Assembly (NCBI GenBank): GCA_035307765.1
Contig: DATGHU010000026.1
Location: 161,418 to 225,417 of the forward strand
Reading direction: 5' to 3'
Length of the DNA: 64,000 nt
Source of the DNA: a bacterium
GTDB lineage: Bacteria; Sysuimicrobiota; Sysuimicrobiia; Sysuimicrobiales; Segetimicrobiaceae
A program made the position numbers and the translations under genes. The notes under the pieces are model-generated. The model searched no databases. It was given only the letters and a program-made list of their open reading frames with translations, and was not told the origin of the DNA. Shown piece after piece: positions 1 to 64,000 of this stretch; the stretch's first letter is position 1; each line of letters opens with the position of its first letter.

Positions 1-377
1 ACGAGACGGGCCGGACCGCCCTCCCACGCCACCGCCAGCGCCAGTGCCAAGAGACCCACATCGCGCACCAGAACATCGGTCACCCCGCCGGTCCGGAGGA
101 GGCCGAGGACGACCTCGGCGAGGACGCCGACGGCCAGCCAGGGCACGAGACGCGGGAGCAGGTCGATCACGAGCGCCAGGCTCAGGAAGAGGATGATCCA
201 GTCGTGCCGGAGCGCCCACGGGACCCCCGGCAGGCGCGCGGTCAGCTCGGGAATCCCGGCCCCTACTCCCCCGCTCGGCGCCGCCAGGCCTTCCCAGACG
301 CTGATCCCGCCGAGGATCGCCCCGAGCGTCAGCCGTCCCACCCGACGAGCGACTCGGCGGCCCCGATCACTGGGCAA
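1..377 (-). CDS. membrane protein, C-terminally truncated by window edge
   Basis: An open frame on the minus strand runs off the left edge. I start it at TTG 377, which overlaps the stop of the preceding gene (ATTGCCCAGTGA), as expected for translational coupling; a GTG about ten codons further in is an alternative. The visible product of about 125 residues opens with an Arg-rich segment followed by a hydrophobic stretch (LTLGAILGGISVW). Two more hydrophobic stretches follow (WIILFLSLALVIDLL and a Val/Leu-rich segment). It looks like a small polytopic inner-membrane protein. I do not recognise the family. It appears to be the second gene of a two-gene unit downstream of the riboswitch near 1.5 kb. 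Confidence 0.5.
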   Translation of the reverse strand, partial: MPSDRGRRVARRVGRLTLGAILGGISVWEGLAAPSGGVGAGIPELTARLPGVPWALRHDWIILFLSLALVIDLLPRLVPWLAVGVLAEVVLGLLRTGGVTDVLVRDVGLLALALAVAWEGGPARL

Positions 378-1008
378 TGATGTGCCCTCCGCCGTCGGTC
401 AGGACGAAGCCGTCGTCACCGTAGTTGTTGTCGCCGTCGAAGCCGTCGTCGCCCATGCGGGTCTCGATCAGGTAGAGCCTGTCGCCGCGGGGGAAGGTGT
501 CCGACTGCGGGGGCTGGTCGGCGGTCGACACCGTGACCTTCTCGGTCCGCTCGTCGACGGGCGCGAACGACACCTGGAAACCGCTCAAAGCCTGCTCAGT
601 GTCTGCCGACGGCGTTCCAGGATAGAGCTGGTAGGCGTACGGGCCGTAGATGCTGTCCGACAGCAGGGGACCGGGGGCGACGGCACTGGGGGCCTGGGCC
701 GGCGGAGCTGCCCCTGTGTTTCCGGTTGTCCGCGTGGCGCCCCCCGCGGTGCGGGACCTCCGCGGGGCGGCCGTCCTCTGCCGATTTCTCGTCTGTCCCG
801 CACGAGGGGTGGGAGCAACCGCACCGGGCGCCCGGCCCGGAGCCGATGTCGCGCCCAGGGAGCGACCCGTCCCGGTGCCGGTCATGGCCTGGGGAAGCCC
901 GCTCCCGGTCAGATGCGGGGCGGAGTAGCCTTTGAGGCCGAGGGCGATCCCGACGAGGCCGATCATCACCATGCCGACCATCCTCCAGGACGCCCGTGTC
1001 AATCGCAT
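367..1008 (-). CDS. membrane-anchored protein of unknown function
   Basis: The start at 1008 is chosen because GGAGGA lies 8 bases upstream; an in-frame ATG at 1041 lacks such a site. The product of about 213 residues begins with a short basic segment and one hydrophobic helix (MVGMVMIGLVGIALGL), so it is probably anchored with its bulk outside the cytoplasm. A low-complexity Pro/Ala/Arg/Thr region of about 90 residues follows. A compact C-terminal part is rich in Asp/Gly (MGDDGFDGDNNYGDDGF), which could bind divalent cations. I recognise no family. It overlaps the next gene and lies about 440 bp downstream of the c-di-GMP riboswitch, which may control it. Confidence 0.5.
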   Translation of the reverse strand: MRLTRASWRMVGMVMIGLVGIALGLKGYSAPHLTGSGLPQAMTGTGTGRSLGATSAPGRAPGAVAPTPRAGQTRNRQRTAAPRRSRTAGGATRTTGNTGAAPPAQAPSAVAPGPLLSDSIYGPYAYQLYPGTPSADTEQALSGFQVSFAPVDERTEKVTVSTADQPPQSDTFPRGDRLYLIETRMGDDGFDGDNNYGDDGFVLTDGGGHIIAQ

Positions 1009-1237
1009 TCGCACTGTCCTCCGGCATTCGGCTCTCCGCACCAGGATACCTCGACAGGATGACAGGGTGATGACGGGAAGTCGCCTTGCGGACGGTGGGC
1101 TCCGTGGCGGGCGGGCGCATCACGCCGAAGGCGCTGGTCTCGCATCCCGGGAGTGTTGCTTCTGGGTCCCCACCTTCGAAGTCCTTCGCCCGGGAGCGAT
1201 GGCAAGGGCGCAGCACGGGATCACAAATGCTCCAAGA

Positions 1238-1275
1238 AAAGCAGACGAGGCCGGGGAGGGGTTCCCGGCCCCGCC
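1238..1275 (-). terminator. rho-independent-like terminator in riboswitch leader
   Basis: On the minus strand GGGGCCGGG and CCCGGCCTC form a GC-rich stem around an AACCCCTC loop. It is followed by CTGCTTTTC. It lies between the riboswitch and the first gene (start 1008), so it may be a second attenuation point in the same leader. Confidence 0.5.
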
Positions 1276-1448
1276 TTAGGGGGGGAGGTGCGCGAGCTCA
1301 ACGGAAAGGACGCCGCCTGCGCAGGGACGACGAGCACCGCGTCCCGAGAGAATCCCGATCGAGACCGCCTGAGGGGGGGTGAGACGAAAAAGCCCGCGAG
1401 GACGAATCCCCACCGGCCGGGGCGCCCTGTCGGCGCTCCGAACCGTCC

Positions 1449-1531
1449 CCCTTCGGCAACCCGGCTGACCTCGCGAAAGGTCCCGTGGCTTTGCGTCCCT
1501 GGGTCGCCCCAGGTTTGCCTTTGTCGGTGGG
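1449..1531 (-). promoter_or_regulatory. cyclic-di-GMP class I riboswitch (GEMM-I)
   Basis: Read on the minus strand, the segment contains the conserved GEMM-I blocks in order: GGCAAACC, a short stem capped by a GCGA (GNRA) tetraloop (TGGG-GCGA-CCCA), GGGACGCAAAGCCACGGG, then a second helix ending in AGCCGGGTTGCCG. The base equivalent to G20 of the Vc2 aptamer appears to be G, which favours c-di-GMP over cGAMP. Beyond the aptamer come a 5-bp hairpin (GCGCC/GGCGC), a GGACG/CGTCC closure and five T residues at 1387-1391, a plausible terminator-type expression platform. The first good coding start downstream is at 1008. Sequence and order of blocks are seen directly; ligand and target gene are inferred. 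Confidence 0.85.
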
Positions 1532-1535
1532 AGAC

Positions 1536-2051
1536 CGGTTCCGGTGCTCCCCCGCGGTACACGATCCCTGCGACTTGCCATGAATCATACGCGTGCGGGA
1601 GGCGCGATGTCAATGCAAGTTCGTCCGAGGATTCATGGAAGATCGTGCGGGGCCCCCAGGCGCATCACCCCCCCGCCGGCGTCTCGCGCCGGCTTCCCAT
1701 GTAAATGTATAAATGGGGAGGTGGGCAGTCGCGGAAGACCTCCCCAGGGAAAGAGCAGATAGGCGTGTCGGTGGAACGCGGGGGCGCGGGGCGCTCCGCG
1801 GAGCGCGCGACCTACCTCGGTGCCGTATCGAGAAGAATCGGGACATCGCCTGACGAAGCGTTGTGTATCGTAGGGTGTAACGAACGAGGTCCCAAGCATG
1901 AGGCGCCAATGCCCTTGCCGCGTGCGCCAAGAACGCGGGTGCGCGCAGCGCGGACGCACGACTCGACCCGCTCGGCTCCACGGTACCATCGACCGGTCGC
2001 CGACACCACAGCCGCGGGAAGGGAAGCCAGGGAGCACGGAAGCGAGGACTG
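1536..2051. other. intergenic region between divergent units
   Basis: No convincing gene was seen here: open frames on both strands are Arg/Pro/Gly-rich, lack ribosome sites and overlap each other. It must hold the minus-strand promoter for the riboswitch leader and the plus-strand promoter for the gene starting at 2052. An AT-rich spot (GTAAATGTATAAATGG near 1700) is the best promoter-like patch, but I cannot assign hexamers. Confidence 0.4.
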
Positions 2052-3893
2052 ATGAGACGGTTCGCCGATCTTCCAACCCGCGACGCGGCATGGAGCGCGA
2101 TCGTGTTTGTGGTCGTCCTGACGGCGATCGTGCTGATCAATCTGCCATTCTTGTCCTCGTATGCGGTTCAGGGCGACGATTTCGCGCTGATCCTGCACAG
2201 TTCTCGGTTCTTCCCGATGTCGCCGATACAATGGGTGACGCAGGGCTACCGCGACTACAATGTGAACTTCCCTGAGATCGGGCCCTCGCAGACAAACTTC
2301 ATTCGCCCCACAATCAATGCCTCCGTCTACCTCATCAGTTGGCTCAGCCCCCGGCCGACGTCTGTGGTGATGCTCGGGACGAATTATGTGGGGCACGCGT
2401 TGATGGCGGCGCTCGTCTTTCTGGTGTCGCGGAGGATCTTCAGCCTGTCGTTGCCCGGCGGGCTTCTGGCGTCGGCCCTATTCGCGGGATCGGTGTCCTC
2501 GGCGGAACTGCTGCATCTCGTGGCGTTTGGCGGGGACATGATCGCCGCGGTGTTCGCCATCCTGGCCCTCCTCGTCACCGCCTCCCGGAGCGGTGGGCGC
2601 CCGAACATGGCAGGGCTCGCGGCGATCAGCGGCTTGCTTGGCCTCTCCATGTTTGCGAAGGAAACGGCGCTGGCCGCCCCCGGAGTGGTGGGCGTGTATT
2701 TCCTCCGATCCTCGGCATTCGCCCGTGGTCCGCACGCGGAGTCAGCGGCAATCCCCCCGCCGACCGGACGGCCGTGGCCGGTCTTGGTCGCGTTGGGAGT
2801 CCCGCTGCTCGCCTACCTGATCGTCCGCGCCCACGCAGGCCTGGGCGGAAACTACGTGCTGAGCGATCTCGGAGAAACACGCGTGGGCAGCATCCCGCTC
2901 GTGGCTCTGAACTCGGTTCGGTTCTTCTTGACCGCCTTCTTCCCGATCGAAACGGACACACTGCAACGGATTCTGTCGGGTGGCCCGCCTGATGCTGCGT
3001 CCGCCATCGCCATCGGACGCGGGATCGCGGCCATGGGCGTGAACGTGCTCATCTGGATCATGGTGGGCCGGGCATGGCGTCTGCCGCACGAAGGCCGCTG
3101 GCTGGGGCCGGCGCTCGTCATGACGTGTGCCGCGGCCGCCGTCCCAATCGTCGTGAAGGCCGACAATCGGTTCATGTACTTCGAGCAGGCGCTGCTCCTC
3201 CCCGTGCTCGTCGCGCTGCTCGGTCGACTGGATACCCCTCGCCCTCAACGGCACCTGTCCGGCGGTGTGCTCAGCGTGGGATTCGTCGTCCTGCTCATCG
3301 CGATCGGACCCGGATACTTCCTGACGCGGCACCTGCTGGAGCAGCCCGCACTGGTGAGGGACAATCGAACCGCCGCGTCGCTGGAAGCGGCGATCACGGA
3401 TCAACTGCGCGATCCGGGCGTGAAACGCCTGTACCTGCTGAACGCCCCCCTCACCCTGCGCCCCGGGATTCCCGCGCTGGAGTTTCTGGCGGCGCTCGAC
3501 CGACGGACCGACGTCAAGCTCCGAGTGGTCGATACCCTGGACGGCGCACCAGGGAAGCCGGACTCAACCGTGCCGGGAGTCCGCCTGACCCCTCAGGGAA
3601 CCCGGCTGAAGGTGACGATCCGAATCGGCCCGGGCCAGCAACTCTTCAGCGGCATCGATCCGCGCCAGCTCCGCAGGCTCGGCGACCCAGACCTCCTCAC
3701 CTATGAACCGATCACCGCCGTGGCCACCACCGTCTGGGGAAGGTCGATGGTGGTGCAGACTCACCTCGTGGCATACATCCCCGATGCCGTGCGCGGGGAC
3801 TACGTGCTCGTGGGACTGGATCCGAGCGAACCAGGGGTGCACGTTTCTAAACCCCCCCAGCTCACCTGGCAAGTCCCCCATGATGGGTCCTGA
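2052..3893 (+). CDS. GT-C fold membrane glycosyltransferase (GT39/TMTC-like)
   Basis: The 613-residue protein has an N-terminal transmembrane helix followed by a loop with GDDF (about residues 40-44), the position of the acidic metal/substrate motif of GT-C enzymes. Eight or more further hydrophobic segments run to about residue 440, and a KE pair follows a helix (FAKETALAAP), as in GT39/TMTC mannosyltransferases. The C-terminal 170 residues are soluble and probably extracytoplasmic. The likely role is transfer of a sugar from a polyprenyl-phosphate donor at the outer face of the inner membrane. It is the only plus-strand gene in the first 30 kb and converges with the minus-strand cluster. 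Family assignment is fairly firm; the acceptor is unknown. Confidence 0.65.
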   Translation: MRRFADLPTRDAAWSAIVFVVVLTAIVLINLPFLSSYAVQGDDFALILHSSRFFPMSPIQWVTQGYRDYNVNFPEIGPSQTNFIRPTINASVYLISWLSPRPTSVVMLGTNYVGHALMAALVFLVSRRIFSLSLPGGLLASALFAGSVSSAELLHLVAFGGDMIAAVFAILALLVTASRSGGRPNMAGLAAISGLLGLSMFAKETALAAPGVVGVYFLRSSAFARGPHAESAAIPPPTGRPWPVLVALGVPLLAYLIVRAHAGLGGNYVLSDLGETRVGSIPLVALNSVRFFLTAFFPIETDTLQRILSGGPPDAASAIAIGRGIAAMGVNVLIWIMVGRAWRLPHEGRWLGPALVMTCAAAAVPIVVKADNRFMYFEQALLLPVLVALLGRLDTPRPQRHLSGGVLSVGFVVLLIAIGPGYFLTRHLLEQPALVRDNRTAASLEAAITDQLRDPGVKRLYLLNAPLTLRPGIPALEFLAALDRRTDVKLRVVDTLDGAPGKPDSTVPGVRLTPQGTRLKVTIRIGPGQQLFSGIDPRQLRRLGDPDLLTYEPITAVATTVWGRSMVVQTHLVAYIPDAVRGDYVLVGLDPSEPGVHVSKPPQLTWQVPHDGS

Positions 3894-3895
3894 CC

Positions 3896-3935
3896 AAAAA
3901 ACGAGCCCTCGAACGAATCGATTTGTAGAGGCTCT
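3896..3935 (-). terminator. rho-independent terminator
   Basis: On the minus strand GAGCCTC pairs with GAGGGCTC (one bulged G) and is followed by GTTTTTTGG. It lies immediately after the stop codon of the GT4 gene and ends the minus-strand cluster, opposite the converging gene that stops at 3893. Confidence 0.75.
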
Positions 3936-5166
3936 AGGGATGTCCGTCCGCGGCGGCCGCCACCGCCTCCCGATATATGGCGTTGATGTGTTCCACCTTC
4001 TGTTCCCACCGGTACGCGTCGGCGCTCCATCGCCTCCCGGCTTCGGCGAGCTCCTGGCGGTGCGCCGGATCCCGCGCCAACCGGCGCATCGCCTCCGCAA
4101 GATCCCGTACCGCCTGCGCGGGAGCGCACGCAGGGATTTGGATCCCGCTCCCCTTGGTGACTTGTGCGGGCCCCCCCAGCTGGAGGCAGATGACGGGACG
4201 GCCCATCGCCATCGCCTCCAAACACACCGTCCCTCCCGAATCGCGCATTCCGGGAAAGACCAAGATATGGGACCGGGCCAGCATTGCCCATGCCTCCTCG
4301 CGGGGCAGCCGTCCCCAAAATCTGGCCCGGGACGCGATCCCCAGGGCCGCGGCCTGGCACTGAAGCCTGGACCGTTCAGGACCGTCTCCCACCACCCAAA
4401 ACTCCGCGTCCAGCCCGGCCTGCGCAAACGCCCGCAGGGCCAGATGGACGCCCTTCCACCGAAACAAGTTGCCGATGCTGATGAACCGGAGCGGCGCCTC
4501 GGCGGGCGGCGGGTAGCTGGCCAGCCGGATCAGGTCGCGGTCCGACAGCCCCAGCTGGCTGAGGATCCGTACATTGTGCCCCCGCATCCGCAGGATCCGG
4601 TCCGCGGTCGCCGGGGTGGTGGCGAGCGTGACGGCACTCCGTCTGGCGGTGAGCCGCACCAAGGGGTCGTGCTCCCCTACCCACCGGGCCAGATCCCGCA
4701 CGGTTTCGTGGGCCATCCCGATGGGGCCCAAATCCCGCCGAAACGCGCCGGGGATGGATTCTCCCCCTCCCACCGGTCCCCAGACGAACGGAGCCCCCAG
4801 CAGCGCCAGGACGCTCGGCGTCCAGTATTTCACAAAGGTGAGGTGGTGGACGAGATCAAACCTGATGCCGCGGTGCAGTCGGCGAACGGTGAAGTAGGCC
4901 CCGAGTTGCCAGAGGTAGTAGTACAGCTGCGCCCCTCGCTGCCCGTGCTTCCACCAACGGGCCCACCGCGGAAGATCATAGTAGACGAAGTGAACGCTTG
5001 GCATCGGGGTGCGGGCCGTCTCCCGCTCGATCGCCGGCCGGTTGTTGGCCCGCGTCAGGGCCCAGACCTCATGGTGCGCGGCCAGGGCCTGCACGGTGCC
5101 CCAGCCCACTCCCGGTTCGGAGCCTCTGTTCGGCTCGCAGGCGTAGGCGGACAGCAGAACCCTCAC
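3934..5166 (-). CDS. GT4-family glycosyltransferase
   Basis: The protein of about 410 residues has the two-lobed GT-B architecture. The N-terminal lobe begins VRVLLSAYACEPNRGSEPG, typical of a subfamily annotated as group 1 glycosyltransferases. The C-terminal lobe has the nucleotide-sugar motif LRFISIGNLFRWKGVHLAL and the E(x7)E element in DSGGTVCLEAMAMGRPVI. The GTG start at 5166 overlaps the deacetylase stop by 4 bases (GTGA), indicating coupling. It is a cytoplasmic retaining transferase that adds one sugar to a lipid-linked repeat. Donor and acceptor cannot be read from sequence. It is the last gene of its operon, ending at a clear terminator. Confidence 0.8.
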   Translation of the reverse strand: MRVLLSAYACEPNRGSEPGVGWGTVQALAAHHEVWALTRANNRPAIERETARTPMPSVHFVYYDLPRWARWWKHGQRGAQLYYYLWQLGAYFTVRRLHRGIRFDLVHHLTFVKYWTPSVLALLGAPFVWGPVGGGESIPGAFRRDLGPIGMAHETVRDLARWVGEHDPLVRLTARRSAVTLATTPATADRILRMRGHNVRILSQLGLSDRDLIRLASYPPPAEAPLRFISIGNLFRWKGVHLALRAFAQAGLDAEFWVVGDGPERSRLQCQAAALGIASRARFWGRLPREEAWAMLARSHILVFPGMRDSGGTVCLEAMAMGRPVICLQLGGPAQVTKGSGIQIPACAPAQAVRDLAEAMRRLARDPAHRQELAEAGRRWSADAYRWEQKVEHINAIYREAVAAAADGHP

Positions 5167-5987
5167 GGCCCCGTGCGTTCGCGGGCCGCCCCCGGGGGAG
5201 TATGAAGCTTCCTGCGCACGGCGAAACGGACACGACTCGGCATCAGCCGTTTGACCAGCCAGGCGCCTCTCATCGCCAGGGGCATCGCACCGACCCGGAG
5301 GGCCGCGGTGACCCATCCGCGCTTCAGGGTGAACTCGGTCACCGGAATGCAGGGAATCTCCCAGCGCGCCTCCCAGGACTCATAGATCCCCCACCGCATC
5401 GACCGCGACGCCGCGTATCCATACCGGCCGAGCGCCTGCCGCACCACCCGGCTGCCCAGTCCTCCCGGAGGGGCGAAATACACCACCGGCGCCCCCCCGA
5501 CATCCTCCAGGAACTTCTTTGAGTCCTCCAGTTCCCTTCGTATCGCGGCGGGCGGCAGGCCCGCCTCCAGGCGCAGGTGATCGAACCCATGCGAGCCAAT
5601 CCGGATCCCCATCGCACCGAGGCCGCGCACCCGGTGTGGCGGGAGGAAGCCCGGCCGGCCCACTCGGCCCGCCGGGACAAAGAAGATCGCCGGCAAACCC
5701 CGGCGGGCCAGTTCCTCCCCCGCCCACAGATGGTCCTCGGTGCCGTCATCAAACGTCAGGACGGCGGCGCGCTTCCGCAGGGACTCGCCCGACGCGAGTT
5801 GGGTGTCGGTCACGGTGCCCATCGCCGCGATCGCGTCCAACAGGTGGCAGAACGATCGGCGCGTGATGTCGTGATCCCTTTCGCACCGCTCGACCACCCG
5901 GTGGAAGGTGAGCACGCACAGCCCGCCCCGCCCCCCGTGCGCGTCGCCGTTCGTCTGCGGAAGAGGACCTTCCCGCCGCGGCATCAT
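5163..5987 (-). CDS. polysaccharide deacetylase (NodB domain)
   Basis: The NodB-type core is present: the first motif TFDDGTEDH carries the catalytic and metal Asp residues, and SHGFDH supplies the two metal His residues. YFAPPGG matches the later motif where Tyr-Pro-Phe-Gly is more usual. At 274 residues it is a normal length for a single-domain member. There is no clear signal peptide, so it may act in the cytoplasm or at the membrane face, removing acetyl groups from an N-acetylated sugar or lipid-linked intermediate. It overlaps the downstream GT4 gene by 4 bases. The exact start is uncertain (ATGATG with AGAGG just upstream). Confidence 0.75.
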   Translation of the reverse strand: MMPRREGPLPQTNGDAHGGRGGLCVLTFHRVVERCERDHDITRRSFCHLLDAIAAMGTVTDTQLASGESLRKRAAVLTFDDGTEDHLWAGEELARRGLPAIFFVPAGRVGRPGFLPPHRVRGLGAMGIRIGSHGFDHLRLEAGLPPAAIRRELEDSKKFLEDVGGAPVVYFAPPGGLGSRVVRQALGRYGYAASRSMRWGIYESWEARWEIPCIPVTEFTLKRGWVTAALRVGAMPLAMRGAWLVKRLMPSRVRFAVRRKLHTPPGAARERTGP

Positions 5988-6068
5988 GCCTCTCGCCGCA
6001 TCCCCGAGGCACCCCGCGGGCGCCGGCTTGCGCGGACGGATGTCCCGTCCGTGTGGCTCGTTGTCAAT

Positions 6069-8405
6069 TCAATCATCGCCCGCCACCCGGTCCGCGGCCG
6101 CCACATTCTTTCGGATGATGCCGAACAGCCCCCGGCCGTGGAAGCGCGGCGGATCGGGTCGAAGGGGCTCGGCGTAGCAGACCAGGGACTGATGACCCGA
6201 AAACGCCCGCGTGAACGAAGCGAAGCCCCGGTTGAGATCAATGTCGTCGACGATGAGGACCCCGCCCGGGCGCAACGCCGCCCACGCCCGATCGAGCTCG
6301 AAGCGGACGGTGCGTTCCGTATGCCGACTGTCGTGGATGAAGAGGTCGATCTGCCCGAGCCGGGCCAGCAGCCCCGGGAGGCGCTGCGCGCTCGACCCCT
6401 TCAGGTACGACCAGCGGTGGCGAAGGCGGTCCAACACCGCCGCCCCGACTTGCCGGTGCAACTCCGGTTTCAGGGCCGGGGGTAGGTCAATGCTCCAAAG
6501 GTGACCGCTGCCGTTCCGTTCCAATGCTTCGAGAATCACCCGAGTGGTAAACCCACGCGCGACTCCGGTTTCGACGATGCAAGCGGGCCGCAGATGCCGA
6601 ACCACATACCACACCGCACGGACCATTCCCGGCTCCCCGTCCCCCCACCCGCCAAAAGCTCCCCGGCCGATCTGCACCCCCTGCGCCTCAAATGGCGCCA
6701 CCACCTGCGGCCACAGCGCCCAAAACTCGGGGTCCGCCTCGCCCGGCCCTGGAAGGCCGAGGAGTTGGTGCAGGCGGCGTTCCCAATCGCGTTCCACCTC
6801 GTACCCGCACCGCGGCCTGCGGCGCTCCCGCCATTCGGCGACGTGATCCTGTATCTTCCCCCAGGATTCGCTCGGATCGGTGGCCACGAGACGGGCGAGC
6901 CGCGACACCGTCCTCATCGCCCGGAGAGTGCCCCGCATCGACTTCCTCCTCCCCGCGTTCGGCGCGTCGCTCCCCCCTCCATCGCCGCCGCCGTCGCGAA
7001 CCTCCGTCCCGGCAACGCCCGCCCGACCGGCAGGGCCCCCCGGACGTGAAAGCCATCCAATCCGGCGTGCTCGGACGGCCGTGCGCGGCCCCGCCGCCAC
7101 CCGATCCCGCGCGCCCCGCACGTAGGACGGCAGGCGGTTGGAGATGGGCGGGCCGGGACGCATCCGCAGGGCCCGCTCGACCCCTCGCAGGAACAGCCGA
7201 AGGCCCATCACCAGGAACGGGAGCACATCATCGCGATTGAACCACGCCAATTCCCGCCAGCCCTCGAGCGACCGCCACCACTCGCGGAGCCCGAGCACGC
7301 CCCGTCGGAAATAGCCGAGGCTGGCCAGGAGGTCGTAGGGTTCGACGATGAACGTACGGCCCTCGATCGGGCCGGGCCGGGGGACGCGCCGTCCCGTCAG
7401 ATCGAGATACAGCGCCCTCGCCACATCGAGCCCGGCCGGACTCTCGAACAGCCGAAACTGCGCCCCGATCCGCGGGTTGAAGTCGAGGAGCTTGTACCGG
7501 CCATCCCGCTTATCGAGGCGGTAGTCGAGATCCATCACGCCCGAATAGGACACCGCCTGCAACAGCGCCTCTACCTGCTGCCGCAGCGGTTCGTTTCCCA
7601 CCGCCTGCCCTAGCGTCGTCGGGCCGGCAAAGGGAGGATACGACCGAAGCTTCCTGCCGGTGAAGCCCACACAGCAATCGGATTGGGTGTTGCGGTACCC
7701 GTGGTAGAACCAGTCCTCGCCGCAGGCCGGGGGAATATACTCCTGAAAAATCAGGCTCGACCCGCCCCGGCCTTCCGCGTCCCGGTAGACCGCGACCGCC
7801 TGCTCGGGAGTCCGGGCGATCCATGTGGTGCGTTCGCTCCGCGGGTGCCGCTCGGCGGCTTTCACCATGACCGGAAACATCGCGGACTCGACGAACCGGT
7901 GCACGTCCGAGAGAGAGTTCGGGATCACCGTTTCCGGGCAGGCCACCCCGATCCGCTTGCACAACAGGTACAGCTCCTTCTTGCTGGCCAACGTCCGCGG
8001 GAGATGCGCCGGCTGCTCGGGGAACAGGTACCACCGCCGCAACGTCGCCGCCTCCTCCGCCATGAAAATTGCCGCCGCATCATCCGTAGGAATGAGCACG
8101 GTGGGACGATCCAATCGTTCGGCGATCACCGCCATGCCATCGAGGAGCCGGTGCCGATCCAGATCGCGAGTATCCCAGACGAATGCGCCCGTCAGATATC
8201 CGGAGACCGCGGCCGGGGTGAACCGATCCTCGACGATGCCATAGACCGGCACGCCCAACCGGCCGAGGGTCCGGATGACGCCGAGCCCCCCATGGTCGTG
8301 AAGGACGTACCGACCCACCTTCAGCACCAGCGCCGGCACGGTCGCCTCGGGCGCAGGGAGGAGCGCGTGCGGCAGCTCCCGGGCCCGACTATGGTGATCG
8401 GTCAT
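6069..8405 (-). CDS. ATP-grasp ligase fused to SAM-dependent methyltransferase
   Basis: One uninterrupted frame of about 778 codons from ATG 8405 (GGGAG seven bases upstream). Residues 1 to about 455 form an ATP-grasp ligase. They have an N-terminal Rossmann-like part (ALVLKVGRYVLHDHGGLGV), a central SKKELYLLCKRIGV segment and the metal-binding end YKLLDFNPRIG. This resembles carboxylate-amine ligases such as D-aspartate ligase. Residues about 490-778 resemble CmcI-type methyltransferases (IVETGVARGFTTRVIL, DLFIHDSRHTERT, GGVLIVDDID). The linker between them is low-complexity Gly/Arg/Ala. An internal ATG at 6938 has a strong GGAGGAGGAAG site just upstream, so a separate methyltransferase may also be made. 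Likely role: adding and methylating an amino-acid or acyl decoration on a sugar (inference). Confidence 0.65.
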   Translation of the reverse strand: MTDHHSRARELPHALLPAPEATVPALVLKVGRYVLHDHGGLGVIRTLGRLGVPVYGIVEDRFTPAAVSGYLTGAFVWDTRDLDRHRLLDGMAVIAERLDRPTVLIPTDDAAAIFMAEEAATLRRWYLFPEQPAHLPRTLASKKELYLLCKRIGVACPETVIPNSLSDVHRFVESAMFPVMVKAAERHPRSERTTWIARTPEQAVAVYRDAEGRGGSSLIFQEYIPPACGEDWFYHGYRNTQSDCCVGFTGRKLRSYPPFAGPTTLGQAVGNEPLRQQVEALLQAVSYSGVMDLDYRLDKRDGRYKLLDFNPRIGAQFRLFESPAGLDVARALYLDLTGRRVPRPGPIEGRTFIVEPYDLLASLGYFRRGVLGLREWWRSLEGWRELAWFNRDDVLPFLVMGLRLFLRGVERALRMRPGPPISNRLPSYVRGARDRVAAGPRTAVRARRIGWLSRPGGPAGRAGVAGTEVRDGGGDGGGSDAPNAGRRKSMRGTLRAMRTVSRLARLVATDPSESWGKIQDHVAEWRERRRPRCGYEVERDWERRLHQLLGLPGPGEADPEFWALWPQVVAPFEAQGVQIGRGAFGGWGDGEPGMVRAVWYVVRHLRPACIVETGVARGFTTRVILEALERNGSGHLWSIDLPPALKPELHRQVGAAVLDRLRHRWSYLKGSSAQRLPGLLARLGQIDLFIHDSRHTERTVRFELDRAWAALRPGGVLIVDDIDLNRGFASFTRAFSGHQSLVCYAEPLRPDPPRFHGRGLFGIIRKNVAAADRVAGDD

Positions 8406-9666
8406 ACGAAAACTCCCGGCATCGTAATGCGCGCCTCCCGCCCGCGGGAAGGGACGAGCGGGTTCGACGCCCGCCGGCGACATGGTGCGACACGCGCCGC
8501 GCCGTATAGTCGGCCCCATGGAGGAACCGCATCGCCGGCCCAAAGTGATTGGCGCTCGCCAACCCGGTGAAGTAGAGCCCGGGCACCGAGGACTCAAAGT
8601 TGGGAGAGAGGATCGGCGTCCGCTGCACGGAACGCAGCTGCGACCGGAGCCGCTCCCCGAGAAACGGCAGGGAATCGAGGGCGAACCGGTAGCCGGTCGC
8701 CGCGATGACGTGGTCGGTGGTCAACCGGCGGATCCCGCCGTCCGACCTGGTGAGATGCAGGAGGACTCCCTCGCCGCTCGGCTCCGCTCCCCCCACCGAG
8801 CACCCGACCACGATCGGCACCCGACCCTCGACGCGGTTCCTGAGCCACCACGCCCCCGCGGGCCCAAGCGCCTTGTGTGCCCTGGCGATCCGAATCGGTT
8901 CCGGCAGATGGTAAAACGCCATCGGCGCGTTCGAGTAGAACCACAGCCCGAGCCCGGGCCCCAGGTTCGACATCGGATGGCGCGCCCGTGCGTACAGCGA
9001 TCGACGACGCGCGGCCGGGGGGGGGTTCCAGAGGACCGCCGGCCGGCGCACCAGCAACCGCACTTCGGCTCCCGCCTCGTGCAGCAGCGCGGCGGTCTCC
9101 AGCGCCGATTGCCCCGCGCCGACCACGGTGACGTCCCCCCCTTTGAACCGGCTCAGATCGTCGTGCTCCCCGCTGTGCGATCGCAGCGCTGGAGGCAACT
9201 GGGCCAGCACCGCAGGGATGTGAGCCGTATGAGACAACCCGGTCGCCACCACGACCTTGCCGGCCCTGAACGTTTCCCCGCTGCCCAGCCGCACCTGGAA
9301 CGACTCAGACGACCTCTCAAGCGCCGTGACCATTGCATCCTCGACCATCGGGACAGCCCGCTGCTGGAAGGAGAGGCCGTACTGCGTGAACGTCTCGAGC
9401 GAGACCGGCGCGCCATAATCGGCATACGGCAGCCCCTGCGCAGCGCAGTATTGCCGGAGCGTGGGGCCGGCGCCCGGCGCGAAGAGGTTTGACGCACACC
9501 CTTCGGATTTGAGGAACATCCCCTTCGGCATTTGTTCGCGCCAGCGGTGCATCGGCGTGCCGAAGATCCGGAACGCCACGCCGCCGGACCGGAGGTACGC
9601 CGCAACCGACAACCCGTATGGCCCCGCACCGATGATCGCAACTGCCGGATCCATCGAATCACCCAT
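8389..9666 (-). CDS. FAD/NAD(P)-dependent oxidoreductase (monooxygenase-like)
   Basis: Two dinucleotide-binding motifs are visible: GAGPYGLSVAAYLRSGG near the N-terminus for FAD and VVGAGQSALETAALLHEAG near residue 190 for NAD(P)H. The late ATGYRF motif of flavin-containing and lysine/ornithine N-hydroxylating monooxygenases is also present. At about 425 residues it fits that group. The start at 9666 (second of two close ATGs) has GAGGAG six bases away. Its last codons overlap the start of the ATP-grasp gene, so both are probably co-translated. It may hydroxylate or oxidise the same small molecule or sugar that the ligase and methyltransferase act on (inference). It is a cytoplasmic enzyme. 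Confidence 0.65.
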   Translation of the reverse strand: MGDSMDPAVAIIGAGPYGLSVAAYLRSGGVAFRIFGTPMHRWREQMPKGMFLKSEGCASNLFAPGAGPTLRQYCAAQGLPYADYGAPVSLETFTQYGLSFQQRAVPMVEDAMVTALERSSESFQVRLGSGETFRAGKVVVATGLSHTAHIPAVLAQLPPALRSHSGEHDDLSRFKGGDVTVVGAGQSALETAALLHEAGAEVRLLVRRPAVLWNPPPAARRRSLYARARHPMSNLGPGLGLWFYSNAPMAFYHLPEPIRIARAHKALGPAGAWWLRNRVEGRVPIVVGCSVGGAEPSGEGVLLHLTRSDGGIRRLTTDHVIAATGYRFALDSLPFLGERLRSQLRSVQRTPILSPNFESSVPGLYFTGLASANHFGPAMRFLHGADYTARRVSHHVAGGRRTRSSLPAGGRRALRCREFSYDRSP

Positions 9667-10047
9667 GTCCATCTCCTCGCATCGGCCCGACTAGCTCAAG
9701 CCCATCGCTTTACGCGCATTGCCGCTCGCCGGAACGTGGAGGACCAATGTCCGATCCGCATTCCCCGCTGTCCGCATCGGATGAGCGGAGGGGCGCTGAC
9801 GCTCAACCGTGGGCACCTTGATCTCCGGTCTACATGCCGCTGAGGCAGCCGCGCCTCGAAAAAGCGGGCGCGATCGGGTAAATACCCGAGCACGCCCAAA
9901 GGCCCCGGCACGATGCCGGGTCCACAGCCGATCCCGAGATGGATGGCCCGGGCCGGCCGAGGAATCCGCGCGGCCCCGATGAACGTCGACCCCTACCAGT
10001 TGTTCCAAGGCGCCCGAACCCTCTCTGGATCACCCTCGCTGCGGGCG
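9667..10047. other. intergenic region with inverted repeats
   Basis: No supported gene. A perfect 14-base palindrome CGGGTAAATACCCG lies at 9875-9888 and a CCCGGC/GCCGGG hairpin at about 9904-9919. Either could be a regulator site or a weak transcription stop after the flippase gene. The stretch upstream of the oxidoreductase start must carry its promoter if the upstream gene does not read through. Confidence 0.4.
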
Positions 10048-11451
10048 TCACCCTGCCGGCCTCACGCCGGCGACATTTTCAGACCAGTGGACGCGCCTCC
10101 TTTGGTCCCGAAAGTACCACCACGTCGCGATGGCCCTGACCGTGGACGACAATGCCAGCCCTCCCCCCGCTCCGACAACCCCCCAGCGGACGATGCCCCA
10201 GAGCCCGAAGGTCAGGGCCGCAACCGTCGCCAGGACGTTGGCTCTGAATACCAAGTCGGGCCGCTCAAGCGCCCGCAATCCACCGCCGAAGATGTCCGTG
10301 ACCGGCGAAATCAGCAGGTACAGGCCCAGGAACCACAGCACCTCGGCGTATCCCTCGTATCGCCCTCCGTACATCCATGCCAGCAGCGGGCGATGAAACA
10401 GGACCAGCGGAATCCAGTACACCGCCGACCCGACAACCAGCACGGCCGTCGCCAGCGATATCAATCGACCAAACCGAGCGGTCCCCCGAACGCGCGCCAG
10501 CACCGGCAACATTAACACCCCGAGGGCGATGTCCGTGTTCCGAAGAGGCGTGGTCAGATTCATCATCGCCTTGAACACCGCCGTCGCATCCAGACCGTGC
10601 CATAGGGGGAGGAGCAGAAAGTATGACTCGCCCGGGATCCACATCAAGACCATGGTGGCGGCGGCCCACCGCCCATACCGCCAGTGGTCTTTCAATGTGC
10701 CGCGAAACACCCCCCGGGGCGGGCGCGAGGGCCAGGGGAGGTGCAGGCGAATCGAAAGCCAGAGACAGGTGAGAAGGCTCACGGCCACCAACAGCGCGAG
10801 GGCCGACAAAATGGATAGCCACCGCTGTCGGTAGAGGGCGAAGAGGCCCACCATCATCAGCGTCAGATGGAGCAGGCCCGCGAGCGCGGCGAGGCGGGGC
10901 TCCGAGCGAAGGTAACACGCCCGCCGCATCAACCAGGTCAGAAGGATCACCGGACCCGCAAACGCAAACCCCACCAATGCCGCGGACAGGGCACCGGGCC
11001 AAAACAGAGCGAGGAACGTGCCGGAGAGCAGCAGGGCTAGGCTCGCCGGCGCAACCAAAGCCCAGTGGCCCAGCAGGAGCGTGTTCAGATATTCCGCGTA
11101 CCGCCCCGCATACTTGGCCGGGCCGAACACCAGCATGGGTTCGATCAGCAGGGCAAAATGCACGGCGCCGATGAACAGGAAGAACGAAAATGCTACGGTG
11201 AACGCACCATAATCCCGAGGGGTCAGCCACCGGGCAAGCATGACGTTGAGCAGAAAGTTGGACGACGCAAAAAGCCCCTGGTCCATGATGGCCCAGGACC
11301 CCTTGGCCGCCCAGCCCACCAAAACGGGCAACAGCGCCGAGCCCTGCCGAGGCTCGCCCACGGGGACCGTATCCGTTGTGAGCCGACGGGCCGATCGCCC
11401 TTGGCCCCCGGGAAGCGGTAACCCCTCCACCCACGATCGAAACACGCTCAT
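10048..11451 (-). CDS. Wzx-like polysaccharide flippase (MATE/MOP superfamily)
   Basis: The protein of about 467 residues has 12-14 hydrophobic segments with short charged loops. The N-terminal pattern (MLARWLTPRDYGAFTVAFS) is the usual Wzx/RfbX opening, in which a helix with G/P is followed by YG. The late segment MYGGRYEGYAEVLWFLG also fits the family. It would flip a lipid-linked oligosaccharide across the inner membrane. The start at 11451 follows GGGTGG; an upstream ATG at 11589 would add 46 Gly/Arg-rich residues that look non-coding. It lies between the three-domain protein and the decoration module, consistent with Wzy-dependent assembly. Confidence 0.75.
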   Translation of the reverse strand: MSVFRSWVEGLPLPGGQGRSARRLTTDTVPVGEPRQGSALLPVLVGWAAKGSWAIMDQGLFASSNFLLNVMLARWLTPRDYGAFTVAFSFFLFIGAVHFALLIEPMLVFGPAKYAGRYAEYLNTLLLGHWALVAPASLALLLSGTFLALFWPGALSAALVGFAFAGPVILLTWLMRRACYLRSEPRLAALAGLLHLTLMMVGLFALYRQRWLSILSALALLVAVSLLTCLWLSIRLHLPWPSRPPRGVFRGTLKDHWRYGRWAAATMVLMWIPGESYFLLLPLWHGLDATAVFKAMMNLTTPLRNTDIALGVLMLPVLARVRGTARFGRLISLATAVLVVGSAVYWIPLVLFHRPLLAWMYGGRYEGYAEVLWFLGLYLLISPVTDIFGGGLRALERPDLVFRANVLATVAALTFGLWGIVRWGVVGAGGGLALSSTVRAIATWWYFRDQRRRVHWSENVAGVRPAG

Positions 11452-11598
11452 CCCGCCACCCGCATCGACCCCGACGGCGGCGTGCCGCAACGCCCGGCTT
11501 CCCTCGCCGCCCGACCCCCGGGGCCTCCGCCCCCACGTGAGGGCGCTCGGCTGGAGGTCCACATCGGGGCCTTCGCGGGCGTGGGGCACATTTCCAAG

Positions 11599-14178
11599 TC
11601 AGACCGCATCGACAAACTTTCGGAACACCGCAAATTCCCGCAGCAACGCGACGTCCGCCTGCGCCTCGACCGCTTCCGTGGCAAGTTGATCCAGCCGGTA
11701 CAGAAAGAAGAGGAGCTCCGGGGGGATTCCGGCCCCCCCGAGTCCCGCCAGATGCATCTCAACCCGTCCGCGAAGCGATTTGTCCGTTAAGAACGCGCCG
11801 TAGATTTCCGCGGGATCCCACCGCGCCAGGCACCGCAACTCCTGGAAATGAAAGTGAAACACGTCTTCGGCGGGAAGCCCGGCCTCTCTCGAGTACTCCC
11901 AATCAAAGACGAAGAGCTTCCGCCCGTCGTATCGTGTGTTCCAGGGGACAAAATCGCCATGGCTGAGGTGGAAGGGAAGCGGGTCAGACGCCAGCCGTTC
12001 CTCCGCCCTTCGCACTCCCCGCTCCAGCGTCTCACGATAGTACTGATTCGAAACCTCGTGAATCCGCAGGAGCACGTCCTCCCAGAAACCGCTCTCCTTG
12101 AGTGTCATCCATCGCGTGTGCAAGGCAGCCAGGTCCTTGGGGACGTCCAGATACCGAGGGCTCCGGCTTCCGGCGGGCGCCCGCATCTCCCCCGTCGGGG
12201 CGGACTGAATGACCAAAAACCGACCGTTCCACCAGCCCGCGTGGAGCACGGCTGGCGCGGAGAACGAATGACATGGGTGGGTGGTCAGGAACTGCAGCGT
12301 TTCCGCTTCGCACTGCACGAGGAGGTTCGACACATGGCTTGAGCCGACTTTGACATACGCCAGCGATTGCCCGTCGCCGCCCAGCACGAGCAGGACAGGC
12401 TTGCGGTGAGGGCCAGGCGTGCCGACGGAGATTCCCACACTCAAGTCCCGGCGACCGAGAATCTGTGCGAGATACTCGAGGATGAACCCATTGCCACCCT
12501 CGGACGCCGTCGATCCTCGGCGGGCGATCAAGTGGACCGGCGGGATCATTCGCCTTCCCACGCCCGATCTCAGGCCCGCGGCAAACAGCCCTTTGGCGAA
12601 ACCCGCCTTCAGGCTCTGGGCATTGTAGAGGTCCAACGCCCGCAGTCCAGCTCGACCGGCGTCCAGCGGAATCAAGTACCCGCGCCCATCGCCCAACAAC
12701 AACCTCCCGAACGTCTTCACGGTCGACCAGCGCGAGGCACGACGATCGCGTGGCCGGCGACGCAGATCGAAGTATGCCTCTTCGGGGGAAGAGCAGAGGA
12801 CCGACGTCAACCAGTGGAGGGTGTGTTCGACGTTGCCACCGCCGAACCGGCGGCGATGGCGATTCACGTACCGTTCGTGCAGGCAGTCGACGATGACGTC
12901 GCTGGCGCTTCGCGCGATGTCGCCGGGGGGGAGCGACCCGTCCAACAGGACGGCGTTGGGGTAGTCGGTGGCGAGCCGCCGGTAGGCTTCACGTTGGCGC
13001 CCCAATTCCTCTCGCGACACCTCTTGCTTGCGGGCGATCAGTTGCGCCTCGGGCACGTCAAGCACAAAGTAGAGATCCGGCCGGTGGACGAACGACCGGG
13101 CATACCGGGCCACCCGCATCGGCCCCCCATAGCGGTAGCGGCGGGGATCGACCAGCAGGTCGTCATAGTAACGGTCAAAGAGGACCAAGGTTGATCGAAC
13201 GAGGCGCGGCCGTACGATGAAGACGTACCCGATCAGGTCGAGCAGCGCGTAGTAGGAGACTTTGAGCAGCGAAAGCCACGCGGGATGCGGGGCGTTCCGG
13301 TGAGGGTCGGTCACCGGATTGGCCGATCGATGCCCCGGGCGCACGCGGAAGTGATAGACGGAGACCCGTCGAAACGCCTCCGCCAAATTCTGTTCAAGGT
13401 GCGCGATCAGCGTGCTCTTCCCGGCGCCGTCCGGACCCAACACCGCAACGCACAACCCGGTGGGGCGGCACCATCGCCGCCACCGGCGACGGATTTCAGC
13501 ACCCCAGTAGCGAATCGCATTGAACGGGTCCCGCTTCAAAGTCTCGGCGCGGAGCGCGCGCTTCAGATGAGCGAGCCGTGCCTCCAAGGCTCCCCAGTCC
13601 GCCCGAGCCAGCCAGTCGATGACTTGATTCCCGCAGCGTGCCCCAAGCAATCGGCGGACGATGCGGTGGGCTTCGCCTCCCAGCCCTTCGGACAATCTCT
13701 GCACTCGCGCCCGCTGATGCTCCGGCAGCGTGCCCTTGGAGATCTTTTTTACCAGCAGATACGCGAACTCGACCTCGGGGGCGGTCACCCACGTGTCGTT
13801 GACCTTCCGGCGATGCCGCAAGAGATCCTCGGCGGTGAAGAAAATGCGACCGTCCACTCGATAGTCGGTGGCGACGTCCAAGGCACCGAAACGCAGCGTG
13901 CCCGCCTGGTGAGTCGCGAGGACAAAATAATGGCAGGAGGCCTCGTGTCGAAGCAGTTGTACGACTCTCACATTTGGGGTGTTCGCCAGCGTGCCCTCAA
14001 GCTTTCCAAGGTCCGCGGGGGCGACGGCGATATCGAGGTCGGAAGGACGAGACTGAGGCGGTGACGCCCAACCGTGGAGGACGCAGTAGAGGAGACGGTC
14101 GTCGAGGAGTCCGGCGAAGGCCCTCAGCGTCGTTGTCGCACTCCTCTCGGCCTCGGCTTCCCTGATGCTACTCTTCAC
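11599..14178 (-). CDS. three-domain protein: nucleotidyltransferase, thymidylate-kinase-like, phosphotransferase
   Basis: The 859-residue protein joins three recognisable parts. Residues about 25-215 look like a minimal nucleotidyltransferase: LHGWAS near 35 and SDLDIAV at 46-52 match the GS...D-x-D signature. Residues about 240-440 are P-loop kinase: GPDGAGKST at 248-256, a DRYYDDLL motif like thymidylate kinase (DRY) and an R-rich lid. Residues about 540-859 resemble aminoglycoside/choline phosphotransferases: HGDFVPWN (catalytic Asp 742 region) and DWE at 759-761. The start is GTG with GGAGGG 11 bases upstream. The position in the locus suggests production or activation of a phosphorylated or nucleotide-linked glycan precursor, but no substrate can be named. 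It is cytoplasmic; no transmembrane segments were seen. Confidence 0.65.
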   Translation of the reverse strand: MKSSIREAEAERSATTTLRAFAGLLDDRLLYCVLHGWASPPQSRPSDLDIAVAPADLGKLEGTLANTPNVRVVQLLRHEASCHYFVLATHQAGTLRFGALDVATDYRVDGRIFFTAEDLLRHRRKVNDTWVTAPEVEFAYLLVKKISKGTLPEHQRARVQRLSEGLGGEAHRIVRRLLGARCGNQVIDWLARADWGALEARLAHLKRALRAETLKRDPFNAIRYWGAEIRRRWRRWCRPTGLCVAVLGPDGAGKSTLIAHLEQNLAEAFRRVSVYHFRVRPGHRSANPVTDPHRNAPHPAWLSLLKVSYYALLDLIGYVFIVRPRLVRSTLVLFDRYYDDLLVDPRRYRYGGPMRVARYARSFVHRPDLYFVLDVPEAQLIARKQEVSREELGRQREAYRRLATDYPNAVLLDGSLPPGDIARSASDVIVDCLHERYVNRHRRRFGGGNVEHTLHWLTSVLCSSPEEAYFDLRRRPRDRRASRWSTVKTFGRLLLGDGRGYLIPLDAGRAGLRALDLYNAQSLKAGFAKGLFAAGLRSGVGRRMIPPVHLIARRGSTASEGGNGFILEYLAQILGRRDLSVGISVGTPGPHRKPVLLVLGGDGQSLAYVKVGSSHVSNLLVQCEAETLQFLTTHPCHSFSAPAVLHAGWWNGRFLVIQSAPTGEMRAPAGSRSPRYLDVPKDLAALHTRWMTLKESGFWEDVLLRIHEVSNQYYRETLERGVRRAEERLASDPLPFHLSHGDFVPWNTRYDGRKLFVFDWEYSREAGLPAEDVFHFHFQELRCLARWDPAEIYGAFLTDKSLRGRVEMHLAGLGGAGIPPELLFFLYRLDQLATEAVEAQADVALLREFAVFRKFVDAV

Positions 14179-14481
14179 GGTGCGAAGAACCCTCCTTCAC
14201 GCGAGCGCCTTCGCGGCGCTTTCCACGAGAGGCAAACTCTCCTCCAAGCGCCGCTGGCCGGGACGCCCCCTCCGGCCGAGGGGAACTCGCGATCCGCATA
14301 GGATGCGCCCCCCAGGAAACCCGTGCCCCCTGGCCCGCCGGATCGCCGGAGAGGAAACCGCCATCCCCCCGCGTCCCTTTTCCATGGACGGACGACCAAC
14401 ATGGGGCGATCGGCTGCCGCCAACACGCTCCTTGCCCGCGCCTCAGCGGCACGATGGACGATTCGGTGGTCTGCCACATCA
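14179..14481. other. intergenic region, no gene recognised
   Basis: About 300 bp of GC-rich DNA between two minus-strand genes. Open frames on both strands are Arg/Gly/Pro-rich and lack support. It probably holds the leader of the three-domain gene. No strong hairpin followed by T residues was found. Confidence 0.4.
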
Positions 14482-15384
14482 TCACAGAGACCGAGGATCC
14501 GTCGTGGTCTCGAATTCGACCGCCGCATCCCCTCGGGGGGCCTCAAGATCCGGCGCCCCGCCGGCGGCCGACCGCGGGACCGTCTCCTCGAGGCGGAACT
14601 CTCTGATCCCAAGGGTCTGCAGGAGGCACAGCCACAAGAACGACGGAATCGTCGTGGCATAGCGGCGCCATAACCGTCGTGGCTCTGTGGCCAGGCGAAA
14701 GAGCCACTCCGATCCGCTCCGCTGCATCCAACGGGGGGCTTGCGCCTTCACGCCGGCGTGAAAGTCGAAGGCCGCTCCCACCCCGATCAACACGGGCGCG
14801 TCCACCCTCCCCACATGCGTCGCCATCCACCGCTCTTGTTTCGGAGTGCTCAACCCGACCCAGACGATGTCCGGTCCGGCCCGGTTGATCAGTTCCACGA
14901 TGCCTTCGTCTTCCGCATCCGTCAGCGGGCGAAAGGGCGGCGCGTACGTCCCCGCCACCCGCAGCCCCGGGAAGCGCCGCTGGAGATTCGCCGCCAACCG
15001 ATCGGGCACGTGCCTCGCTCCCCCATAGAAGAAGTGACGATAGCCCATTTCCGCTGAACGTTCACACAGCGCGAGCATGAGGTCCGGGCCGTAGACGCGT
15101 TCCACGTGCCGCCGGCCTCGGAGGCGGCTGAGCCACACCAGCGGCATCCCGTCCGGGGTGACCAGTCCCGCAGCGTTGTGGATCCGCCGAAGATCCCGGT
15201 CGCGCTGGCTTTCGATCACCCCGTGGATGTTGGTGACGCAGACATAATGCGCTTCACGCCTCGCAATCCACCGCTCAACCGCGGCGAGGGCGTGATCCAT
15301 GGTGATGGCGTTGACGCCGACGCCCAGGACGTTCACACGCTCAGCGACGAGATCCCGCTGCACCGTGCTTCCCCTTCCCATCAA
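14482..15384 (-). CDS. WecG/TagA/CpsF-family glycosyltransferase (GT26)
   Basis: The 300-residue protein carries the family signatures in order: NVLGVGVNAITMDHALA at the start, HYVCVTNIHGV, TPDGMPLVWLSRL, ERVYGPDLM, FFYGGA, and the diagnostic WVGLSTPKQERWM. GT26 enzymes transfer N-acetylmannosamine(uronic acid), glucose or a similar residue from a nucleotide sugar to a polyprenyl-pyrophosphate-linked first sugar, usually as the second committed step. The enzyme is cytoplasmic and membrane-associated. The C-terminus has about 35 extra charged residues after the conserved domain. Donor sugar is not readable. Confidence 0.85.
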   Translation of the reverse strand: MMGRGSTVQRDLVAERVNVLGVGVNAITMDHALAAVERWIARREAHYVCVTNIHGVIESQRDRDLRRIHNAAGLVTPDGMPLVWLSRLRGRRHVERVYGPDLMLALCERSAEMGYRHFFYGGARHVPDRLAANLQRRFPGLRVAGTYAPPFRPLTDAEDEGIVELINRAGPDIVWVGLSTPKQERWMATHVGRVDAPVLIGVGAAFDFHAGVKAQAPRWMQRSGSEWLFRLATEPRRLWRRYATTIPSFLWLCLLQTLGIREFRLEETVPRSAAGGAPDLEAPRGDAAVEFETTTDPRSL

Positions 15385-15480
15385 CCGGACACGCCGGCGG
15401 CGTGCACCGCATCCCGCGTACGGCTTGAGATGTGGGGCGGGGGAACCGCGCGTGTCGCCGCCCCTCTCCCCCTACGAGCC

Positions 15481-16701
15481 TCATGAGGACCCCACCACGT
15501 CCGCGCGTTGCATCGATCCCGAACACGCAACTGACGATTGCTTCCTCGCCAACGCGTAGATCTCCATCAGCGCCTGGTAGTTGCGTTCCGCCGTGTATTT
15601 TTGCTCGAACTCGGCCCTCGCGTTCCGGCTCAGCCGGGCGCGATCCTGGGGATGCGTCCAGAGCCACTGCAGTTTGGCCGCGAGATCCGAGGGATCGTTT
15701 GGGCGGACGTGCAGCCCGGTGCGTCCATGGTCGATCAACCGCGACATGCTGCCCACGTTGCTCGCAATGATCGGCAACCCCGCGGCGTACGCTTCCGCGA
15801 TGACCATGGGGAAGTTCTCGTAGTAGAGGGAGGGAAAGAGGAGAACCCATGCCTCCTTCATCAATGCCAGCACGCGCTCATGAGAACACGCTCCCAGCCA
15901 CTCCACGCTGCCACCCGCGCCGCCGGCGCTCCCGGCAGCGCCGGCGAGCGGGCCCTCCCCCACGATCTTGAAGGGGATCTGGTCTTTCAAGTGCGCCACG
16001 GCTGCCAGGAGCGTCGTCAATCCTTTTCCGGCCACGAGCCGGCCCACGAACAGCGCGTAGCGGCCTCCCCCCGTTCCGGGCCCCGGGTCGACGCGGACGA
16101 AATTGGGCTTGATCACGATCTTCCGGGCGGGAAGGCCCCCCTGAATGAACTTGTTCCGGGCAAACTCGGTCAACGCGATGTACAGGTCGACTTTGTCGCT
16201 CCAGGTGCGGCGGAGCCGGTTCAGCGTCAACATGGCCGCCACCGCCGCACTCGCGCCGCGGCTCCGGCGATAGCACGCGTGCAGCACCCCCGGCCACGGG
16301 ACCATCTTCGTCAGGCAGTCCTCGCAGGGGTGGCCGTGGCGAAAGAACTCCGCGTTCAAGCAGAGCAGCCGGTAATTGTGCAGGGTCTGCACGACCGGGA
16401 TCCGAGCGGCTCGACCGGCATCGTAGACGGAAGGGGTGAGCAGGGGAAAGAAATTATGGATATGGACGATGTCCGGCCGAAACCGGAGAATCTCCGCGGC
16501 AACCTCCCGTCGCGACGCGCTGGAATAGGGCGCGCGCCACGCCGCCGCGGTCCTGGCCCACGCGGTGCGCAGCGTGTCGTTCGAGACCGCGTGCACCTTG
16601 ACGTCCTCGCCGTGGGAGGCGAGCAGGTCGCGCTCGCCGGCCACCGCGACGTCTTCGCCGCCCGCGTGTTGATAGTGATTGTGGAGGATCAAGACTCGCA
16701 T
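15481..16701 (-). CDS. GT4-family glycosyltransferase
   Basis: A GT-B enzyme of 406 residues. The N-terminus (MRVLILHNHYQHAGGEDVAV) has the G-G loop that binds acceptor and phosphate. HIHNFFPLLTPSVYDAG and the Cys-rich insert CEDCLTKMVPWPGVLHACY are typical of a common exopolysaccharide subfamily; the four Cys could bind a metal. RYALFVGRLVAGKGLTTLL and ENFPMVIAEAYAAGLPII are the donor-site motifs with the E(x7)E pattern. It adds a sugar to the growing repeat in the cytoplasm. It is separated by about 95 bp from the next genes on either side, so it may have its own transcript. Confidence 0.85.
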   Translation of the reverse strand: MRVLILHNHYQHAGGEDVAVAGERDLLASHGEDVKVHAVSNDTLRTAWARTAAAWRAPYSSASRREVAAEILRFRPDIVHIHNFFPLLTPSVYDAGRAARIPVVQTLHNYRLLCLNAEFFRHGHPCEDCLTKMVPWPGVLHACYRRSRGASAAVAAMLTLNRLRRTWSDKVDLYIALTEFARNKFIQGGLPARKIVIKPNFVRVDPGPGTGGGRYALFVGRLVAGKGLTTLLAAVAHLKDQIPFKIVGEGPLAGAAGSAGGAGGSVEWLGACSHERVLALMKEAWVLLFPSLYYENFPMVIAEAYAAGLPIIASNVGSMSRLIDHGRTGLHVRPNDPSDLAAKLQWLWTHPQDRARLSRNARAEFEQKYTAERNYQALMEIYALARKQSSVACSGSMQRADVVGSS

Positions 16702-16797
16702 AGGGTCGCCGCGCGCTGAAAATGCGCTACATCCCGCAGAGGGGGGCTGTCGGCTCCGGGTCGCGACCCGGGCGGCGGCGTCCCGGTCCCCATCGGA

Positions 16798-18489
16798 TCA
16801 GCACGCTCTCCGCAGGCTCCCCGCCGCCAGCGCGAGGCTCCCCCGATCCGAGCCCGGGAGCTTCGGGTCGGCAAGGATCGAGTCCGCGTCCTGTCGGGTA
16901 AGGCGCTGCCATGCGGTGAGGTCCAGCTCCCGCCACCCGGCGAAGCGGAAGATGGCGGAGCGCTTCGCATTCCACCAGGTGTTCCCGGAGGATTTCAACG
17001 TCGAGAGAAACCACGGCCAGTCCGGGACCGTCAGGGCCCAGCCCGGCTCCTGGGCGTCGGCAGTCCGGCCGACGACAACGTTCCCGCAGAGGGCCCAGTG
17101 CTGGTCGCGAAGATCTCGGGCTTGTTTTGTCTCCCAATCGTCCACCCCGCGACGCACCTGACTGCCCCCCAACTCGATCTGCGAGACTCCATTGTGGTAG
17201 AAGACGTTATCCTGGAGGGTGACTCGCTCCGTCCCGTTCCCGGACACACCGGCGTGCGCGTTGTTGCAGAACGTTGATCGGACGACGGCGATCGGCCCTT
17301 CGCTCGCCTCGAGGAACAACCCCGACAGTTCGTTGTCACAGAGGACGCTATCCTCGACCACGACATCCCGGTTGTCCCAGTCGAACCACAACCCGTAGGA
17401 TCGATTGGCAAAAGACTTGTGCCGACGCCAGATGCCACCGTGCACGCGCATATTCTTGATGCCGCCCATCGCCCAGTCGACGAACCCGCCCCACGCCCCC
17501 CGCCAGTTGTTAAAGGACGTCTCGTTATCTTCGAAGAGGATGTTCTTATTCTCCCAATCGGACATCCCCCGCCCGCCGTTGTAGTTCGCGACGCCTCGCC
17601 GGACGACCGCGTTCGTCGAATCTTGGATATCGAGCCCGCCCCAGTTGTTCCAGAGGTACTGGGTATCCTCGATGAGGGCACTCCCCCCGCCGGAAACGTC
17701 AACCGCGTTATCATCGAGGAACGTCGCCGCGTGCTGAAACGTCAACCCCCGAATGGTGATGTTTGTGTGGGAGGCCTTGAAAATATTGGGCCGGATGGCC
17801 ACCTCCACCATCGATTTCGCCATATCGGTCCCCGCCGCGGGCCATATGTAGACCCATCCCGCCCGCTCATCGACGTAGAACGTGGCCTCGGTCACCGCGC
17901 CCGGCGAAAGGACTTGGGTCAGCAGTCGCCCGTTGACGAAGATCATCTCGCGTCGGCGGGCAATTTCTGCGATCGCCGGCCAGTTCGCGGGGACGGCCAC
18001 CACGCCCCACCGATACGGCCAAGCGTGTCGATACACTCCCCCCCGCCAGGGCTGCCAGCCGGTCCAAACGTCCGAGCCCGAAAGGATCACCGTGCCGTTC
18101 TCCGCCGCCTGGAAGGTGACCGGCGCCGCAGTCTCCGCGCGGAACGCCACGGCTTCGCGGTAGATCCCCGGATGGATCACCACGGTCGTCGCCACGCCGT
18201 TGGCGTTGTAGGCCGCGGCGAGCGCGGCCGCCCTGCCGACCGTCCTCAGAGGCAAGCGCTCGGTGCCGGGATTGGTGTCCGAAGCCCCGGTCTGCCGATT
18301 GGCGACGTGGAGCGTCACCCCGACCGGATTCACGGAAGACTGCCGTGCCGCGAGCTGCGGAGCGGACGCCACCAGGGCCGCGAGCACGAGGAGCGCGCTG
18401 GCACAGAGCGGCGGGACGCCAAGCGCCCGCTGAGAGGAGGCCGCGTTGCACGCCAAGGAGCTCGGGCGCAGTCGCCTCACTCGGCCCAA
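16798..18489 (-). CDS. secreted right-handed beta-helix protein
   Basis: The 563-residue protein has an N-terminal export signal (a basic start, then PPLCASALLVLAALVASA and a site before the mature part). A run of imperfect beta-helix coils follows, rich in Asn and Gly with recurring patterns such as IRGLTFQHA, IEDTQYLWNNWGGLDIQ and VEDSVLCDNELSGLFLE. This is the Pel/NosD/alginate-epimerase fold (parallel beta-helix repeats, about residues 220-460). In exopolysaccharide loci such proteins act as lyases, epimerases or hydrolases on the polymer. It could therefore trim or modify the exported glycan, or bind it. Catalytic residues cannot be assigned. Confidence 0.7.
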   Translation of the reverse strand: MGRVRRLRPSSLACNAASSQRALGVPPLCASALLVLAALVASAPQLAARQSSVNPVGVTLHVANRQTGASDTNPGTERLPLRTVGRAAALAAAYNANGVATTVVIHPGIYREAVAFRAETAAPVTFQAAENGTVILSGSDVWTGWQPWRGGVYRHAWPYRWGVVAVPANWPAIAEIARRREMIFVNGRLLTQVLSPGAVTEATFYVDERAGWVYIWPAAGTDMAKSMVEVAIRPNIFKASHTNITIRGLTFQHAATFLDDNAVDVSGGGSALIEDTQYLWNNWGGLDIQDSTNAVVRRGVANYNGGRGMSDWENKNILFEDNETSFNNWRGAWGGFVDWAMGGIKNMRVHGGIWRRHKSFANRSYGLWFDWDNRDVVVEDSVLCDNELSGLFLEASEGPIAVVRSTFCNNAHAGVSGNGTERVTLQDNVFYHNGVSQIELGGSQVRRGVDDWETKQARDLRDQHWALCGNVVVGRTADAQEPGWALTVPDWPWFLSTLKSSGNTWWNAKRSAIFRFAGWRELDLTAWQRLTRQDADSILADPKLPGSDRGSLALAAGSLRRAC

Positions 18490-18558
18490 CTTCCCCGGCC
18501 CCCGGCCGTTCGAGCCGGTTCTGGACCAAGCAGGATCGTCACCGACCGCATCCCCCGA

Positions 18559-19989
18559 TCACCCGCGCAGTTGCTGCGCGTAGCCGACGATGGCCAGAAA
18601 GAACAGCGCCGGGTGCCAGATGAGTTCGGTGCTGAACGTTGAGGTCACCAGCAGCACGATCAGGACCCCGACGGCCTCGAGCCAGAGCCCACCCGTTTCT
18701 GCCTCGTGGAGCGCGAGGGCTCGGAAGCGCCACAAAGCCGTACACACGCTCACCAACGCAGCCAGAAGAAGCGCGAGCCCCAGCGCGCCGGTACTGAGGA
18801 GGACCTCCAGCCACGTGTTGTGGAGCGTGGAGGTCTCCGATTCGCCGATGTTCGCCAGCACGGTAAACCGGGGCCCGGCGAACCCGCCGAACCCCACCAA
18901 CGGATGCTCCTGGAAGCGGTCCCAGGCGTAATTCCACCACGTCGTCCGCCCCGAGAGCGATTGGAACAATTCGGCGTCCTGCCCCCGGAGGACGAATTGC
19001 TGTGCCGCGTCGCGTAGCCCCGGGGTCAAGAGCACGATCAGCGCGGCCGCCGCGATGGCCATGGAGACGCGCCACCGGCGCATGGCGATGAGGATGACGA
19101 CCAATGCGAGCAGGAACCCGGCAAGCGGTCCCCGGCTCTGTGCAAAGATCAGGCTGGCGAGACTCAGCAGGAAGGCCACCGCGTAGAATCCCCGGTGCGC
19201 CGTCGGGCGCGCGAGGCGTATCATGGCGACGATCCCCAAAACCGCCCCCATCCGCCCGACGGTGTTGGGGGGGATCAGCGGCACCACCCCGGAGATCGAT
19301 ATTCCCAGCAGGCCGCGCGTGGGTTCCAATGCCACACTCGGCCACACGAACACGCCTGCCCACACCACGAGCAGGAGGCCCCCGTACAGGGCCCACGTCC
19401 AGTCGAAGATCGTCTTGTACCCGCGCAGGCTCCGTAGGGTGGCCACAATCGCCGCCAGCAGTGCGAGATCGGTCAAGAACTCCAGGGACTTGTACGCGGT
19501 CCACGCCGGGTAGACCGACCACGCGACGGACGCCAGGTTGACGAGCCCATAGACCATCAGCCACCCTACGGCTCCCTTGGACAGGACGGCGAGCGGATTG
19601 GTCGCCTTCATGGACAGGCGGAGCAGGAGCGTCACGGCGACGATCCCCACCAGCGCCACCCTGTAGACCGCCCAAGGATCGAGGGGATTCTCGACCGACG
19701 CCTCCGCGCTGCGAATGCGGAACGTGAAGTCACTCAAAAAGAGGGCGGTCCAAAGCACGTGCCACCACCGCAGCCGAGGAAGGAGCGCGCTCAGCATCGG
19801 CACCCCGGCCCAGACTAGCCAGAGCACGCTCGCGCCCCCGATCACGGCCAACGTCGGCATCAGGAACTGGGGAGCCAGCCAGGCGAGCGCCAGGACAATC
19901 CCACCACAGGCGACGAACAGACCTACCCCGCTCAACGCAACGGGTGCGGCCGGCCGCCTCGGCCCCCGGACACCCAATGTCGAGATCAC
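18559..19989 (-). CDS. O-antigen ligase/polymerase-like protein (Wzy_C)
   Basis: The start is GTG 19989, preceded by GGGAGG at seven bases; an ATG 36 codons upstream has no site. The 476-residue product has 10-12 transmembrane segments. A large periplasmic loop contains the Wzy_C/WaaL pattern SLSGRTTWWNYAWDRFQEHP followed by GFG, and a later HNTWLEVLLSTG with the conserved His. This fits Wzy-type polymerisation of lipid-linked repeats, or ligation, at the outer face of the inner membrane. With the flippase at 10.0-11.5 kb and the Wza/Wzc genes it completes a Wzx/Wzy-dependent set. Confidence 0.8.
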   Translation of the reverse strand: MISTLGVRGPRRPAAPVALSGVGLFVACGGIVLALAWLAPQFLMPTLAVIGGASVLWLVWAGVPMLSALLPRLRWWHVLWTALFLSDFTFRIRSAEASVENPLDPWAVYRVALVGIVAVTLLLRLSMKATNPLAVLSKGAVGWLMVYGLVNLASVAWSVYPAWTAYKSLEFLTDLALLAAIVATLRSLRGYKTIFDWTWALYGGLLLVVWAGVFVWPSVALEPTRGLLGISISGVVPLIPPNTVGRMGAVLGIVAMIRLARPTAHRGFYAVAFLLSLASLIFAQSRGPLAGFLLALVVILIAMRRWRVSMAIAAAALIVLLTPGLRDAAQQFVLRGQDAELFQSLSGRTTWWNYAWDRFQEHPLVGFGGFAGPRFTVLANIGESETSTLHNTWLEVLLSTGALGLALLLAALVSVCTALWRFRALALHEAETGGLWLEAVGVLIVLLVTSTFSTELIWHPALFFLAIVGYAQQLRG

Positions 19990-20152
19990 GCCTCTACCTC
20001 CCGGCGCTGGCGATGTGGCACGCGGGGCTGCACCGGAGTGTTCCGCCGGCCGCGCAGGACCCGGATGCGATCTCTGACTCGCACCCAGCGCCTGCATCTC
20101 ACCACCCCGGACCTGGTGCGATCCCGCGGTCGACTCCTACCCCCGGCTTGGT

Positions 20153-21151
20153 TCACAGACGTAGGCCGACGGCAGGACCCTCGGGCGCTTGCCCCCTACC
20201 CTCTCTCTCCCCGTCCAGACGGCTCGCCTCCAAATTGGACCCGTGCGGCACGTCACGGCCGATCGCACCGCCTGCGCCAAGTTCGTGGACGACATCCGCC
20301 CACCACGCCGGCGGGCCTTTGGCCGACCAGCGCACCCCCCGCGGCGCCCACTCCTGCCAGGCGCCCAGGAGATCCCATGCCCCGGACACCTGATCTCGAA
20401 GGGTGCAGACGCTGTCCCCGCTGCAGGTGAACCGGGGGATCCTGAAGGGCGAGTCCGACGCCCGAATCCCCCGCCACGTCACCGCGGCCGCATATTCATA
20501 CCCGGCGCCCGACACCACATCGACCGTTTCCCTTGTGAAATCGCAGTGGGGTTTGCCGAAGGGATACGCCATAAGACGGACGGGCACGCCCAGCCGGTGT
20601 TCCATGATGTCCTTGGGTCGCCGCACCTCCAGTTCCGCCGTGCGTCGATCCAGACGCGCCAGGTTGGGATGGCTGTAGGTGTGCGCTCCCACCTCCATCC
20701 CCGCCCGCTGCATTTCCCGCACCGCCGGCCACTCAAGCGGGCGGAGTTCGCTCGCGTGCGCACCCCACAACGTGCGGAGTCTTTCCAGGACGACCGGATT
20801 CCTCTCCAGCAGCCCAACCGTGAGGAAGAACGTCGCGGGGACCCCGTGCTCCCGGAGCAGGGGGAACGCGTATTCGTAGTTGTCGGCGAAGCCATCGTCA
20901 AAGGTAATGGCGACGACCGGCTGCCCCGCAGGGGATAGCGACGCGGCCCGAACGGCGGCTTGAAGATGCACAATCGTACAGTGCTGTTTCAGCCAACTCA
21001 GGTGCTGCGAAAACAGAGCCGGCGTCGCTGAGCGAAACGATCCGGTGGGGTGGATGGAATGGTAGCAGAGGACCACCACCCTGGAGGATACTCGGGGGAC
21101 CACTACCCGCCGGCCCAGCTCGACGAACAGCCGCCTAAGCCACTTTCGCAT
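20153..21151 (-). CDS. polysaccharide deacetylase (NodB domain)
   Basis: The start at 21151 is favoured by AGAGG seven bases upstream. The 332-residue protein has the deacetylase motifs AITFDDGFADNYEYAFPLL (catalytic/metal Asp), HTYSHPNLARLD (metal His) and YPFGKPHCDF. The N-terminal VVVLCYHSI is the usual first strand. There is no clear cleavable signal peptide. The C-terminal 80 residues beyond the domain are low-complexity. It probably removes N-acetyl groups from the exported polysaccharide or a precursor. It is the first gene after the shared regulatory motif at 21.25 kb, about 100 bp upstream of its start. Confidence 0.8.
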   Translation of the reverse strand: MRKWLRRLFVELGRRVVVPRVSSRVVVLCYHSIHPTGSFRSATPALFSQHLSWLKQHCTIVHLQAAVRAASLSPAGQPVVAITFDDGFADNYEYAFPLLREHGVPATFFLTVGLLERNPVVLERLRTLWGAHASELRPLEWPAVREMQRAGMEVGAHTYSHPNLARLDRRTAELEVRRPKDIMEHRLGVPVRLMAYPFGKPHCDFTRETVDVVSGAGYEYAAAVTWRGIRASDSPFRIPRFTCSGDSVCTLRDQVSGAWDLLGAWQEWAPRGVRWSAKGPPAWWADVVHELGAGGAIGRDVPHGSNLEASRLDGEREGRGQAPEGPAVGLRL

Positions 21152-21247
21152 CGGTTGTCCTCTCACGACGGCTGCACGCGCAGGGCGGAGCGGTCATGTA
21201 CGCTCCCATCTGCCCTAACCCTCTTTGTACTGCCCAGATAGGGGGCC

Positions 21248-21294
21248 GTCGATATATCCCTGGGAAATAGCCGCGATTCGAAAGATAGACTTTT
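21248..21294 (-). promoter_or_regulatory. bipartite conserved motif, copy 1
   Basis: Plus-strand GTCGATATATC (21248-21258) and TCGAAAGATAGACTTTT (21278-21294) are separated by 19 bases. The same two blocks occur at 27.9 kb with one mismatch and a 21-base spacer. Read on the minus strand, the order is AAAAGTCTATCTTTCGA then GATATATCGAC, which faces the deacetylase start at 21151. GATATATC could include a -10 element, with the first block as an activator or sigma-factor site. Function is inferred only from duplication and position. Confidence 0.55.
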
Positions 21295-21450
21295 CATCCG
21301 GGACCGAGGCAGCCGAGGGAGTCCTTTTGGTCCTCCGGTTGGCGTCGGTTTACGAGGCCCCGTGCAGGTGTGCGCATTTCCGGTGGACATAACGAGGGGC
21401 TATTCCGTGGTAGCACGATCGCGCGGCCCCCTGCTCTGGTCGGCGTCCGT

Positions 21451-22266
21451 TCATCGGGTGGGGGAGGTCTCGCTCCCCTCCGCGACCGCCGGAGAGTCGA
21501 CGAAACGCAGATCGCTGAGGTAGTGCGCCAGAGGGGTCACGTCCGCAATGTCCTCATGGTCCGCTTCGGTTTGGACGCCGATCGCCTCCTCGGGTGAAGC
21601 GTCCAAGCCGTCTGAGAGCGCCTCGAGGCGCGAGACAGAGGTGGAGAGCCGTTCGACGAACGCGGCGGTTTGTCGCACGGTCTCCCGCTCGAGGAGGGCG
21701 ACCCGATGCTCGGTCCACGCCAAGATCTGGGCGGTCTCATCCCCCGACCGCCTCAGCTCTAGGCTCGCCACCCGCTCCGCAGCGCGCAGCACTTGTTGGG
21801 CAAGCACGCGGGCGCTGCCGATGATGTCGGCCGCGGCGGCCCGCGCCGCGCCTACGACCTCGCAAGCGGCCCGTTCCGCCGCCGCGGTGATCTCTTCCGC
21901 TCTGGTGTGGGCATTCTCGAACACCCGCTGGGTGGTCACTAAATCGTCGGGGGAGGGCCACTCCAGTTGCTGATAGGCTCGCAGCTTCGTCTGGACGGCC
22001 GCCAGCTCTCGCTGTAGCGTCTCGGTATCGCGGGTCGCCACACTCAGGGCACGCTCGAAGTCTCCGCGTTTGACCATCTCCAGGGTCAGCCGCTCGCGAA
22101 GCCTGCCCAGCGCCGTGGCCGCGTCAAGGACCGATTGCCGGACTTCCTTTCGATCGGCGCCAAAGAACCGCACCCCGAATCGTTGCGACGCGATCTGGTC
22201 AGGGCGCACGTCCACGTCCGTCACCTCCGGCAACAAGCCTGCGCCGGCTACGGATCCCGCCGCCAC
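21451..22266 (-). CDS. coiled-coil protein with DivIVA-like N-terminus
   Basis: A 271-residue soluble protein, mostly predicted coiled coil (about residues 40-240, long Ala/Glu/Arg heptads). The N-terminal stretch VTDVDVRPDQIASQRFGVRF followed by GADRKEVRQSVLDAATALGR resembles the DivIVA/GpsB membrane-curvature domain (short hydrophobic tip, then FGVRFFGADRKEV). If so, it may place the assembly machinery at a site on the inner membrane. The start is uncertain: GTG 22266 or an internal GTG about 15 codons later. It is the last gene of the wza-wzc-sugar-transferase operon. Assignment is tentative; it could instead be a generic structural protein. Confidence 0.5.
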   Translation of the reverse strand: MAAGSVAGAGLLPEVTDVDVRPDQIASQRFGVRFFGADRKEVRQSVLDAATALGRLRERLTLEMVKRGDFERALSVATRDTETLQRELAAVQTKLRAYQQLEWPSPDDLVTTQRVFENAHTRAEEITAAAERAACEVVGAARAAAADIIGSARVLAQQVLRAAERVASLELRRSGDETAQILAWTEHRVALLERETVRQTAAFVERLSTSVSRLEALSDGLDASPEEAIGVQTEADHEDIADVTPLAHYLSDLRFVDSPAVAEGSETSPTR

Positions 22267-22361
22267 CTCCCGCCGGGATCCGGTGGAGATGGCTCAATCC
22301 CGCAGCGATCAGAGGGACCCGAGGCTCCACTTTTCGGCAGGAGGATCTCGGACAGTTCGAG

Positions 22362-23759
22362 CTAGAAAGCCCCCCGCCCCTTCAGCACGGCTCCCATGGA
22401 TTTCCAGAGAATCTTCAAGTCGCCAAAGATCGAATAATAGCGGAGGTGACGCAAATCCTGCTCGGTGTTCAGGTGCATCGGCACCTCGCTCCGGCCATTC
22501 ACCACGTACCACGAGGTCATCCCCTGAGGAACCGCCAGCCGCTGATACTGCCACGGGTCGTACTGGGCGACGACCCACGGCATCTCGGGCCGAGGTCCGA
22601 CCAAGCTCATCTCCCCACGCAGGACGTTGATGAGTTGCGGGAGCTCATCAAAACTCAGGCGCCTGAATAGACGACCGACCCGCGTCACCCGCGGATCGTC
22701 GATCCGCTTGTGGATCATCTTGCCCGATTCGCTGTACACCATCACCGCGTCTTGAGACTTCTCGGCATCCACGACCATCGTCCGAAACTTATACATGGTG
22801 AACAGACGGCCGTTCTCGCCGACGCGCTGCTGTTTGAACAGGATCGGCCCGGGGGAATCCAAGCGAATGAGGACCGCAACAACCCCCATCACCGGCAGGG
22901 CACAGAGAAAGATCAGCGAGCCCAGCGCCACGTCAAGCAACCGCTTGGCCACGCGTTGAAACCCGTCGATCACCGGTTCGCGCAGTCCGATCATGGTCAA
23001 TCCGCCCAGATACTCGACCCGAGTCCGGGCGAAGCCCAGGTCAAAGAAATCGGGAATCATGTACAAGCGCAGCGGCAGTTTCCAGAGCGAAACCAGCAGG
23101 TGCGCCAGACGGGACTGTTCGTGCCGTGGGAGCGCCAAGATGACATCGGTCACGCCGCGCCGGGCCACGATCTCGGGGATGGCGTGTATCCCCCCGACCT
23201 CGAGGCCCTCGACCAGCGTCCCTTCCTTGGCGGGATCGTCATCCACGAACCCGGCAAAGGTGGCCCCGGCCTCAGCCAGACTCCTCATGGTCTGGATCCC
23301 CAGTGGGCCTGCCCCGACGATCAGAGCCACCGGCATCTGGGGGGCCCAGCGCGCTGTCCGGTAGAGAACCCGGAGGATCAGTCGGTGTCCCAGCAGCAGC
23401 AACAATGCCACCGCGACGAAATACAAGAAGATCAAGCGGGGGAGCTCGCGATACGTCAGGTAGAGCGCCCCCGCCAGCACCAAGCTCGAGGTGGTCACCC
23501 CCACAACCACTCGCCGGGCCTCGTCGACGACCCGGTAAATCCGCCGCGCATCGTACAGGTTGGTCATGGGGAGGATGATGCCGAACAGGGAGACAACCAG
23601 CACGCGAACGAGGACGGGCGCCTTCGCGTCCCACCACCCGATCGGCGGCGAAAATGGGAGCAGACGCAGGCGCACGGCAATCGAGAGGGCCAGCGCCCCG
23701 CACCCCAGATCCAGCAGGTACAACAAGGTCATGTAGTTCGGCCCGAATCGCCTACACAT
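22362..23759 (-). CDS. polyprenyl-phosphate sugar-1-phosphate transferase (WbaP/WcaJ type)
   Basis: The 465-residue protein has the full architecture of initiating transferases. Four or so N-terminal transmembrane helices come first, then a CoA-binding/NAD-like domain (ALIVGAGPLGIQTMRSLAEAG, about residues 140-240), another helix, and the catalytic bacterial sugar transferase domain. The catalytic part shows KRLLDVALGSLIFL, FKQQRVGENGRLFTMYKFRT, SFDELPQLINVLRGEMSLVG and PRPE. It moves a sugar-1-phosphate from a nucleotide sugar to undecaprenyl phosphate, the first step of repeat synthesis, at the cytoplasmic face. It sits between the wzc-like gene and the coiled-coil gene on the same strand. 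Confidence 0.9.
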   Translation of the reverse strand: MCRRFGPNYMTLLYLLDLGCGALALSIAVRLRLLPFSPPIGWWDAKAPVLVRVLVVSLFGIILPMTNLYDARRIYRVVDEARRVVVGVTTSSLVLAGALYLTYRELPRLIFLYFVAVALLLLLGHRLILRVLYRTARWAPQMPVALIVGAGPLGIQTMRSLAEAGATFAGFVDDDPAKEGTLVEGLEVGGIHAIPEIVARRGVTDVILALPRHEQSRLAHLLVSLWKLPLRLYMIPDFFDLGFARTRVEYLGGLTMIGLREPVIDGFQRVAKRLLDVALGSLIFLCALPVMGVVAVLIRLDSPGPILFKQQRVGENGRLFTMYKFRTMVVDAEKSQDAVMVYSESGKMIHKRIDDPRVTRVGRLFRRLSFDELPQLINVLRGEMSLVGPRPEMPWVVAQYDPWQYQRLAVPQGMTSWYVVNGRSEVPMHLNTEQDLRHLRYYSIFGDLKILWKSMGAVLKGRGAF

Positions 23760-23857
23760 CCAACGTTGCCCTCGCTACCCCAGAATCCATGTGATGCCCG
23801 GCCCGAGCGGCCGCGCCGCAGGCCAATGAGTCTTCCTCTTCTGCCTTCCTGCTGACG

Positions 23858-26131
23858 TCACCCGGGGAGCCCCTCCTGCACCGCCGCGGCCGGCGGCACG
23901 TGCTCCGGTGTGGCTCCGACAGCGGTATCCCCAAAATGCCATGGCCCTGCGGGCTCGGCTTCGTAGTAGCTGGAGTAGTATCGATCAAAGCTTCCGACGA
24001 TTCCGGTTGGGACGGCCGTCGCCGCCACCCCGAGGATGCGAGCACCGACGGCCTGCAGCTGCTGCTGCGCCTTGTATGCCGCCTCCCGGGGCGTCGTGCC
24101 GATCTTGACCACCAGGAGCACTCCGTCCGCGGATGACGCCAGCACCGCGGCATCGCTCACCGGAAGAACCGGAGGGGCCAGGAGCACCAGCACGTCCGCT
24201 TCCTCGCGGGCCTGCTTCAACACCGCCCGCATGCGATCACTGCCAAGAAGCTCCGCCGGGTTCGAGGGCCTCCGCCCGGCGGGCAGGAACCAGAGATTTT
24301 CGACCCCCGTCCGCACCACCGCTTGCCGCACCGAGAGCCCTTCGGTGAGGAGGTCGCTGAGACCGTTCGCAGCCTCATCCCGGACCGTGCGCAGGGCCCA
24401 GCACTGGTCCAGCGCGGGCCTGCGCATGTCGCATTCCATCAGCCATACGCGCCGACCCATTTGCGCCAACGCGATCGCGAGATTGGCGGCCACGACATCT
24501 TGCCCCTCCCATGGCCCCGGGCTCGTGACGAGCAGGGTGCGGAAGGGCTCCTTGTGGACGTAGAGCAGGTTCGTGCGCAGATACCGAAACGACTCGGCGA
24601 AGGCGGTGCGTAGACGCGCCGCGGCCTGGAGCGATGCGGCCGTGGGGCGCCACTGCGGGAAGAGGTACCACAGCGGGCTGGTGGCCAACGCCGGTGCGCC
24701 CCCCTGCCCCTCCCGCGGCCGCAGCGAATTCCGATCGAGGCGGGGGATCAACCCGAGGATCGGCATCCCCAACACCGCCGCGGCGTCCTCGCCGGACTTC
24801 ATCGGATCATCGAAATGCTCCTTGGCGAGAGCGCCTCCAGTGCCGACGATCAGCCCCAGGAACGCGCCGAAGATCAGGTCCATCGACCGGGACCTCGCCG
24901 GACGAAGCGGCACTTTGGCCGGATCGACCACGCGCACCGCACTGCCGATGGATGCCTCGGCGATCCGCGCCTGCTGGAGTTTGTCGGACAGAATCTGGTC
25001 GACCGTCTCAGCGTCCTTGGCCTGGCGGGCGAGGCGCACCTGCTCAAGCTCCCGTGCGGGCAGCTGGCGGAGCTTGTTTCCGTACTCCTGAATCGCCGCG
25101 GTCAGGGCCCCCTCCCGAGCGTCGTAGGAAGCGCTGACCACCTCATCCTGCCTCAGCTGCTGGGCGAGCTGCTGGTAGACCGGGTCGACGCCGTAGTGAT
25201 CGACTTGCAAGCTGCGGGACAACTCGGCGTCCAGACGACGCTTGGTCTCCTGAAGCTTCGCTTCCTCGGCAATCAGTCCAGGATACTTTTGGGTAAACTG
25301 CCGGCGCATGCCGGAGAGGTTGATCTCCTCGGTCGCCAGCTGGTTCTGGAGGCTGGTGATCAGCGGGCTCGGAATCCACTGGGTGGGCGCCACCTGAGAC
25401 TGTGAGGCCAGGCGGGCTCGGCTCGCCGCAATCCGCGCCTGGGTTTCCTGCCGCAACGTCCGCACGTCCACCAATTCGGCCTGCAACTGGCCAAGCCGGT
25501 TCACGCTCTGCACGGTTTGATCCTGGACCGCGACATCCCCATGCTCCGACTTGAAGGCTGTCAGCGCTTCTTCGCTTGCCCGCAGCTTCGGGGCCGCGAC
25601 CGCCAGTTGCTGCTCGATGGCCTGCCGCAGCTGGGTAGCGCGGAGCCTCCGCGCTCCGAGGTCCATGTCGATGAGGCTGGCGGCCACGGCATTGGCGGCA
25701 TCCGCGGCGGCCTTGGGGTTCCGGCTCGCCGCACTGATCGTGAGGAGCTGCGTCTGGTGAAGCGGCTTCACGCGCACCGTGGCCAGAACCTCGCTGGCCG
25801 CCTGAGCCCCCAGCGGAGGGGCCAGACGCGCCTGGGCCCCCTGAATGACGGTGTCGCTCCGAACCAGCTCGGCGAGGGTGGAAAGGTCAGGAGAGACCGC
25901 TTGAGCCTCCGCGTTCGGATCTGTGGGGCCAAACGCCGGTTGGTTGAGGACGACCCCCGGCGGCACCTTGTCCTGCGTGATGATCGTTGAGGCCTGGTAC
26001 ACGGGGGGAACGGCCAACGCAGCCACCATCCCCAGTCCGAGCCCGATGAGCAGCGCCCGAAGAACGATCTGCCGGCGCCGGTAGACCACGTCTATGATGT
26101 CTCGTAGTCGCAACTCGTAACTTTTGGTCAT
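23858..26131 (-). CDS. Wzc-like polysaccharide copolymerase with degenerate BY-kinase domain
   Basis: Start at 26131 (GGAGG eight bases upstream). The 757-residue product has a Wzz domain with a first transmembrane helix (about residues 25-50), a long periplasmic coiled coil, a second helix (MDLIFGAFLGLIVGTGGAL) and a cytoplasmic P-loop domain. The domain keeps the tyrosine cluster near the C-terminus (DRYYSSYY). Its nucleotide site is altered: Walker A, normally GEGKS/T, reads WEGQD, Walker A-prime is LMECDMRRP, and Walker B is LVLLAPPV without its Asp. It therefore probably controls chain length and pairs with Wza, but may not bind ATP or autophosphorylate. It lies in an operon with wza (22-bp gap) and the initiating transferase. 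Confidence 0.8.
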   Translation of the reverse strand: MTKSYELRLRDIIDVVYRRRQIVLRALLIGLGLGMVAALAVPPVYQASTIITQDKVPPGVVLNQPAFGPTDPNAEAQAVSPDLSTLAELVRSDTVIQGAQARLAPPLGAQAASEVLATVRVKPLHQTQLLTISAASRNPKAAADAANAVAASLIDMDLGARRLRATQLRQAIEQQLAVAAPKLRASEEALTAFKSEHGDVAVQDQTVQSVNRLGQLQAELVDVRTLRQETQARIAASRARLASQSQVAPTQWIPSPLITSLQNQLATEEINLSGMRRQFTQKYPGLIAEEAKLQETKRRLDAELSRSLQVDHYGVDPVYQQLAQQLRQDEVVSASYDAREGALTAAIQEYGNKLRQLPARELEQVRLARQAKDAETVDQILSDKLQQARIAEASIGSAVRVVDPAKVPLRPARSRSMDLIFGAFLGLIVGTGGALAKEHFDDPMKSGEDAAAVLGMPILGLIPRLDRNSLRPREGQGGAPALATSPLWYLFPQWRPTAASLQAAARLRTAFAESFRYLRTNLLYVHKEPFRTLLVTSPGPWEGQDVVAANLAIALAQMGRRVWLMECDMRRPALDQCWALRTVRDEAANGLSDLLTEGLSVRQAVVRTGVENLWFLPAGRRPSNPAELLGSDRMRAVLKQAREEADVLVLLAPPVLPVSDAAVLASSADGVLLVVKIGTTPREAAYKAQQQLQAVGARILGVAATAVPTGIVGSFDRYYSSYYEAEPAGPWHFGDTAVGATPEHVPPAAAVQEGLPG

Positions 26132-26153
26132 AGGAGAGGCCTCCACATCCTCC

Positions 26154-27410
26154 CTAGAAGGGCTTGAAGATGCTGGCGATGCCAGCCAGGATGCTCACGA
26201 TCGTCTGGATGCCGTTGACCTTGTTTTGCGGGACCACCACAACGTCTCCGGGCTCGACCGGAACGTCTTGTGAGATATCGCCGGTGCGCAGCATTGCCTG
26301 GAGATCGGCGGAGATGAGCGCGCCGCGCCCGTTTGGCAGCGCGGTCGTGGTCGTCACCGGGGGCCCGGCAACAAGGTCTCCGCCGTTGGGCACCGACGCC
26401 AGGACGTTTGGTCCGGTGCCGCGCCTCCGCACGATATAGACAGTTTTGGCCGTCCCCGGCCCGGGCTGCGGCCCCCCCGCCATCGCGATCGCCTGGAGCA
26501 TTGTGACCTGCCCCTTGATGACAAATGCCCCTGGGGCGCGCACGTCGCCGAGCACGTAGAATTTGTTGTCCAGCTCCTCGGGGATGTAGAGCGTGTCTCC
26601 GGCCTTGAGCGGAACGTTGAACCCGGTGTTCTGGTCGAGGAGGAGATCGTCCAGCAGGAGGTCCTGGGAGGCGCCGGTGGCGCGTACCAGCCGGGCCTGC
26701 GTCACCGAGGCGCGGTCTGTAAGCCCTCCGGCCATCAGCAAGGCGTCCAGGACCCGCATGTTGCCCTTGAGGCGGATCCGCCCGGGATGGACCACCTGAC
26801 CTTCAATCGTCACCACGTTGGTGAGATCCTCAGGCACCACAAGCGTCTCGCCGCTGTGGAGCGCCACGTTGAGGCTGACGTCTCCGGCGAGCGCCCGGTC
26901 GACGTCCACGGCCGTGGGTGCCTCCCCGGGACGCAGGACCTGCACCCCCGTGGTGGAGGCGGTGTCGGTCAGGCCACCCGCGGCGGCGATCAGGTCAAGA
27001 AGGTGCGCTCCAGCCGGCAACTCGTACACCCCCGGGTGAGCCACCTGGCCGAGCATCGACACCCGGATCTTCCGGAAATCCTTGATCATGACCGTGACAT
27101 GGGGATCCAGGATGTACGTGGCGTAGGCCGTGGTCAGGGTCGCCCTCAGCCGATCTACCGTGGTCCCGACCGTCGAAACGGAACCGATCAAGGGGAGGGC
27201 AATCCGATTGTCGGGCCCGATCGTGACCGTGCGGGCGAGGTCGGTGTACCCCCAGACGGACACATCCAGGACGTCCCCAGGGCCGAGCTCGTACGTCGTC
27301 CCCGGCGTCTGGCTATTCGCCGGAACGCCCGCCAGGAGCATTACAAACGCGGCAAGTAGCGCCACGGTCGACATGTGCACCCGCCGAAGACCCTGTCCGT
27401 ACCTCATCAT
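26154..27410 (-). CDS. wza: Wza-like polysaccharide export protein
   Basis: The start at 27410 has GAGGG six bases upstream. The 418-residue protein has a signal peptide (VALLAAFVMLLAGVPANS) but no lipobox Cys. The poly-export domain follows (TTYELGPGDVLDVSVWG, DPHVTVMIKDFRKIRVSMLG). Two or three SLBB domains come next (VHPGRIRLKGNMRVLDALLM, VRAPGAFVIKGQVTMLQAIA). It would form the periplasmic/outer-membrane export channel that partners the Wzc-like protein. No C-terminal amphipathic barrel helix is obvious, though the protein ends in a hydrophobic IVSILAGIASIFKPF tail. It is the first gene of the core assembly operon, with a leader of about 500 bp. Confidence 0.85.
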   Translation of the reverse strand: MMRYGQGLRRVHMSTVALLAAFVMLLAGVPANSQTPGTTYELGPGDVLDVSVWGYTDLARTVTIGPDNRIALPLIGSVSTVGTTVDRLRATLTTAYATYILDPHVTVMIKDFRKIRVSMLGQVAHPGVYELPAGAHLLDLIAAAGGLTDTASTTGVQVLRPGEAPTAVDVDRALAGDVSLNVALHSGETLVVPEDLTNVVTIEGQVVHPGRIRLKGNMRVLDALLMAGGLTDRASVTQARLVRATGASQDLLLDDLLLDQNTGFNVPLKAGDTLYIPEELDNKFYVLGDVRAPGAFVIKGQVTMLQAIAMAGGPQPGPGTAKTVYIVRRRGTGPNVLASVPNGGDLVAGPPVTTTTALPNGRGALISADLQAMLRTGDISQDVPVEPGDVVVVPQNKVNGIQTIVSILAGIASIFKPF

Positions 27411-27910
27411 CCCTGACCCTCCCCGGCCCATACCTTCACCTCGGAGATGCACCCGGGGCCTCGGGGCACTCCCCTACGGAGCATGCGATCCCACGCTTGA
27501 GGCGTGCTGGGAAACAAACGACCAGACAAGTCCCAACCCGTGCGCTTGGGGGACGTGTTTCGAAGGGAGACTCGCATCGCACCGGAGGCCAACCATCCTG
27601 GCATCCCCGATGGCTTCGGCTGAGGGTCAGCTAAAGCGCCGGCCATTGCTGTGGTCCGATGCGTGCCGCAAGATGTAGCACAACTCCCGCTGTCCATTGT
27701 GGCCGCTTGCGAAGTACAGCCCGATCACTACATACTGACCGCCATTATAGCGGACGGTGCGTTCCCCGCGGTCCGTGCCAGCCGCGGAGCAATCCTCTGC
27801 CCGAGCATTGACTATTGCCGTGTCCGGCTCGATCCCGCCGCCCCGCTGTTCCCAGTGTCCGCAGACGATCAAATGCCTTACATCACTTTGTACCGCGGCA
27901 CGGGGCGGAC
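27411..27910 (-). other. long untranslated leader of the wza operon
   Basis: About 500 bp without a supported gene lie between the wza start and the conserved motif. Several inverted repeats are visible, for example GCACGCC/GGCGTGC-type pairs near 27.5 kb and a CCGCGG-rich stem near 27.77 kb. A TATAAT hexamer occurs on the minus strand near 27.745 kb, without a good -35 box at 17 bases. The segment could be a structured mRNA leader, but it matches no riboswitch class I can name. Confidence 0.4.
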
Positions 27911-27959
27911 GTCGATATATCAGGCGGCGGAAGAGTGCCAAATCGAACGATAGACTTTT
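27911..27959 (-). promoter_or_regulatory. bipartite conserved motif, copy 2
   Basis: Plus-strand GTCGATATATC (27911-27921) and TCGAACGATAGACTTTT (27943-27959) repeat the motif at 21.25 kb, with identical first block and one mismatch in the second. On the minus strand it faces the wza operon. Shared control of the assembly operon and the downstream deacetylase gene is a reasonable inference. Confidence 0.55.
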
Positions 27960-28046
27960 GAGGCGAGAGAGTTGAGTGTCTCCGGTCCCTGAGGCCGATA
28001 CGGTAGGGACCCAATGTCTCCGGAGGAGCGGAGCGACGACCGGCCG

Positions 28047-28742
28047 CTACTTGATCAGGCCCTTCCGCAGGACATAGGCGACGGCCTGGGCGCGGTTCCG
28101 GGCGGGGAGCTTCCGGAGGATGTGGCGGATATGCGTCTTGACCGTGCCTTCCGCGACGACGAAGCGGGTGGCGATCTCTTGGTCCGTCCGACCCTTGGCG
28201 ACCTCCGCCAGGATGTCGAGTTCGCGCGGGGTGAGCCCCCCGGTCTCAGAGCGCTGAGCCCCCCGCCGCTCCCGGGCCAAGCGCCCCAGGCGCTCCATCA
28301 GCTTGCGGGTGATCTCGGGGTGGAAGAAGGCGCGACCGTGGCACACCGAGCGCACAGCGGTCGCCAGGTTGGCACCGGGGATGTCCTTCAGGATGTAGCC
28401 GGTCGCCCCGGCCTCGATGGCCTCAAGCGCCTTCGCATCGTCGAGGTGGTCGGTCATCACGATCACCTCGATCTGCGGCATCGCCTGCTTGATCATCCTG
28501 GTAGCCCCGAGACCATCCTCCTCCCCCAGCTCTTGATCCATCAGCACGACGTTGGGTTTGAGTTCCAAGGCCACCCGAATTGCCTCGTCGGCGCTGTCGG
28601 CCTCGCCGATCACCTTGATGTCCTCAAAAGCGTTCAGCACCCAGCTGATCCCCTGGCGCATCAGCACCAAGTCAATAGCCAGGATCACTCGTACCTGTTG
28701 CGGAGTCTTCTCGGCGGTGGCGACGCTGGTGCCTGTGAGCAT
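28047..28742 (-). CDS. NarL/LuxR-family response regulator
   Basis: The 231-residue protein has a receiver domain (about residues 17-135) with the phospho-acceptor in VVLMDQEL, the switch Thr in VIVMTDH and the Lys in GYILKD. A LuxR HTH follows (GLTPRELDILAEVAKGRTDQ, AEGTVKTHIRHILRKL). In the usual N-terminal acidic pair only one Asp is present (ILAIDL rather than LVDD), so metal binding may be weakened. No histidine kinase gene is nearby. It is encoded just upstream of the wza operon on the same strand and is a good candidate to bind the motif at 27.9 kb, though this is untested. Confidence 0.8.
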   Translation of the reverse strand: MLTGTSVATAEKTPQQVRVILAIDLVLMRQGISWVLNAFEDIKVIGEADSADEAIRVALELKPNVVLMDQELGEEDGLGATRMIKQAMPQIEVIVMTDHLDDAKALEAIEAGATGYILKDIPGANLATAVRSVCHGRAFFHPEITRKLMERLGRLARERRGAQRSETGGLTPRELDILAEVAKGRTDQEIATRFVVAEGTVKTHIRHILRKLPARNRAQAVAYVLRKGLIK

Positions 28743-29410
28743 GTACCCCTCTATCCCCTAAGGTTCAATTCTAACTTTTCTATCGATAGATGCATATTGA
28801 TTTCGTGCGAAAAGCTCCTTCCTTCACTTGATGGATTCGCCGTCACCATGTGAAGGAGGCGTCACGGATGATCAGCAACGTGACATCGAAACGGCGTTCC
28901 CCCTACACGCGATCGCCTTTACCGTGGGGGCCGCGACAAGGGACTCGCGGACGACGGTTTGGGGGACCTTCCCGAACACGCTTCGCAGGAGAACCGATAG
29001 CCTTCCTGACTGCGCCGAGAGCCCGGCCCTGAGGAGGTCGTCCCTGATGGCTCCCACGCCGTCACCTGTATGGGGAAGTGAAGAGTGACACACGGAGAAC
29101 CGACGCGCCGACCCGTCAGAGAGAACCCCTGCGGCAGCACATTTATACCCGGCTTGCATGCCGCCTAATGTTTGTCCCAGATGACAAGACGACACCATGG
29201 GGGGCTCGAAATGAGGAGGCCGACAGATTAGACACTACTACCTCACGCTAAGTTGGGGCGGCTGTTTGGCGCGGCTGTAAGGTGGGCGGGGCTCCGAGAC
29301 CACGAACCCCCAGGGGATCCCCGAAGCTCCATAGTGCGGCGCCTCCAGTTCGAGACGGGAGCAATTACGCTCTATCCGATCGAATTTGGAGGCTAACTCT
29401 TCCCCCACCA
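28743..29410. other. intergenic region, no gene called
   Basis: About 670 bp. AT-rich patches (TCTATCGATAGATGCATATTG near 28.775 kb) are probably the promoter of the response regulator; the TCTATCGATAGA there is a perfect palindrome. A 60-codon plus-strand frame at 28850 has AGGAGG overlapping its first codons and an Arg/Ser/Pro-rich translation; I do not call it. A block near 29.11 kb resembles the 3-prime part of c-di-AMP riboswitches, but the other conserved blocks are missing. Confidence 0.4.
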
Positions 29411-29929
29411 TCACCTCGATGAGGTTGCGAGGACGGTTGCGGGAATCGATCCAGAGACGGCCATTGGAGCCCCCGGGGTGCTGGCGGACTGCGTGGAGGC
29501 GAGGAGCGAGTTTAGGAGTTGCGCCAGATTGACCGTGGTATTTTGCGCCGGATTTGGTCCGGGGATCACCAACTGCAGCTGCAGAAGCGGGGGCCCTCCT
29601 CCCGTAACCTGTGGCACACGCAGGGGTACAACGAGCGAGCCGGTAGCGGGCGTCGGCGTGAGCACTAGAATACTTGGAAGGGCCGGTGTCGGGATATTAG
29701 CGCCCGGGGCCTGAAAGACCTGGACACCCGGCCATTTCGGCACCAAGATCGACTGGGACGACAAACCCACGGGAGGCGCATTCACGGGTGAGAAGATGAT
29801 GATCGTCCCCCCCACCGTGCCGGCCGGGGACGTCACATCGGCGAACGCCGGCGGACCCTGCGAAAGTACCCCGCCGAATCCTACGAAAAGGGTCATGAAC
29901 GCCACAGCCGCTACGATCCTCCGAATCAT
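29411..29929 (-). CDS. small exported protein of unknown function
   Basis: Start at 29929, with GAGGAG six bases upstream. The 172-residue product has a clear signal peptide (MIRRIVAAVAFMTLFVGFGG, cleavage probably after AFA). The mature part is almost free of charge and rich in Pro, Val, Leu, Gly, Thr and Ser (for example VPLRVPQVTGGGPPLLQLQL). No Cys is present and no family is recognised. The composition suggests an extended or beta-rich surface or matrix protein. It lies between the response regulator and the OB-like protein on the same strand, separated from each by more than 100 bp. Confidence 0.6.
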   Translation of the reverse strand: MIRRIVAAVAFMTLFVGFGGVLSQGPPAFADVTSPAGTVGGTIIIFSPVNAPPVGLSSQSILVPKWPGVQVFQAPGANIPTPALPSILVLTPTPATGSLVVPLRVPQVTGGGPPLLQLQLVIPGPNPAQNTTVNLAQLLNSLLASTQSASTPGAPMAVSGSIPATVLATSSR

Positions 29930-30037
29930 CCCACGCTCCTCGGTGCCGACCTCGAACACTATCCGCCCCTCTAAGCTTCGATAGGCCTACACGGTACCCT
30001 TGCCTACGCTGAGAACCTGCGGCTCTCGGCCGGGGGG

Positions 30038-30655
30038 TTAAGCTTGGCCGGGCCGGTTAAAGACGATCGTCGACGCCCTGATGCTCCCGTCCGTATTGCC
30101 CGTCCCCCGAACGCTGATCCGCATCCCCGGCTTGAGATCCCCCAACCGCAGCGTGACCAGACGGTGAATCTCTGTCGCGGCCGGAACATTGATAGCGGCG
30201 GATCCGTCATTGTACTTCATGTATAAAGTGTGCCCCTCGACGCGGTCCGCATACTGCATGACGACCGCATTGGTCATCACGTCTCCGGACCGCATCGGGA
30301 ACTGGCCCTTCGTCACCCGGTTCCAGAGCTCCGGGGAAAAGATGTTGATCGAGGTGGCCGACAGCGAGCCGTCCGCCTCCCGCTTCGCCGCGATCCCTAA
30401 GGCGGCACCGGGGGTGATCTCCCCGAGCGTTGCCGCCTGCCTGGCGAGGATCAGCGAGTCCGGTCCAACCTCGACGACCCTCTCCCCGCCGCCTGCGGGT
30501 GCGAGCCTGAGGCCGCTTCCGTTTACCGCCACGATCGTCCCCTCGACCATCGTTGCGGGGCCGGCCGAGGCGGCGGAGGTCGGCATCGCGGCCCCCCACG
30601 CAACCACCGCGACAATGGCCGAGATTAGCCTGCCGGGCCGCAGGTGCTGGCGCAT
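30038..30655 (-). CDS. exported protein with DUF5666/OB-like repeats
   Basis: The 205-residue protein begins with a signal peptide (LISAIVAVVAWGAAMPTSAASA). The mature part has two related beta units: MVEGTIVAVNGSGLRLAPAG through a GEITPGAALGIAA turn, and MKYNDGSAAINVPAATEIHR through LGDLKPGMRISVRGTGNTDG. This is the pattern of DUF5666-type small exported OB-like domains (G-x-V...V...D...L...G..V.V.G). Ligand unknown. It is transcribed divergently from rfbB; 193 bp separate the two starts. Confidence 0.6.
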   Translation of the reverse strand: MRQHLRPGRLISAIVAVVAWGAAMPTSAASAGPATMVEGTIVAVNGSGLRLAPAGGGERVVEVGPDSLILARQAATLGEITPGAALGIAAKREADGSLSATSINIFSPELWNRVTKGQFPMRSGDVMTNAVVMQYADRVEGHTLYMKYNDGSAAINVPAATEIHRLVTLRLGDLKPGMRISVRGTGNTDGSIRASTIVFNRPGQA

Positions 30656-30807
30656 CTACCTCACTCCTCTTCGGTTTCCATCCTCGGAAAGGCCTGCCAA
30701 TATATCTACTCCTCGACTGTCACGATTCTGTGAATGGCCCGGTGAGCGTTTCCCACCCGCCCAATCATCACCGCGCGCGGCACGGCGCCACCGTCGTGGC
30801 GCGGCCG

Positions 30808-30848
30808 AGGTCACATCCCACAAAGTCTGGTATGCTAACAGTACTAAG
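30808..30848 (+). promoter_or_regulatory. candidate rfbB promoter, short leader
   Basis: An extended -10 element (TGGTATGCT, hexamer at 30831-30836) lies 12 bases before the rfbB ATG. A weak -35 (AGGTCA) is 17 bases further upstream. Transcription would begin within about 6 bases of the start codon, and there is no Shine-Dalgarno sequence, so the mRNA may be almost leaderless. Confidence 0.4.
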
Positions 30849-31871
30849 ATGAAACTTCTCGTGACCGGTGGGGCGGGGTTCATCGGATCGAACTTTATCC
30901 ATTATTGGGTGCGCCACCACCCCGACGACCACATCGTCAACCTGGACAAGCTCACCTACGCCGGCAACCTGGAGAACCTGGAGCTCGTGGAGCGCCATCC
31001 ACGGTACCGGTTTGTGCAGGGCGACGTGTGCGACGGAGCGATGGTCGATTCGCTGATGCACGACGCCGACGTCGTCGTCCACTTCGCCGCCGAGTCTCAC
31101 GTCGATCGGTCCATCCTGAACCCCGCACCGTTCATACAGACGAACATCACAGGTACGGCGATCCTCCTGGAGGCGGCCCTCCGGAACAAGATCAAGCGCT
31201 TTCATCACATCTCGACCGACGAGGTGTTTGGGGCACTACCGCTCGGCACGCAGGAGCGATTCACCGACCGCTCCCGCTACGATCCCCGAAATCCATACGC
31301 TGCTTCGAAGGCCGCAGCCGATCACCTGGTTCGGGCCTGCGCCGTCACATACGGCCTGCCAATCACCATCTCCAACTGCTCCAACAACTTCGGCCCATAC
31401 CAGTTTCCGGAAAAGCTCATCCCCCTGACGATTACGAACGCGCTCGAGGAAAAGAAAATCCCCCTCTACGGCGATGGACTGCACGTACGGGACTGGCTGT
31501 ACGTGGAGGACCACTGTCGGGCGATCGATCTCATCCTGCGCGACGGCGTCGTCGGTCAGACCTACCTGATCGGGGGGCTCACCGAGGACGTCTCAAACCT
31601 CGAGATCGTGAAGAAGATCCTGGTGGTGATGGGCAAGGATGAGGGGGCGATTCAGTACGTGGAAGATCGCCCCGGCCACGATCGACGCTACGCCATTGAC
31701 TGGAGCGCCACCCGCGACCAACTGGGCTGGACCCCTCGCTACGATCTCAACGAGGCCCTGGCTAAGACGATCGACTGGTTCAGACAGAACGAGCCGTGGT
31801 GGAACCGGGTAAAGTCGGGCGAATATCAGGACTACTACACGAAGCAGTATCGGCCGCGCCGCCCCACATGA
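30849..31871 (+). CDS. rfbB: dTDP-glucose 4,6-dehydratase
   Basis: The 340-residue protein is a full-length extended SDR enzyme. GGAGFIGSNFI binds NAD at the N-terminus, STDEVFG holds the catalytic Asp-Glu pair, and YAASK (in RNPYAASKAAADH) is the Tyr/Lys catalytic pair. NNFGPYQFPEKLIP and HVRDWLYVEDHCRAI are strongly family-specific. It converts dTDP-glucose to dTDP-4-keto-6-deoxyglucose in the cytoplasm. The start at 30849 is set by the Rossmann motif; the longer upstream frame has no homology. Its stop overlaps the next gene (ATGA). The partner genes rfbA and rfbC are not in the window. Confidence 0.95.
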   Translation: MKLLVTGGAGFIGSNFIHYWVRHHPDDHIVNLDKLTYAGNLENLELVERHPRYRFVQGDVCDGAMVDSLMHDADVVVHFAAESHVDRSILNPAPFIQTNITGTAILLEAALRNKIKRFHHISTDEVFGALPLGTQERFTDRSRYDPRNPYAASKAAADHLVRACAVTYGLPITISNCSNNFGPYQFPEKLIPLTITNALEEKKIPLYGDGLHVRDWLYVEDHCRAIDLILRDGVVGQTYLIGGLTEDVSNLEIVKKILVVMGKDEGAIQYVEDRPGHDRRYAIDWSATRDQLGWTPRYDLNEALAKTIDWFRQNEPWWNRVKSGEYQDYYTKQYRPRRPT

Positions 31872-32692
31872 TCCGGGTAGCGATCACCGGCGCGACCGGG
31901 CTGGTGGGATCGCGGATTGTCGAGCTCCTCGGCGATCGCTTCGAGTTCCTCCCTTTGGGACATGACATGCTCGATATCACGAACAAGCGCCAGGTCGATC
32001 AGGTCATTGGGGCCACCGAATTCGAGTACCTCTTACACCTGGCCGCGTATACGGACGTCGAAGGGGCCGAGACGCACCAAGATCGAGCCTACGAGATCAA
32101 TGTGCGCGGCACGGACCATATCTATCGTGCGGTCACTCGAAGGGACAGAAAGCTCATCTATTTTTCCACGGACTTCGTCTTCGATGGCACGGCGCCTCCC
32201 TATGACGAAGACTCCATCCCGAACCCCCTAGGGTGTTACGGCAGGTCGAAATACGAAGGCGAGCAGATCGTGCACGGCACGGCTATGATCGTTCGGATTT
32301 CGTACCCGTACCGAGCCGCCTTTCCAAAAAAGAAGGACTTCGTGCGACGGATTCGAGCCCTCCTTGAGCAGGGAAGTGAGTTGCAACTGGTGACTGATTC
32401 TATCATCACCCCCACATTTATCGATGACATCGCCTATGCCACGGAGCAGGTGATTCGCCACTTCTCGCCTGGGATCGTGCACATCACCGGGGCGCAGAGC
32501 TTGTCTCCTTATGCGGCCGGGAAGTTGATTGCCACGAAATTCGATTTTGATGGCGCACGCATCACGCCGATTACTTTTGAAAAATTCTCCGCCCTCCGCG
32601 CTCCTCGCCCCCGATATTCTATGATGATGAGCAAGTTGAATATCTTCTATAAGATGAGGACCTTCGAAGACGGATTGAAGGGTTTTCTATAG
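31868..32692 (+). CDS. rfbD: dTDP-4-dehydrorhamnose reductase-like SDR
   Basis: The 274-residue extended-SDR protein starts at an ATG overlapping the rfbB stop by 4 bases. GATGLVGSRIVELL binds NAD(P)H, EYLLHLAAYTDVEGAE is the RmlD-type N-A-A-Y-T-x-V-D-x-A-E motif, and YGRSKYEGE gives the Tyr/Lys pair. RmlD reduces the 4-keto group to give dTDP-L-rhamnose; without rfbC in view, another reduced 6-deoxyhexose is possible. The C-terminal third is less typical. It is translationally coupled to rfbB and ends at the edge of the high-GC part of the locus. Confidence 0.85.
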   Translation: MIRVAITGATGLVGSRIVELLGDRFEFLPLGHDMLDITNKRQVDQVIGATEFEYLLHLAAYTDVEGAETHQDRAYEINVRGTDHIYRAVTRRDRKLIYFSTDFVFDGTAPPYDEDSIPNPLGCYGRSKYEGEQIVHGTAMIVRISYPYRAAFPKKKDFVRRIRALLEQGSELQLVTDSIITPTFIDDIAYATEQVIRHFSPGIVHITGAQSLSPYAAGKLIATKFDFDGARITPITFEKFSALRAPRPRYSMMMSKLNIFYKMRTFEDGLKGFL

Positions 32693-32979
32693 GCTAGCGG
32701 GGTCGCCCTTAGGATACATGGTGGGATTCCGCGGAGCCCCAGTGAGAACCGCAACGACCAGTCGAACAGGCCTAGTCCAGGTATTCCTCGATCTGCGCTA
32801 TGTTGGCGGCGGAGATTGCGTAACTAATGCGTCGAACCTAGTGGGTTCGAAGCCAAACGCCCCAGGGAACACCATGGTCAACTTCCACGTCGATGCGCTC
32901 ATATCAGAGCATCTGTCTAGGGATTGACATTGCTCGGAAACAGGAATGACCCAGAGCCTAGGCATCATTGAACGAAGGC
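32693..32979. other. intergenic boundary of high-GC and lower-GC segments
   Basis: The sequence becomes visibly AT-richer here. A 69-codon frame at 32718-32927 has a weak AGGA site and no recognisable product; it may be a decayed remnant. No terminal repeats, integrase gene or tRNA marks the junction. Confidence 0.4.
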
Positions 32980-33822
32980 TTAGAGCTGCGTGTGGTTTTC
33001 ACGCAAAAGGAAAATATCTTGGCGAGGAGTGCCTTTCGCGCCGCCGGAAACCCAGTCAATCATCTCAAAGCCCTTAGACAGTGTGTGTCGGACATATTCC
33101 TCTGGATGGAACGCTGTGCAAAGATTGCTCCCGGCATACGCCGGGCGTCTTATAACCATCTTGCCATCCATGAAGCGCTTCTTATCTTCCCCATTTAGTC
33201 GCCCAAGATAGCATTCACCATGGGTGGTAATTAAAAGGAGACCACCAGGTCTTAACACTCTTGAAAATTCACGCATCCAAGACAGTTGGTCCTCTTCTGG
33301 CAGATGAGTCAGAACAGATATCGCATAAATCACATCGAAGTATGAGGCTGGGTACATTAAAGGCGGCGTAGGCTGGGAGAGTGTGAATTGTGCAAACTTG
33401 AGGACTCTGTCACACCAGTCGACCAACATTGGATTTGAATCTGTACCATACAGGTCCGCTCGTGCAACCGACCAAAGATGCCGGATCACACGTCCGGCTC
33501 CGCATCCAAAGTCCAGGACTTTCCAACCACTACCTATATAGAACCCGTTCTCCGCAAGTGTACCTAAGATGTCTCTTGCTGAAAGCTCGCCACTCCCGAA
33601 CCACCATGATGGGTCACTCTTGCCCGCAACAGTGGTGCGAAGCCGCGGTGGCGGGAAAAGGATGCCGTCTGGTGCAATTTTGTCTCGACGAATAGTGCGC
33701 CAAAGATTATGTGGGGCATACTGTTCTAACAATAAGTAAAGCCTGTACGTTAATCTAAGGAGTCGAAGTTTCTCTATGACTCCCAATAGCCGATACAGAA
33801 TCTCAGGAGGTTCAGTACGCAT
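32980..33822 (-). CDS. class I SAM-dependent methyltransferase
   Basis: A 280-residue protein. The SAM-binding motif I is WKVLDFGCGAGRVIRHL (about residues 98-115), motif II is DLYGTDSNPMLVDWC, and the post-motif region is YFDVIYAISVLTHLPEEDQL and VLRPGGLLLITTHG. This is the Methyltransf_11/25 type found in glycan and O-antigen loci. The N-terminal 90 residues (basic, with LRLLRLTYRLYLLLEQY) are typical of a subgroup acting on lipid-linked or nucleotide-linked sugars. It is encoded convergently to rfbB-rfbD and divergently to the beta-barrel-like gene. Acceptor unknown. Confidence 0.8.
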   Translation of the reverse strand: MRTEPPEILYRLLGVIEKLRLLRLTYRLYLLLEQYAPHNLWRTIRRDKIAPDGILFPPPRLRTTVAGKSDPSWWFGSGELSARDILGTLAENGFYIGSGWKVLDFGCGAGRVIRHLWSVARADLYGTDSNPMLVDWCDRVLKFAQFTLSQPTPPLMYPASYFDVIYAISVLTHLPEEDQLSWMREFSRVLRPGGLLLITTHGECYLGRLNGEDKKRFMDGKMVIRRPAYAGSNLCTAFHPEEYVRHTLSKGFEMIDWVSGGAKGTPRQDIFLLRENHTQL

Positions 33823-34099
33823 AGTGGGTCCAAAACTATCTTAACGGAATCCCGGGAACCTCACTTCGAGCTTGGCTTAAAGGGTCCTGCTCGTCTAAGT
33901 TTGAAATGCCGCGGACATCTAATTTTGGCCCTGCCTCAGAAAACATTTCGGCAGTTCCTTAGGCGGAAATATCAACACCCATATCGAACCGTCTGGGTCA
34001 GTGCATCGTGGATAACATGCGCAATTCAAAAAGTGGCTCTCTCAGGCCCTCTATCATCCAGTGTTCCCATTTCGGCCAAGCCTGTACGAGGGGTGCACC

Positions 34100-35008
34100 G
34101 TGAGTATCAGGTGGAGTAGGATTCCCGGTTTTCTGCTTTTAGCAGTACTGCTCCTGACCCTAATAACGCCTGCTCGGGCAGCAGACCCCGGTGGTCTATG
34201 TTCGAAAATCCACCCTCTCATCAATGGCGGCTATAGCACCGTGCTAGGTTTCTATGCTGAAGGAGGGATTAGATGTCCATCTAGTAGATGGACCCTGCAA
34301 CTCGGCTGGCGTTGGACTCAACTTGAAGAAGCCACCAATCCGTTCATCGTCCTCACTTACGACACTCCTCTTAGCCCGGAGTGGCACTTATCGGTAACCG
34401 GAAGCCAACGCGAGCACCTGGGAGATTATGAAGTGAATCGGCTACCTGAAGCTAATCTTCTATGGGAGCCGGTTTCTCCCAAGTCGTTCATCATCCCAAC
34501 CATAGACTTTTCCGCCGGGTGGTTCGCCACTGTTCTACCTCTGGAAGCACAGACATCGCGCACAGGTACAGTACTGACCATTTCCACCCAACCGATCCAC
34601 ATATCACGAATAACACTGTCGGCAATTTACCAGTTAGGGGATTATTTTTATGGGACGGGAAAAAGCTCAAGCTACTGGCTAAGCGCGTTAAGTACCAACA
34701 TGCCACTCTCCCCTTCGATAGCAATTGGTCTATCGTATGTCCACCAGGAAGGATTTGGTGTAAGCCCCTTAGTATACGATTCTGTAAACTACGATAACTT
34801 TGCGTGGGCACAGTTTACCGATATGCTCACCCCGAAGGTAACCCTAACATTCGCAACACAATTCAATATAGCTGTCCCTGGGTATTCTGGCCCTGTAAGG
34901 GAATATACATTTTCCTATAACAAAGTATCGGAAGGCTGGTCCATTGGGGTTGGGTGGTATGTACCAACTAACCAGCCGTTCCTATTTGGCACTCTGCCGC
35001 AATTTTAG
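34100..35008 (+). CDS. exported beta-rich protein, probably outer-membrane
   Basis: The GTG start at 34100 has GAGGGG six bases upstream. The 302-residue product has a signal peptide (RIPGFLLLAVLLLTLITPARA, cleaved before ADPGG). The mature part alternates hydrophobic and polar residues (STVLGFYAEGG, WTLQLGWRWTQLEE, YWLSALSTNMPLSPSIAIGL). It ends in Phe, the C-terminal signature of outer-membrane barrels. About 10-12 strands are plausible. No family is recognised; a role in polysaccharide export or surface attachment is possible from context. It is the only plus-strand gene in the AT-richer cassette. Confidence 0.6.
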   Translation: MSIRWSRIPGFLLLAVLLLTLITPARAADPGGLCSKIHPLINGGYSTVLGFYAEGGIRCPSSRWTLQLGWRWTQLEEATNPFIVLTYDTPLSPEWHLSVTGSQREHLGDYEVNRLPEANLLWEPVSPKSFIIPTIDFSAGWFATVLPLEAQTSRTGTVLTISTQPIHISRITLSAIYQLGDYFYGTGKSSSYWLSALSTNMPLSPSIAIGLSYVHQEGFGVSPLVYDSVNYDNFAWAQFTDMLTPKVTLTFATQFNIAVPGYSGPVREYTFSYNKVSEGWSIGVGWYVPTNQPFLFGTLPQF

Positions 35009-35117
35009 GGAGTGTTATTCACCAACGGGTGTCAAGCGCATTCCGCCAGAACCACAAGGGCGGTTTAGGTGCCCCATCGAACAAGTCGTCTTAAAGTGCA
35101 GGCTTATGCTCTCGCCC

Positions 35118-37865
35118 TCAAGACCCGCGAAGCACGGGGAACAAAAATGATCGTGTCCCTTCGACAACCAACCATACAAGCGCTAACAGATTGACGAGGC
35201 TGCCGACGGTTATGAACCAATCGGAGTTAATCAAACCAATGAAGAATCGAGTCAGCATGTTATTCTGGTAGTAGAGCGCTGGCATCAAGAACCCAACCTG
35301 TGATGACGCTATGCCCAAGTCGCCAAAACAGGATACGAACGTTGTGAGCGTCAGGGTGATGATTATTGAGTAGTATGCCCACCGGTTGAGCGACACTCGG
35401 GCTACCACTATAAACGGTAAGGCCAATACGAAGTAGTGATCTGCAATACCGGTCCGCAGTAATAGTAGGGCAAGAATGCCTATGGCCACCAAGGTAAGGT
35501 ATCTGCCCTCTATTAAGATGCGGCGACTCCGTATGATGCCGAAACAAATGGAGAGAAACACAAGTAAGAAAAGTATGTCACTAACCTGAACGTACGTTAA
35601 GTGGCCGACCAGGAGGTTTGTTGATGGGAAGAAAAACCGCCCGGAACTTGAGAAACCTCCCGTGAACCTGCTTACAAGCGGCCAAAGATTCAGGGCTTGC
35701 AGAGATGCATAGAAGTAGGCTCCGACACGCGGATCAGTAGGATTTTGCGTCCTCATGCCTTGGAGTATGATGTTCAATGGCGCCGAGGGCCCAAGAGCTA
35801 GGGTGAAGGGGGCTAGAATCAAAAAACCCAGAATAATGCTCCACGAAATAGCGTAGACATTGATTTTTAGGGGGAATTTGCGCAAGAAGATTAGACTCAA
35901 TAGAAGAGCGGGAATGAGCAATTGCAACCTGGTAAAACTGGTCATCGCAATTGCCAACCAAGCGGCCACTTGTCGGTTTGTTTCACCAAACCAAATGGCT
36001 AAAAGTACGAATAAAAGGCTAATTGTGTGTGTCTCGCCCCAAACAGACATCACCAACCACACCGCAGGATTGAATAGGAAGAGAGATGTTGATAGTAAGC
36101 TCGACCGCCGACTCATGCCGCAGCGGGACAAAATGAGGTAGATTAAGAACGAATCGGCGAGACCAGCTATGACATTGGAAGTTTTTATAAGAACATCCAA
36201 TTGGAAGGTGCCTAGACGAAGTCCTGATGGATCTGCAAGGAAGAGTCGATAAATCCAACCAATACCTGTAAATATGTAAGCCATCAAGGGGCCATAGGGA
36301 AAATCCGAAGGGGCGAAAGGGACCCCTCCCCAGGCATCAGCCGGCGTCACCAGGCTTGAGATTTGGTAGACACTAGTTAAGCCGTATCGTGTTCCCACGT
36401 ATGCCCAGATCTTTTCACCGATAAGATCATATGCATGATATCCCAATGGAAACAGCAACGCGTTGATCAATATGTATGCGGCCACGATGCTACCGAAACC
36501 AACCAAAATGGGCCATGGCCCTAACAATGTTTGCTTACCCATCGACCATCCATTCCGTGATAGAAGGGTTAGTTTCCTCGTCAGGGTACGCAGACGCAGG
36601 ACTGTTGCGACAATTGTTGCGAAGCAGCCCAGCACAAGAAGTACCATGACAGTTGCCGTAGCCCGGCGATCTTGCACTCTCATTGCGGGCCAGATTTGAG
36701 ATGGCACTGTAAGACTGTAATCTTCGATCTGAGCAATAGCCAATCCATTCTTAGATGACCCAGCCAAGGTGAGGGCCAACGGCAACTTAAGAAAGAGATC
36801 TGGGGCTCTCATTGTGGTGATCCCAGTCGCAATCACCGTTGGAAGAAGGAAGACCTTTCCTATGCTTTCGCTTTTACCGCCAATTATTTTCCAGTTCTCA
36901 AACCCCTTTTCAAAATCACCGTTCGAGAGGAGATTTAGATTCAAAACAGGTGGTTTTTTCAAGAAAAGATCTGTCATCATATACTGACTCTGTTCACTAC
37001 CGGCACCGAGGATGATTTGAGCGAAAGTGGCAGCATTTGGTGCTGTCGCAAGAAACCTTTTTGGGGTCCACTTTCCCAATTCTGTTGGAGGTTGCCACTC
37101 GTTTGCGTGACCTATTCTCTCGCCCTTATTGTCAAGCCAATCAACAACAATCTTGTACCAACCAGGGCCGGAAACCCGCCTAACTTGCCCGCCGAATATG
37201 TAGTTTTTCCCGCCTTCCACTTGCATAAACCTTGAATAGAGTTCCTGGTGGTTCGCCTCGTCCGGTCCACCCACGAGCAAAACCATGTTGCTCCCGGGCG
37301 AAGGTCTTCCCAGAGGTCGGATCTGACCTTGAATCGTCCCGCGCTCCCTATCAACAGAGAGCTCAACATGGTAGGCTGAGCGAAGTTGGTACGTCCCCAG
37401 AACAGTCCGATCTAAAATTGTATCTCTCAGCATGACCTGTGCTGTGATAAGGTTTTGGGGAGATGATTCGAACGTGATGGAGTAGCCGGCTTCCTTCCTT
37501 GGGCTCCATATTCTGATTTCGAGTGGTACTGTCCCAGGTTGACTATCAAGGACTCGAACATTCATTGCGGCTCGGTAATTCAGTTCGGAACTAACCAAAT
37601 GTACGGTTGGGTGCGAAGTCGGTACTGATATGAGTTTGAGGTGGTTTTGTGAGACTTCAACTATTCCATCTTGGAAATTGCCGGCCTTCTGAACCTCATA
37701 CACTAGATTAGGATCGAACCCTTTGTAGATCGCTTCAATATCCGGACGGCTCCACATGCCTACCGGCGTCAGTATGAGACAGAGCATGCATAACGCAATA
37801 ATTGGCACGGCGCAATATGCGGCCTTCCCTATTAAGGTCCTTAATTTCCCATGGGAAAGGCGCAA
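35118..37865 (-). CDS. GT-C membrane protein with N-terminal lectin-like ectodomain
   Basis: A 915-residue protein. After one transmembrane helix (VPIIALCMLCLILTPVGMW) comes about 380 residues of extracytoplasmic beta-rich sequence. It includes LLSNGDFEKGFENWKIIGG, the opening of CBM-like jelly rolls. A second helix and about ten more follow from residue 400 on. The motif SVWGETHTISLLFVLLAIWF matches the conserved W-G-E-x-H segment of GT-C mannosyl/glucosyltransferases such as ALG6/PIG-M-like enzymes. It probably transfers a sugar from a lipid-phosphate donor on the outer face of the membrane. It is the last gene of a minus-strand operon of eight, 31 bp after the GT2 gene. Confidence 0.65.
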   Translation of the reverse strand: MRLSHGKLRTLIGKAAYCAVPIIALCMLCLILTPVGMWSRPDIEAIYKGFDPNLVYEVQKAGNFQDGIVEVSQNHLKLISVPTSHPTVHLVSSELNYRAAMNVRVLDSQPGTVPLEIRIWSPRKEAGYSITFESSPQNLITAQVMLRDTILDRTVLGTYQLRSAYHVELSVDRERGTIQGQIRPLGRPSPGSNMVLLVGGPDEANHQELYSRFMQVEGGKNYIFGGQVRRVSGPGWYKIVVDWLDNKGERIGHANEWQPPTELGKWTPKRFLATAPNAATFAQIILGAGSEQSQYMMTDLFLKKPPVLNLNLLSNGDFEKGFENWKIIGGKSESIGKVFLLPTVIATGITTMRAPDLFLKLPLALTLAGSSKNGLAIAQIEDYSLTVPSQIWPAMRVQDRRATATVMVLLVLGCFATIVATVLRLRTLTRKLTLLSRNGWSMGKQTLLGPWPILVGFGSIVAAYILINALLFPLGYHAYDLIGEKIWAYVGTRYGLTSVYQISSLVTPADAWGGVPFAPSDFPYGPLMAYIFTGIGWIYRLFLADPSGLRLGTFQLDVLIKTSNVIAGLADSFLIYLILSRCGMSRRSSLLSTSLFLFNPAVWLVMSVWGETHTISLLFVLLAIWFGETNRQVAAWLAIAMTSFTRLQLLIPALLLSLIFLRKFPLKINVYAISWSIILGFLILAPFTLALGPSAPLNIILQGMRTQNPTDPRVGAYFYASLQALNLWPLVSRFTGGFSSSGRFFFPSTNLLVGHLTYVQVSDILFLLVFLSICFGIIRSRRILIEGRYLTLVAIGILALLLLRTGIADHYFVLALPFIVVARVSLNRWAYYSIIITLTLTTFVSCFGDLGIASSQVGFLMPALYYQNNMLTRFFIGLINSDWFITVGSLVNLLALVWLVVEGTRSFLFPVLRGS

Positions 37866-37896
37866 ATAGGCTCTCCTACCCCAGAATTGCTACCTG

Positions 37897-39051
37897 TCAT
37901 CTCTCTACCTTTCTGCAAATTTTAGTTCTCCTGACACTCCCGAGTATTCGCCACAATCGGAAGAAATGCCATGGTGCATCAAAGAGCCCGAAGCCGTCAC
38001 TTGCAAATACTCTGCGGTCTGAGACGACACGAAGCCTCTGCGTCGCATTACGTTTTTGGCATATCTCGCCGACATTATACGCAATACAGCGAAAAGCAAT
38101 GAATACATTAATTAGGTACTCCTGATTGCGGGTCAACAAGGACAGCATTCCACCCTTAATCAGCGCAAAGACCAAATATATCGGGAGAGCGTGCAAAAGA
38201 TTGTGATAAGACAAGCATTTGAGCATCGCTCGAATATAATGTTGGACACCCATTTTGAATTTTGCCGGATTAACCCCGCCCAATGTCGACGAGAAATGAT
38301 GATATACAACAGACCCAGGAATGCATTTTACATGATATCCAGCCAATCGCACTCTCCAAGAAAGATCTAAATCCTCGCCGTAGGCGAACATCTCGTCGTC
38401 AAAGCCTCCAGTTCGTTCGAACAACTCTCGGCGAATAGCCAATGCTGCGCCCGAGCCGTAGAAAGGTTCAATGATCCCCCCGACGGGGAAAGACTCCTCA
38501 GCATCACCAAATCCTAATTCACCACCACCTGTCCAGAGTTTCAAATAACCTCCGACACCATTAAGCAAATGAGTCCCGAAGAAAACTAACTTGCTGCTTG
38601 CAATTCCAATGTCCGGCCTCTCGCGGAGAGCATCTATCAGAGGGAAAAGCCATCCTTCTTTGACTTCTGTATCATTGTTCAAGAAGACCATGAACCGCCC
38701 TCTTGCCAACGGCACCGCAGCATTGTAGCCTCGACTGAATCCGAGATTTACGTCATAGCTAATGACGCGTACCTGAGGAAATTCCGTCTTTACTAAGTCA
38801 ACAGAGCCATCATCGCTGCCGTTGTCAATAAGCAACAGCTCCACGTGGGGACATACATCCCGGATGAGACTGGCAAAACAGGGCTTTAAAAATCGCCTGC
38901 CCCTCCAGTTAAGTACAAGTACCGAAACTAGGGGGATTGTTCCCCCCCAAGGAGCGTGTTTGCAGTTTGCTACTTCTGATGTCATTACGTCGACACGCGC
39001 ATACAGGTTATTCAGTCTCCTGATAAGAAGGGTCATATGAGGATGTAACAT
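37897..39051 (-). CDS. GT2-family glycosyltransferase (rhamnosyltransferase-like)
   Basis: The 384-residue protein has the GT-A fold motifs VSVLVLNWRGRRFLKPCFAS, LLLIDNGSDDGSVDLV and GYNAAVPLARGRFMVFLNND (metal-binding D-x-D-like NNDT). The late acidic motif is FAYGEDLDLSWRVRLAGY. This matches WbbL/RfbF-type enzymes that add rhamnose or a related deoxysugar. The extra N-terminal 35 residues may be over-annotated; the fold begins near residue 36. C-terminal hydrophobic segments suggest membrane association. The dTDP-sugar made by RfbB/RfbD is a plausible donor (inference). Confidence 0.8.
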   Translation of the reverse strand: MLHPHMTLLIRRLNNLYARVDVMTSEVANCKHAPWGGTIPLVSVLVLNWRGRRFLKPCFASLIRDVCPHVELLLIDNGSDDGSVDLVKTEFPQVRVISYDVNLGFSRGYNAAVPLARGRFMVFLNNDTEVKEGWLFPLIDALRERPDIGIASSKLVFFGTHLLNGVGGYLKLWTGGGELGFGDAEESFPVGGIIEPFYGSGAALAIRRELFERTGGFDDEMFAYGEDLDLSWRVRLAGYHVKCIPGSVVYHHFSSTLGGVNPAKFKMGVQHYIRAMLKCLSYHNLLHALPIYLVFALIKGGMLSLLTRNQEYLINVFIAFRCIAYNVGEICQKRNATQRLRVVSDRRVFASDGFGLFDAPWHFFRLWRILGSVRRTKICRKVER

Positions 39052-39152
39052 GAAGTTTAGCTACCCTGCCGTCCTCGGCCAAATCCTTGTTCGATTATTC
39101 GACCTGTCCTGGGACAAAACCCATGCCGCGCGCGCTTGAGTAGGGGGACCTC

Positions 39153-40418
39153 TCAGCCACTCTTCGCAACAAGCTGTCTCGGGAAGAAGATCCCCCACGA
39201 CACAATAATAAGTGCGCAAATACCCATCGTTGCCATCAAGTACGCTATATCATGAATGCTACCTCGAAAAACGAGCAGTAGAATTGGGAACACGAGGGTC
39301 ATGATTCCTACCGGCCGAAGGAACCCACGCTTCTCTATCCCCAGCTGATAATACATCCCCAGGAGCGCCAACTCGTATCCGAGCATGCCCACCCCAAGAA
39401 GACCGAGAATCGAAGATGCTCCTACGTAGCCGTCCCCAAACATGATCCTTGTGACCATGTTAGGTGCCATAAAGTAAAGAAGAACAGTCATGCCCCCAAG
39501 TGATCCACCATAGACTAGACATCGCATCAGAATAATCCTGCCGTCCTCTTTCATCGAGTGCCGCGAGGCCATCTCCGGCAACAGCACCATAGGCAGCGCT
39601 GCTGTTAGGTACAGAATAACCTTGCTCCCCGTTGAAGCAGCAGCATACAATCCAGCTTCATACGGAGGGAATAATATTCTGACGAACACTACATCGAGTT
39701 GTGTCAACAAAGTAAAGCAACTAGTGAGTACAGCATAAGGCCCTAGCGATCTAAGTACATTGATCAGTTGTGGAATGTGCTCCCCCTCCTCGAATGGCGA
39801 CCACGCGGGTGCGGCGAGTATTGTCAACACAAGAGCGGCGAGGGCCCCTAAGCTCACTCCTGCAACAGCACCGTTAAGTCCCCACCCAAGCGAAACAAAG
39901 ATCACACTTGCGACAAACTTGAATATACCTTCCGCGGCTAAGCTCACCGCAAGCCTTACAAAGCGTCTCGCCCCCTGCAGCATGCCTCGCAAGACCGGCA
40001 ACGAGGCCCATGAAATTAGCGCCGTGGCAGAAAGAACTACCGGCCCCACCGATTCAAACTTGAGAGCCCCCGCTATCCAATAACTCATTAGCGTAACCAC
40101 AATTAGAGAAAGAACTCCAATCATTAGAGCGCCCCTTAAACTCTCATACAGGAGCCCCCTGAGAACGCCTCCCTCTCCTTTCCCGTAGATGCGGGCAACA
40201 AAGGCGGATAGTCCCATCTGAACCGTGTTTACCGGAATGGTGAGAACGACTAGCAATCCTAGGAGTGCGCTTAATCCTCCGTAGCCGACTGGCCCGAGAA
40301 GTCGGCTCATCGCGACATGATAAAGCCAGTTGACCCCGTTAAGCACAACAGTTCCAAGAACGAGAAATATACTCCGCTCCAGGATTCGACCGTCTCCTGA
40401 TTGAGAAATGGGCTTCAT
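39153..40418 (-). CDS. Wzx-like flippase (second copy)
   Basis: From ATG 40418 the protein has 421 residues and about 12 transmembrane helices. The N-terminal motif SRLLGPVGYGGLSALLGLLV is the classic flippase opening (L-G-P-x-x-Y/F-G). An in-frame ATG at 40643 would add 75 residues with no hydrophobic or conserved pattern, so I reject it. It would export a lipid-linked oligosaccharide. Having its own flippase suggests the AT-richer cassette makes a separate glycan from the main locus. No Wzy-type polymerase is evident within the cassette. Confidence 0.75.
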   Translation of the reverse strand: MKPISQSGDGRILERSIFLVLGTVVLNGVNWLYHVAMSRLLGPVGYGGLSALLGLLVVLTIPVNTVQMGLSAFVARIYGKGEGGVLRGLLYESLRGALMIGVLSLIVVTLMSYWIAGALKFESVGPVVLSATALISWASLPVLRGMLQGARRFVRLAVSLAAEGIFKFVASVIFVSLGWGLNGAVAGVSLGALAALVLTILAAPAWSPFEEGEHIPQLINVLRSLGPYAVLTSCFTLLTQLDVVFVRILFPPYEAGLYAAASTGSKVILYLTAALPMVLLPEMASRHSMKEDGRIILMRCLVYGGSLGGMTVLLYFMAPNMVTRIMFGDGYVGASSILGLLGVGMLGYELALLGMYYQLGIEKRGFLRPVGIMTLVFPILLLVFRGSIHDIAYLMATMGICALIIVSWGIFFPRQLVAKSG

Positions 40419-40697
40419 CGTCGACAAACCATCGGTCCTCGCGAAGGTTGCGAAGGTAAAAGGGCCCGGGCGCGGAGGTTTCCCGCTCCGATACGTCGTG
40501 AAAGAAGAGAAAGGTGAACGACTGTGAGGCCTGTCCGAAGTTGCGTGTCTTGCCGGGCCTGTTGAGTGTTGAGGATACAACGTGGAACATAGGTCGCAAA
40601 CGCGTCGATGTTTGAGCGGGGCATCTTCATGGAACGTTCTCACCCGCTACGAATTGTGGTCTTGCAATCCATGCAGCGTGCTGCGTAGAGCATTTTC

Positions 40698-41591
40698 CTA
40701 ATCTTCGTCTCTTCTGAACAAAATGTTGTAGGTACCAATTATTCTAGGCATCCCCTTGGCAACGTCAAAGGGAGTCATCCCTCTCTCAATAACGGACCCA
40801 CTTCGGAAACCCAACTTCACTAGCTGCAGTGCCAGATCACATGGCCTTGCACCCGCCCGTCGAAGATTTGCTGGATCAAACTCCATGATGGCCCGCATCG
40901 ATGGATTCCTTCGGCTCAACTCAACCATCCCTTCTAGAACTTCCGTCTCACTCCCCTCAACATCTATTTTAACGACGTTAACAGGAGGCCATCCCTCCAA
41001 GCGAAAAAAATCATCAAGGCTAAGACTCGCAATTTCAATGGACTTCCCTTGGGGGGGTGATGACGATAGCCAGTTGTGATCTGGCTCTTCGTGAATCGTG
41101 AGATATCGAGAACCTGTCTCACTGGACGCCGCCTTATTGACTGCGGTAACATTCCAACAACTATTCGCTCTAATATTGCGCACCAGATAGCAATAGTTTG
41201 ATCGGAGGGGTTCGAATGAAAACACACGCCCTGTCATCCCTACTAACCGCGAGCTTAGAAGTGTGTAGTACCCACAAAACGCGCCCACATCAACGAATGT
41301 GTCGCCCTCCGAAAGTAAACTCCTGACTACAGCAGTCACTCCCTCTTCATAAACGCCAGCGGCGTAAGTACGTGCTCGCGGAAGGCACGGTGGCACCATC
41401 ATCTCCAGTCCGTCTTGAAGTGAGATCCGCATTTCGTAGGAGGGTGGCGGTAACAGCTTGTTTGTTGCTGCGAGCATCGCATGTTGAAAAGGACCAAGGA
41501 ATCGCACTCGCTTGCCTAGTTGAAAAAGCCGAACCCCTTGCTTCCAGCAGATTTTGGCCACCAGCTCGCGCACCGATCCCACCTGTGTCAT
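40698..41591 (-). CDS. FkbM-family methyltransferase
   Basis: The 297-residue protein has the FkbM pattern: a variable N-terminal 85 residues, then DTFVDVGAFCGYYTLLSSRL for SAM binding, GRVFSFEPLRSNYCYLVRNI with the acidic SAM-ribose residue, and VNVVKIDVEGSETEVLEGM, the most diagnostic block. FkbM proteins O-methylate sugars and polyketides. It starts 4 bases inside the end of the upstream GT4 gene (ATGA), so the two are coupled. It is the second methyltransferase in the cassette. Confidence 0.85.
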   Translation of the reverse strand: MTQVGSVRELVAKICWKQGVRLFQLGKRVRFLGPFQHAMLAATNKLLPPPSYEMRISLQDGLEMMVPPCLPRARTYAAGVYEEGVTAVVRSLLSEGDTFVDVGAFCGYYTLLSSRLVGMTGRVFSFEPLRSNYCYLVRNIRANSCWNVTAVNKAASSETGSRYLTIHEEPDHNWLSSSPPQGKSIEIASLSLDDFFRLEGWPPVNVVKIDVEGSETEVLEGMVELSRRNPSMRAIMEFDPANLRRAGARPCDLALQLVKLGFRSGSVIERGMTPFDVAKGMPRIIGTYNILFRRDED

Positions 41592-42727
41592 GACCTCTTG
41601 CCAACCTCACCTAGAGGATTTGCCAATTTGGCCAAATTTTCGAACTGGCGCCCAACCTCGGCCCACCCAAAGCGTTTCGCAAATACCAATCCGTTGTCGG
41701 AAAGTTCATGATGCAACTCATCAGATCGGAGTAGCCGAACAATACTCGTGGCCAAACCGTCGACATCGCCAAAAACATATCGGAGTCCATTCCAACCATC
41801 CTTAACGACGCTCTCAGGAACCCCGCTACTAGCAATAACAGGAACACCACATGCATTAGCCTCAAGCACGACAACTCCGAACCCTTCTCGGCGAGAAGGA
41901 AGGACAAGCAGGCGGCTCTTGCATAGCAGTGATCTCTTCTCTTCTTCATTAATGTTCGTCAGGAATCGAGTACATTGGTCGAGACCGAGTTCGTCGACCA
42001 AAAGATGCAGGGTTCTCTCGTATGCCAAATCAATTCTTCGACCTACAATCACAAGTTGCACATCTTCGCACTGCTTTCTCACAAGCGGAAGAGCCTTTAT
42101 AAGAGTGTGAATGCCCTTGTACCGTCGAAAGTTACTCACACAAAGGATCAATTGTCCATCGGGGTGGGCAACGCGCTTACTGGTGAACCATTCTTCGGGG
42201 ATGCTGGCGGGAATTACTCGGATTCGTGCAATTGGAAGACCCAATTCGCAAATCAATTGCGAGCGTATCTCTTCAGATGGAGCTCTTAACCAAGTACTCC
42301 GATAGAACTTCGCAACCAGTCGCTCAACGAAGGACAACAAAATGGCCGCGAGTCGCCCGTGGCTGTCGATCAACAAATCGCTTGTTGGCTGATGCCATGC
42401 TGCCACAATCGGTTTCCTTACATAGAGGGGGGACAGATAGGGAAGTCGCCCGCCTCCGATAACATCTTCATAGACGAGATCGATGTCAAGCTGGTGGTGC
42501 TTATAGAATCTATATGCTTTGAATGGCAATAGAAAGCCCGGTCCCATGCGAAGTACCATGACCCCGCTAATCAGTTCAGCAGTAGGAAGAGTCGGATGGC
42601 CGCAACAAATGTATGTGGCTTCATGGCCGTGACCGGCCACATATCTGGCCCATTCCCAGGCCTGTATATCTCCCCCTCCAGCACTCGGATGCCTTGAATC
42701 TCTACCAACAAGGAAAAGAAATCGCAT
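41588..42727 (-). CDS. GT4-family glycosyltransferase
   Basis: The start at 42727 overlaps the gmhA stop (TAATG). The 379-residue protein opens MRFLFLVGRDSRHPSAGGGD with the Gly-rich acceptor/phosphate loop. The donor site is LILCVSNFRRYKGIHTLIKA and REGFGVVVLEANACGVPVI (E-x7-E). It is a retaining GT-B transferase. Directly after gmhA and the heptose kinase gene, it may use a heptose donor; this is inference from position only. Confidence 0.85.
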   Translation of the reverse strand: MRFLFLVGRDSRHPSAGGGDIQAWEWARYVAGHGHEATYICCGHPTLPTAELISGVMVLRMGPGFLLPFKAYRFYKHHQLDIDLVYEDVIGGGRLPYLSPLYVRKPIVAAWHQPTSDLLIDSHGRLAAILLSFVERLVAKFYRSTWLRAPSEEIRSQLICELGLPIARIRVIPASIPEEWFTSKRVAHPDGQLILCVSNFRRYKGIHTLIKALPLVRKQCEDVQLVIVGRRIDLAYERTLHLLVDELGLDQCTRFLTNINEEEKRSLLCKSRLLVLPSRREGFGVVVLEANACGVPVIASSGVPESVVKDGWNGLRYVFGDVDGLATSIVRLLRSDELHHELSDNGLVFAKRFGWAEVGRQFENLAKLANPLGEVGKRS

Positions 42728-43347
42728 TATCTTACCGAGATCCCTATAGATTGCGAGGACGCCCGAACGATGATATCCTCCACTAACCCGCATAGAATAT
42801 GTCCCACAATTAAATGCGCTTCTTGAATCCGCTGGGTGTTATTCGAAGGAACACAGATCGCATAATCCGTCAAGTTCCTTAGATTTCCTCGCAAGCCTGT
42901 AAGTGCCATCGGAACAATCGAAAGTTGCTTAGCCCTCTGAAATGCCGCAACGACATTTTTGGACTCGCCACTTGTACTGATGCCGACAAGAATATCTCCC
43001 GGACGTCCCTGGGCAACAAGTTGCCGCGCAAACACTTTTCGGTAACCGTAGTCGTTCGCAATAGCGGTTATAACTGATGTATCCGCTGTAAGGGACAAAC
43101 CAGCGAGAGATTTGCGATCTTTTTGGAAACGACCAACTAGTTCCCCCGCAAGGTGCTGGCACGTCGCGGCGGACCCGCCATTACCACAGAACATTATCTT
43201 GTTGCCGCTCTCCAAAGCTTGAGCCCAGACTACAGCAATGCGCATAAGATCCTGTATCCGCCCAGTTAAGTGTCGCCCTATCCTAGATATCTCTGCAATC
43301 TGCTCTTCGAGTGAATCAGCGTGGGGATCATTGGGGATCCCGGCCAT
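42727..43347 (-). CDS. gmhA: phosphoheptose isomerase
   Basis: A 206-residue SIS-domain protein of normal GmhA length. The motifs MFCGNGGSAATCQHLAGELV, TADTSVITAIANDYGYRKVF and DILVGISTSGESKNVVAAF are characteristic. The C-terminal EAHLIVGHILCGLVE carries the catalytic His. It converts sedoheptulose 7-phosphate to D-glycero-D-manno-heptose 7-phosphate. It overlaps the end of the kinase gene by 20 bases. With that kinase it starts the GDP- or ADP-heptose route; phosphatase and nucleotidyltransferase genes are not seen in the window. Confidence 0.9.
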   Translation of the reverse strand: MAGIPNDPHADSLEEQIAEISRIGRHLTGRIQDLMRIAVVWAQALESGNKIMFCGNGGSAATCQHLAGELVGRFQKDRKSLAGLSLTADTSVITAIANDYGYRKVFARQLVAQGRPGDILVGISTSGESKNVVAAFQRAKQLSIVPMALTGLRGNLRNLTDYAICVPSNNTQRIQEAHLIVGHILCGLVEDIIVRASSQSIGISVR

Positions 43348-44353
43348 TGTTAACCTCCCAAACAGTCAACCCATCCGGATCGAACGAGAAAGGAATTACG
43401 TTCAAATCAAACCTTGCTAGGTGAGATGCTAGCTCATGTTTGCCGGACTTCGGGCAGAAGAAAAGCATATGACCTCCGCCTCCCGCGCCAAGAAGCTTGC
43501 CGCCGAGCGCGCCGTGTTTGCGAGCTTCTTCATATACCTCATCGATCCACGGACTCGTGATCAGTGCACTAAAACGCTTCTTCAGTTCCCACCCCGCATG
43601 CAGCATCTCGCCCATTTCATCAATCTTTCCCCGAAGCAACGCGCGCTTCATTTCATGGGCGAGTTCCTTTGTTCGCGCCAAAGCCTCAATCAAGTTCTCA
43701 TCCCCTGAGATATAATGGCTGGTCTGGTCCCTCAGAATCTCAGATGAGAGTCTGGTTCTTCCGACGAAACAAAGTAGCAACCGATAGTGAAGCTCATGCA
43801 CGATGTCTTCCCTAATCCGAAGGGGGTTGATCACGACCTCACTGCCACCAAACTCCATAAAGTTGAACCCTCCGAATATTGCCGAATATTGATCTTGACG
43901 TCCCCCTTCCCTGCCGAGATCTACGCGTTCTATTTCGTACGCGGCCTCCGCAAGCTCATGCGGCGACATATGAGAATGCAGCCATCGCGAGAAAACCCCA
44001 AGAACTGCCACTACGTGGGCCGAAGATGATCCGAGGCCCGATCCCCAAAGGGCGTCTGAATGTGATAGTAAAGTGAAGCCCCGTTTTACCCCCAACTTGA
44101 CAACCACCGCTTTCGCCAGGTCGAGGGTCCCGGAATATGCAATTCCGCTCCCGATGTTTCCGCTAACCACTGAGGCTTCGTCCAGATCATGCATCCGGAA
44201 GGAGTTGTCGCTTCCAGGCTCCAAACATGCGTAGGCATGCTTAGCAATGGTGACATTTAATACCGAACCCCCGTGTTGCTCTGGATAGGGGGAAACATCA
44301 GTACCGCCACCCGCCAAGGATATACGAAGAGGTGCTCTAGCACGCAACAACAC
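43328..44353 (-). CDS. hddA: GHMP kinase, D-glycero-D-manno-heptose 7-phosphate kinase-like
   Basis: The GTG at 44353 is preferred because the conserved N-terminus RARAPLRISLAGGGTDVSPY begins four codons later and the resulting length (341) is typical. A longer frame to 44473 adds an unrelated Cys/Ser-rich stretch. The GHMP ATP site is ALWGSGLGSSSAHVVAVLGV and the C-terminal motif is KLLGAGGGGHMLFF. HddA phosphorylates heptose 7-phosphate at C1 in the GDP-D-glycero-alpha-D-manno-heptose route; a fucokinase-type activity is a less likely alternative. It is followed by and overlaps gmhA. Confidence 0.8.
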   Translation of the reverse strand: MLLRARAPLRISLAGGGTDVSPYPEQHGGSVLNVTIAKHAYACLEPGSDNSFRMHDLDEASVVSGNIGSGIAYSGTLDLAKAVVVKLGVKRGFTLLSHSDALWGSGLGSSSAHVVAVLGVFSRWLHSHMSPHELAEAAYEIERVDLGREGGRQDQYSAIFGGFNFMEFGGSEVVINPLRIREDIVHELHYRLLLCFVGRTRLSSEILRDQTSHYISGDENLIEALARTKELAHEMKRALLRGKIDEMGEMLHAGWELKKRFSALITSPWIDEVYEEARKHGALGGKLLGAGGGGHMLFFCPKSGKHELASHLARFDLNVIPFSFDPDGLTVWEVNNGRDPQ

Positions 44354-44550
44354 TATACTCGTACCTTGGAGGCGGTTTCTATCTCGCGGTCTAACCTGCG
44401 AATTTGCTGATAGGCCATCGCATACAGAGTAGCAGCTGATGTGCATAAGCAAAATCTGGACGATTGTAAACAAGCGCGGAGCGCCGTTCGGCTAAACTCC
44501 GATCCTTTGGCATTTTCAACGCGACTGATTTAGTCCGGGTTTTTTACAGC

Positions 44551-45627
44551 TCAACTTGGCCTGCTCGCCATTTCTGGCTCAGGTGCCTCTTCGGATGAAC
44601 TTGATAGACGCGCGGGCCCCGGAGTTATATATGTCATAATGTGCCAGATCATAGCGAACCCTACTATTAATCCCTGCAATATGCTACGGCTTGCTCCCTT
44701 AGACTGTCCCACTCGGCGGCGGAAAGTAATTGGAATCTCGATGATAGCAAGCTTTCTAGCCAGTGCAATGAGCATCATATGAAGCGAGAAATGACTTCCT
44801 CCAACAACGAGATCGGGAAGAATCCGCTCGAGTGCCCCCCGGCGGATCACTCTGAAGGTACAACCCACGTCGCTTAGGCGAGCCGCTCCCAGGAACTGCG
44901 AGTTCCAGAATCTGAGGCGCAACAAGGTACTAATGACAACATTCCCCCAAATGAAGAAATGATCCATCTGAGAATCTTGCTCCGCCAAACCAGGGACAAC
45001 CCTGGTCCCTATGACCATGTCTGCTTGATTGATATAAGCTAAAAACTTCTGCAAATCGGCGGCTGAAAAGGTCCCGTCCCCCTCGGTCAGGACAATGACC
45101 TCAACACCTGGGACTTTTAGAGCTTCTTCAAGCCCCCTAATACAGGCATAGCCATATCCTTGGCGGGTCTCTTCGACAACGCTTGCGCCCGCAGCCTCGG
45201 CCTGGGCTGACGTTCTATCACGGCTATTATTGTCAATTACTATAACTTTTTCCACCTCGGGACGAACTTTGAAATCTCGGACTGCGTCACCAATGGATGG
45301 TGCATCATCGTACGCAGTCATCGCCACTACGACTTGGGTTGAACCGGATTCGGCCCAAGCGTCGATTGGTTGCCCGCACCGATGGTTATGATTTAGGACT
45401 TGAGCTTTTCTCATCAATCGCGACTTTGTAATTATAACGACACTAATGGCCAGCAAACTAAAAATACCCCAGAAAAAGAAGTCTGCAATGAAAATCTTTG
45501 CACGATCCAAGAATACTAGCCAATCGGGAGTGCGGGGATGGATGAAGTATAGGAACGTCAAAAAGGGATGCAAGAGTGCCCCAATTAGCGCCAGCATGAC
45601 TACAAGGAAGGCTACATAAACCAACAT
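44551..45627 (-). CDS. membrane-anchored GT2 glycosyltransferase
   Basis: The 358-residue protein has two N-terminal transmembrane helices (MLVYVAFLVVMLALIGALL and IADFFFWGIFSLLAISVVII), then a GT-A domain. The domain shows VVVAMTAYDDAPSIGDAV, VIVIDNNSRDRTSAQAEAAG and VIVLTEGDGTFSAADLQKFL, an E-G-D variant of the dolichol-phosphate-mannose-synthase D-A-D-G-x-x motif. A late RRRVGQSKGASRSILQGL also matches that group. It probably glycosylates polyprenyl phosphate, which would supply the GT-C enzyme at 35-38 kb. It is the first gene of the minus-strand cassette operon. Confidence 0.75.
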   Translation of the reverse strand: MLVYVAFLVVMLALIGALLHPFLTFLYFIHPRTPDWLVFLDRAKIFIADFFFWGIFSLLAISVVIITKSRLMRKAQVLNHNHRCGQPIDAWAESGSTQVVVAMTAYDDAPSIGDAVRDFKVRPEVEKVIVIDNNSRDRTSAQAEAAGASVVEETRQGYGYACIRGLEEALKVPGVEVIVLTEGDGTFSAADLQKFLAYINQADMVIGTRVVPGLAEQDSQMDHFFIWGNVVISTLLRLRFWNSQFLGAARLSDVGCTFRVIRRGALERILPDLVVGGSHFSLHMMLIALARKLAIIEIPITFRRRVGQSKGASRSILQGLIVGFAMIWHIMTYITPGPARLSSSSEEAPEPEMASRPS

Positions 45628-46176
45628 GGTCCCTATTTCCCCAGACTCCTTTATTCATTTCGGAGGGCGGAGGTCTGGATCGGACCCAGATATGATCCTT
45701 CCCCGCCCTCGATGTCAGGTGTTTCCATGTGTGATGAGCAATTCCTCTCGACTATCCAATGTGGAGTCACCTTGCAGAAGGTGACAATGTACTTTGTATA
45801 TTTTGCGCTTCGGGGACTCCGTTTGAGTAGGATAGAGGGTCTTTGGTGGATCTCTGGAAGACCGTGCGTTGAGCCTTCAATTGGCTGGGCCAAACCCTTT
45901 CACCAGGCGATCATCTATCGACAGGCGCAAGCTAGCGCCATTCGAGCAACAAACAAAACATATCCGCATTAGCTGCCCGCATGCGGCGGTCTCGTTATCA
46001 CGTCTATAGTATTCGACAAATCTGGGTGCCTGCAAGGGTCGAGTTCGGGCAGACAAATAACAGCCTGAACTAATTAGGAAGGCGATCGGGCTTCCGGCGC
46101 GCATTTGTTTGGGAGGAGTTGACCTGCGTCTCCAAAAACAGCAACGTGGCCGCCTGAGGCCTTTGGGAGGTGATTA
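45628..46176. other. intergenic region between divergent units
   Basis: About 550 bp with no supported gene; an 86-codon plus-strand frame at 45712 has no ribosome site. It must hold the promoter of the minus-strand cassette and of the small peptide gene. GTCTATAGTATTCGA at about 46009 loosely resembles the first block of the bipartite motif at 21.25 and 27.9 kb, and TATAGT there could act as a -10 element. Confidence 0.4.
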
Positions 46177-46353
46177 ATGTTCAGAGGATTCGCAATTCTG
46201 TGTTTTGTGGCAACAATGCTGCTCGTGAACTTTCCGCTAACGGTCAGTGCAGGACAGGATGGACCGGGGCAGTCAATTAGAATCGGGGGCATTCACGCGC
46301 ATGAAGGTGTTCCCCCGCTTAAGCCGTTCGGTCAAGACGGGCCTGGGCAGTAG
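46177..46353 (+). CDS. small secreted peptide, candidate signalling precursor
   Basis: A 58-codon gene with an excellent GGGAGGTGAT site four to five bases before the ATG. The product has a signal peptide (MFRGFAILCFVATMLLVNFP, then LTVSAG). The mature segment is about 33 residues in which the heptapeptide GQDGPGQ occurs twice: once just after the likely cleavage site and once as the exact C-terminus. Between them lies IRIGGIHAHEGVPPLKPF. There is no Cys and no recognisable family. It lies 154 bp upstream of an HTH-TPR regulator on the same strand. This is the arrangement of a peptide pheromone precursor and its receptor; the function is inferred. Confidence 0.65.
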   Translation: MFRGFAILCFVATMLLVNFPLTVSAGQDGPGQSIRIGGIHAHEGVPPLKPFGQDGPGQ

Positions 46354-46506
46354 TCGGGGTTGTTTGGTTAGTCAGCATTTAGCCCGGCATGACAGTACTG
46401 ATTAAACTACACCAGGCGGCCATCCCCTCCACTTAGATGGATGCTGGGACCAAATAAGGGCACTCATCCCAAAAGTGCAGATATACGTAGAGGGACACCT
46501 ATTCCG

Positions 46507-47898
46507 ATGTCAACCCTTGGGAAGCGAATCAAACGGGCACGGCAGGCAGTAGGGCTGACCCAAGAAGAGTTGGGGGGCCCAGAGCTGACTAAGGGATTCA
46601 TTAGCTCGCTTGAGCACGACCGAACCAGGCCGTCAGCGGCGACGCTAGTGCGCCTAGCGGCGCGGTTGGGTCGTCGCGTCTCCTACTTTCTTAACGGCGA
46701 AAGCGTCGTGTCGGAGAAGGTCCTGGCTCTACTTGAGAACCAAGGGCAAGGTGAGCTCGCCCGGGGTGAGTACAACTCTGCGCGTGATGCATTCGGCGAG
46801 CTCGCCGAGTTGGCAACGGCGTGCCGGAGTGAAGTGATGAAGGCACGGGCGGAACTGGGGCTTGGGGAGACCGAGCTTGGCGCAGGACGGCATTGCGAAG
46901 CGCGCCCGTACTTCGACAACGCGCTCAAAGCAGGACGAATGACAAAGGATCCTCTGACTGAGTGCCGGGCGCTGTATGGGCTAGGCCTGGTGGAATATCA
47001 CCAAAGCGACTTCTTGCAGGCGGTGACGCTGCACGAGGAAGCATTGGTGGTGCTGACCAGGTTGCGCGAGCCTGAGACGTTGCTGGAGGGCGAAATCCAC
47101 CTATATCTCGGTACCGCACTCATGCGTCTCGGGCGCATGGAGGAGGCAGTATGGGCATTCACGCGAGCGCGTGATCTGTTCAGCGAACCGGCGCAGCCCC
47201 AATGGGCTGGACAGGTGCTAACGGCTTTGGGCGAGATCTCCGCGAAGAATGGTGATTGGAAAGGTGCGTTGGAGTTGTACGAGCGTGCACTAGTGCTCTT
47301 TCGGCAGTGCGATGAAGGTAGCGCGGCAGCGCACGTACGAAGTGACCTGGGCCTCCTGCTCCTCGAAAGAGGTCGCCCGCAAGAGGCACTGGAACACTTC
47401 GGAGCAGCCCTCACCATTAGGGAACGGCTTAAGGACAGAGCGGGCGAGTGCCGGGTTTTGACCGAGCTAGCGCGGTGCTACTTCGTCTGCGGGGATTTGG
47501 TGCGAGCCGAGGAATACGCAAACCGGGCGAGCGTTAGCAGTCGGGAGATCGGTCAGCCGGAAGCAGAAACTCGGGCGCGGATCGTCCTCGGGATGGTCGC
47601 AGCAGATGCGGGAAACATTGAGGAGGCGGAAAGGGAGATTCTGGCTGCCCAACAGCAGTCTCGCATGTTGGGAATGATCCCAGACCTCGTGGCAACCTGC
47701 TGCGAGCTTGGGTGGCTGGCAAAATGGCGAGGAAGATATAAGGAGGCCGAGGCGAACTATGAACAAGCCTACGAAGCACTTAAGGCGGTAAAGCCAAACG
47801 ACACCGTTGCCGTGCTCCATTTGGCCGATCTAGCAGGCCTCCGGGCCAAGTTTGCCCGAGCACAAGATGAAAGGCACCATTCCCCGCAAGGCGGATAA
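46507..47898 (+). CDS. HTH-XRE/TPR transcriptional regulator (RRNPP-like)
   Basis: From ATG 46507 (an earlier ATG at 46441 adds 22 residues of no conserved type) the protein has 463 residues. Residues 1-70 are an XRE helix-turn-helix: GKRIKRARQAVGLTQEELGG, then FISSLEHDRTRPSAATLVRL. The rest, from about residue 80 on, is eight or nine tetratricopeptide repeats (ARAELGLGETELGAGRHCEA, ALYGLGLVEYHQSDFLQAV, VLTELARCYFVCGDLVRAEE and so on). HTH plus TPR is the plan of the RRNPP quorum-sensing receptors (PlcR, NprR, PrgX, Rgg), whose TPRs bind re-imported peptides. The secreted peptide encoded upstream is the obvious candidate ligand. The target could include the adjacent glycan cassette. Confidence 0.8.
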   Translation: MSTLGKRIKRARQAVGLTQEELGGPELTKGFISSLEHDRTRPSAATLVRLAARLGRRVSYFLNGESVVSEKVLALLENQGQGELARGEYNSARDAFGELAELATACRSEVMKARAELGLGETELGAGRHCEARPYFDNALKAGRMTKDPLTECRALYGLGLVEYHQSDFLQAVTLHEEALVVLTRLREPETLLEGEIHLYLGTALMRLGRMEEAVWAFTRARDLFSEPAQPQWAGQVLTALGEISAKNGDWKGALELYERALVLFRQCDEGSAAAHVRSDLGLLLLERGRPQEALEHFGAALTIRERLKDRAGECRVLTELARCYFVCGDLVRAEEYANRASVSSREIGQPEAETRARIVLGMVAADAGNIEEAEREILAAQQQSRMLGMIPDLVATCCELGWLAKWRGRYKEAEANYEQAYEALKAVKPNDTVAVLHLADLAGLRAKFARAQDERHHSPQGG

Positions 47899-48152
47899 AC
47901 CACATGATGTAGGAGGCGCTTGTTTCGCAAACGAAATTAGGGGGGTTGAGAACGAGAAGAAACCGCCCCCCACTGTTTCCGCCGCGCAGTACCGCGTGAG
48001 ATACGTTACGTTCGCTGCCAAGACCTGAACGCCGGCCGCGGCACCTCGTGGGCAAATCAGGCCGGAGGCACCGGCGATATTTCATCGGAGTAATCGAGGC
48101 TGACAACCTGCTAAAACGCTGACCACTGATGCGCCATGTGCCCCCAGCGGCG

Positions 48153-48183
48153 GTAACCCGCAGCACAAGATCGCGGGGGTTAC
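48153..48183. terminator. inverted repeat between convergent genes
   Basis: GTAACCCGC and GCGGGGGTTAC form a strong stem with a 9-13 base loop, overlapping the stop codon of the S41 peptidase gene. There is no T-tract, so termination may need Rho or be inefficient. It sits between the converging regulator and peptidase genes. Confidence 0.4.
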
Positions 48184-49517
48184 GGGGCGTGTTTTAGGGC
48201 TTCGGCGCTTGCCGTCCGCAGCGCCGCCTGCAGCTGCGGGTCCTCGCCGCGCTCCATATCTGCAACGGTCAGTGTGGCCACCGCGTCGGGGCTGACCCCG
48301 ACGTTTTCGACCTCCGCGCCGCCTGGGGTGGTGATCCGGGCGACCGTCACGGACATCCCCCCTTCGGGGAGCGCCACCTCGATCGCCGCGCCCAACGCCC
48401 CCGCCGTCTTTTCGCCGATAATCGTGGCCCGCCCGTGCTCTTTCAGCGCCGCTGCCAACAACTCGGATGCGGACGCACTCCCCTGGTCGACCAGCACGAC
48501 CAACGGGGTCTCGGGAAACGACGGAGCGCCCAGGGTCCGAAGCACGCTCGGGCCGCTGCCGTGTTCAGCGATGCGGGCCAGATCCGTCCGGGGCGGCAGG
48601 AACAGTCCGCCCACGCGCGCCGCTTCGCTGACGAGCCCGCCGGGATCCCCCCGCAGATCGAGAATGATGGACCGCACCGGCCCCTGCGCGGCCAGGGCTT
48701 CCAACGCCCCGCCCAGCACCCCGCCGGATCCGGCGGAGAAGAGGAACAGCCGCGCGTAGGCGATCCCCGGCGAGATGAACGTCGCGTAGGCGGGGATCGA
48801 TGGGATCGGGGCGCGCACCACCGAGGTCTTCACCACCTGATCTCCCCGCTGCAGCACCAGATCCACGGTCGAGCCGATCGCGCCACGAATCGCGGTGCTC
48901 GCCTCCTCGGCGGCCACGTTCTTGAGGGGGGTGCTTCCCGCTTGCACGATTCGGTCGAACCGCTTGAGGCCCGCTCGCTCCGCCGGCGACCCGGGCAGCA
49001 CATCCTCCACGAAGATCCACGCCGTCCCGCTGTCGTCCTTTCGAGACGAGATGCGGACGCCGATCCCCGTAATCCCCGGGTCCCCAATCAATTGCTGACG
49101 GCCCTCCTGGAACTGCTGCGGGGGGAGGAAATACGTGTGGCTGTCGTGCAGCGACATAAGCATCGCCTGGGTCGCCGCGTAGGCCAGCGGCGTCGCCGGC
49201 ACCGCCCCCGACCCCGCCGCCTGCCGGAACTCCGCCACAAACCCGGACTCTGCCTTCGCCAGCGCCGTACCGACCGGGATATCCGGGAGCGCGGCGGCGT
49301 CCAGGTGGGTCCCCTGCCGCAGGATATCGATCGCGACATTCAAAGCCACCACCGGGTCCACAGGATCGACATAGTCCCGCTGGAGCACCCGGAGGGCGGC
49401 CACGACGAGCAACCCGTCGGCCGCCTCGGCAGGACGGACGACCCCCATGGAACCGACGGCCAGGACGACCGCGAGGATCAGAACCATCCACTGCCTGCGC
49501 CGTATCCACGCCGTCAT
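48180..49517 (-). CDS. S41-family (C-terminal processing) peptidase
   Basis: The 445-residue protein has a signal peptide (WMVLILAVVLAVGSMGVVRP), an N-terminal helical part, a PDZ domain (GITGIGVRISSRKDDSG to EDVLPGSPAERAGLKRFDRI) and the S41 catalytic core. SIILDLRGDPGGLVSEAARV precedes the nucleophile in VLVDQGSASASELLAAAL and the general-base Lys in IIGEKTAGALGA. It would cleave exported proteins near their C-termini in the periplasm or at the surface. It is the last gene in its direction, 297 bp after the ureohydrolase gene. Confidence 0.85.
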   Translation of the reverse strand: MTAWIRRRQWMVLILAVVLAVGSMGVVRPAEAADGLLVVAALRVLQRDYVDPVDPVVALNVAIDILRQGTHLDAAALPDIPVGTALAKAESGFVAEFRQAAGSGAVPATPLAYAATQAMLMSLHDSHTYFLPPQQFQEGRQQLIGDPGITGIGVRISSRKDDSGTAWIFVEDVLPGSPAERAGLKRFDRIVQAGSTPLKNVAAEEASTAIRGAIGSTVDLVLQRGDQVVKTSVVRAPIPSIPAYATFISPGIAYARLFLFSAGSGGVLGGALEALAAQGPVRSIILDLRGDPGGLVSEAARVGGLFLPPRTDLARIAEHGSGPSVLRTLGAPSFPETPLVVLVDQGSASASELLAAALKEHGRATIIGEKTAGALGAAIEVALPEGGMSVTVARITTPGGAEVENVGVSPDAVATLTVADMERGEDPQLQAALRTASAEALKHAP

Positions 49518-49814
49518 GCGACCACCTCCAAGATCACCTCAGGGTATCCCATCGGGATCTATACGAGCGTTACGTCGGGCGGTCGACGGAAAGTCCCGCG
49601 CCCGGTAACTTCTCCACGATCCCCGACAATCCTAGCGATCGCGGAGGGCTCAACCGTTCCTCTGCGTATCGCACGCATCGAGGATTCGAGTGCCGTCCTC
49701 TTCCGTCCATGGTGCATTATACCCATGCGCGATGACGGGATCATGACAGCAGCAGCAAACGGCCGCAACCGCCAGCGGCCGTCGTTGGGGGGATGCCCTC
49801 CCCCGGCCTCCCGA

Positions 49815-50771
49815 TCACGCGCCGGCCCGGCCGACGGCAATCAGGGCGAGAAATTCGAAGACGAGAGTCGCCGCCAGGAGCGCCGTGATGGCGGAGGGGT
49901 CGTGCGCGGGCAGCACTTCCACCACATCAAATCCGACGAAGGGGATGCCGGTGAGCTGCCGGACGGTGTGAAGCCCGAAGATGCTGGTGGGGCCGCCGGC
50001 CTCCGGCGTCCCGGTGCCGGGAGCGAACGACGGATCGAAGAAGTCGATGTCAAAGCTCAAGAAGGCCGGACGGCCGGCCACGCGCTCGCGGATCGCTCGG
50101 GCGACATCGGCCGGCGACATCGAGAGCAGATCCTGCATAAGCACCACCTGAAAGCCGAGCCCGCGGGTCTCGTCCAGATCGCCGGGGGCGTACTCGCTGC
50201 CGCGCAGCCCCACCTGGATCGAATGCGCCGTGTCCAGCAGCCCCTCTTCGCACGCCCGCCGGAACGGCGTGCCGTGGGTGTAGCGGACGCCCCAGTAATT
50301 GTCCCAGGTGTCGGAGTGCGAGTCGAATTGGACGAGCGCCACGGGCGCCCCCCGCCGCCGCACCATCCCGCGGAGCTCGCCGAGCGTGACGGAGTGGTCG
50401 CCGCCGAGGCCGATCGGCACGAGGCCGCCCTTGGCGAACTCCGACCAGCGGTCGTCGATGCTTTGATAGGTCCGCAGAATCTCGCCCGGAACGGTCGCAA
50501 CGTCACCGCCGTCGACCACGCGGAGGCGCTCCAGGGCGTTGATCCCGTGGAACTGGTTCGACGGCCGGAGCAGGACCGAGATGTCCCGGATCGCCGACGG
50601 CCCAAACCGCGCGCCGCTCCTGAAGCTCGCGCCGGTGTCAAATGGGATGCCGACAATGGCGACATCCGCCGCGGAAGCTTCCGGGGCGGGCGAGTACGGC
50701 AAGCGCATGAAGGTTCGGATCCCGGAAAATCGCGGCACCTGGGTCGCACTGGGCAGATCCGCGGCCGTCAT
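49815..50771 (-). CDS. speB: ureohydrolase, agmatinase/guanidino-hydrolase family
   Basis: Start at 50771, with GGAGGT seven bases upstream. The 318-residue protein has all metal-binding motifs of the arginase fold: GLGGDHSVTLG, VALVQFDSHSDTWD (D-x-H-x-D) and FLSFDIDFFDPSFAPGTGTP followed by GG. It hydrolyses a guanidino group, releasing urea, with a dinuclear Mn or Ni centre. Agmatine is the best-known substrate; guanidinobutyrate, guanidinopropionate or guanidine are alternatives. It lies about 430 bp after the deaminase gene on the same strand and overlaps a small upstream frame by 4 bases. The nitrogen-catabolism context makes substrates other than agmatine worth considering. Confidence 0.8.
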   Translation of the reverse strand: MTAADLPSATQVPRFSGIRTFMRLPYSPAPEASAADVAIVGIPFDTGASFRSGARFGPSAIRDISVLLRPSNQFHGINALERLRVVDGGDVATVPGEILRTYQSIDDRWSEFAKGGLVPIGLGGDHSVTLGELRGMVRRRGAPVALVQFDSHSDTWDNYWGVRYTHGTPFRRACEEGLLDTAHSIQVGLRGSEYAPGDLDETRGLGFQVVLMQDLLSMSPADVARAIRERVAGRPAFLSFDIDFFDPSFAPGTGTPEAGGPTSIFGLHTVRQLTGIPFVGFDVVEVLPAHDPSAITALLAATLVFEFLALIAVGRAGA

Positions 50772-50884
50772 GCGTCGACCTCCGGGCGAGCCCGCGGGAT
50801 GGACCGCGCCACGACGGTCACCGCGCGCGCCGCAACCCACACGACGTCAGCCACCTCGATCACCTCTTGGGCCGCTTTTGCCAT
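50768..50884 (-). CDS. possible 38-residue upstream ORF
   Basis: A short frame starting MAKAAQEVIEVADVVWVAAR ends ATGA across the ureohydrolase start, so it could be translationally coupled. The product is helical and moderately hydrophobic. Its own ribosome site is poor. It is listed only because of the exact overlap and coherent composition; it may be chance. Confidence 0.25.
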   Translation of the reverse strand: MAKAAQEVIEVADVVWVAARAVTVVARSIPRARPEVDA

Positions 50885-51205
50885 CCGTGGACGCGCAGGC
50901 GCCCGCCGGTTCCGTCCTCATCCCGCACGAACCGCCGAGCGTGGGCCGCCCGACGCGACGGCATGCATTCCAAACCCTTCGCCGAAGCGCCGGCCGGCGG
51001 TTGCCGCTCGGAAGACGTTCCTCACGTCGATGCGGACCTCACCCGGCCTGTGGGACCCTCCCCGCTGTTGCCCCTCACCGCGACGATCTCCTGCCGCCGA
51101 CGCTGCGCCTCGACGGTCTCGCTCCGGAGCACGAGGGATCGAGTTACGGGCCCGCCGCGGGGTCCCGGCCGCCTCCCTCGAGGTTCGGCCGGATTGGATC
51201 CACGA
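50885..51205. other. intergenic region, nothing recognised
   Basis: GC-rich, about 320 bp, between the deaminase and ureohydrolase genes on the minus strand. I see no conserved gene, hairpin with T-tract, or operator-like palindrome. Confidence 0.4.
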
Positions 51206-52459
51206 TCAGCGGGCCCGATGGAGCGTGGACGTCGTCACGGTCTCGGCGACGACCCGCCCGCGAAACAGCACGTACCGACGCGCCGCGCGCGTGCGGAACG
51301 CCTCGGCGAACGTCGGCGCCTCGATGACGTTCAGGCTGGCGACCGCCCCCACCCGCACCCCGTAGTCGCGGAGCCCCAAGATGCGCGCGGCGCTCACCGT
51401 GCACATCTCCGCCAACGTCTCGACCTCGCCGGGCTGCGTGAACTGCAGGGCGTGCGCGGTGATCTGCCCCACCTCCAGCGGATCCGCCTGCCCCCAGCTC
51501 GGATAGAAGGTGTCCTTGACGCAGTCCTGCCCAAAGGCGGTGACGACGCCGGCGGCCAGCAGCTCCTTCACCCGCGGCACGCCCCGCCGGATCGGCTGCC
51601 GGTCGAACCGGCCCTGCAGCATCAGGTTCGTCGCGGGGTTGGTCACCACGTTCACCCCGGCGCGGGCCATTAGGTTGATGACCTTGGCGGCGTACGGGTC
51701 GTCGTACGCCGCGAGCGCGCAGATGTGCCCCGCCGTGACGCGGCCCCCGTAGTGGTGCCGGAGGGTGCGCGCCGCAAGCTCCGCGAGCGTCCGGGATTGG
51801 GGGTCGTCGGTCTCGTCGACGTGCATGTCGATGTCCGCCCGGTACCGGCGCGCCAGGGCAAACGCCGTGTCGATGTGGCGGACCGAGTCCGCGGGGGTGT
51901 CCTCGTTGTGCGGCATCCCGCCGACCACCTCCGCGCCCGCGCGCATCGCCCTCGCCAGCAGGCGATCGGTCCCCGGGCTCTTCACGATGCCTTCCTGCGG
52001 AAACGCCACGATCTGGATCCGGCACAGGTCCCGGTATCGGCGGCGCGCCTCCGCGACGCCGCGGAGAGGGGTGAGCCCGCCGATCGGGTCCACGTCGACG
52101 TGGGTCCTGATCTCGGTGACCCCGTGGGTGACCGCGAGCTCGATCACGCGGCCGGCCCGGCGGGCCACGTCCTCGACCGTGTACCGGCGCTTGGCCTCCC
52201 ACATGATCTCGATCGCCTCGGCGAGCGTCCCGGACAGGTTCGCCCGGACTCGCTCGCTCACCAGCACCTTATCGAGGTGGATGTGGGGCTCCACGAACGT
52301 CGGCGCGACCAGCCGGCCGTCGGCGGGGATCTCCACCGGGGCCCTCCCGCGGATCGTGGGGGCGATCTGGACGATCCGCCCGCGCCGGACCCCCACGTCC
52401 GCGACGCCCTCGTGCCCCGGAACGCGTCCCCGCCGGACGATGAGATCACACGCCGCCAT
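51206..52459 (-). CDS. CodA-like amidohydrolase (cytosine/creatinine deaminase family)
   Basis: A 417-residue amidohydrolase of the cytosine deaminase group. APTFVEPHIHLDKVLVSERV holds the first metal His pair, THGVTEIRTHVDVDPIGGLT the third, DIDMHVDETDDPQSRTLAEL the fourth, GHICAL the active-site His, and VVTAFGQDCVKDTFYPSWGQ the final metal Asp. It deaminates a ring amine or imine using one Fe/Zn ion in the cytoplasm. Known activities in the group include cytosine, isocytosine, creatinine and N-alkyl-ammelide. Gene order with HyuAB and sarcosine oxidase makes creatinine to N-methylhydantoin plausible. It starts 6 bp after the oxidase gene. Confidence 0.75.
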   Translation of the reverse strand: MAACDLIVRRGRVPGHEGVADVGVRRGRIVQIAPTIRGRAPVEIPADGRLVAPTFVEPHIHLDKVLVSERVRANLSGTLAEAIEIMWEAKRRYTVEDVARRAGRVIELAVTHGVTEIRTHVDVDPIGGLTPLRGVAEARRRYRDLCRIQIVAFPQEGIVKSPGTDRLLARAMRAGAEVVGGMPHNEDTPADSVRHIDTAFALARRYRADIDMHVDETDDPQSRTLAELAARTLRHHYGGRVTAGHICALAAYDDPYAAKVINLMARAGVNVVTNPATNLMLQGRFDRQPIRRGVPRVKELLAAGVVTAFGQDCVKDTFYPSWGQADPLEVGQITAHALQFTQPGEVETLAEMCTVSAARILGLRDYGVRVGAVASLNVIEAPTFAEAFRTRAARRYVLFRGRVVAETVTTSTLHRAR

Positions 52460-52465
52460 CGCGCC

Positions 52466-53650
52466 TCACCCCTCCCCACCCGCGGGCGTACCCGGCGAGG
52501 GGGCGGTCCTCGACCCGAACCGGCCGAGCGCAAACATCCGGGTCGCCTGGGGCGTGGCCCCGCTCATCGCCAGGTCGGCCAGGACGTCGCCGACGACGCA
52601 CGCAAACTTGAAGCCGTGCCCGGAGAAGCCGCAGGCCAGCACGACGTTGGGGTGGGCGGGGTGGCGGTCGATGATGAAGTGCTGGTCCGGCGTGTTCGTG
52701 TACATGCAGGTCGCCACGGCCCGCAGCGTCCCCGGGGCGTCCGGCATCAGCGTCGCCAGGTGCGCCCGGATCTGCGCGACCTCCGCCTCGCTCACCTCCC
52801 GCCGGATCGTCTGCGGGGTGGTGCGCTCCCCGTGCGCGTGGTGAAAGGCGGACTTGATCCCCTGCCCCTCGATGTACGGGAACCCCCCCGCCGACACCCC
52901 GTCGTCCTCCCACAGGCAGATCGGCACCCGCATGAACTCCTCGATGTGCGCCCGCGGCTCGAACCAGCAGAGCGCCACCCGCTCCACCTCGAGCGGCAGG
53001 GCCAGATCCGGCACCACCCGGTCCGTCCACGGCCCGGCGGCCAGCACCAGCCGGCCCGCCCCGTACGTGTCGCCCGACGTCCGGACGCGCACCTCCCCAG
53101 ACGCAGCACTCCACTCCTCCACCGCTTCGTGGAAGCGCAGGTCGGCGCCGCGGCGCCGCGCGGCGTCCAGGTGCGCCGTCACGCACCGCTCGGGGTTGAG
53201 CAGCCCGGCCTGGGATTCGTAGAGCGCCACGTGCCCCGACCTGAGTCTGACCACGGGGTAGCGCTCGCGCACCTCATCCGGGGTGAGCGTCTCCACCGGG
53301 ATGCCGTGCGTGCGCGCGCTGAGCGCCGCCCCGGCAACGGAAGGGACGTCGGGGGGACCGATGTGGAGCGCGCCGGTGATGGTGAGCAGGGAAGTCCCTG
53401 ACTCTCCCTCCAGCGCCCGCCAGAGATCGTAGGCCTTGAGCACCAGCGGCACGTAGTCGGGCCCTTCCCAGTACGCCTGCCGGATGACGCGCGTCCCGCC
53501 GTGCGAGGACCCCCGATCGTGCGCGGGACCGAACTGCTCGAGGCCCAGCACGCGCGCTCCCCGGCGGGCCAGATGGTAGGCCGCGGCGCTCCCCATGCCG
53601 CCGAGCCCCACCACGATCGCGTCGTACTCACCCGTGCCCATCGTCTCCAT
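52466..53650 (-). CDS. solA: monomeric sarcosine oxidase / N-methyl amino acid oxidase
   Basis: Start at 53650 (GAGGGGGG directly upstream; a second ATG at 53641 is also possible). The 394-residue protein binds FAD through AIVVGLGGMGSAAAYHLARR and carries the family motif RGSSHGGTRVIRQAY. ATCMYTNTPDQHFIIDRHPA contains the Cys that covalently links FAD, and CGFSGHGFKFACVVGDVLAD is the closing signature. It oxidatively demethylates sarcosine or similar secondary amines to the amino acid, formaldehyde and H2O2. It lies directly between the hydantoinase and deaminase genes, in line with a creatinine/methylhydantoin pathway ending at sarcosine. Confidence 0.85.
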   Translation of the reverse strand: METMGTGEYDAIVVGLGGMGSAAAYHLARRGARVLGLEQFGPAHDRGSSHGGTRVIRQAYWEGPDYVPLVLKAYDLWRALEGESGTSLLTITGALHIGPPDVPSVAGAALSARTHGIPVETLTPDEVRERYPVVRLRSGHVALYESQAGLLNPERCVTAHLDAARRRGADLRFHEAVEEWSAASGEVRVRTSGDTYGAGRLVLAAGPWTDRVVPDLALPLEVERVALCWFEPRAHIEEFMRVPICLWEDDGVSAGGFPYIEGQGIKSAFHHAHGERTTPQTIRREVSEAEVAQIRAHLATLMPDAPGTLRAVATCMYTNTPDQHFIIDRHPAHPNVVLACGFSGHGFKFACVVGDVLADLAMSGATPQATRMFALGRFGSRTAPSPGTPAGGEG

Positions 53651-53697
53651 CCCCCCTCTGCCCGTCGAAGGGCCGCGCCCTGGCCGGCCCCGGCCCA

Positions 53698-55740
53698 TCA
53701 GTCCAGCTGCATCGTCAGGTTCCCGTCGTGCTCGAGCCGGATCCGGGCGGCCGGCCCGGCGACCACCGTCGTGTCCGCCTCCTCCACGAGCGCCGGTCCC
53801 ACGATCGTCTCATCGGGCGTGAGGCGGCCGCGGTCGTACACGGGGGTAGGCAGGAACGCCTTGGCCTCGGGAAAGTAGACTTGCCGCGTCTCCACGAGCG
53901 CGGACCCGCCGCTCCCCGCAGGCGCCTCGAACCGGACGCTCCCCACCGAGGGTGGGGCGACCGCGCGCAGGCGCCAGGAGACCACTTCGACCGGCGCCGC
54001 CTCCACGACGCGGTCGAACCGCCGGCGGTACTCGGCCTCGAACGCGGCCAGCAGCGCCGCCGCATCTCCCCGCGCCACCGCCCCGGCCGGCAGCGGGACC
54101 GTCACCTCGTACCCCTGCCCCACGTACCGCATGTCCGCGGAGAGCTCGAGCCGGATCTCGTCCGGATCGGCTCCGGCGTCTCCCAGCAGCCGGCGCGCGC
54201 CCGCCTCGAGCTCCGCGAGGGCCGCGGCCACGTGATTCCAGTCGAGCCCGGCAATGGGGGACACCAGGCTCCGCGTGTACTCGATGCTGCGCGGGGCCAC
54301 CAGCATGCCGACGGCCGACGCCACGCCGGCGGCGTGCGGGAAGCTCACCTCGCGGACGTGCAGCAGGCGCGCCAGGCCGTAGGCGTGGACCGGGCCGGCC
54401 CCCCCGAAGGCGACCAGGCGGTAGCGGCGCGGGTCGCGCCCCCCCTCGGCGATGTGGATGCGGGCGGCGGTCGCCATGTTGTTGTTCACCACCTCGTGGA
54501 TGCCTGCCGCGGCCGCCGTGACGTCGAAGCCGAGCGACGCCCCCAGCGCTCCGAGCGCCGCCTCCGCCCGCCCGGCATCGAGCGCCATGCGGCCGCCGAG
54601 AAAGCGCTCCGGGTGGAGGTACCCGAGGTGGAGGTCGGCGTCGGTCACGGTCGGCTCCCCGCCGCCCAGGCCGTAGCACGCCGGCCCGGGAAATGCGCCG
54701 GCGCTCTCCGGGCCGACCTTCAGGAGCCCCAGGCCGTCGAGCCGGGCCACGCTGCCGCCCCCCGCGCCGATCTCGATCAGCTGCACCGCCGGCACGCGCA
54801 GCGGCAGCCCGCTCCCCTTCTTGAAGCGGTGCACCCGCGCCACTTCCATGGCGTGGGTGCGCTCCGGGACCCCCGCGTGGATCAGGCTGATCTTGGCCGT
54901 GGTCCCCCCCATGTCGAAGGCGATCACTTCCGGCCAGCCGGCCTCCCCCGACAGGTGGGCCGCGGCCATCGTCCCCGCGGCGGGGCCCGACTCCACCACC
55001 GTGATCGGCCGCGCCGCCGCCTCCCGCGCCGTGGTCATGCCGCCGTCCGAGAGCACGACGAACAGCGGGGCGCGCACGACCTCGCCGAGCCGGAGGAGGT
55101 AGCGGGCGGCCAGCGGCTGCACGTAGGCGTTGGCCACGGCGGTGGAGGTGCGCTCGTACTCGCGGATCTCCGGCGCGATGTCGCACGCGGCGCACACCGC
55201 GATCGAGCCGTCGCCGTCCGAGAGCAGGCGCGCCGCCCGCCGCTCGTGCTCGGGATTGCGGTAGGCGTTGAAGAACGCCACGGCGATCGCCTCCACCCCT
55301 GCCGCGGCGAGAGCGCGGCCCGCCGCGCGCACGCCGGCCTCGTCGAGCGCCAGCACCTCCTCCCCGCCCGCGCCGATGCGCTCGCGCACCGCCAGCCGGA
55401 GGGACCGCGGGGCGAGCGGCGCGGGGCGCTCCAGGAAGAGATCGAAGGTGTCGTAGCGCAGCTCGCTCCCGATCTCGAGCGTATCCCGGAATCCTTCGGT
55501 CGTCACCAGGCCGACCCGGGCGCCGCGCCGCTCGATCAGCGCGTTGCTGATCAGGGTCGTCCCGTGGATCACCCCGTCCGTCGGTCCCCCCAGGGCCTCC
55601 AGCCCCGCCGCGATCGCGCGCGTCGGGTCATCAGGGGTCGTGAGCAGCTTGTGCACCAACACGGTCCCCGTGCGGCCGTTCCAGAGCGCCAGGTCGGTGA
55701 ACGTTCCGCCGACGTCGACCCCCACGAGGCGAACCGTCAC
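53698..55740 (-). CDS. hyuA: hydantoinase/oxoprolinase subunit A
   Basis: The true start is GTG 55740, which overlaps the hyuB stop (GTGA); the frame upstream of it is a shadow of hyuB. The 680-residue protein has the ASKHA-type ATP site: GVDVGGTFTDLALWNGRTG, HGTTLISNALIERRGARVGL, VIAFDMGGTTAKISL and QLIEIGAGGGSVARLDG. It forms a complex with HyuB for ATP-dependent opening of hydantoin or 5-oxoproline rings. N-methylhydantoin amidohydrolase, 5-oxoprolinase and acetophenone carboxylase are the main alternatives and cannot be told apart by eye. Confidence 0.85.
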   Translation of the reverse strand: MTVRLVGVDVGGTFTDLALWNGRTGTVLVHKLLTTPDDPTRAIAAGLEALGGPTDGVIHGTTLISNALIERRGARVGLVTTEGFRDTLEIGSELRYDTFDLFLERPAPLAPRSLRLAVRERIGAGGEEVLALDEAGVRAAGRALAAAGVEAIAVAFFNAYRNPEHERRAARLLSDGDGSIAVCAACDIAPEIREYERTSTAVANAYVQPLAARYLLRLGEVVRAPLFVVLSDGGMTTAREAAARPITVVESGPAAGTMAAAHLSGEAGWPEVIAFDMGGTTAKISLIHAGVPERTHAMEVARVHRFKKGSGLPLRVPAVQLIEIGAGGGSVARLDGLGLLKVGPESAGAFPGPACYGLGGGEPTVTDADLHLGYLHPERFLGGRMALDAGRAEAALGALGASLGFDVTAAAAGIHEVVNNNMATAARIHIAEGGRDPRRYRLVAFGGAGPVHAYGLARLLHVREVSFPHAAGVASAVGMLVAPRSIEYTRSLVSPIAGLDWNHVAAALAELEAGARRLLGDAGADPDEIRLELSADMRYVGQGYEVTVPLPAGAVARGDAAALLAAFEAEYRRRFDRVVEAAPVEVVSWRLRAVAPPSVGSVRFEAPAGSGGSALVETRQVYFPEAKAFLPTPVYDRGRLTPDETIVGPALVEEADTTVVAGPAARIRLEHDGNLTMQLD

Positions 55741-57422
55741 AGGCCGTACGCCTCTCTCGCCGCAGCCTCGGAGATCACACCGGCGTCCAGATCGGCCCGC
55801 ACCGCGTCCCGGGCGCGGCCGCGGGGGTCGCCGTACCCGCCGCCTCCGGGGTAGCGCACCTGCACCCGGCCGCCCGGGGCCAGCCGGCTTCTGCCCTTTC
55901 GAGGGAAGCCGTCCTCTCGCCCGTCGACCGCGATCCCGGCCCGCCCGCCCGGGAGGCCGCCGAGGAGCCCGCGCGGCGGGTGGTCCACCCGGTCGACGAA
56001 CAGCGAGAGGGTCGCGGGGGCGGAAGCGAGCAGCTCGAGTTCCATCTCCTGCCCCAGCCCGCCCCGGAACCGTCCCGGACCCCCCGAGTCGGTGGCGAAC
56101 TCTTTTCGCCAGATCCGGAGCGGCGCGGTCGCCTCGATGATCTCCATCGAGCCGCAGACGACGTTCGAGGGGAAGCAGGTGCACGCCAGCCCGTCGGATC
56201 GGGGGCGGGCTCCCATGCCGCCGTTCAGGAACAGGATCGACGTGAACGGGCGGCGGTCGGGCCACGCGCCGGAGACGACGACGCGCAGGGTCGGCGCGCT
56301 GCCCGAGTCCGCGATCACCCGGTCGGGGATCACCGGGGCCAGCGCGTCGTAGACGAGCGCGGCCAGGCAATGGCCGACCAGCTGCCGGGCGTGAACCGGC
56401 GCCGGGCGGCGCGGGTTCAGGATCGACCCCTCCGGAGCCGTGACGCGGATGGGACGGTACGATCCCTCGTTCCGCGGGGTGAACGGGTCGAGCGCGCACT
56501 TGAGCGGGTAGCAGGTGTACGCCTCGGTGTAGTTCAGCACGGTGTTGAGGCTCTGGCGGACCTGCGGGGAGGTGCCGGCGTAGTCGACGTCGATCTCGTC
56601 CCCGCGCACCCGCACCTCCGCCTCCAGGTGCACCGGCTCCTCGCCGGTCCCGTCCGTGTCGAGCCGGCTCCGGTAGGTCCCGTCGGGGATCGCGGCGATC
56701 GCCCGCCGCATCGCGGCTTCGGCGCGGCCGCAGACCTCCTGCGAGACGCCGTCCAGACCGCCGAGGGCGGTCTCCTCGACCAATTCGAGCAGGCGCTGGG
56801 CCGCGGTCTCCCCCGCGGCGACCTGCGCCATCAGGTCTCCGGTGACCTGATCGGGCATGCGGACGTTGGCGCGGAGCAGGCGGAGCAGATCGTCGTTGGG
56901 CCGCCCCTCGCGGTAGAGGAGCATCGGCGGCACGAGCACGCCCTCCTCGTAGACCTCGCGGGTGTCCGCCGACCACAACGTCCCCCCCATGTCGACCATG
57001 TGGGCGATGCTCCCCACCCAGGCCAGCACGCCGCCGTCCCCAAAGACCGGCGCCAGGATCGTGACGTCGGGGAGGTGCCCGGAGGCCAGCCAGGGATCGT
57101 TGGTGATGCCGACGTCGCCCGGCCGCCAGTCCGCCGCAGGGCGGATCCGGAGGAAGTGGGCGAGGGTGCGGGAGATCACGGCGTTGAACGACGGGATGCC
57201 CAGCGTATTCTCGGCCACGGCGTTTCCAGCCGCGTCGAAGATGACGCAGGAGAAGTCGTTCGACTCGCGCACGATCGGCGAGAACGACGTGCGCACCAGC
57301 GTCGTCGCCGCCTCGTCGGCGATCGCGATCAGGCGCCGCCAGACGATCTCCAGGCCGATCGGGTCGAGAGCCGCCGGCGCGCCCCCCGACCGCGGGGTTT
57401 CGGACCGCGAATGGTCCGTCAT
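55737..57422 (-). CDS. hyuB: hydantoinase/oxoprolinase subunit B
   Basis: From ATG 57422 (GGGAG seven bases upstream) the protein has 561 residues, normal for HyuB. Conserved blocks include DPIGLEIVWRRLIAIADEAA, TSFSPIVRESNDFSCVIFD, DVGITNDPWLASGHLPDVTI, LNYTEAYTCYPLKCAL and GGLGQEMEL. The near C-terminal GGGGYGDP is typical. Subunit B carries the amide-hydrolysing part, and HyuA supplies ATP hydrolysis. Both are cytoplasmic. The GTGA overlap with hyuA indicates co-translation in equal amounts. Confidence 0.85.
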   Translation of the reverse strand: MTDHSRSETPRSGGAPAALDPIGLEIVWRRLIAIADEAATTLVRTSFSPIVRESNDFSCVIFDAAGNAVAENTLGIPSFNAVISRTLAHFLRIRPAADWRPGDVGITNDPWLASGHLPDVTILAPVFGDGGVLAWVGSIAHMVDMGGTLWSADTREVYEEGVLVPPMLLYREGRPNDDLLRLLRANVRMPDQVTGDLMAQVAAGETAAQRLLELVEETALGGLDGVSQEVCGRAEAAMRRAIAAIPDGTYRSRLDTDGTGEEPVHLEAEVRVRGDEIDVDYAGTSPQVRQSLNTVLNYTEAYTCYPLKCALDPFTPRNEGSYRPIRVTAPEGSILNPRRPAPVHARQLVGHCLAALVYDALAPVIPDRVIADSGSAPTLRVVVSGAWPDRRPFTSILFLNGGMGARPRSDGLACTCFPSNVVCGSMEIIEATAPLRIWRKEFATDSGGPGRFRGGLGQEMELELLASAPATLSLFVDRVDHPPRGLLGGLPGGRAGIAVDGREDGFPRKGRSRLAPGGRVQVRYPGGGGYGDPRGRARDAVRADLDAGVISEAAAREAYGL

Positions 57423-57466
57423 CGGCCGCTCCCGCGCCCCAGGCTCGGTCCCCGCACCGCCACGCG

Positions 57467-58036
57467 CTACGTCCTCCCGGCGAGGAGCGGGGTGAAGTTC
57501 AGCGCATCGACCAGGTGGATCACGACCCCTTCCGGGGACCGCGGGAAGTGCTCCCCCTCGGTCGAGTGATAGGCGATGATCTCCAGCACCCGCGGGGGGA
57601 TCTCCCACCGGCTGGCGACCGCGAACCCGCCGAACGGATGGCGGTACGAGCGGGCGGCCTGGCTCCACCCCCACGTCCCGCCCTGCTCGGCAAACTCGAT
57701 CGGCTTGCCGACGTCGTGCAGGAGCGCGCCGCAGACCAGGACGTCGTAGTCCAAGCGCAGCGCTTCACCCGCGTAGAGGCCCTCGTACATCTCGTACGCG
57801 CCGATCGCCATCTGGGTCACCCCGCGAACGTGGTGCGCCAGCCGGAACGGGCGGTCGGTCAGCCGCAGCGAGGCCGGCATCCGGTCCAGATCCTCCGGCT
57901 CCCACCCGCCCGTCCGCAGCGCCTCGAGCCAGCACCCCACCGTCTTGTCCGCGAGCGCGCGCTCGCGGAGCCGCTCGATCTCCGGCAGCCGCGCCACCAA
58001 CCGGCGCGCCAGCGCAGCGTCGATGGACGTCGTCAT
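57467..58036 (-). CDS. HD-domain phosphohydrolase-like protein
   Basis: The 189-residue protein has GGAGGAGG close to the ATG. The HD signature is complete: FRLAHHVRGVTQMA gives the first His, VCGALLHDVGKPIEF the HD pair, YRHPFGGFAVASRW a further His, and VIHLVDALNF the final Asp. HD enzymes are metal-dependent phosphohydrolases or, rarely, hydratases and lyases. It lies between the lyase and hyuB genes, 44 bp from hyuB and 26 bp from the lyase gene. Its substrate and role in the pathway are unknown. Confidence 0.7.
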   Translation of the reverse strand: MTTSIDAALARRLVARLPEIERLRERALADKTVGCWLEALRTGGWEPEDLDRMPASLRLTDRPFRLAHHVRGVTQMAIGAYEMYEGLYAGEALRLDYDVLVCGALLHDVGKPIEFAEQGGTWGWSQAARSYRHPFGGFAVASRWEIPPRVLEIIAYHSTEGEHFPRSPEGVVIHLVDALNFTPLLAGRT

Positions 58037-58061
58037 GCCGCTCCTCCTCCTGCCCGGGCCG

Positions 58062-59432
58062 TCATGCCCCGGTGCCGATCGCGTCGCGGATCGGCCCGGC
58101 GACAGCCTCGGCGCGGGCGATGGCCGCGTCGATCTGGGGCTGGATGGTCCCGAGGTACCGGGTCGGATCCATCAGCGCGGCGATCTCCTCCGGGGCAAGG
58201 GATCGCGTGACCCGCGGGTCACGGCGCAGCGCCTCGGCGAGGTCGATGCCCTCCGCGTAGCAGACAGTGGCACAGTCGTAGAGGACCTCGTGCGCCTCTT
58301 GCTTCCCGAGCCCGCGCCGGGCGAGCTCCATCATGATCGGCTCCGAGAACACCAGGCCCTTCGTCAGCTGGAGGTTGGCCGCCATCCGCGCCTCGTCGAC
58401 GGCCAGCCCGTCCAGCAGCCGGCGACCGAGGTCGAGCATCGTCGACAAGAGCAGACACGACTCCGGAATGACCACCTGCTCGACCGCCACGCGCACCCCG
58501 TCGCGCTCGTCCTCGGCGACGAGCTCCAACTCGGCGGCGACGTTCCGCCGGATGAGGCGGCTCAGCCCCAGCAGCCATTCGCACGTCGTGGGGTTGCGCT
58601 TAAAGGCGAGCGTCGTGCTGCCGACCTGGGTACCCACCTCGAAGTGCTCGTGCAGCTCCCCGATCTCGGTCCGCATCTTGGTCCAGACGTCCTTGGCGAT
58701 CTGCTGAACGGTGTTGGCGACGAGGCCGAGCGCCGTCAGGAACTCCTGGTACCGCGCTCGCGACAGCTGCACGCTGGCATCCGGCACCCCAAGCCCCAGC
58801 CGCTCGCAGACCCGCGCCTGCAGGACCAGCCCCTGACTGCCGAAGCTGGCCTGGCTCCCCACCACCCCTGTGACCTTCCCCACCAAGAGGCGCGGCCGCA
58901 GCTCCAGCAGGCGGCGGAGGTGACCGGTGCAGTCGTCGAGCCACATCGCGAACGTGAACCCGAGCGTGATCGGCAGCGCATGCTGCGAGTGCGTCCGGGC
59001 GACCCTGACCGTGTGCCGGTGGCGGACCGCCAGACGCGCCAGCGTCTCGGAGAGCGCGCGCAGGTCGCGGACGAGCAGCCGCCAGGCATCCTTGAGCTGC
59101 AGGGCCAGCCCGGTGTCGTAGATGTCGGTGGTCGTGCTCCCGAAGTGCACGTAGCCCCGCGCCTCCGCCGAGCAGGCCTCGGCGAGCGCGCGGGTCAGCG
59201 CCACCGTATCGAGCCGGGTGTGCCGGTAGAGCTCGATGATCCGGGCGCGCGGCACGGCTCGAAGTGAGGCCTTCTGCGCGATCTCCTCTGCCGCGGCGGG
59301 CGGAATGATCCCAAGGCCGCCCTGGGCCCACGCCAGGGCGCCCTCGTAGGCCAGCCATGCCTCGAGCCGAGACGCCTCGGAAAAGACCTCCCGCATCTCC
59401 GGTGTTCCGAAGTGGTCCCGGTACAGCTCCAT
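58062..59432 (-). CDS. purB: adenylosuccinate lyase-like superfamily member
   Basis: Start at 59432. The 456-residue protein belongs to the aspartase/fumarase superfamily, PurB-like branch. YVHFGSTTTDIYDTGLALQ and VRVARTHSQHALPITLGFTF (catalytic TH region) are conserved, and the C-terminal ADSL_C-type region is present. The signature loop reads GSTTLAFKRNPTTCEW instead of GSS-x-MP-x-K-x-NP, with Thr at the second Ser position and Leu-Ala for Met-Pro. Close to genes for hydantoin and amine breakdown it may act on another N-succinyl, aspartyl or carboxylated substrate rather than in purine synthesis. The ribosome site is GGGGGAG immediately before the ATG, unusually close. Confidence 0.65.
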   Translation of the reverse strand: MELYRDHFGTPEMREVFSEASRLEAWLAYEGALAWAQGGLGIIPPAAAEEIAQKASLRAVPRARIIELYRHTRLDTVALTRALAEACSAEARGYVHFGSTTTDIYDTGLALQLKDAWRLLVRDLRALSETLARLAVRHRHTVRVARTHSQHALPITLGFTFAMWLDDCTGHLRRLLELRPRLLVGKVTGVVGSQASFGSQGLVLQARVCERLGLGVPDASVQLSRARYQEFLTALGLVANTVQQIAKDVWTKMRTEIGELHEHFEVGTQVGSTTLAFKRNPTTCEWLLGLSRLIRRNVAAELELVAEDERDGVRVAVEQVVIPESCLLLSTMLDLGRRLLDGLAVDEARMAANLQLTKGLVFSEPIMMELARRGLGKQEAHEVLYDCATVCYAEGIDLAEALRRDPRVTRSLAPEEIAALMDPTRYLGTIQPQIDAAIARAEAVAGPIRDAIGTGA

Positions 59433-59890
59433 CTCCCCCGGGTATACGTGCGACGCCGGCCCCTTGCCATCAGCTATCGCTTCCCCGTCACCCCGACCAG
59501 GCTGCTCGCGCGGCCCAGGGGCATCTCCCGTGCCCGACCGTATCCTGCTGCGCCTCCGTCCCGCCTGTTTGGGTGCCATTTGAGTTCCGGTGTCACATTC
59601 TATGCGGTCAGACGGGCCTCCTCGACGAACGTAGCGATGACGGAACGAGCTGCTAGCCAGCCCCAGCGGCGGTGGAGTCTGCGGCAAGAATGGGATCGAG
59701 TCGCTGGAGGCCGGTCCTGAGCATCCGCGTGGAGACTTGGCGAAGATCAGGGCGATGCGGCGAACTTTGGCCGTGACGATGGCGCGGTGCCAACCCGGGA
59801 GGCCCTGGAGAGATCCCCTGGCGCCGCAGCCGGCGAACCATGGGCCGCCATAGACCCCGGGATATCGGTCGCGGCTATGTGGGCAGTTGT
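59433..59890. other. intergenic region, possible decayed coding sequence
   Basis: About 460 bp without a supported gene. Minus-strand translation near 59.68-59.80 kb gives a coding-like patch (WHRAIVTAKVRRIALIFAKS) with no start or stop context and no family I can name. It may be a remnant of a mobile gene. Confidence 0.3.
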
Positions 59891-60298
59891 TTAGGGGACG
59901 ATCACAAACGATCGACGACCGAGCAGCCGATAGATGCGAAAATCCCGGTCGAGGGTGAAGATCTTCGCCAACCTACGCTCCTCCGCCACCGCGACCAGGG
60001 AGGCGTCCGCCAGATCCATTGGCACGTCACGGTACTTCGACATGAGCCGTGCCATCCGATCGACCGTCGAGGCGCCCGTTTCCGCAAGGCGGAGATCCCC
60101 TCGCCGCAGGATGCGCCACAGGGCTTCCTGACCACGCCACCCCAAGCCCTCCCCGACGAGGTCCATGGCCTCCGTGAGGGCGGGCCAGGTTGTCAGCATC
60201 GGCGCGCGCAACAGTGGCAACTGCGCGACACACTTCGCGTGGTCGGGCTCGTCCTGGTCCAGCAGGGCCACGAGAGGGCCGGCGTCGGTCAGCGTCAC
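59891..60298 (-). CDS. vapC: PIN-domain toxin, VapC-type
   Basis: The 135-residue protein has the PIN acidic residues in order: LTDAGPLVALLDQD (first Asp), TWPALTEAMDLV (Glu), VPMDLADASLVAVAEER (Asp) and IFTLDRDFRIYR (late Asp). It is a metal-dependent RNase, most likely the toxin of a VapBC-type module. Its GTG start at 60298 overlaps the antitoxin stop by 4 bases (GTGA). The product looks intact, in contrast to the second PIN gene at 61 kb. Confidence 0.85.
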   Translation of the reverse strand: MTLTDAGPLVALLDQDEPDHAKCVAQLPLLRAPMLTTWPALTEAMDLVGEGLGWRGQEALWRILRRGDLRLAETGASTVDRMARLMSKYRDVPMDLADASLVAVAEERRLAKIFTLDRDFRIYRLLGRRSFVIVP

Positions 60299-60546
60299 GC
60301 GGACCGCCCGTGCTTACGGCGGAGAACTCGCCGAAATGCCTCACCGCTCCTGCGAGCACGGCCGCCACCGCCCCGCCCGAGTCCAATCACGTCAGCCAAC
60401 CTAGGGGCCAACGTGGCCCCCAAGACCTGTTCACAGTACCGGCCGATCGCCCGCCGAATACTTTCAGACGTAGACGTCCCTTCCGTCTGCGCGGCGCGTT
60501 TCAACCGCCCTTCCAGCCCGGGATCCAAGCGGAAACTCTTCGCCAT
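60295..60546 (-). CDS. ribbon-helix-helix antitoxin (VapB/CopG-like)
   Basis: From ATG 60546 the product has 83 residues. MAKSFRLDPGLEGRLKRAAQ, TEGTSTSESIRRAIGRYCEQ is a ribbon-helix-helix DNA-binding domain (beta strand, helix, T-S-S-E turn, helix). The basic Gly/Arg-rich tail would contact the toxin. It would repress its own operon with VapC. The start has no strong ribosome site. Upstream is an AT-rich patch containing CATAATACATAC, the probable promoter. Confidence 0.75.
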   Translation of the reverse strand: MAKSFRLDPGLEGRLKRAAQTEGTSTSESIRRAIGRYCEQVLGATLAPRLADVIGLGRGGGGRARRSGEAFRRVLRRKHGRSA

Positions 60547-60814
60547 CACACGGTCCGTATGTATTATGTCCTGCTTGAATTGTATTACATTCGTCAGGCA
60601 AACGCAAGGGTGCCGAAGTCCGGAGCAAACGAGAGTGGACCCGCGCAGTGCACCAAGCAGGTCCACTCCGTCAACTTACGAACGGGGTTGCACCCTCCAA
60701 ACAGAACCCCACAGAAATTCAAGATGTCCCGATCACCCACAGACCCGCTCGGAAAAACCCTGGCGCCATTTCGAGGGTTTGACAGAATACTATGAGTCTG
60801 TCATTAATGGCAAC
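60547..60814. promoter_or_regulatory. divergent intergenic region of two toxin-antitoxin loci
   Basis: About 270 bp, AT-richer than the flanks near 60.55-60.60 kb (TATGTATTATGTCC, TGTATTACATTC). It probably holds promoters for both antitoxin genes and their autoregulatory operators. I cannot define hexamers. Confidence 0.4.
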
Positions 60815-61036
60815 ATGGCCAGAAAGAAGACCACGATCGACATTGAGGACACCCTGCTCAGGGCCATGAAGGTGCTGGCCGCGCGCACGGGCAAGAAGGT
60901 GTACGAGGTCGTTGAGGATGCTCTCCGCGGATACTTGGGGGTCGGAGCACTGGAGAAGATCTGGAACCGGAGTCAGCTGACAGGCAAGGAAGCTCTCGAA
61001 ATCGCCTATCAGGAACTCCACGCTTCGAGAAAGTAG
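60815..61036 (+). CDS. VapB-type ribbon-helix-helix antitoxin
   Basis: A 73-residue protein. MARKKTTIDIEDTLLRAMKV followed by LAARTGKKVYEVVEDALRGY is a ribbon-helix-helix domain of the VapB type. The C-terminal EKIWNRSQLTGKEALEIAYQ would bind a toxin. Its stop is immediately followed by the GTG of a PIN-type reading frame at 61037, but that toxin frame is broken. The antitoxin therefore may be an orphan, or neutralise related toxins. Confidence 0.75.
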   Translation: MARKKTTIDIEDTLLRAMKVLAARTGKKVYEVVEDALRGYLGVGALEKIWNRSQLTGKEALEIAYQELHASRK

Positions 61037-61496
61037 GTGGATCGGGCGGTTCTCGACCCCGGGGGGGCTGTTCGCCGCCTAGCCTGACGCACCAAGACCC
61101 CGGCTCAGATACTGCTTGTCTTGGATTGGCGGGGGGGTCGAATTCATTGTCTCCCAGAATTCACCCAATGCGCGGAGGGCCGCTCTCCTACGTCCCAAGT
61201 TCAGGAAGTATGCGACGGTAGACGCAGTGGGCGCGTATCTGACTCCGCTCGAGCACAGGGCCAGCATGGTCGTCGACCCCGAACCGGGTTCCAGGCTGGC
61301 ACCCGACCCCGGGGGTGATGACCTGATCGCCTTGGCCAAGGGTGCGGCCGCTCATTTTCCGGTGTCCCGAGACGCTCATCTAACCGGCCTCGGGCGATCT
61401 CAGCGTCCGATTGTCACCCTACGAGCGTTCCTCTCCACCCTGGAGAAAGACGATTGCCGCGATCGAGGTGAGACCATTGTCGCCGGACCCCGTTGA
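61037..61496 (+). pseudogene. frameshifted PIN-domain toxin
   Basis: GTG 61037 abuts the antitoxin stop and gives VDRAVLDPGGAVRRLA, matching the first strand of PIN_3-type toxins (V-L-D-T/P-x-V-L-V). It ends at a TGA after 16 codons. The rest of the domain is in another frame from about 61083: SWIGGGVEFIVS, ALLRPKFRKYATVDAVGAYL, LAPDPGGDDLIALAKGAAAH and SRDAHLTGLG, ending near 61496. A homopolymer of seven G at 61061-61067 lies close to the break, but removing or adding one G alone does not give a fully open frame. This is a decayed toxin gene or contains a sequence error. Confidence 0.7.
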
Positions 61497-61543
61497 ATGC
61501 CCGCGCCCCCCTGTGTAGACGACCGCAAGAAGTCGACCCGACA

Positions 61544-62413
61544 ATGACCCCAGACTCGGATTCAGCGCGAGCCGCCCCGCAGGCGGTCGAGCCGGTCGGC
61601 AGCGACGCCGTGCCCCCCGCCCAAGCGATTCGTACCCTTGGCCTGACCCGACGCTTCGGTGCGCTGGCGGCCGTGGACGACGCGTCCATCGAGGTTCACC
61701 ACGGTGAGATCTTTGGACTGATCGGGCCCAACGGGGCGGGGAAGAGCACGATGATCAAGATCCTGACCACGCTCCTCCCGCCTACCACCGGCCACGCCTG
61801 GGTGGCCGGATTCGATGTCGTGAGCCAGGCGCCGCGCGTCCGCCGCCGGATCGGCTATGTGCCGCAACTGGTTTCGGCCGATGGCGCGCTCACCGGATAC
61901 GAGAATCTCCTGCTGTCCGCGCAGCTCTACAACATCCCGCCGAAGGAGTGCGCCCGGCGGATCCATGAAGCGTTGACGCTGATCGGCCTCCAGGATGCGG
62001 CCAACAAACAAGTGAGTCACTACTCTGGAGGGATGGTCCGAAGCCTGGAGATCGCCCAGAGCACCCTGCATCACCCCGCCGTGCTCTTTGCGGACGAACC
62101 CACAGTCGGCCTCGATCCCATCGCCCACCGAGCGGTCTGGGAGCACCTCCACGAGCTCCAGCAGCGCTTCCAGATGACGATCCTGGTCACGACCCACAGC
62201 ATGGAAGAAGCCGATCAACATTGTGCCCGGGTCGCCGTCATGCATCGTGGCCAAGTGGTGGTCGTCGGCTCGCCGGCCAGCCTCAAGGCCCAGGTCGGGC
62301 CGGCCGCCACCCTGGATGACGCGTTCATCCACTTCACCGGAGCCACACTCGAACAAGGAGGGGACTTCCGTGAGCTCCTACGTACCCGCCATACCGCCCG
62401 ACGTCTTTCGTGA
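61544..62413 (+). CDS. ABC transporter ATP-binding protein (DrrA/NodI-like)
   Basis: The 289-residue protein has Walker A GLIGPNGAGKSTMIKILTTL, the signature YSGGMVRSLEIAQSTLHHP (a variant of LSGGQ), Walker B VLFADEPTVGLDP and the switch His in LVTTHSMEEADQ. The N-terminal 30 residues before the domain are low-complexity. Together with the permease it forms an ABC-2 exporter. Substrates of this family range from drugs to lipids and polysaccharides; nothing here decides. It overlaps the permease start by about 44 bases. Confidence 0.9.
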   Translation: MTPDSDSARAAPQAVEPVGSDAVPPAQAIRTLGLTRRFGALAAVDDASIEVHHGEIFGLIGPNGAGKSTMIKILTTLLPPTTGHAWVAGFDVVSQAPRVRRRIGYVPQLVSADGALTGYENLLLSAQLYNIPPKECARRIHEALTLIGLQDAANKQVSHYSGGMVRSLEIAQSTLHHPAVLFADEPTVGLDPIAHRAVWEHLHELQQRFQMTILVTTHSMEEADQHCARVAVMHRGQVVVVGSPASLKAQVGPAATLDDAFIHFTGATLEQGGDFRELLRTRHTARRLS

Positions 62414-63194
62414 ACCCCCGGCCGCCCTGGCGTTCCTCCGCCACGTCTTCGCCGTCGCGGGCGCCGAGATCCGAAAGCTCCGGCACGACCCGCTCGAGCT
62501 ACTGTCCCGGGCGGTTCAACCGACGCTCTGGCTGGTCGTCTTCGGCCAGGTGATGGCGCGGCTCCGGGGCGTCCCCACCGGGCGCCTCACCTATTTGGCC
62601 TTCATGGCCCCCGGGATCCTCGCGCAGAGCGTCCTCTTCATCGCCATCTTCTACGGGATCGCGACCATCTGGGAGCGCGACCTCGGGATCCTCCACAAAC
62701 TGCTGGTGAGCCCGGCCACCCGAACGGCGCTGGTCCTCGGCAAAGCGCTGTCCGCGGGCGTCCGCGCCCTCTCACAAGCGATCATCGTCTACGCCCTCGC
62801 GGTGCTGATGCGCATCGACGTGAACTTCCACCCGGCGAACGTGGTGGGCGTCCTCGTGCTGGTCATCATGGGCTCCGCCCTCTTCTCGATGTTTTCGGTC
62901 GTCATGGCGTGCCTGGTCAAGACGCGGGAGCGGTTCATGGGCATCGGCCAGATCTTGACGATGCCGCTGTTCTTCGCCAGCAATGCCATCTATCCCATCA
63001 GCCTGATGCCCGACTGGCTGCGCCTGCTCTCGGCCATCAACCCCCTCACCTACCAAGTCGACGCCCTGCGCGCGCTCATGGTCAACGGCGGAACGAGTGC
63101 CCTGGGCTTGGGAACCGATTTTGGCGTCCTGCTCCTTGGGACCGCGCTGTTCGTGGGATTGGCAGCCAAGTTGTATCCACAGATGGTGACGTGA
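62370..63194 (+). CDS. ABC-2 type transporter permease
   Basis: GTG 62370 has AGGAGGGG seven bases upstream, inside the end of the ATPase gene. The 274-residue product has six transmembrane segments and the ABC-2 motifs RAVQPTLWLVVFGQVMARL, YLAFMAPGILAQSVLFIAIF and the late FASNAIYPISLMPDWLRLLS, AINPLTYQVDALRALM. This is the DrrB/NodJ type. It works as a dimer with two copies of the ATPase in the inner membrane. Confidence 0.9.
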   Translation: MSSYVPAIPPDVFREPPAALAFLRHVFAVAGAEIRKLRHDPLELLSRAVQPTLWLVVFGQVMARLRGVPTGRLTYLAFMAPGILAQSVLFIAIFYGIATIWERDLGILHKLLVSPATRTALVLGKALSAGVRALSQAIIVYALAVLMRIDVNFHPANVVGVLVLVIMGSALFSMFSVVMACLVKTRERFMGIGQILTMPLFFASNAIYPISLMPDWLRLLSAINPLTYQVDALRALMVNGGTSALGLGTDFGVLLLGTALFVGLAAKLYPQMVT

Positions 63195-63576
63195 CGTCCC
63201 TTCAAGGTCACCGAGACAAGCCTCGGCAAGCGGGCCTTGGACGGCCTGTGATCGGTGTGACGGATATGACGAGGATCGGGGCGATGTCCGAAGACGCCTG
63301 CGACGCCATCGAATGTCTCCCCCACCGTGCGGGATACCCTCGACGGCCTGGTCGAACCGATCGTTCCGGTTCTCCAGGAATTGATGCACTCCGCGCTCGC
63401 GCGGTTTCGATTCGGCAGAAGACAGAGCATACGTGGCATCGACGGGGACCGACTTCACCGAGCACCGCCCGCATCCTCACCGCCGCTGGCCGCGTAGGCC
63501 GTACTCGCTCGTCGGCTGCGGCGGTGAGGCCGCCATCCCCAGCCGTATGGTGGCGGGCGCCTGAATCAGGAGACAA
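63195..63576. other. intergenic region between convergent genes
   Basis: About 380 bp. A plus-strand patch near 63.32-63.43 kb reads like coding sequence (VRDTLDGLVEPIVPVLQELM) but has no start site and no known family, so it may be a gene remnant. No clear terminator hairpin was found. Confidence 0.3.
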
Positions 63577-64000
63577 TCACGAAGCGGTCCAGGCCAGGAC
63601 GTCCCACCCGTTGTAGAGATATCCCTGCGGATTCCAGAATCCATCACGCGGCTGCGTCCGACCGCGCGAGTCCGTCGCGCGCACCGCGATCTCGTGACGC
63701 CCGGGGGCGAACGTCGCCGTGAACTCCCACTGATACCACGCGTAGGCGGATCCGGGCGTCGTGATCCGGGCCGGCCGCCACGCCCCGCCGTCCGCCGAGA
63801 CCTCCACCGTCGCGATCGCGGTCTCCCCCGCGTACGCGACACCGGCAAAGGCGCTCGACCCCGCCGGCATCGTCTCGCTGCCGGTCGGTGAGGTGAAGAA
63901 CGAGTTCACCGGGAACACCGTGGTGGGGACGAAGTCCTGCGAGAAGTTGAAGGTCTTGTCGGTCGGATTGATCGGCACGGGGTTGATGCGGTAGAGATCT
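63577..64000 (-). CDS. sulfite oxidase-family protein, C-terminal part
   Basis: The frame is open to the right window edge, so the N-terminal catalytic (molybdopterin) domain lies outside. The visible 140 residues are the Mo-co oxidoreductase dimerisation domain, an Ig-like fold: AGVAYAGETAIATVEVSADG, WRPARITTPGSAYAWYQWEF, GRHEIAVRATDSRGRTQP and the closing NPQGYLYNGWD. The family includes sulfite oxidase, SorA and YedY-like enzymes. Location and exact activity need the missing part. Confidence 0.85.
   Translation of the reverse strand, partial: DLYRINPVPINPTDKTFNFSQDFVPTTVFPVNSFFTSPTGSETMPAGSSAFAGVAYAGETAIATVEVSADGGAWRPARITTPGSAYAWYQWEFTATFAPGRHEIAVRATDSRGRTQPRDGFWNPQGYLYNGWDVLAWTAS

Follow-up and report, generated by a model that had tools for sequence, protein, structure and literature searches.

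Intracellular receptors of peptide pheromones have so far been described almost only in Bacillota, their phages and plasmids. The closest described systems are those of the RRNPPA family (Rap, Rgg, NprR, PlcR, PrgX, and AimR), found in Bacillota and mobile elements, in which a small Sec-exported propeptide carrying the pheromone at its C-terminus is encoded next to a cytoplasmic TPR receptor, usually with an N-terminal HTH (PMC9765709, PMC10075063, PMC11343458). Both propeptides with multiple identical pheromone copies and 'eavesdroppers', receptors that have no peptide of their own, have been described in this family (PMC9765709), and tandem copies of the mature peptide per propeptide occur in Rap3T-Phr3T and Rap105-Phr105, whose pheromones are duplicated (PMC11343458). 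The published RRNPP_detector survey was confined to Firmicutes and viruses. No earlier description of the pairs reported here was found in the open-licence literature searched, and a term search of the paper naming Sysuimicrobiota gave neither 'quorum' nor 'pheromone' (PMC11604079).

The window analysed, a stretch of 64,000 nucleotides, was taken from a genome that belongs beside Candidatus Segetimicrobium in the Segetimicrobiaceae of Sysuimicrobiota (CSP1-3), an uncultivated phylum. It contains a propeptide gene (46177..46353, + strand) coding for 58 aa, with a Sec signal peptide (residues 1-25) followed by 33 residues. The initial annotation had described a near-perfect ribosome site and a signal peptide, and both were found again: the ribosome binding site region GGGAGGTGATTA (46165..46176, + strand) lies 5' of the ORF, and an AxA-type site ends the signal peptide. 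The translation reads MFRGFAILCFVATMLLVNFPLTVSA before the likely AxA-type cleavage point and GQDGPGQSIRIGGIHAHEGVPPLKPFGQDGPGQ after it. As also described there, the segment of about 33 residues lies between two copies of GQDGPGQ. The first copy (46252..46272, + strand; G000:C26:207669-207689 on the source contig) abuts the putative signal-peptidase site VSA/G (the slash marking the cut), and the second (46330..46350, + strand; G000:C26:207747-207767) is the exact C-terminus; each is proposed as a mature peptide. The codons of copy 1 are GGA CAG GAT GGA CCG GGG CAG and those of copy 2 are GGT CAA GAC GGG CCT GGG CAG, with 5 of 7 positions differing, all synonymously, and no amino-acid change. 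Across 12 genomes of the family, the degenerate DNA pattern for GQDGPGQ matched nothing but this gene and a single homologue in genome G002 (L065:11690-11863 on G002:C113; 54% identical), two matches in each, and the motif is therefore not a chance one. No sigma-70 promoter was found.

The HTH-TPR regulator gene (46507..47898, + strand; 463 aa), which codes for the proposed peptide receptor and transcription factor, follows downstream; its strand and its domains, an XRE-type HTH (PF01381) and TPR families, were verified as initially annotated. Homologues align from the ATG at 46507, whereas the longest ORF opens further upstream, at 46441; the distance from the propeptide stop to this conserved start is 153 nt. 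The size of 463 aa with HTH_3 and TPRs is within the RRNPPA receptor format (about 250-500 aa, TPRs, usually an N-terminal HTH). The AlphaFold2 model (pLDDT 92, pTM 0.84) has an N-terminal helix-turn-helix and then a long TPR superhelix. Among the PDB fold matches, the TPR domains of LGN/Pins came first, LGN being peptide-binding, and Rap with Phr* (6t46) and the phage Phi3T Rap with its pheromone (8rtc) came lower. Rap chains matched the regulator by profile and by fold, with generic TPR proteins scoring above RRNPP receptors in both. The fold of Rap3T aligns with that of the window regulator (8rtc), but Rap proteins have no HTH and act on proteins. In NCBIfam, the TPR part matched best to the AfsR/NsdA-type TPR regulators of Streptomyces (NF053617, NF053720), with scores under the curated cut-offs; these families differ in not being defined by an adjacent peptide pheromone.

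A scan of the genome contigs with the single regulator as query gave no match, whereas a profile of the regulator searched against 43 genomes of the order gave 86 homologues, not all of them full-length, distributed over 35 of these. A same-strand gene for an exported small peptide with a Gly/Asp-rich C-terminal motif lay just upstream of 44 of the 86, the motif being repeated 2-5 times in 19. The inspected first screen (ribosome site and export signal) yielded 41 of these, and relaxed limits added three: L202, L198 with APELPGEN present twice, and L043, in which GDDNGPGAVYGLPPLVPQ, exact or with one residue changed, occurs five times. Export signals were called from hydropathy, charge and AxA sites and not by a dedicated predictor. 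The motifs tend to track the regulator clades: one set comprises AGDIGPGS, AGDTWPGGG, AGDVGPGQNG, AGDSLPGGS, and GDDPPDSD, and others are AGHGDGELLNGGW and AGHGGGELL, ADGDNGSGG, and GDDAGGSH, with GDSLPGGS and GHGDGELLNGGW among the candidate peptides of relatives. Most members have a conserved C-terminal motif of 7-10 aa and some have longer units (about 5-10 aa being the RRNPPA norm for mature peptides), and the proposed mature peptide often begins directly at AxA/G and ends at the stop codon. Compared with Rap3T-Phr3T and Rap105-Phr105, the Sysuimicrobiota propeptides reach five near-identical copies and units of up to 18 residues.

When two clades without peptides were set aside, 40 of the remaining 54 regulators passed a single strict criterion. 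Among the controls it was passed by 6 of 138 genes, namely 4 of the 105 neighbours and 2 of the 33 genes from elsewhere in the window. The two clades were excluded after the screen had been seen, so the unselected figure is 40 of 78. C-terminal repeats of at least 6 aa occurred in the peptides of 18 regulators and in no control peptide.

Peptide presence was clustered on the regulator tree, with 12 changes against 28 in shuffles. The window regulator falls on a longer branch in a Ku-adjacent clade (support 100/99); none of the seven further clade members in the tree has a peptide gene. Its closest relatives (45-55% identity), one of them a paralogue in the same genome, lie beside a Ku gene and are likewise peptide-free. 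The position of the peptide gene is taken by a gene for a secreted cupredoxin-like protein (about 146 aa) in four Ku-clade tree members and in a partial one (L063, L034, L035, L225, and the partial L051). Adjacent peptide genes are present in the sister clade L066-L068, so the pair in the window has either been kept or been regained. The GQDGPGQ gene of G002 (L065) is an orphan with no adjoining regulator. The proposal of an RRNPP-type pair accordingly found support in its wider part, with recurrence in most regulator clades and in a second phylum and mostly purifying selection, but not among the closest relatives, nor for the regulator-free G002 peptide. The initial annotation had looked to small ORFs upstream of homologous regulators for support and to regulators lacking them for refutation, and the answer was divided: exported peptides, 19 of them with repeated motifs, precede 44 of 86 and occur in most other clades, but the nearest, Ku-adjacent homologues have none.

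Selection was read from the propeptides themselves. Between neighbouring motif copies in 18 propeptides, 111 synonymous nucleotides differed against 13 amino-acid-changing codons, a replacement count that is biased low because the copy boundaries were drawn by amino-acid identity. Most of the changing codons lay where GHGDGELL-type units have ragged ends. The synonymous count shows that the putative peptide copies are old and held constant. Purifying selection on homologous peptides, which had been named beforehand as a check, was mostly seen, as dN/dS between orthologs was 0.16-0.66 for pairs with usable dS and thus below 0.7, except in one near-identical pair (four differences). Between the window and G002 propeptides, synonymous sites were saturated and dN was 0.41.

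An inverted repeat flanks the propeptide gene on both sides, with a 5' arm GTGGCCGCCTG (46146..46156, + strand) just 5' of the ribosome site and a 3' arm CAGGCGGCCAT (46413..46423, + strand) between the propeptide and regulator genes. The repeat had p 0.01 against shuffles and its arms pair in the minimum-energy fold, the overall stability of which was no greater than that of shuffles. An inverted repeat of 10-20 bp around the peptide gene was found at p <= 0.01 in 21 of 39 Sysuimicrobiota loci (about 0.4 expected), including the window, L065, L066, L067, L049, and L044. The 5' arm ends 20-41 nt upstream of the start codon, apart from one locus where the distance is 76 nt, and the stop codon is followed after 18-101 nt by the 3' arm. 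Direct repeats were far less common, with 6 of 47 loci reaching p <= 0.05. RNAduplex energies over whole flanks were uninformative and a stem-score test was used instead. The arms are lineage-specific, with a mean own-arm pairing of 35.9 against 22.7 with the arms of other clades, a contrast that is inflated since the loci were chosen for their own score. Predicted folds close both the G002 orphan gene and the window gene. Arm changes compatible with G-U pairing dominate in L043, L065, L068, and L072, and A-C-compatible changes dominate in L048-L050. The repeat could be read as a pair of protein-binding sites on DNA, but it is probably an RNA stem, which is favoured by the position, the constant orientation and the lineage-specific matching of the arms. 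No Rfam match was found near the peptide gene. A shared protein operator was rejected, as no common DNA motif was found in the upstream regions of the window pair, the G002 orphan and the Ku-clade.

The layout was also found in a second phylum. Four profile matches with such a peptide in named genomes were titled Chloroflexi. The regulator family was present in 8 of 177 genomes of that Chloroflexota class, and all 8 regulators (L104, L107, L115, L100, L230, L231, L232, and L233) were preceded by a peptide with an export signal and a two-cysteine C-terminus. The motifs were GPCLPDPYGC, GPCPPADFGC, GGPCLPSDVGDC, GPCWGGDIGC, GPRPPCVPGWGC, GPCPPPDAGGC, CDPHGSPGLC, and CGTNSGGGGFC. An AxA signal-peptidase cut alone, as in AAA/GPCLPDPYGC and AYA/CGTNSGGGGFC, would free most of them as 10-12-mers.

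Regarding the genomic surroundings, a low-GC block of minus-strand polysaccharide genes (window 32000-46000; about 0.50 against 0.63-0.76 around) ends beside the pair, which is on the opposite strand. The block is consistent with transferred DNA, and the initial placement of the pair at the edge of a glycan cassette was correct. The further suggestion that the pair could control this cassette was rejected as unsupported, because the genes flanking the pair vary from lineage to lineage. The convergent neighbour of the pair codes for an exported PDZ-S41 C-terminal-processing peptidase (48180..49517, - strand) with a paralogue (59%) elsewhere in the same genome, and this enzyme could possibly be the maturation protease of the propeptide. 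By sequence inspection only, patatin-like genes adjoin GHGDGELL-group pairs and quinone oxidoreductase-like genes adjoin GPGQNG-group pairs. The patatin-like phospholipase genes, named in the same way, lie downstream of L055, L056, L058, and L081 and upstream of L065. Neither a conserved target gene nor a conserved operator emerged across the pairs. A phage or mobile origin was rejected, no homologue having been found in viral contigs or phage records.

The gene pair is real, recurring and selected, and the best reading of these results is that it works like the RRNPP family. At the level of sequence this reading is supported by adjacency, the export signal, the repeated and selected motif, the predicted HTH-TPR fold and the many oligopeptide-binding proteins; TPR superhelices bind many ligands, which counts against it. 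The core idea, a peptide pheromone paired with an HTH-TPR receptor, is one that we infer with good support. The window pair is quite probably a member of phylum-wide RRNPP-like peptide signalling modules that operate by export, cleavage and re-import. The small gene would be translated from its strong ribosome site and its product exported by Sec, signal peptidase would cut after the AxA-type site, and further proteolysis would free a short Gly/Asp-rich peptide, here GQDGPGQ, two per precursor. The peptide would then be re-imported by oligopeptide ABC transporters and bind to the cytoplasmic HTH protein, inside its TPR superhelix, thereby altering the DNA binding of this protein. Cleavage, re-import, binding, autoregulation and targets are what we infer. 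SBP_bac_5 oligopeptide-binding proteins were present in all 43 genomes, and every Segetimicrobiaceae genome, the source included, has 35 or more of them.

An Omp85 homologue (one) was found in 19 of the 21 genomes tested, including the source genome. Sysuimicrobiota cells therefore probably have an outer membrane, Sec export may stop in the periplasm, and the model is least secure at its extracellular step, so that control by cell density, as first suggested, is only one possibility. This Omp85 homologue and the very many oligopeptide-binding proteins would suit a variant of the best explanation with the same molecular steps, in which a periplasmic peptide is re-imported by its own cell and serves as an export-import timer or sensor of envelope state, reading Sec, protease and uptake activity and not population density. 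Such a sensor is possible, though hardly the expected outcome, as porins could let 7-10-residue peptides through and the diversity of motifs between lineages resembles strain specificity. Chloroflexota, which have the same layout, are usually regarded as single-membrane.

Other explanations depart further from signalling by this pair. It is unlikely that the window pair is decayed or secondary, with the regulator a duplicate of the Ku-adjacent peptide-free one and GQDGPGQ acting on that other regulator or on none. The placement of the regulator on its longer branch in the Ku-adjacent clade and the orphan state of the G002 homologue would fit such decay, but both motif copies are kept despite synonymous change, the peptide-regulator distance is standard, the inverted repeat encloses the gene, and the sister clade has adjacent peptides. 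The exported peptide might be an effector, bacteriocin-like or structural, whose gene is merely regulated by the HTH-TPR protein; short Gly-rich secreted peptides adjoin a regulator, repeats would raise the dose, and the two-cysteine Chloroflexota peptides could form disulfide rings. This is quite improbable, since the conserved units, 7-18 residues long, lack amphipathic character and are mostly neutral or acidic, genes for immunity, dedicated transport or modification were not seen to recur beside the pairs, and the association with a TPR-type sensor holds in two phyla. A role of the small ORF as a leader or attenuator, the RNA mattering more than the product, would account for the inverted repeat enclosing the gene at many loci and for the predicted RNA folds that close it. 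It is most improbable, as the repeat copies are identical in amino acids and synonymously diverged, every member has an export signal, and dN/dS is mostly well below 1.

The RRNPP-like reading thus extends to other phyla than RRNPPA, namely Sysuimicrobiota and Chloroflexota, with differences from that family: the TPRs are near-canonical and common ancestry is not demonstrated, the peptides are Gly/Asp-rich or two-Cys, an inverted repeat surrounds the peptide gene, and Sysuimicrobiota have a probable outer membrane. On balance we lean towards a peptide-communication superfamily outside Bacillota, in which HTH-TPR receptors would read exported peptides in the probably diderm Sysuimicrobiota (linear, Gly/Asp-rich and often multi-copy) and in Chloroflexota (with two cysteines and possibly a disulfide ring), many Sysuimicrobiota precursor mRNAs being closed by a lineage-specific stem. 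The lineage-specific peptides with their recurring two-gene layout suggest a form of peptide communication that has hitherto been investigated almost exclusively in Firmicutes. Candidate peptide-receptor pairs are provided in two other phyla, one of which is uncultivated and abundant in some soils, and dozens of specific pairs can be tested in vitro without culturing the organism. The finding bears on the origin of peptide communication, whether ancient or arisen more than once, and on how such communication could work across an outer membrane.
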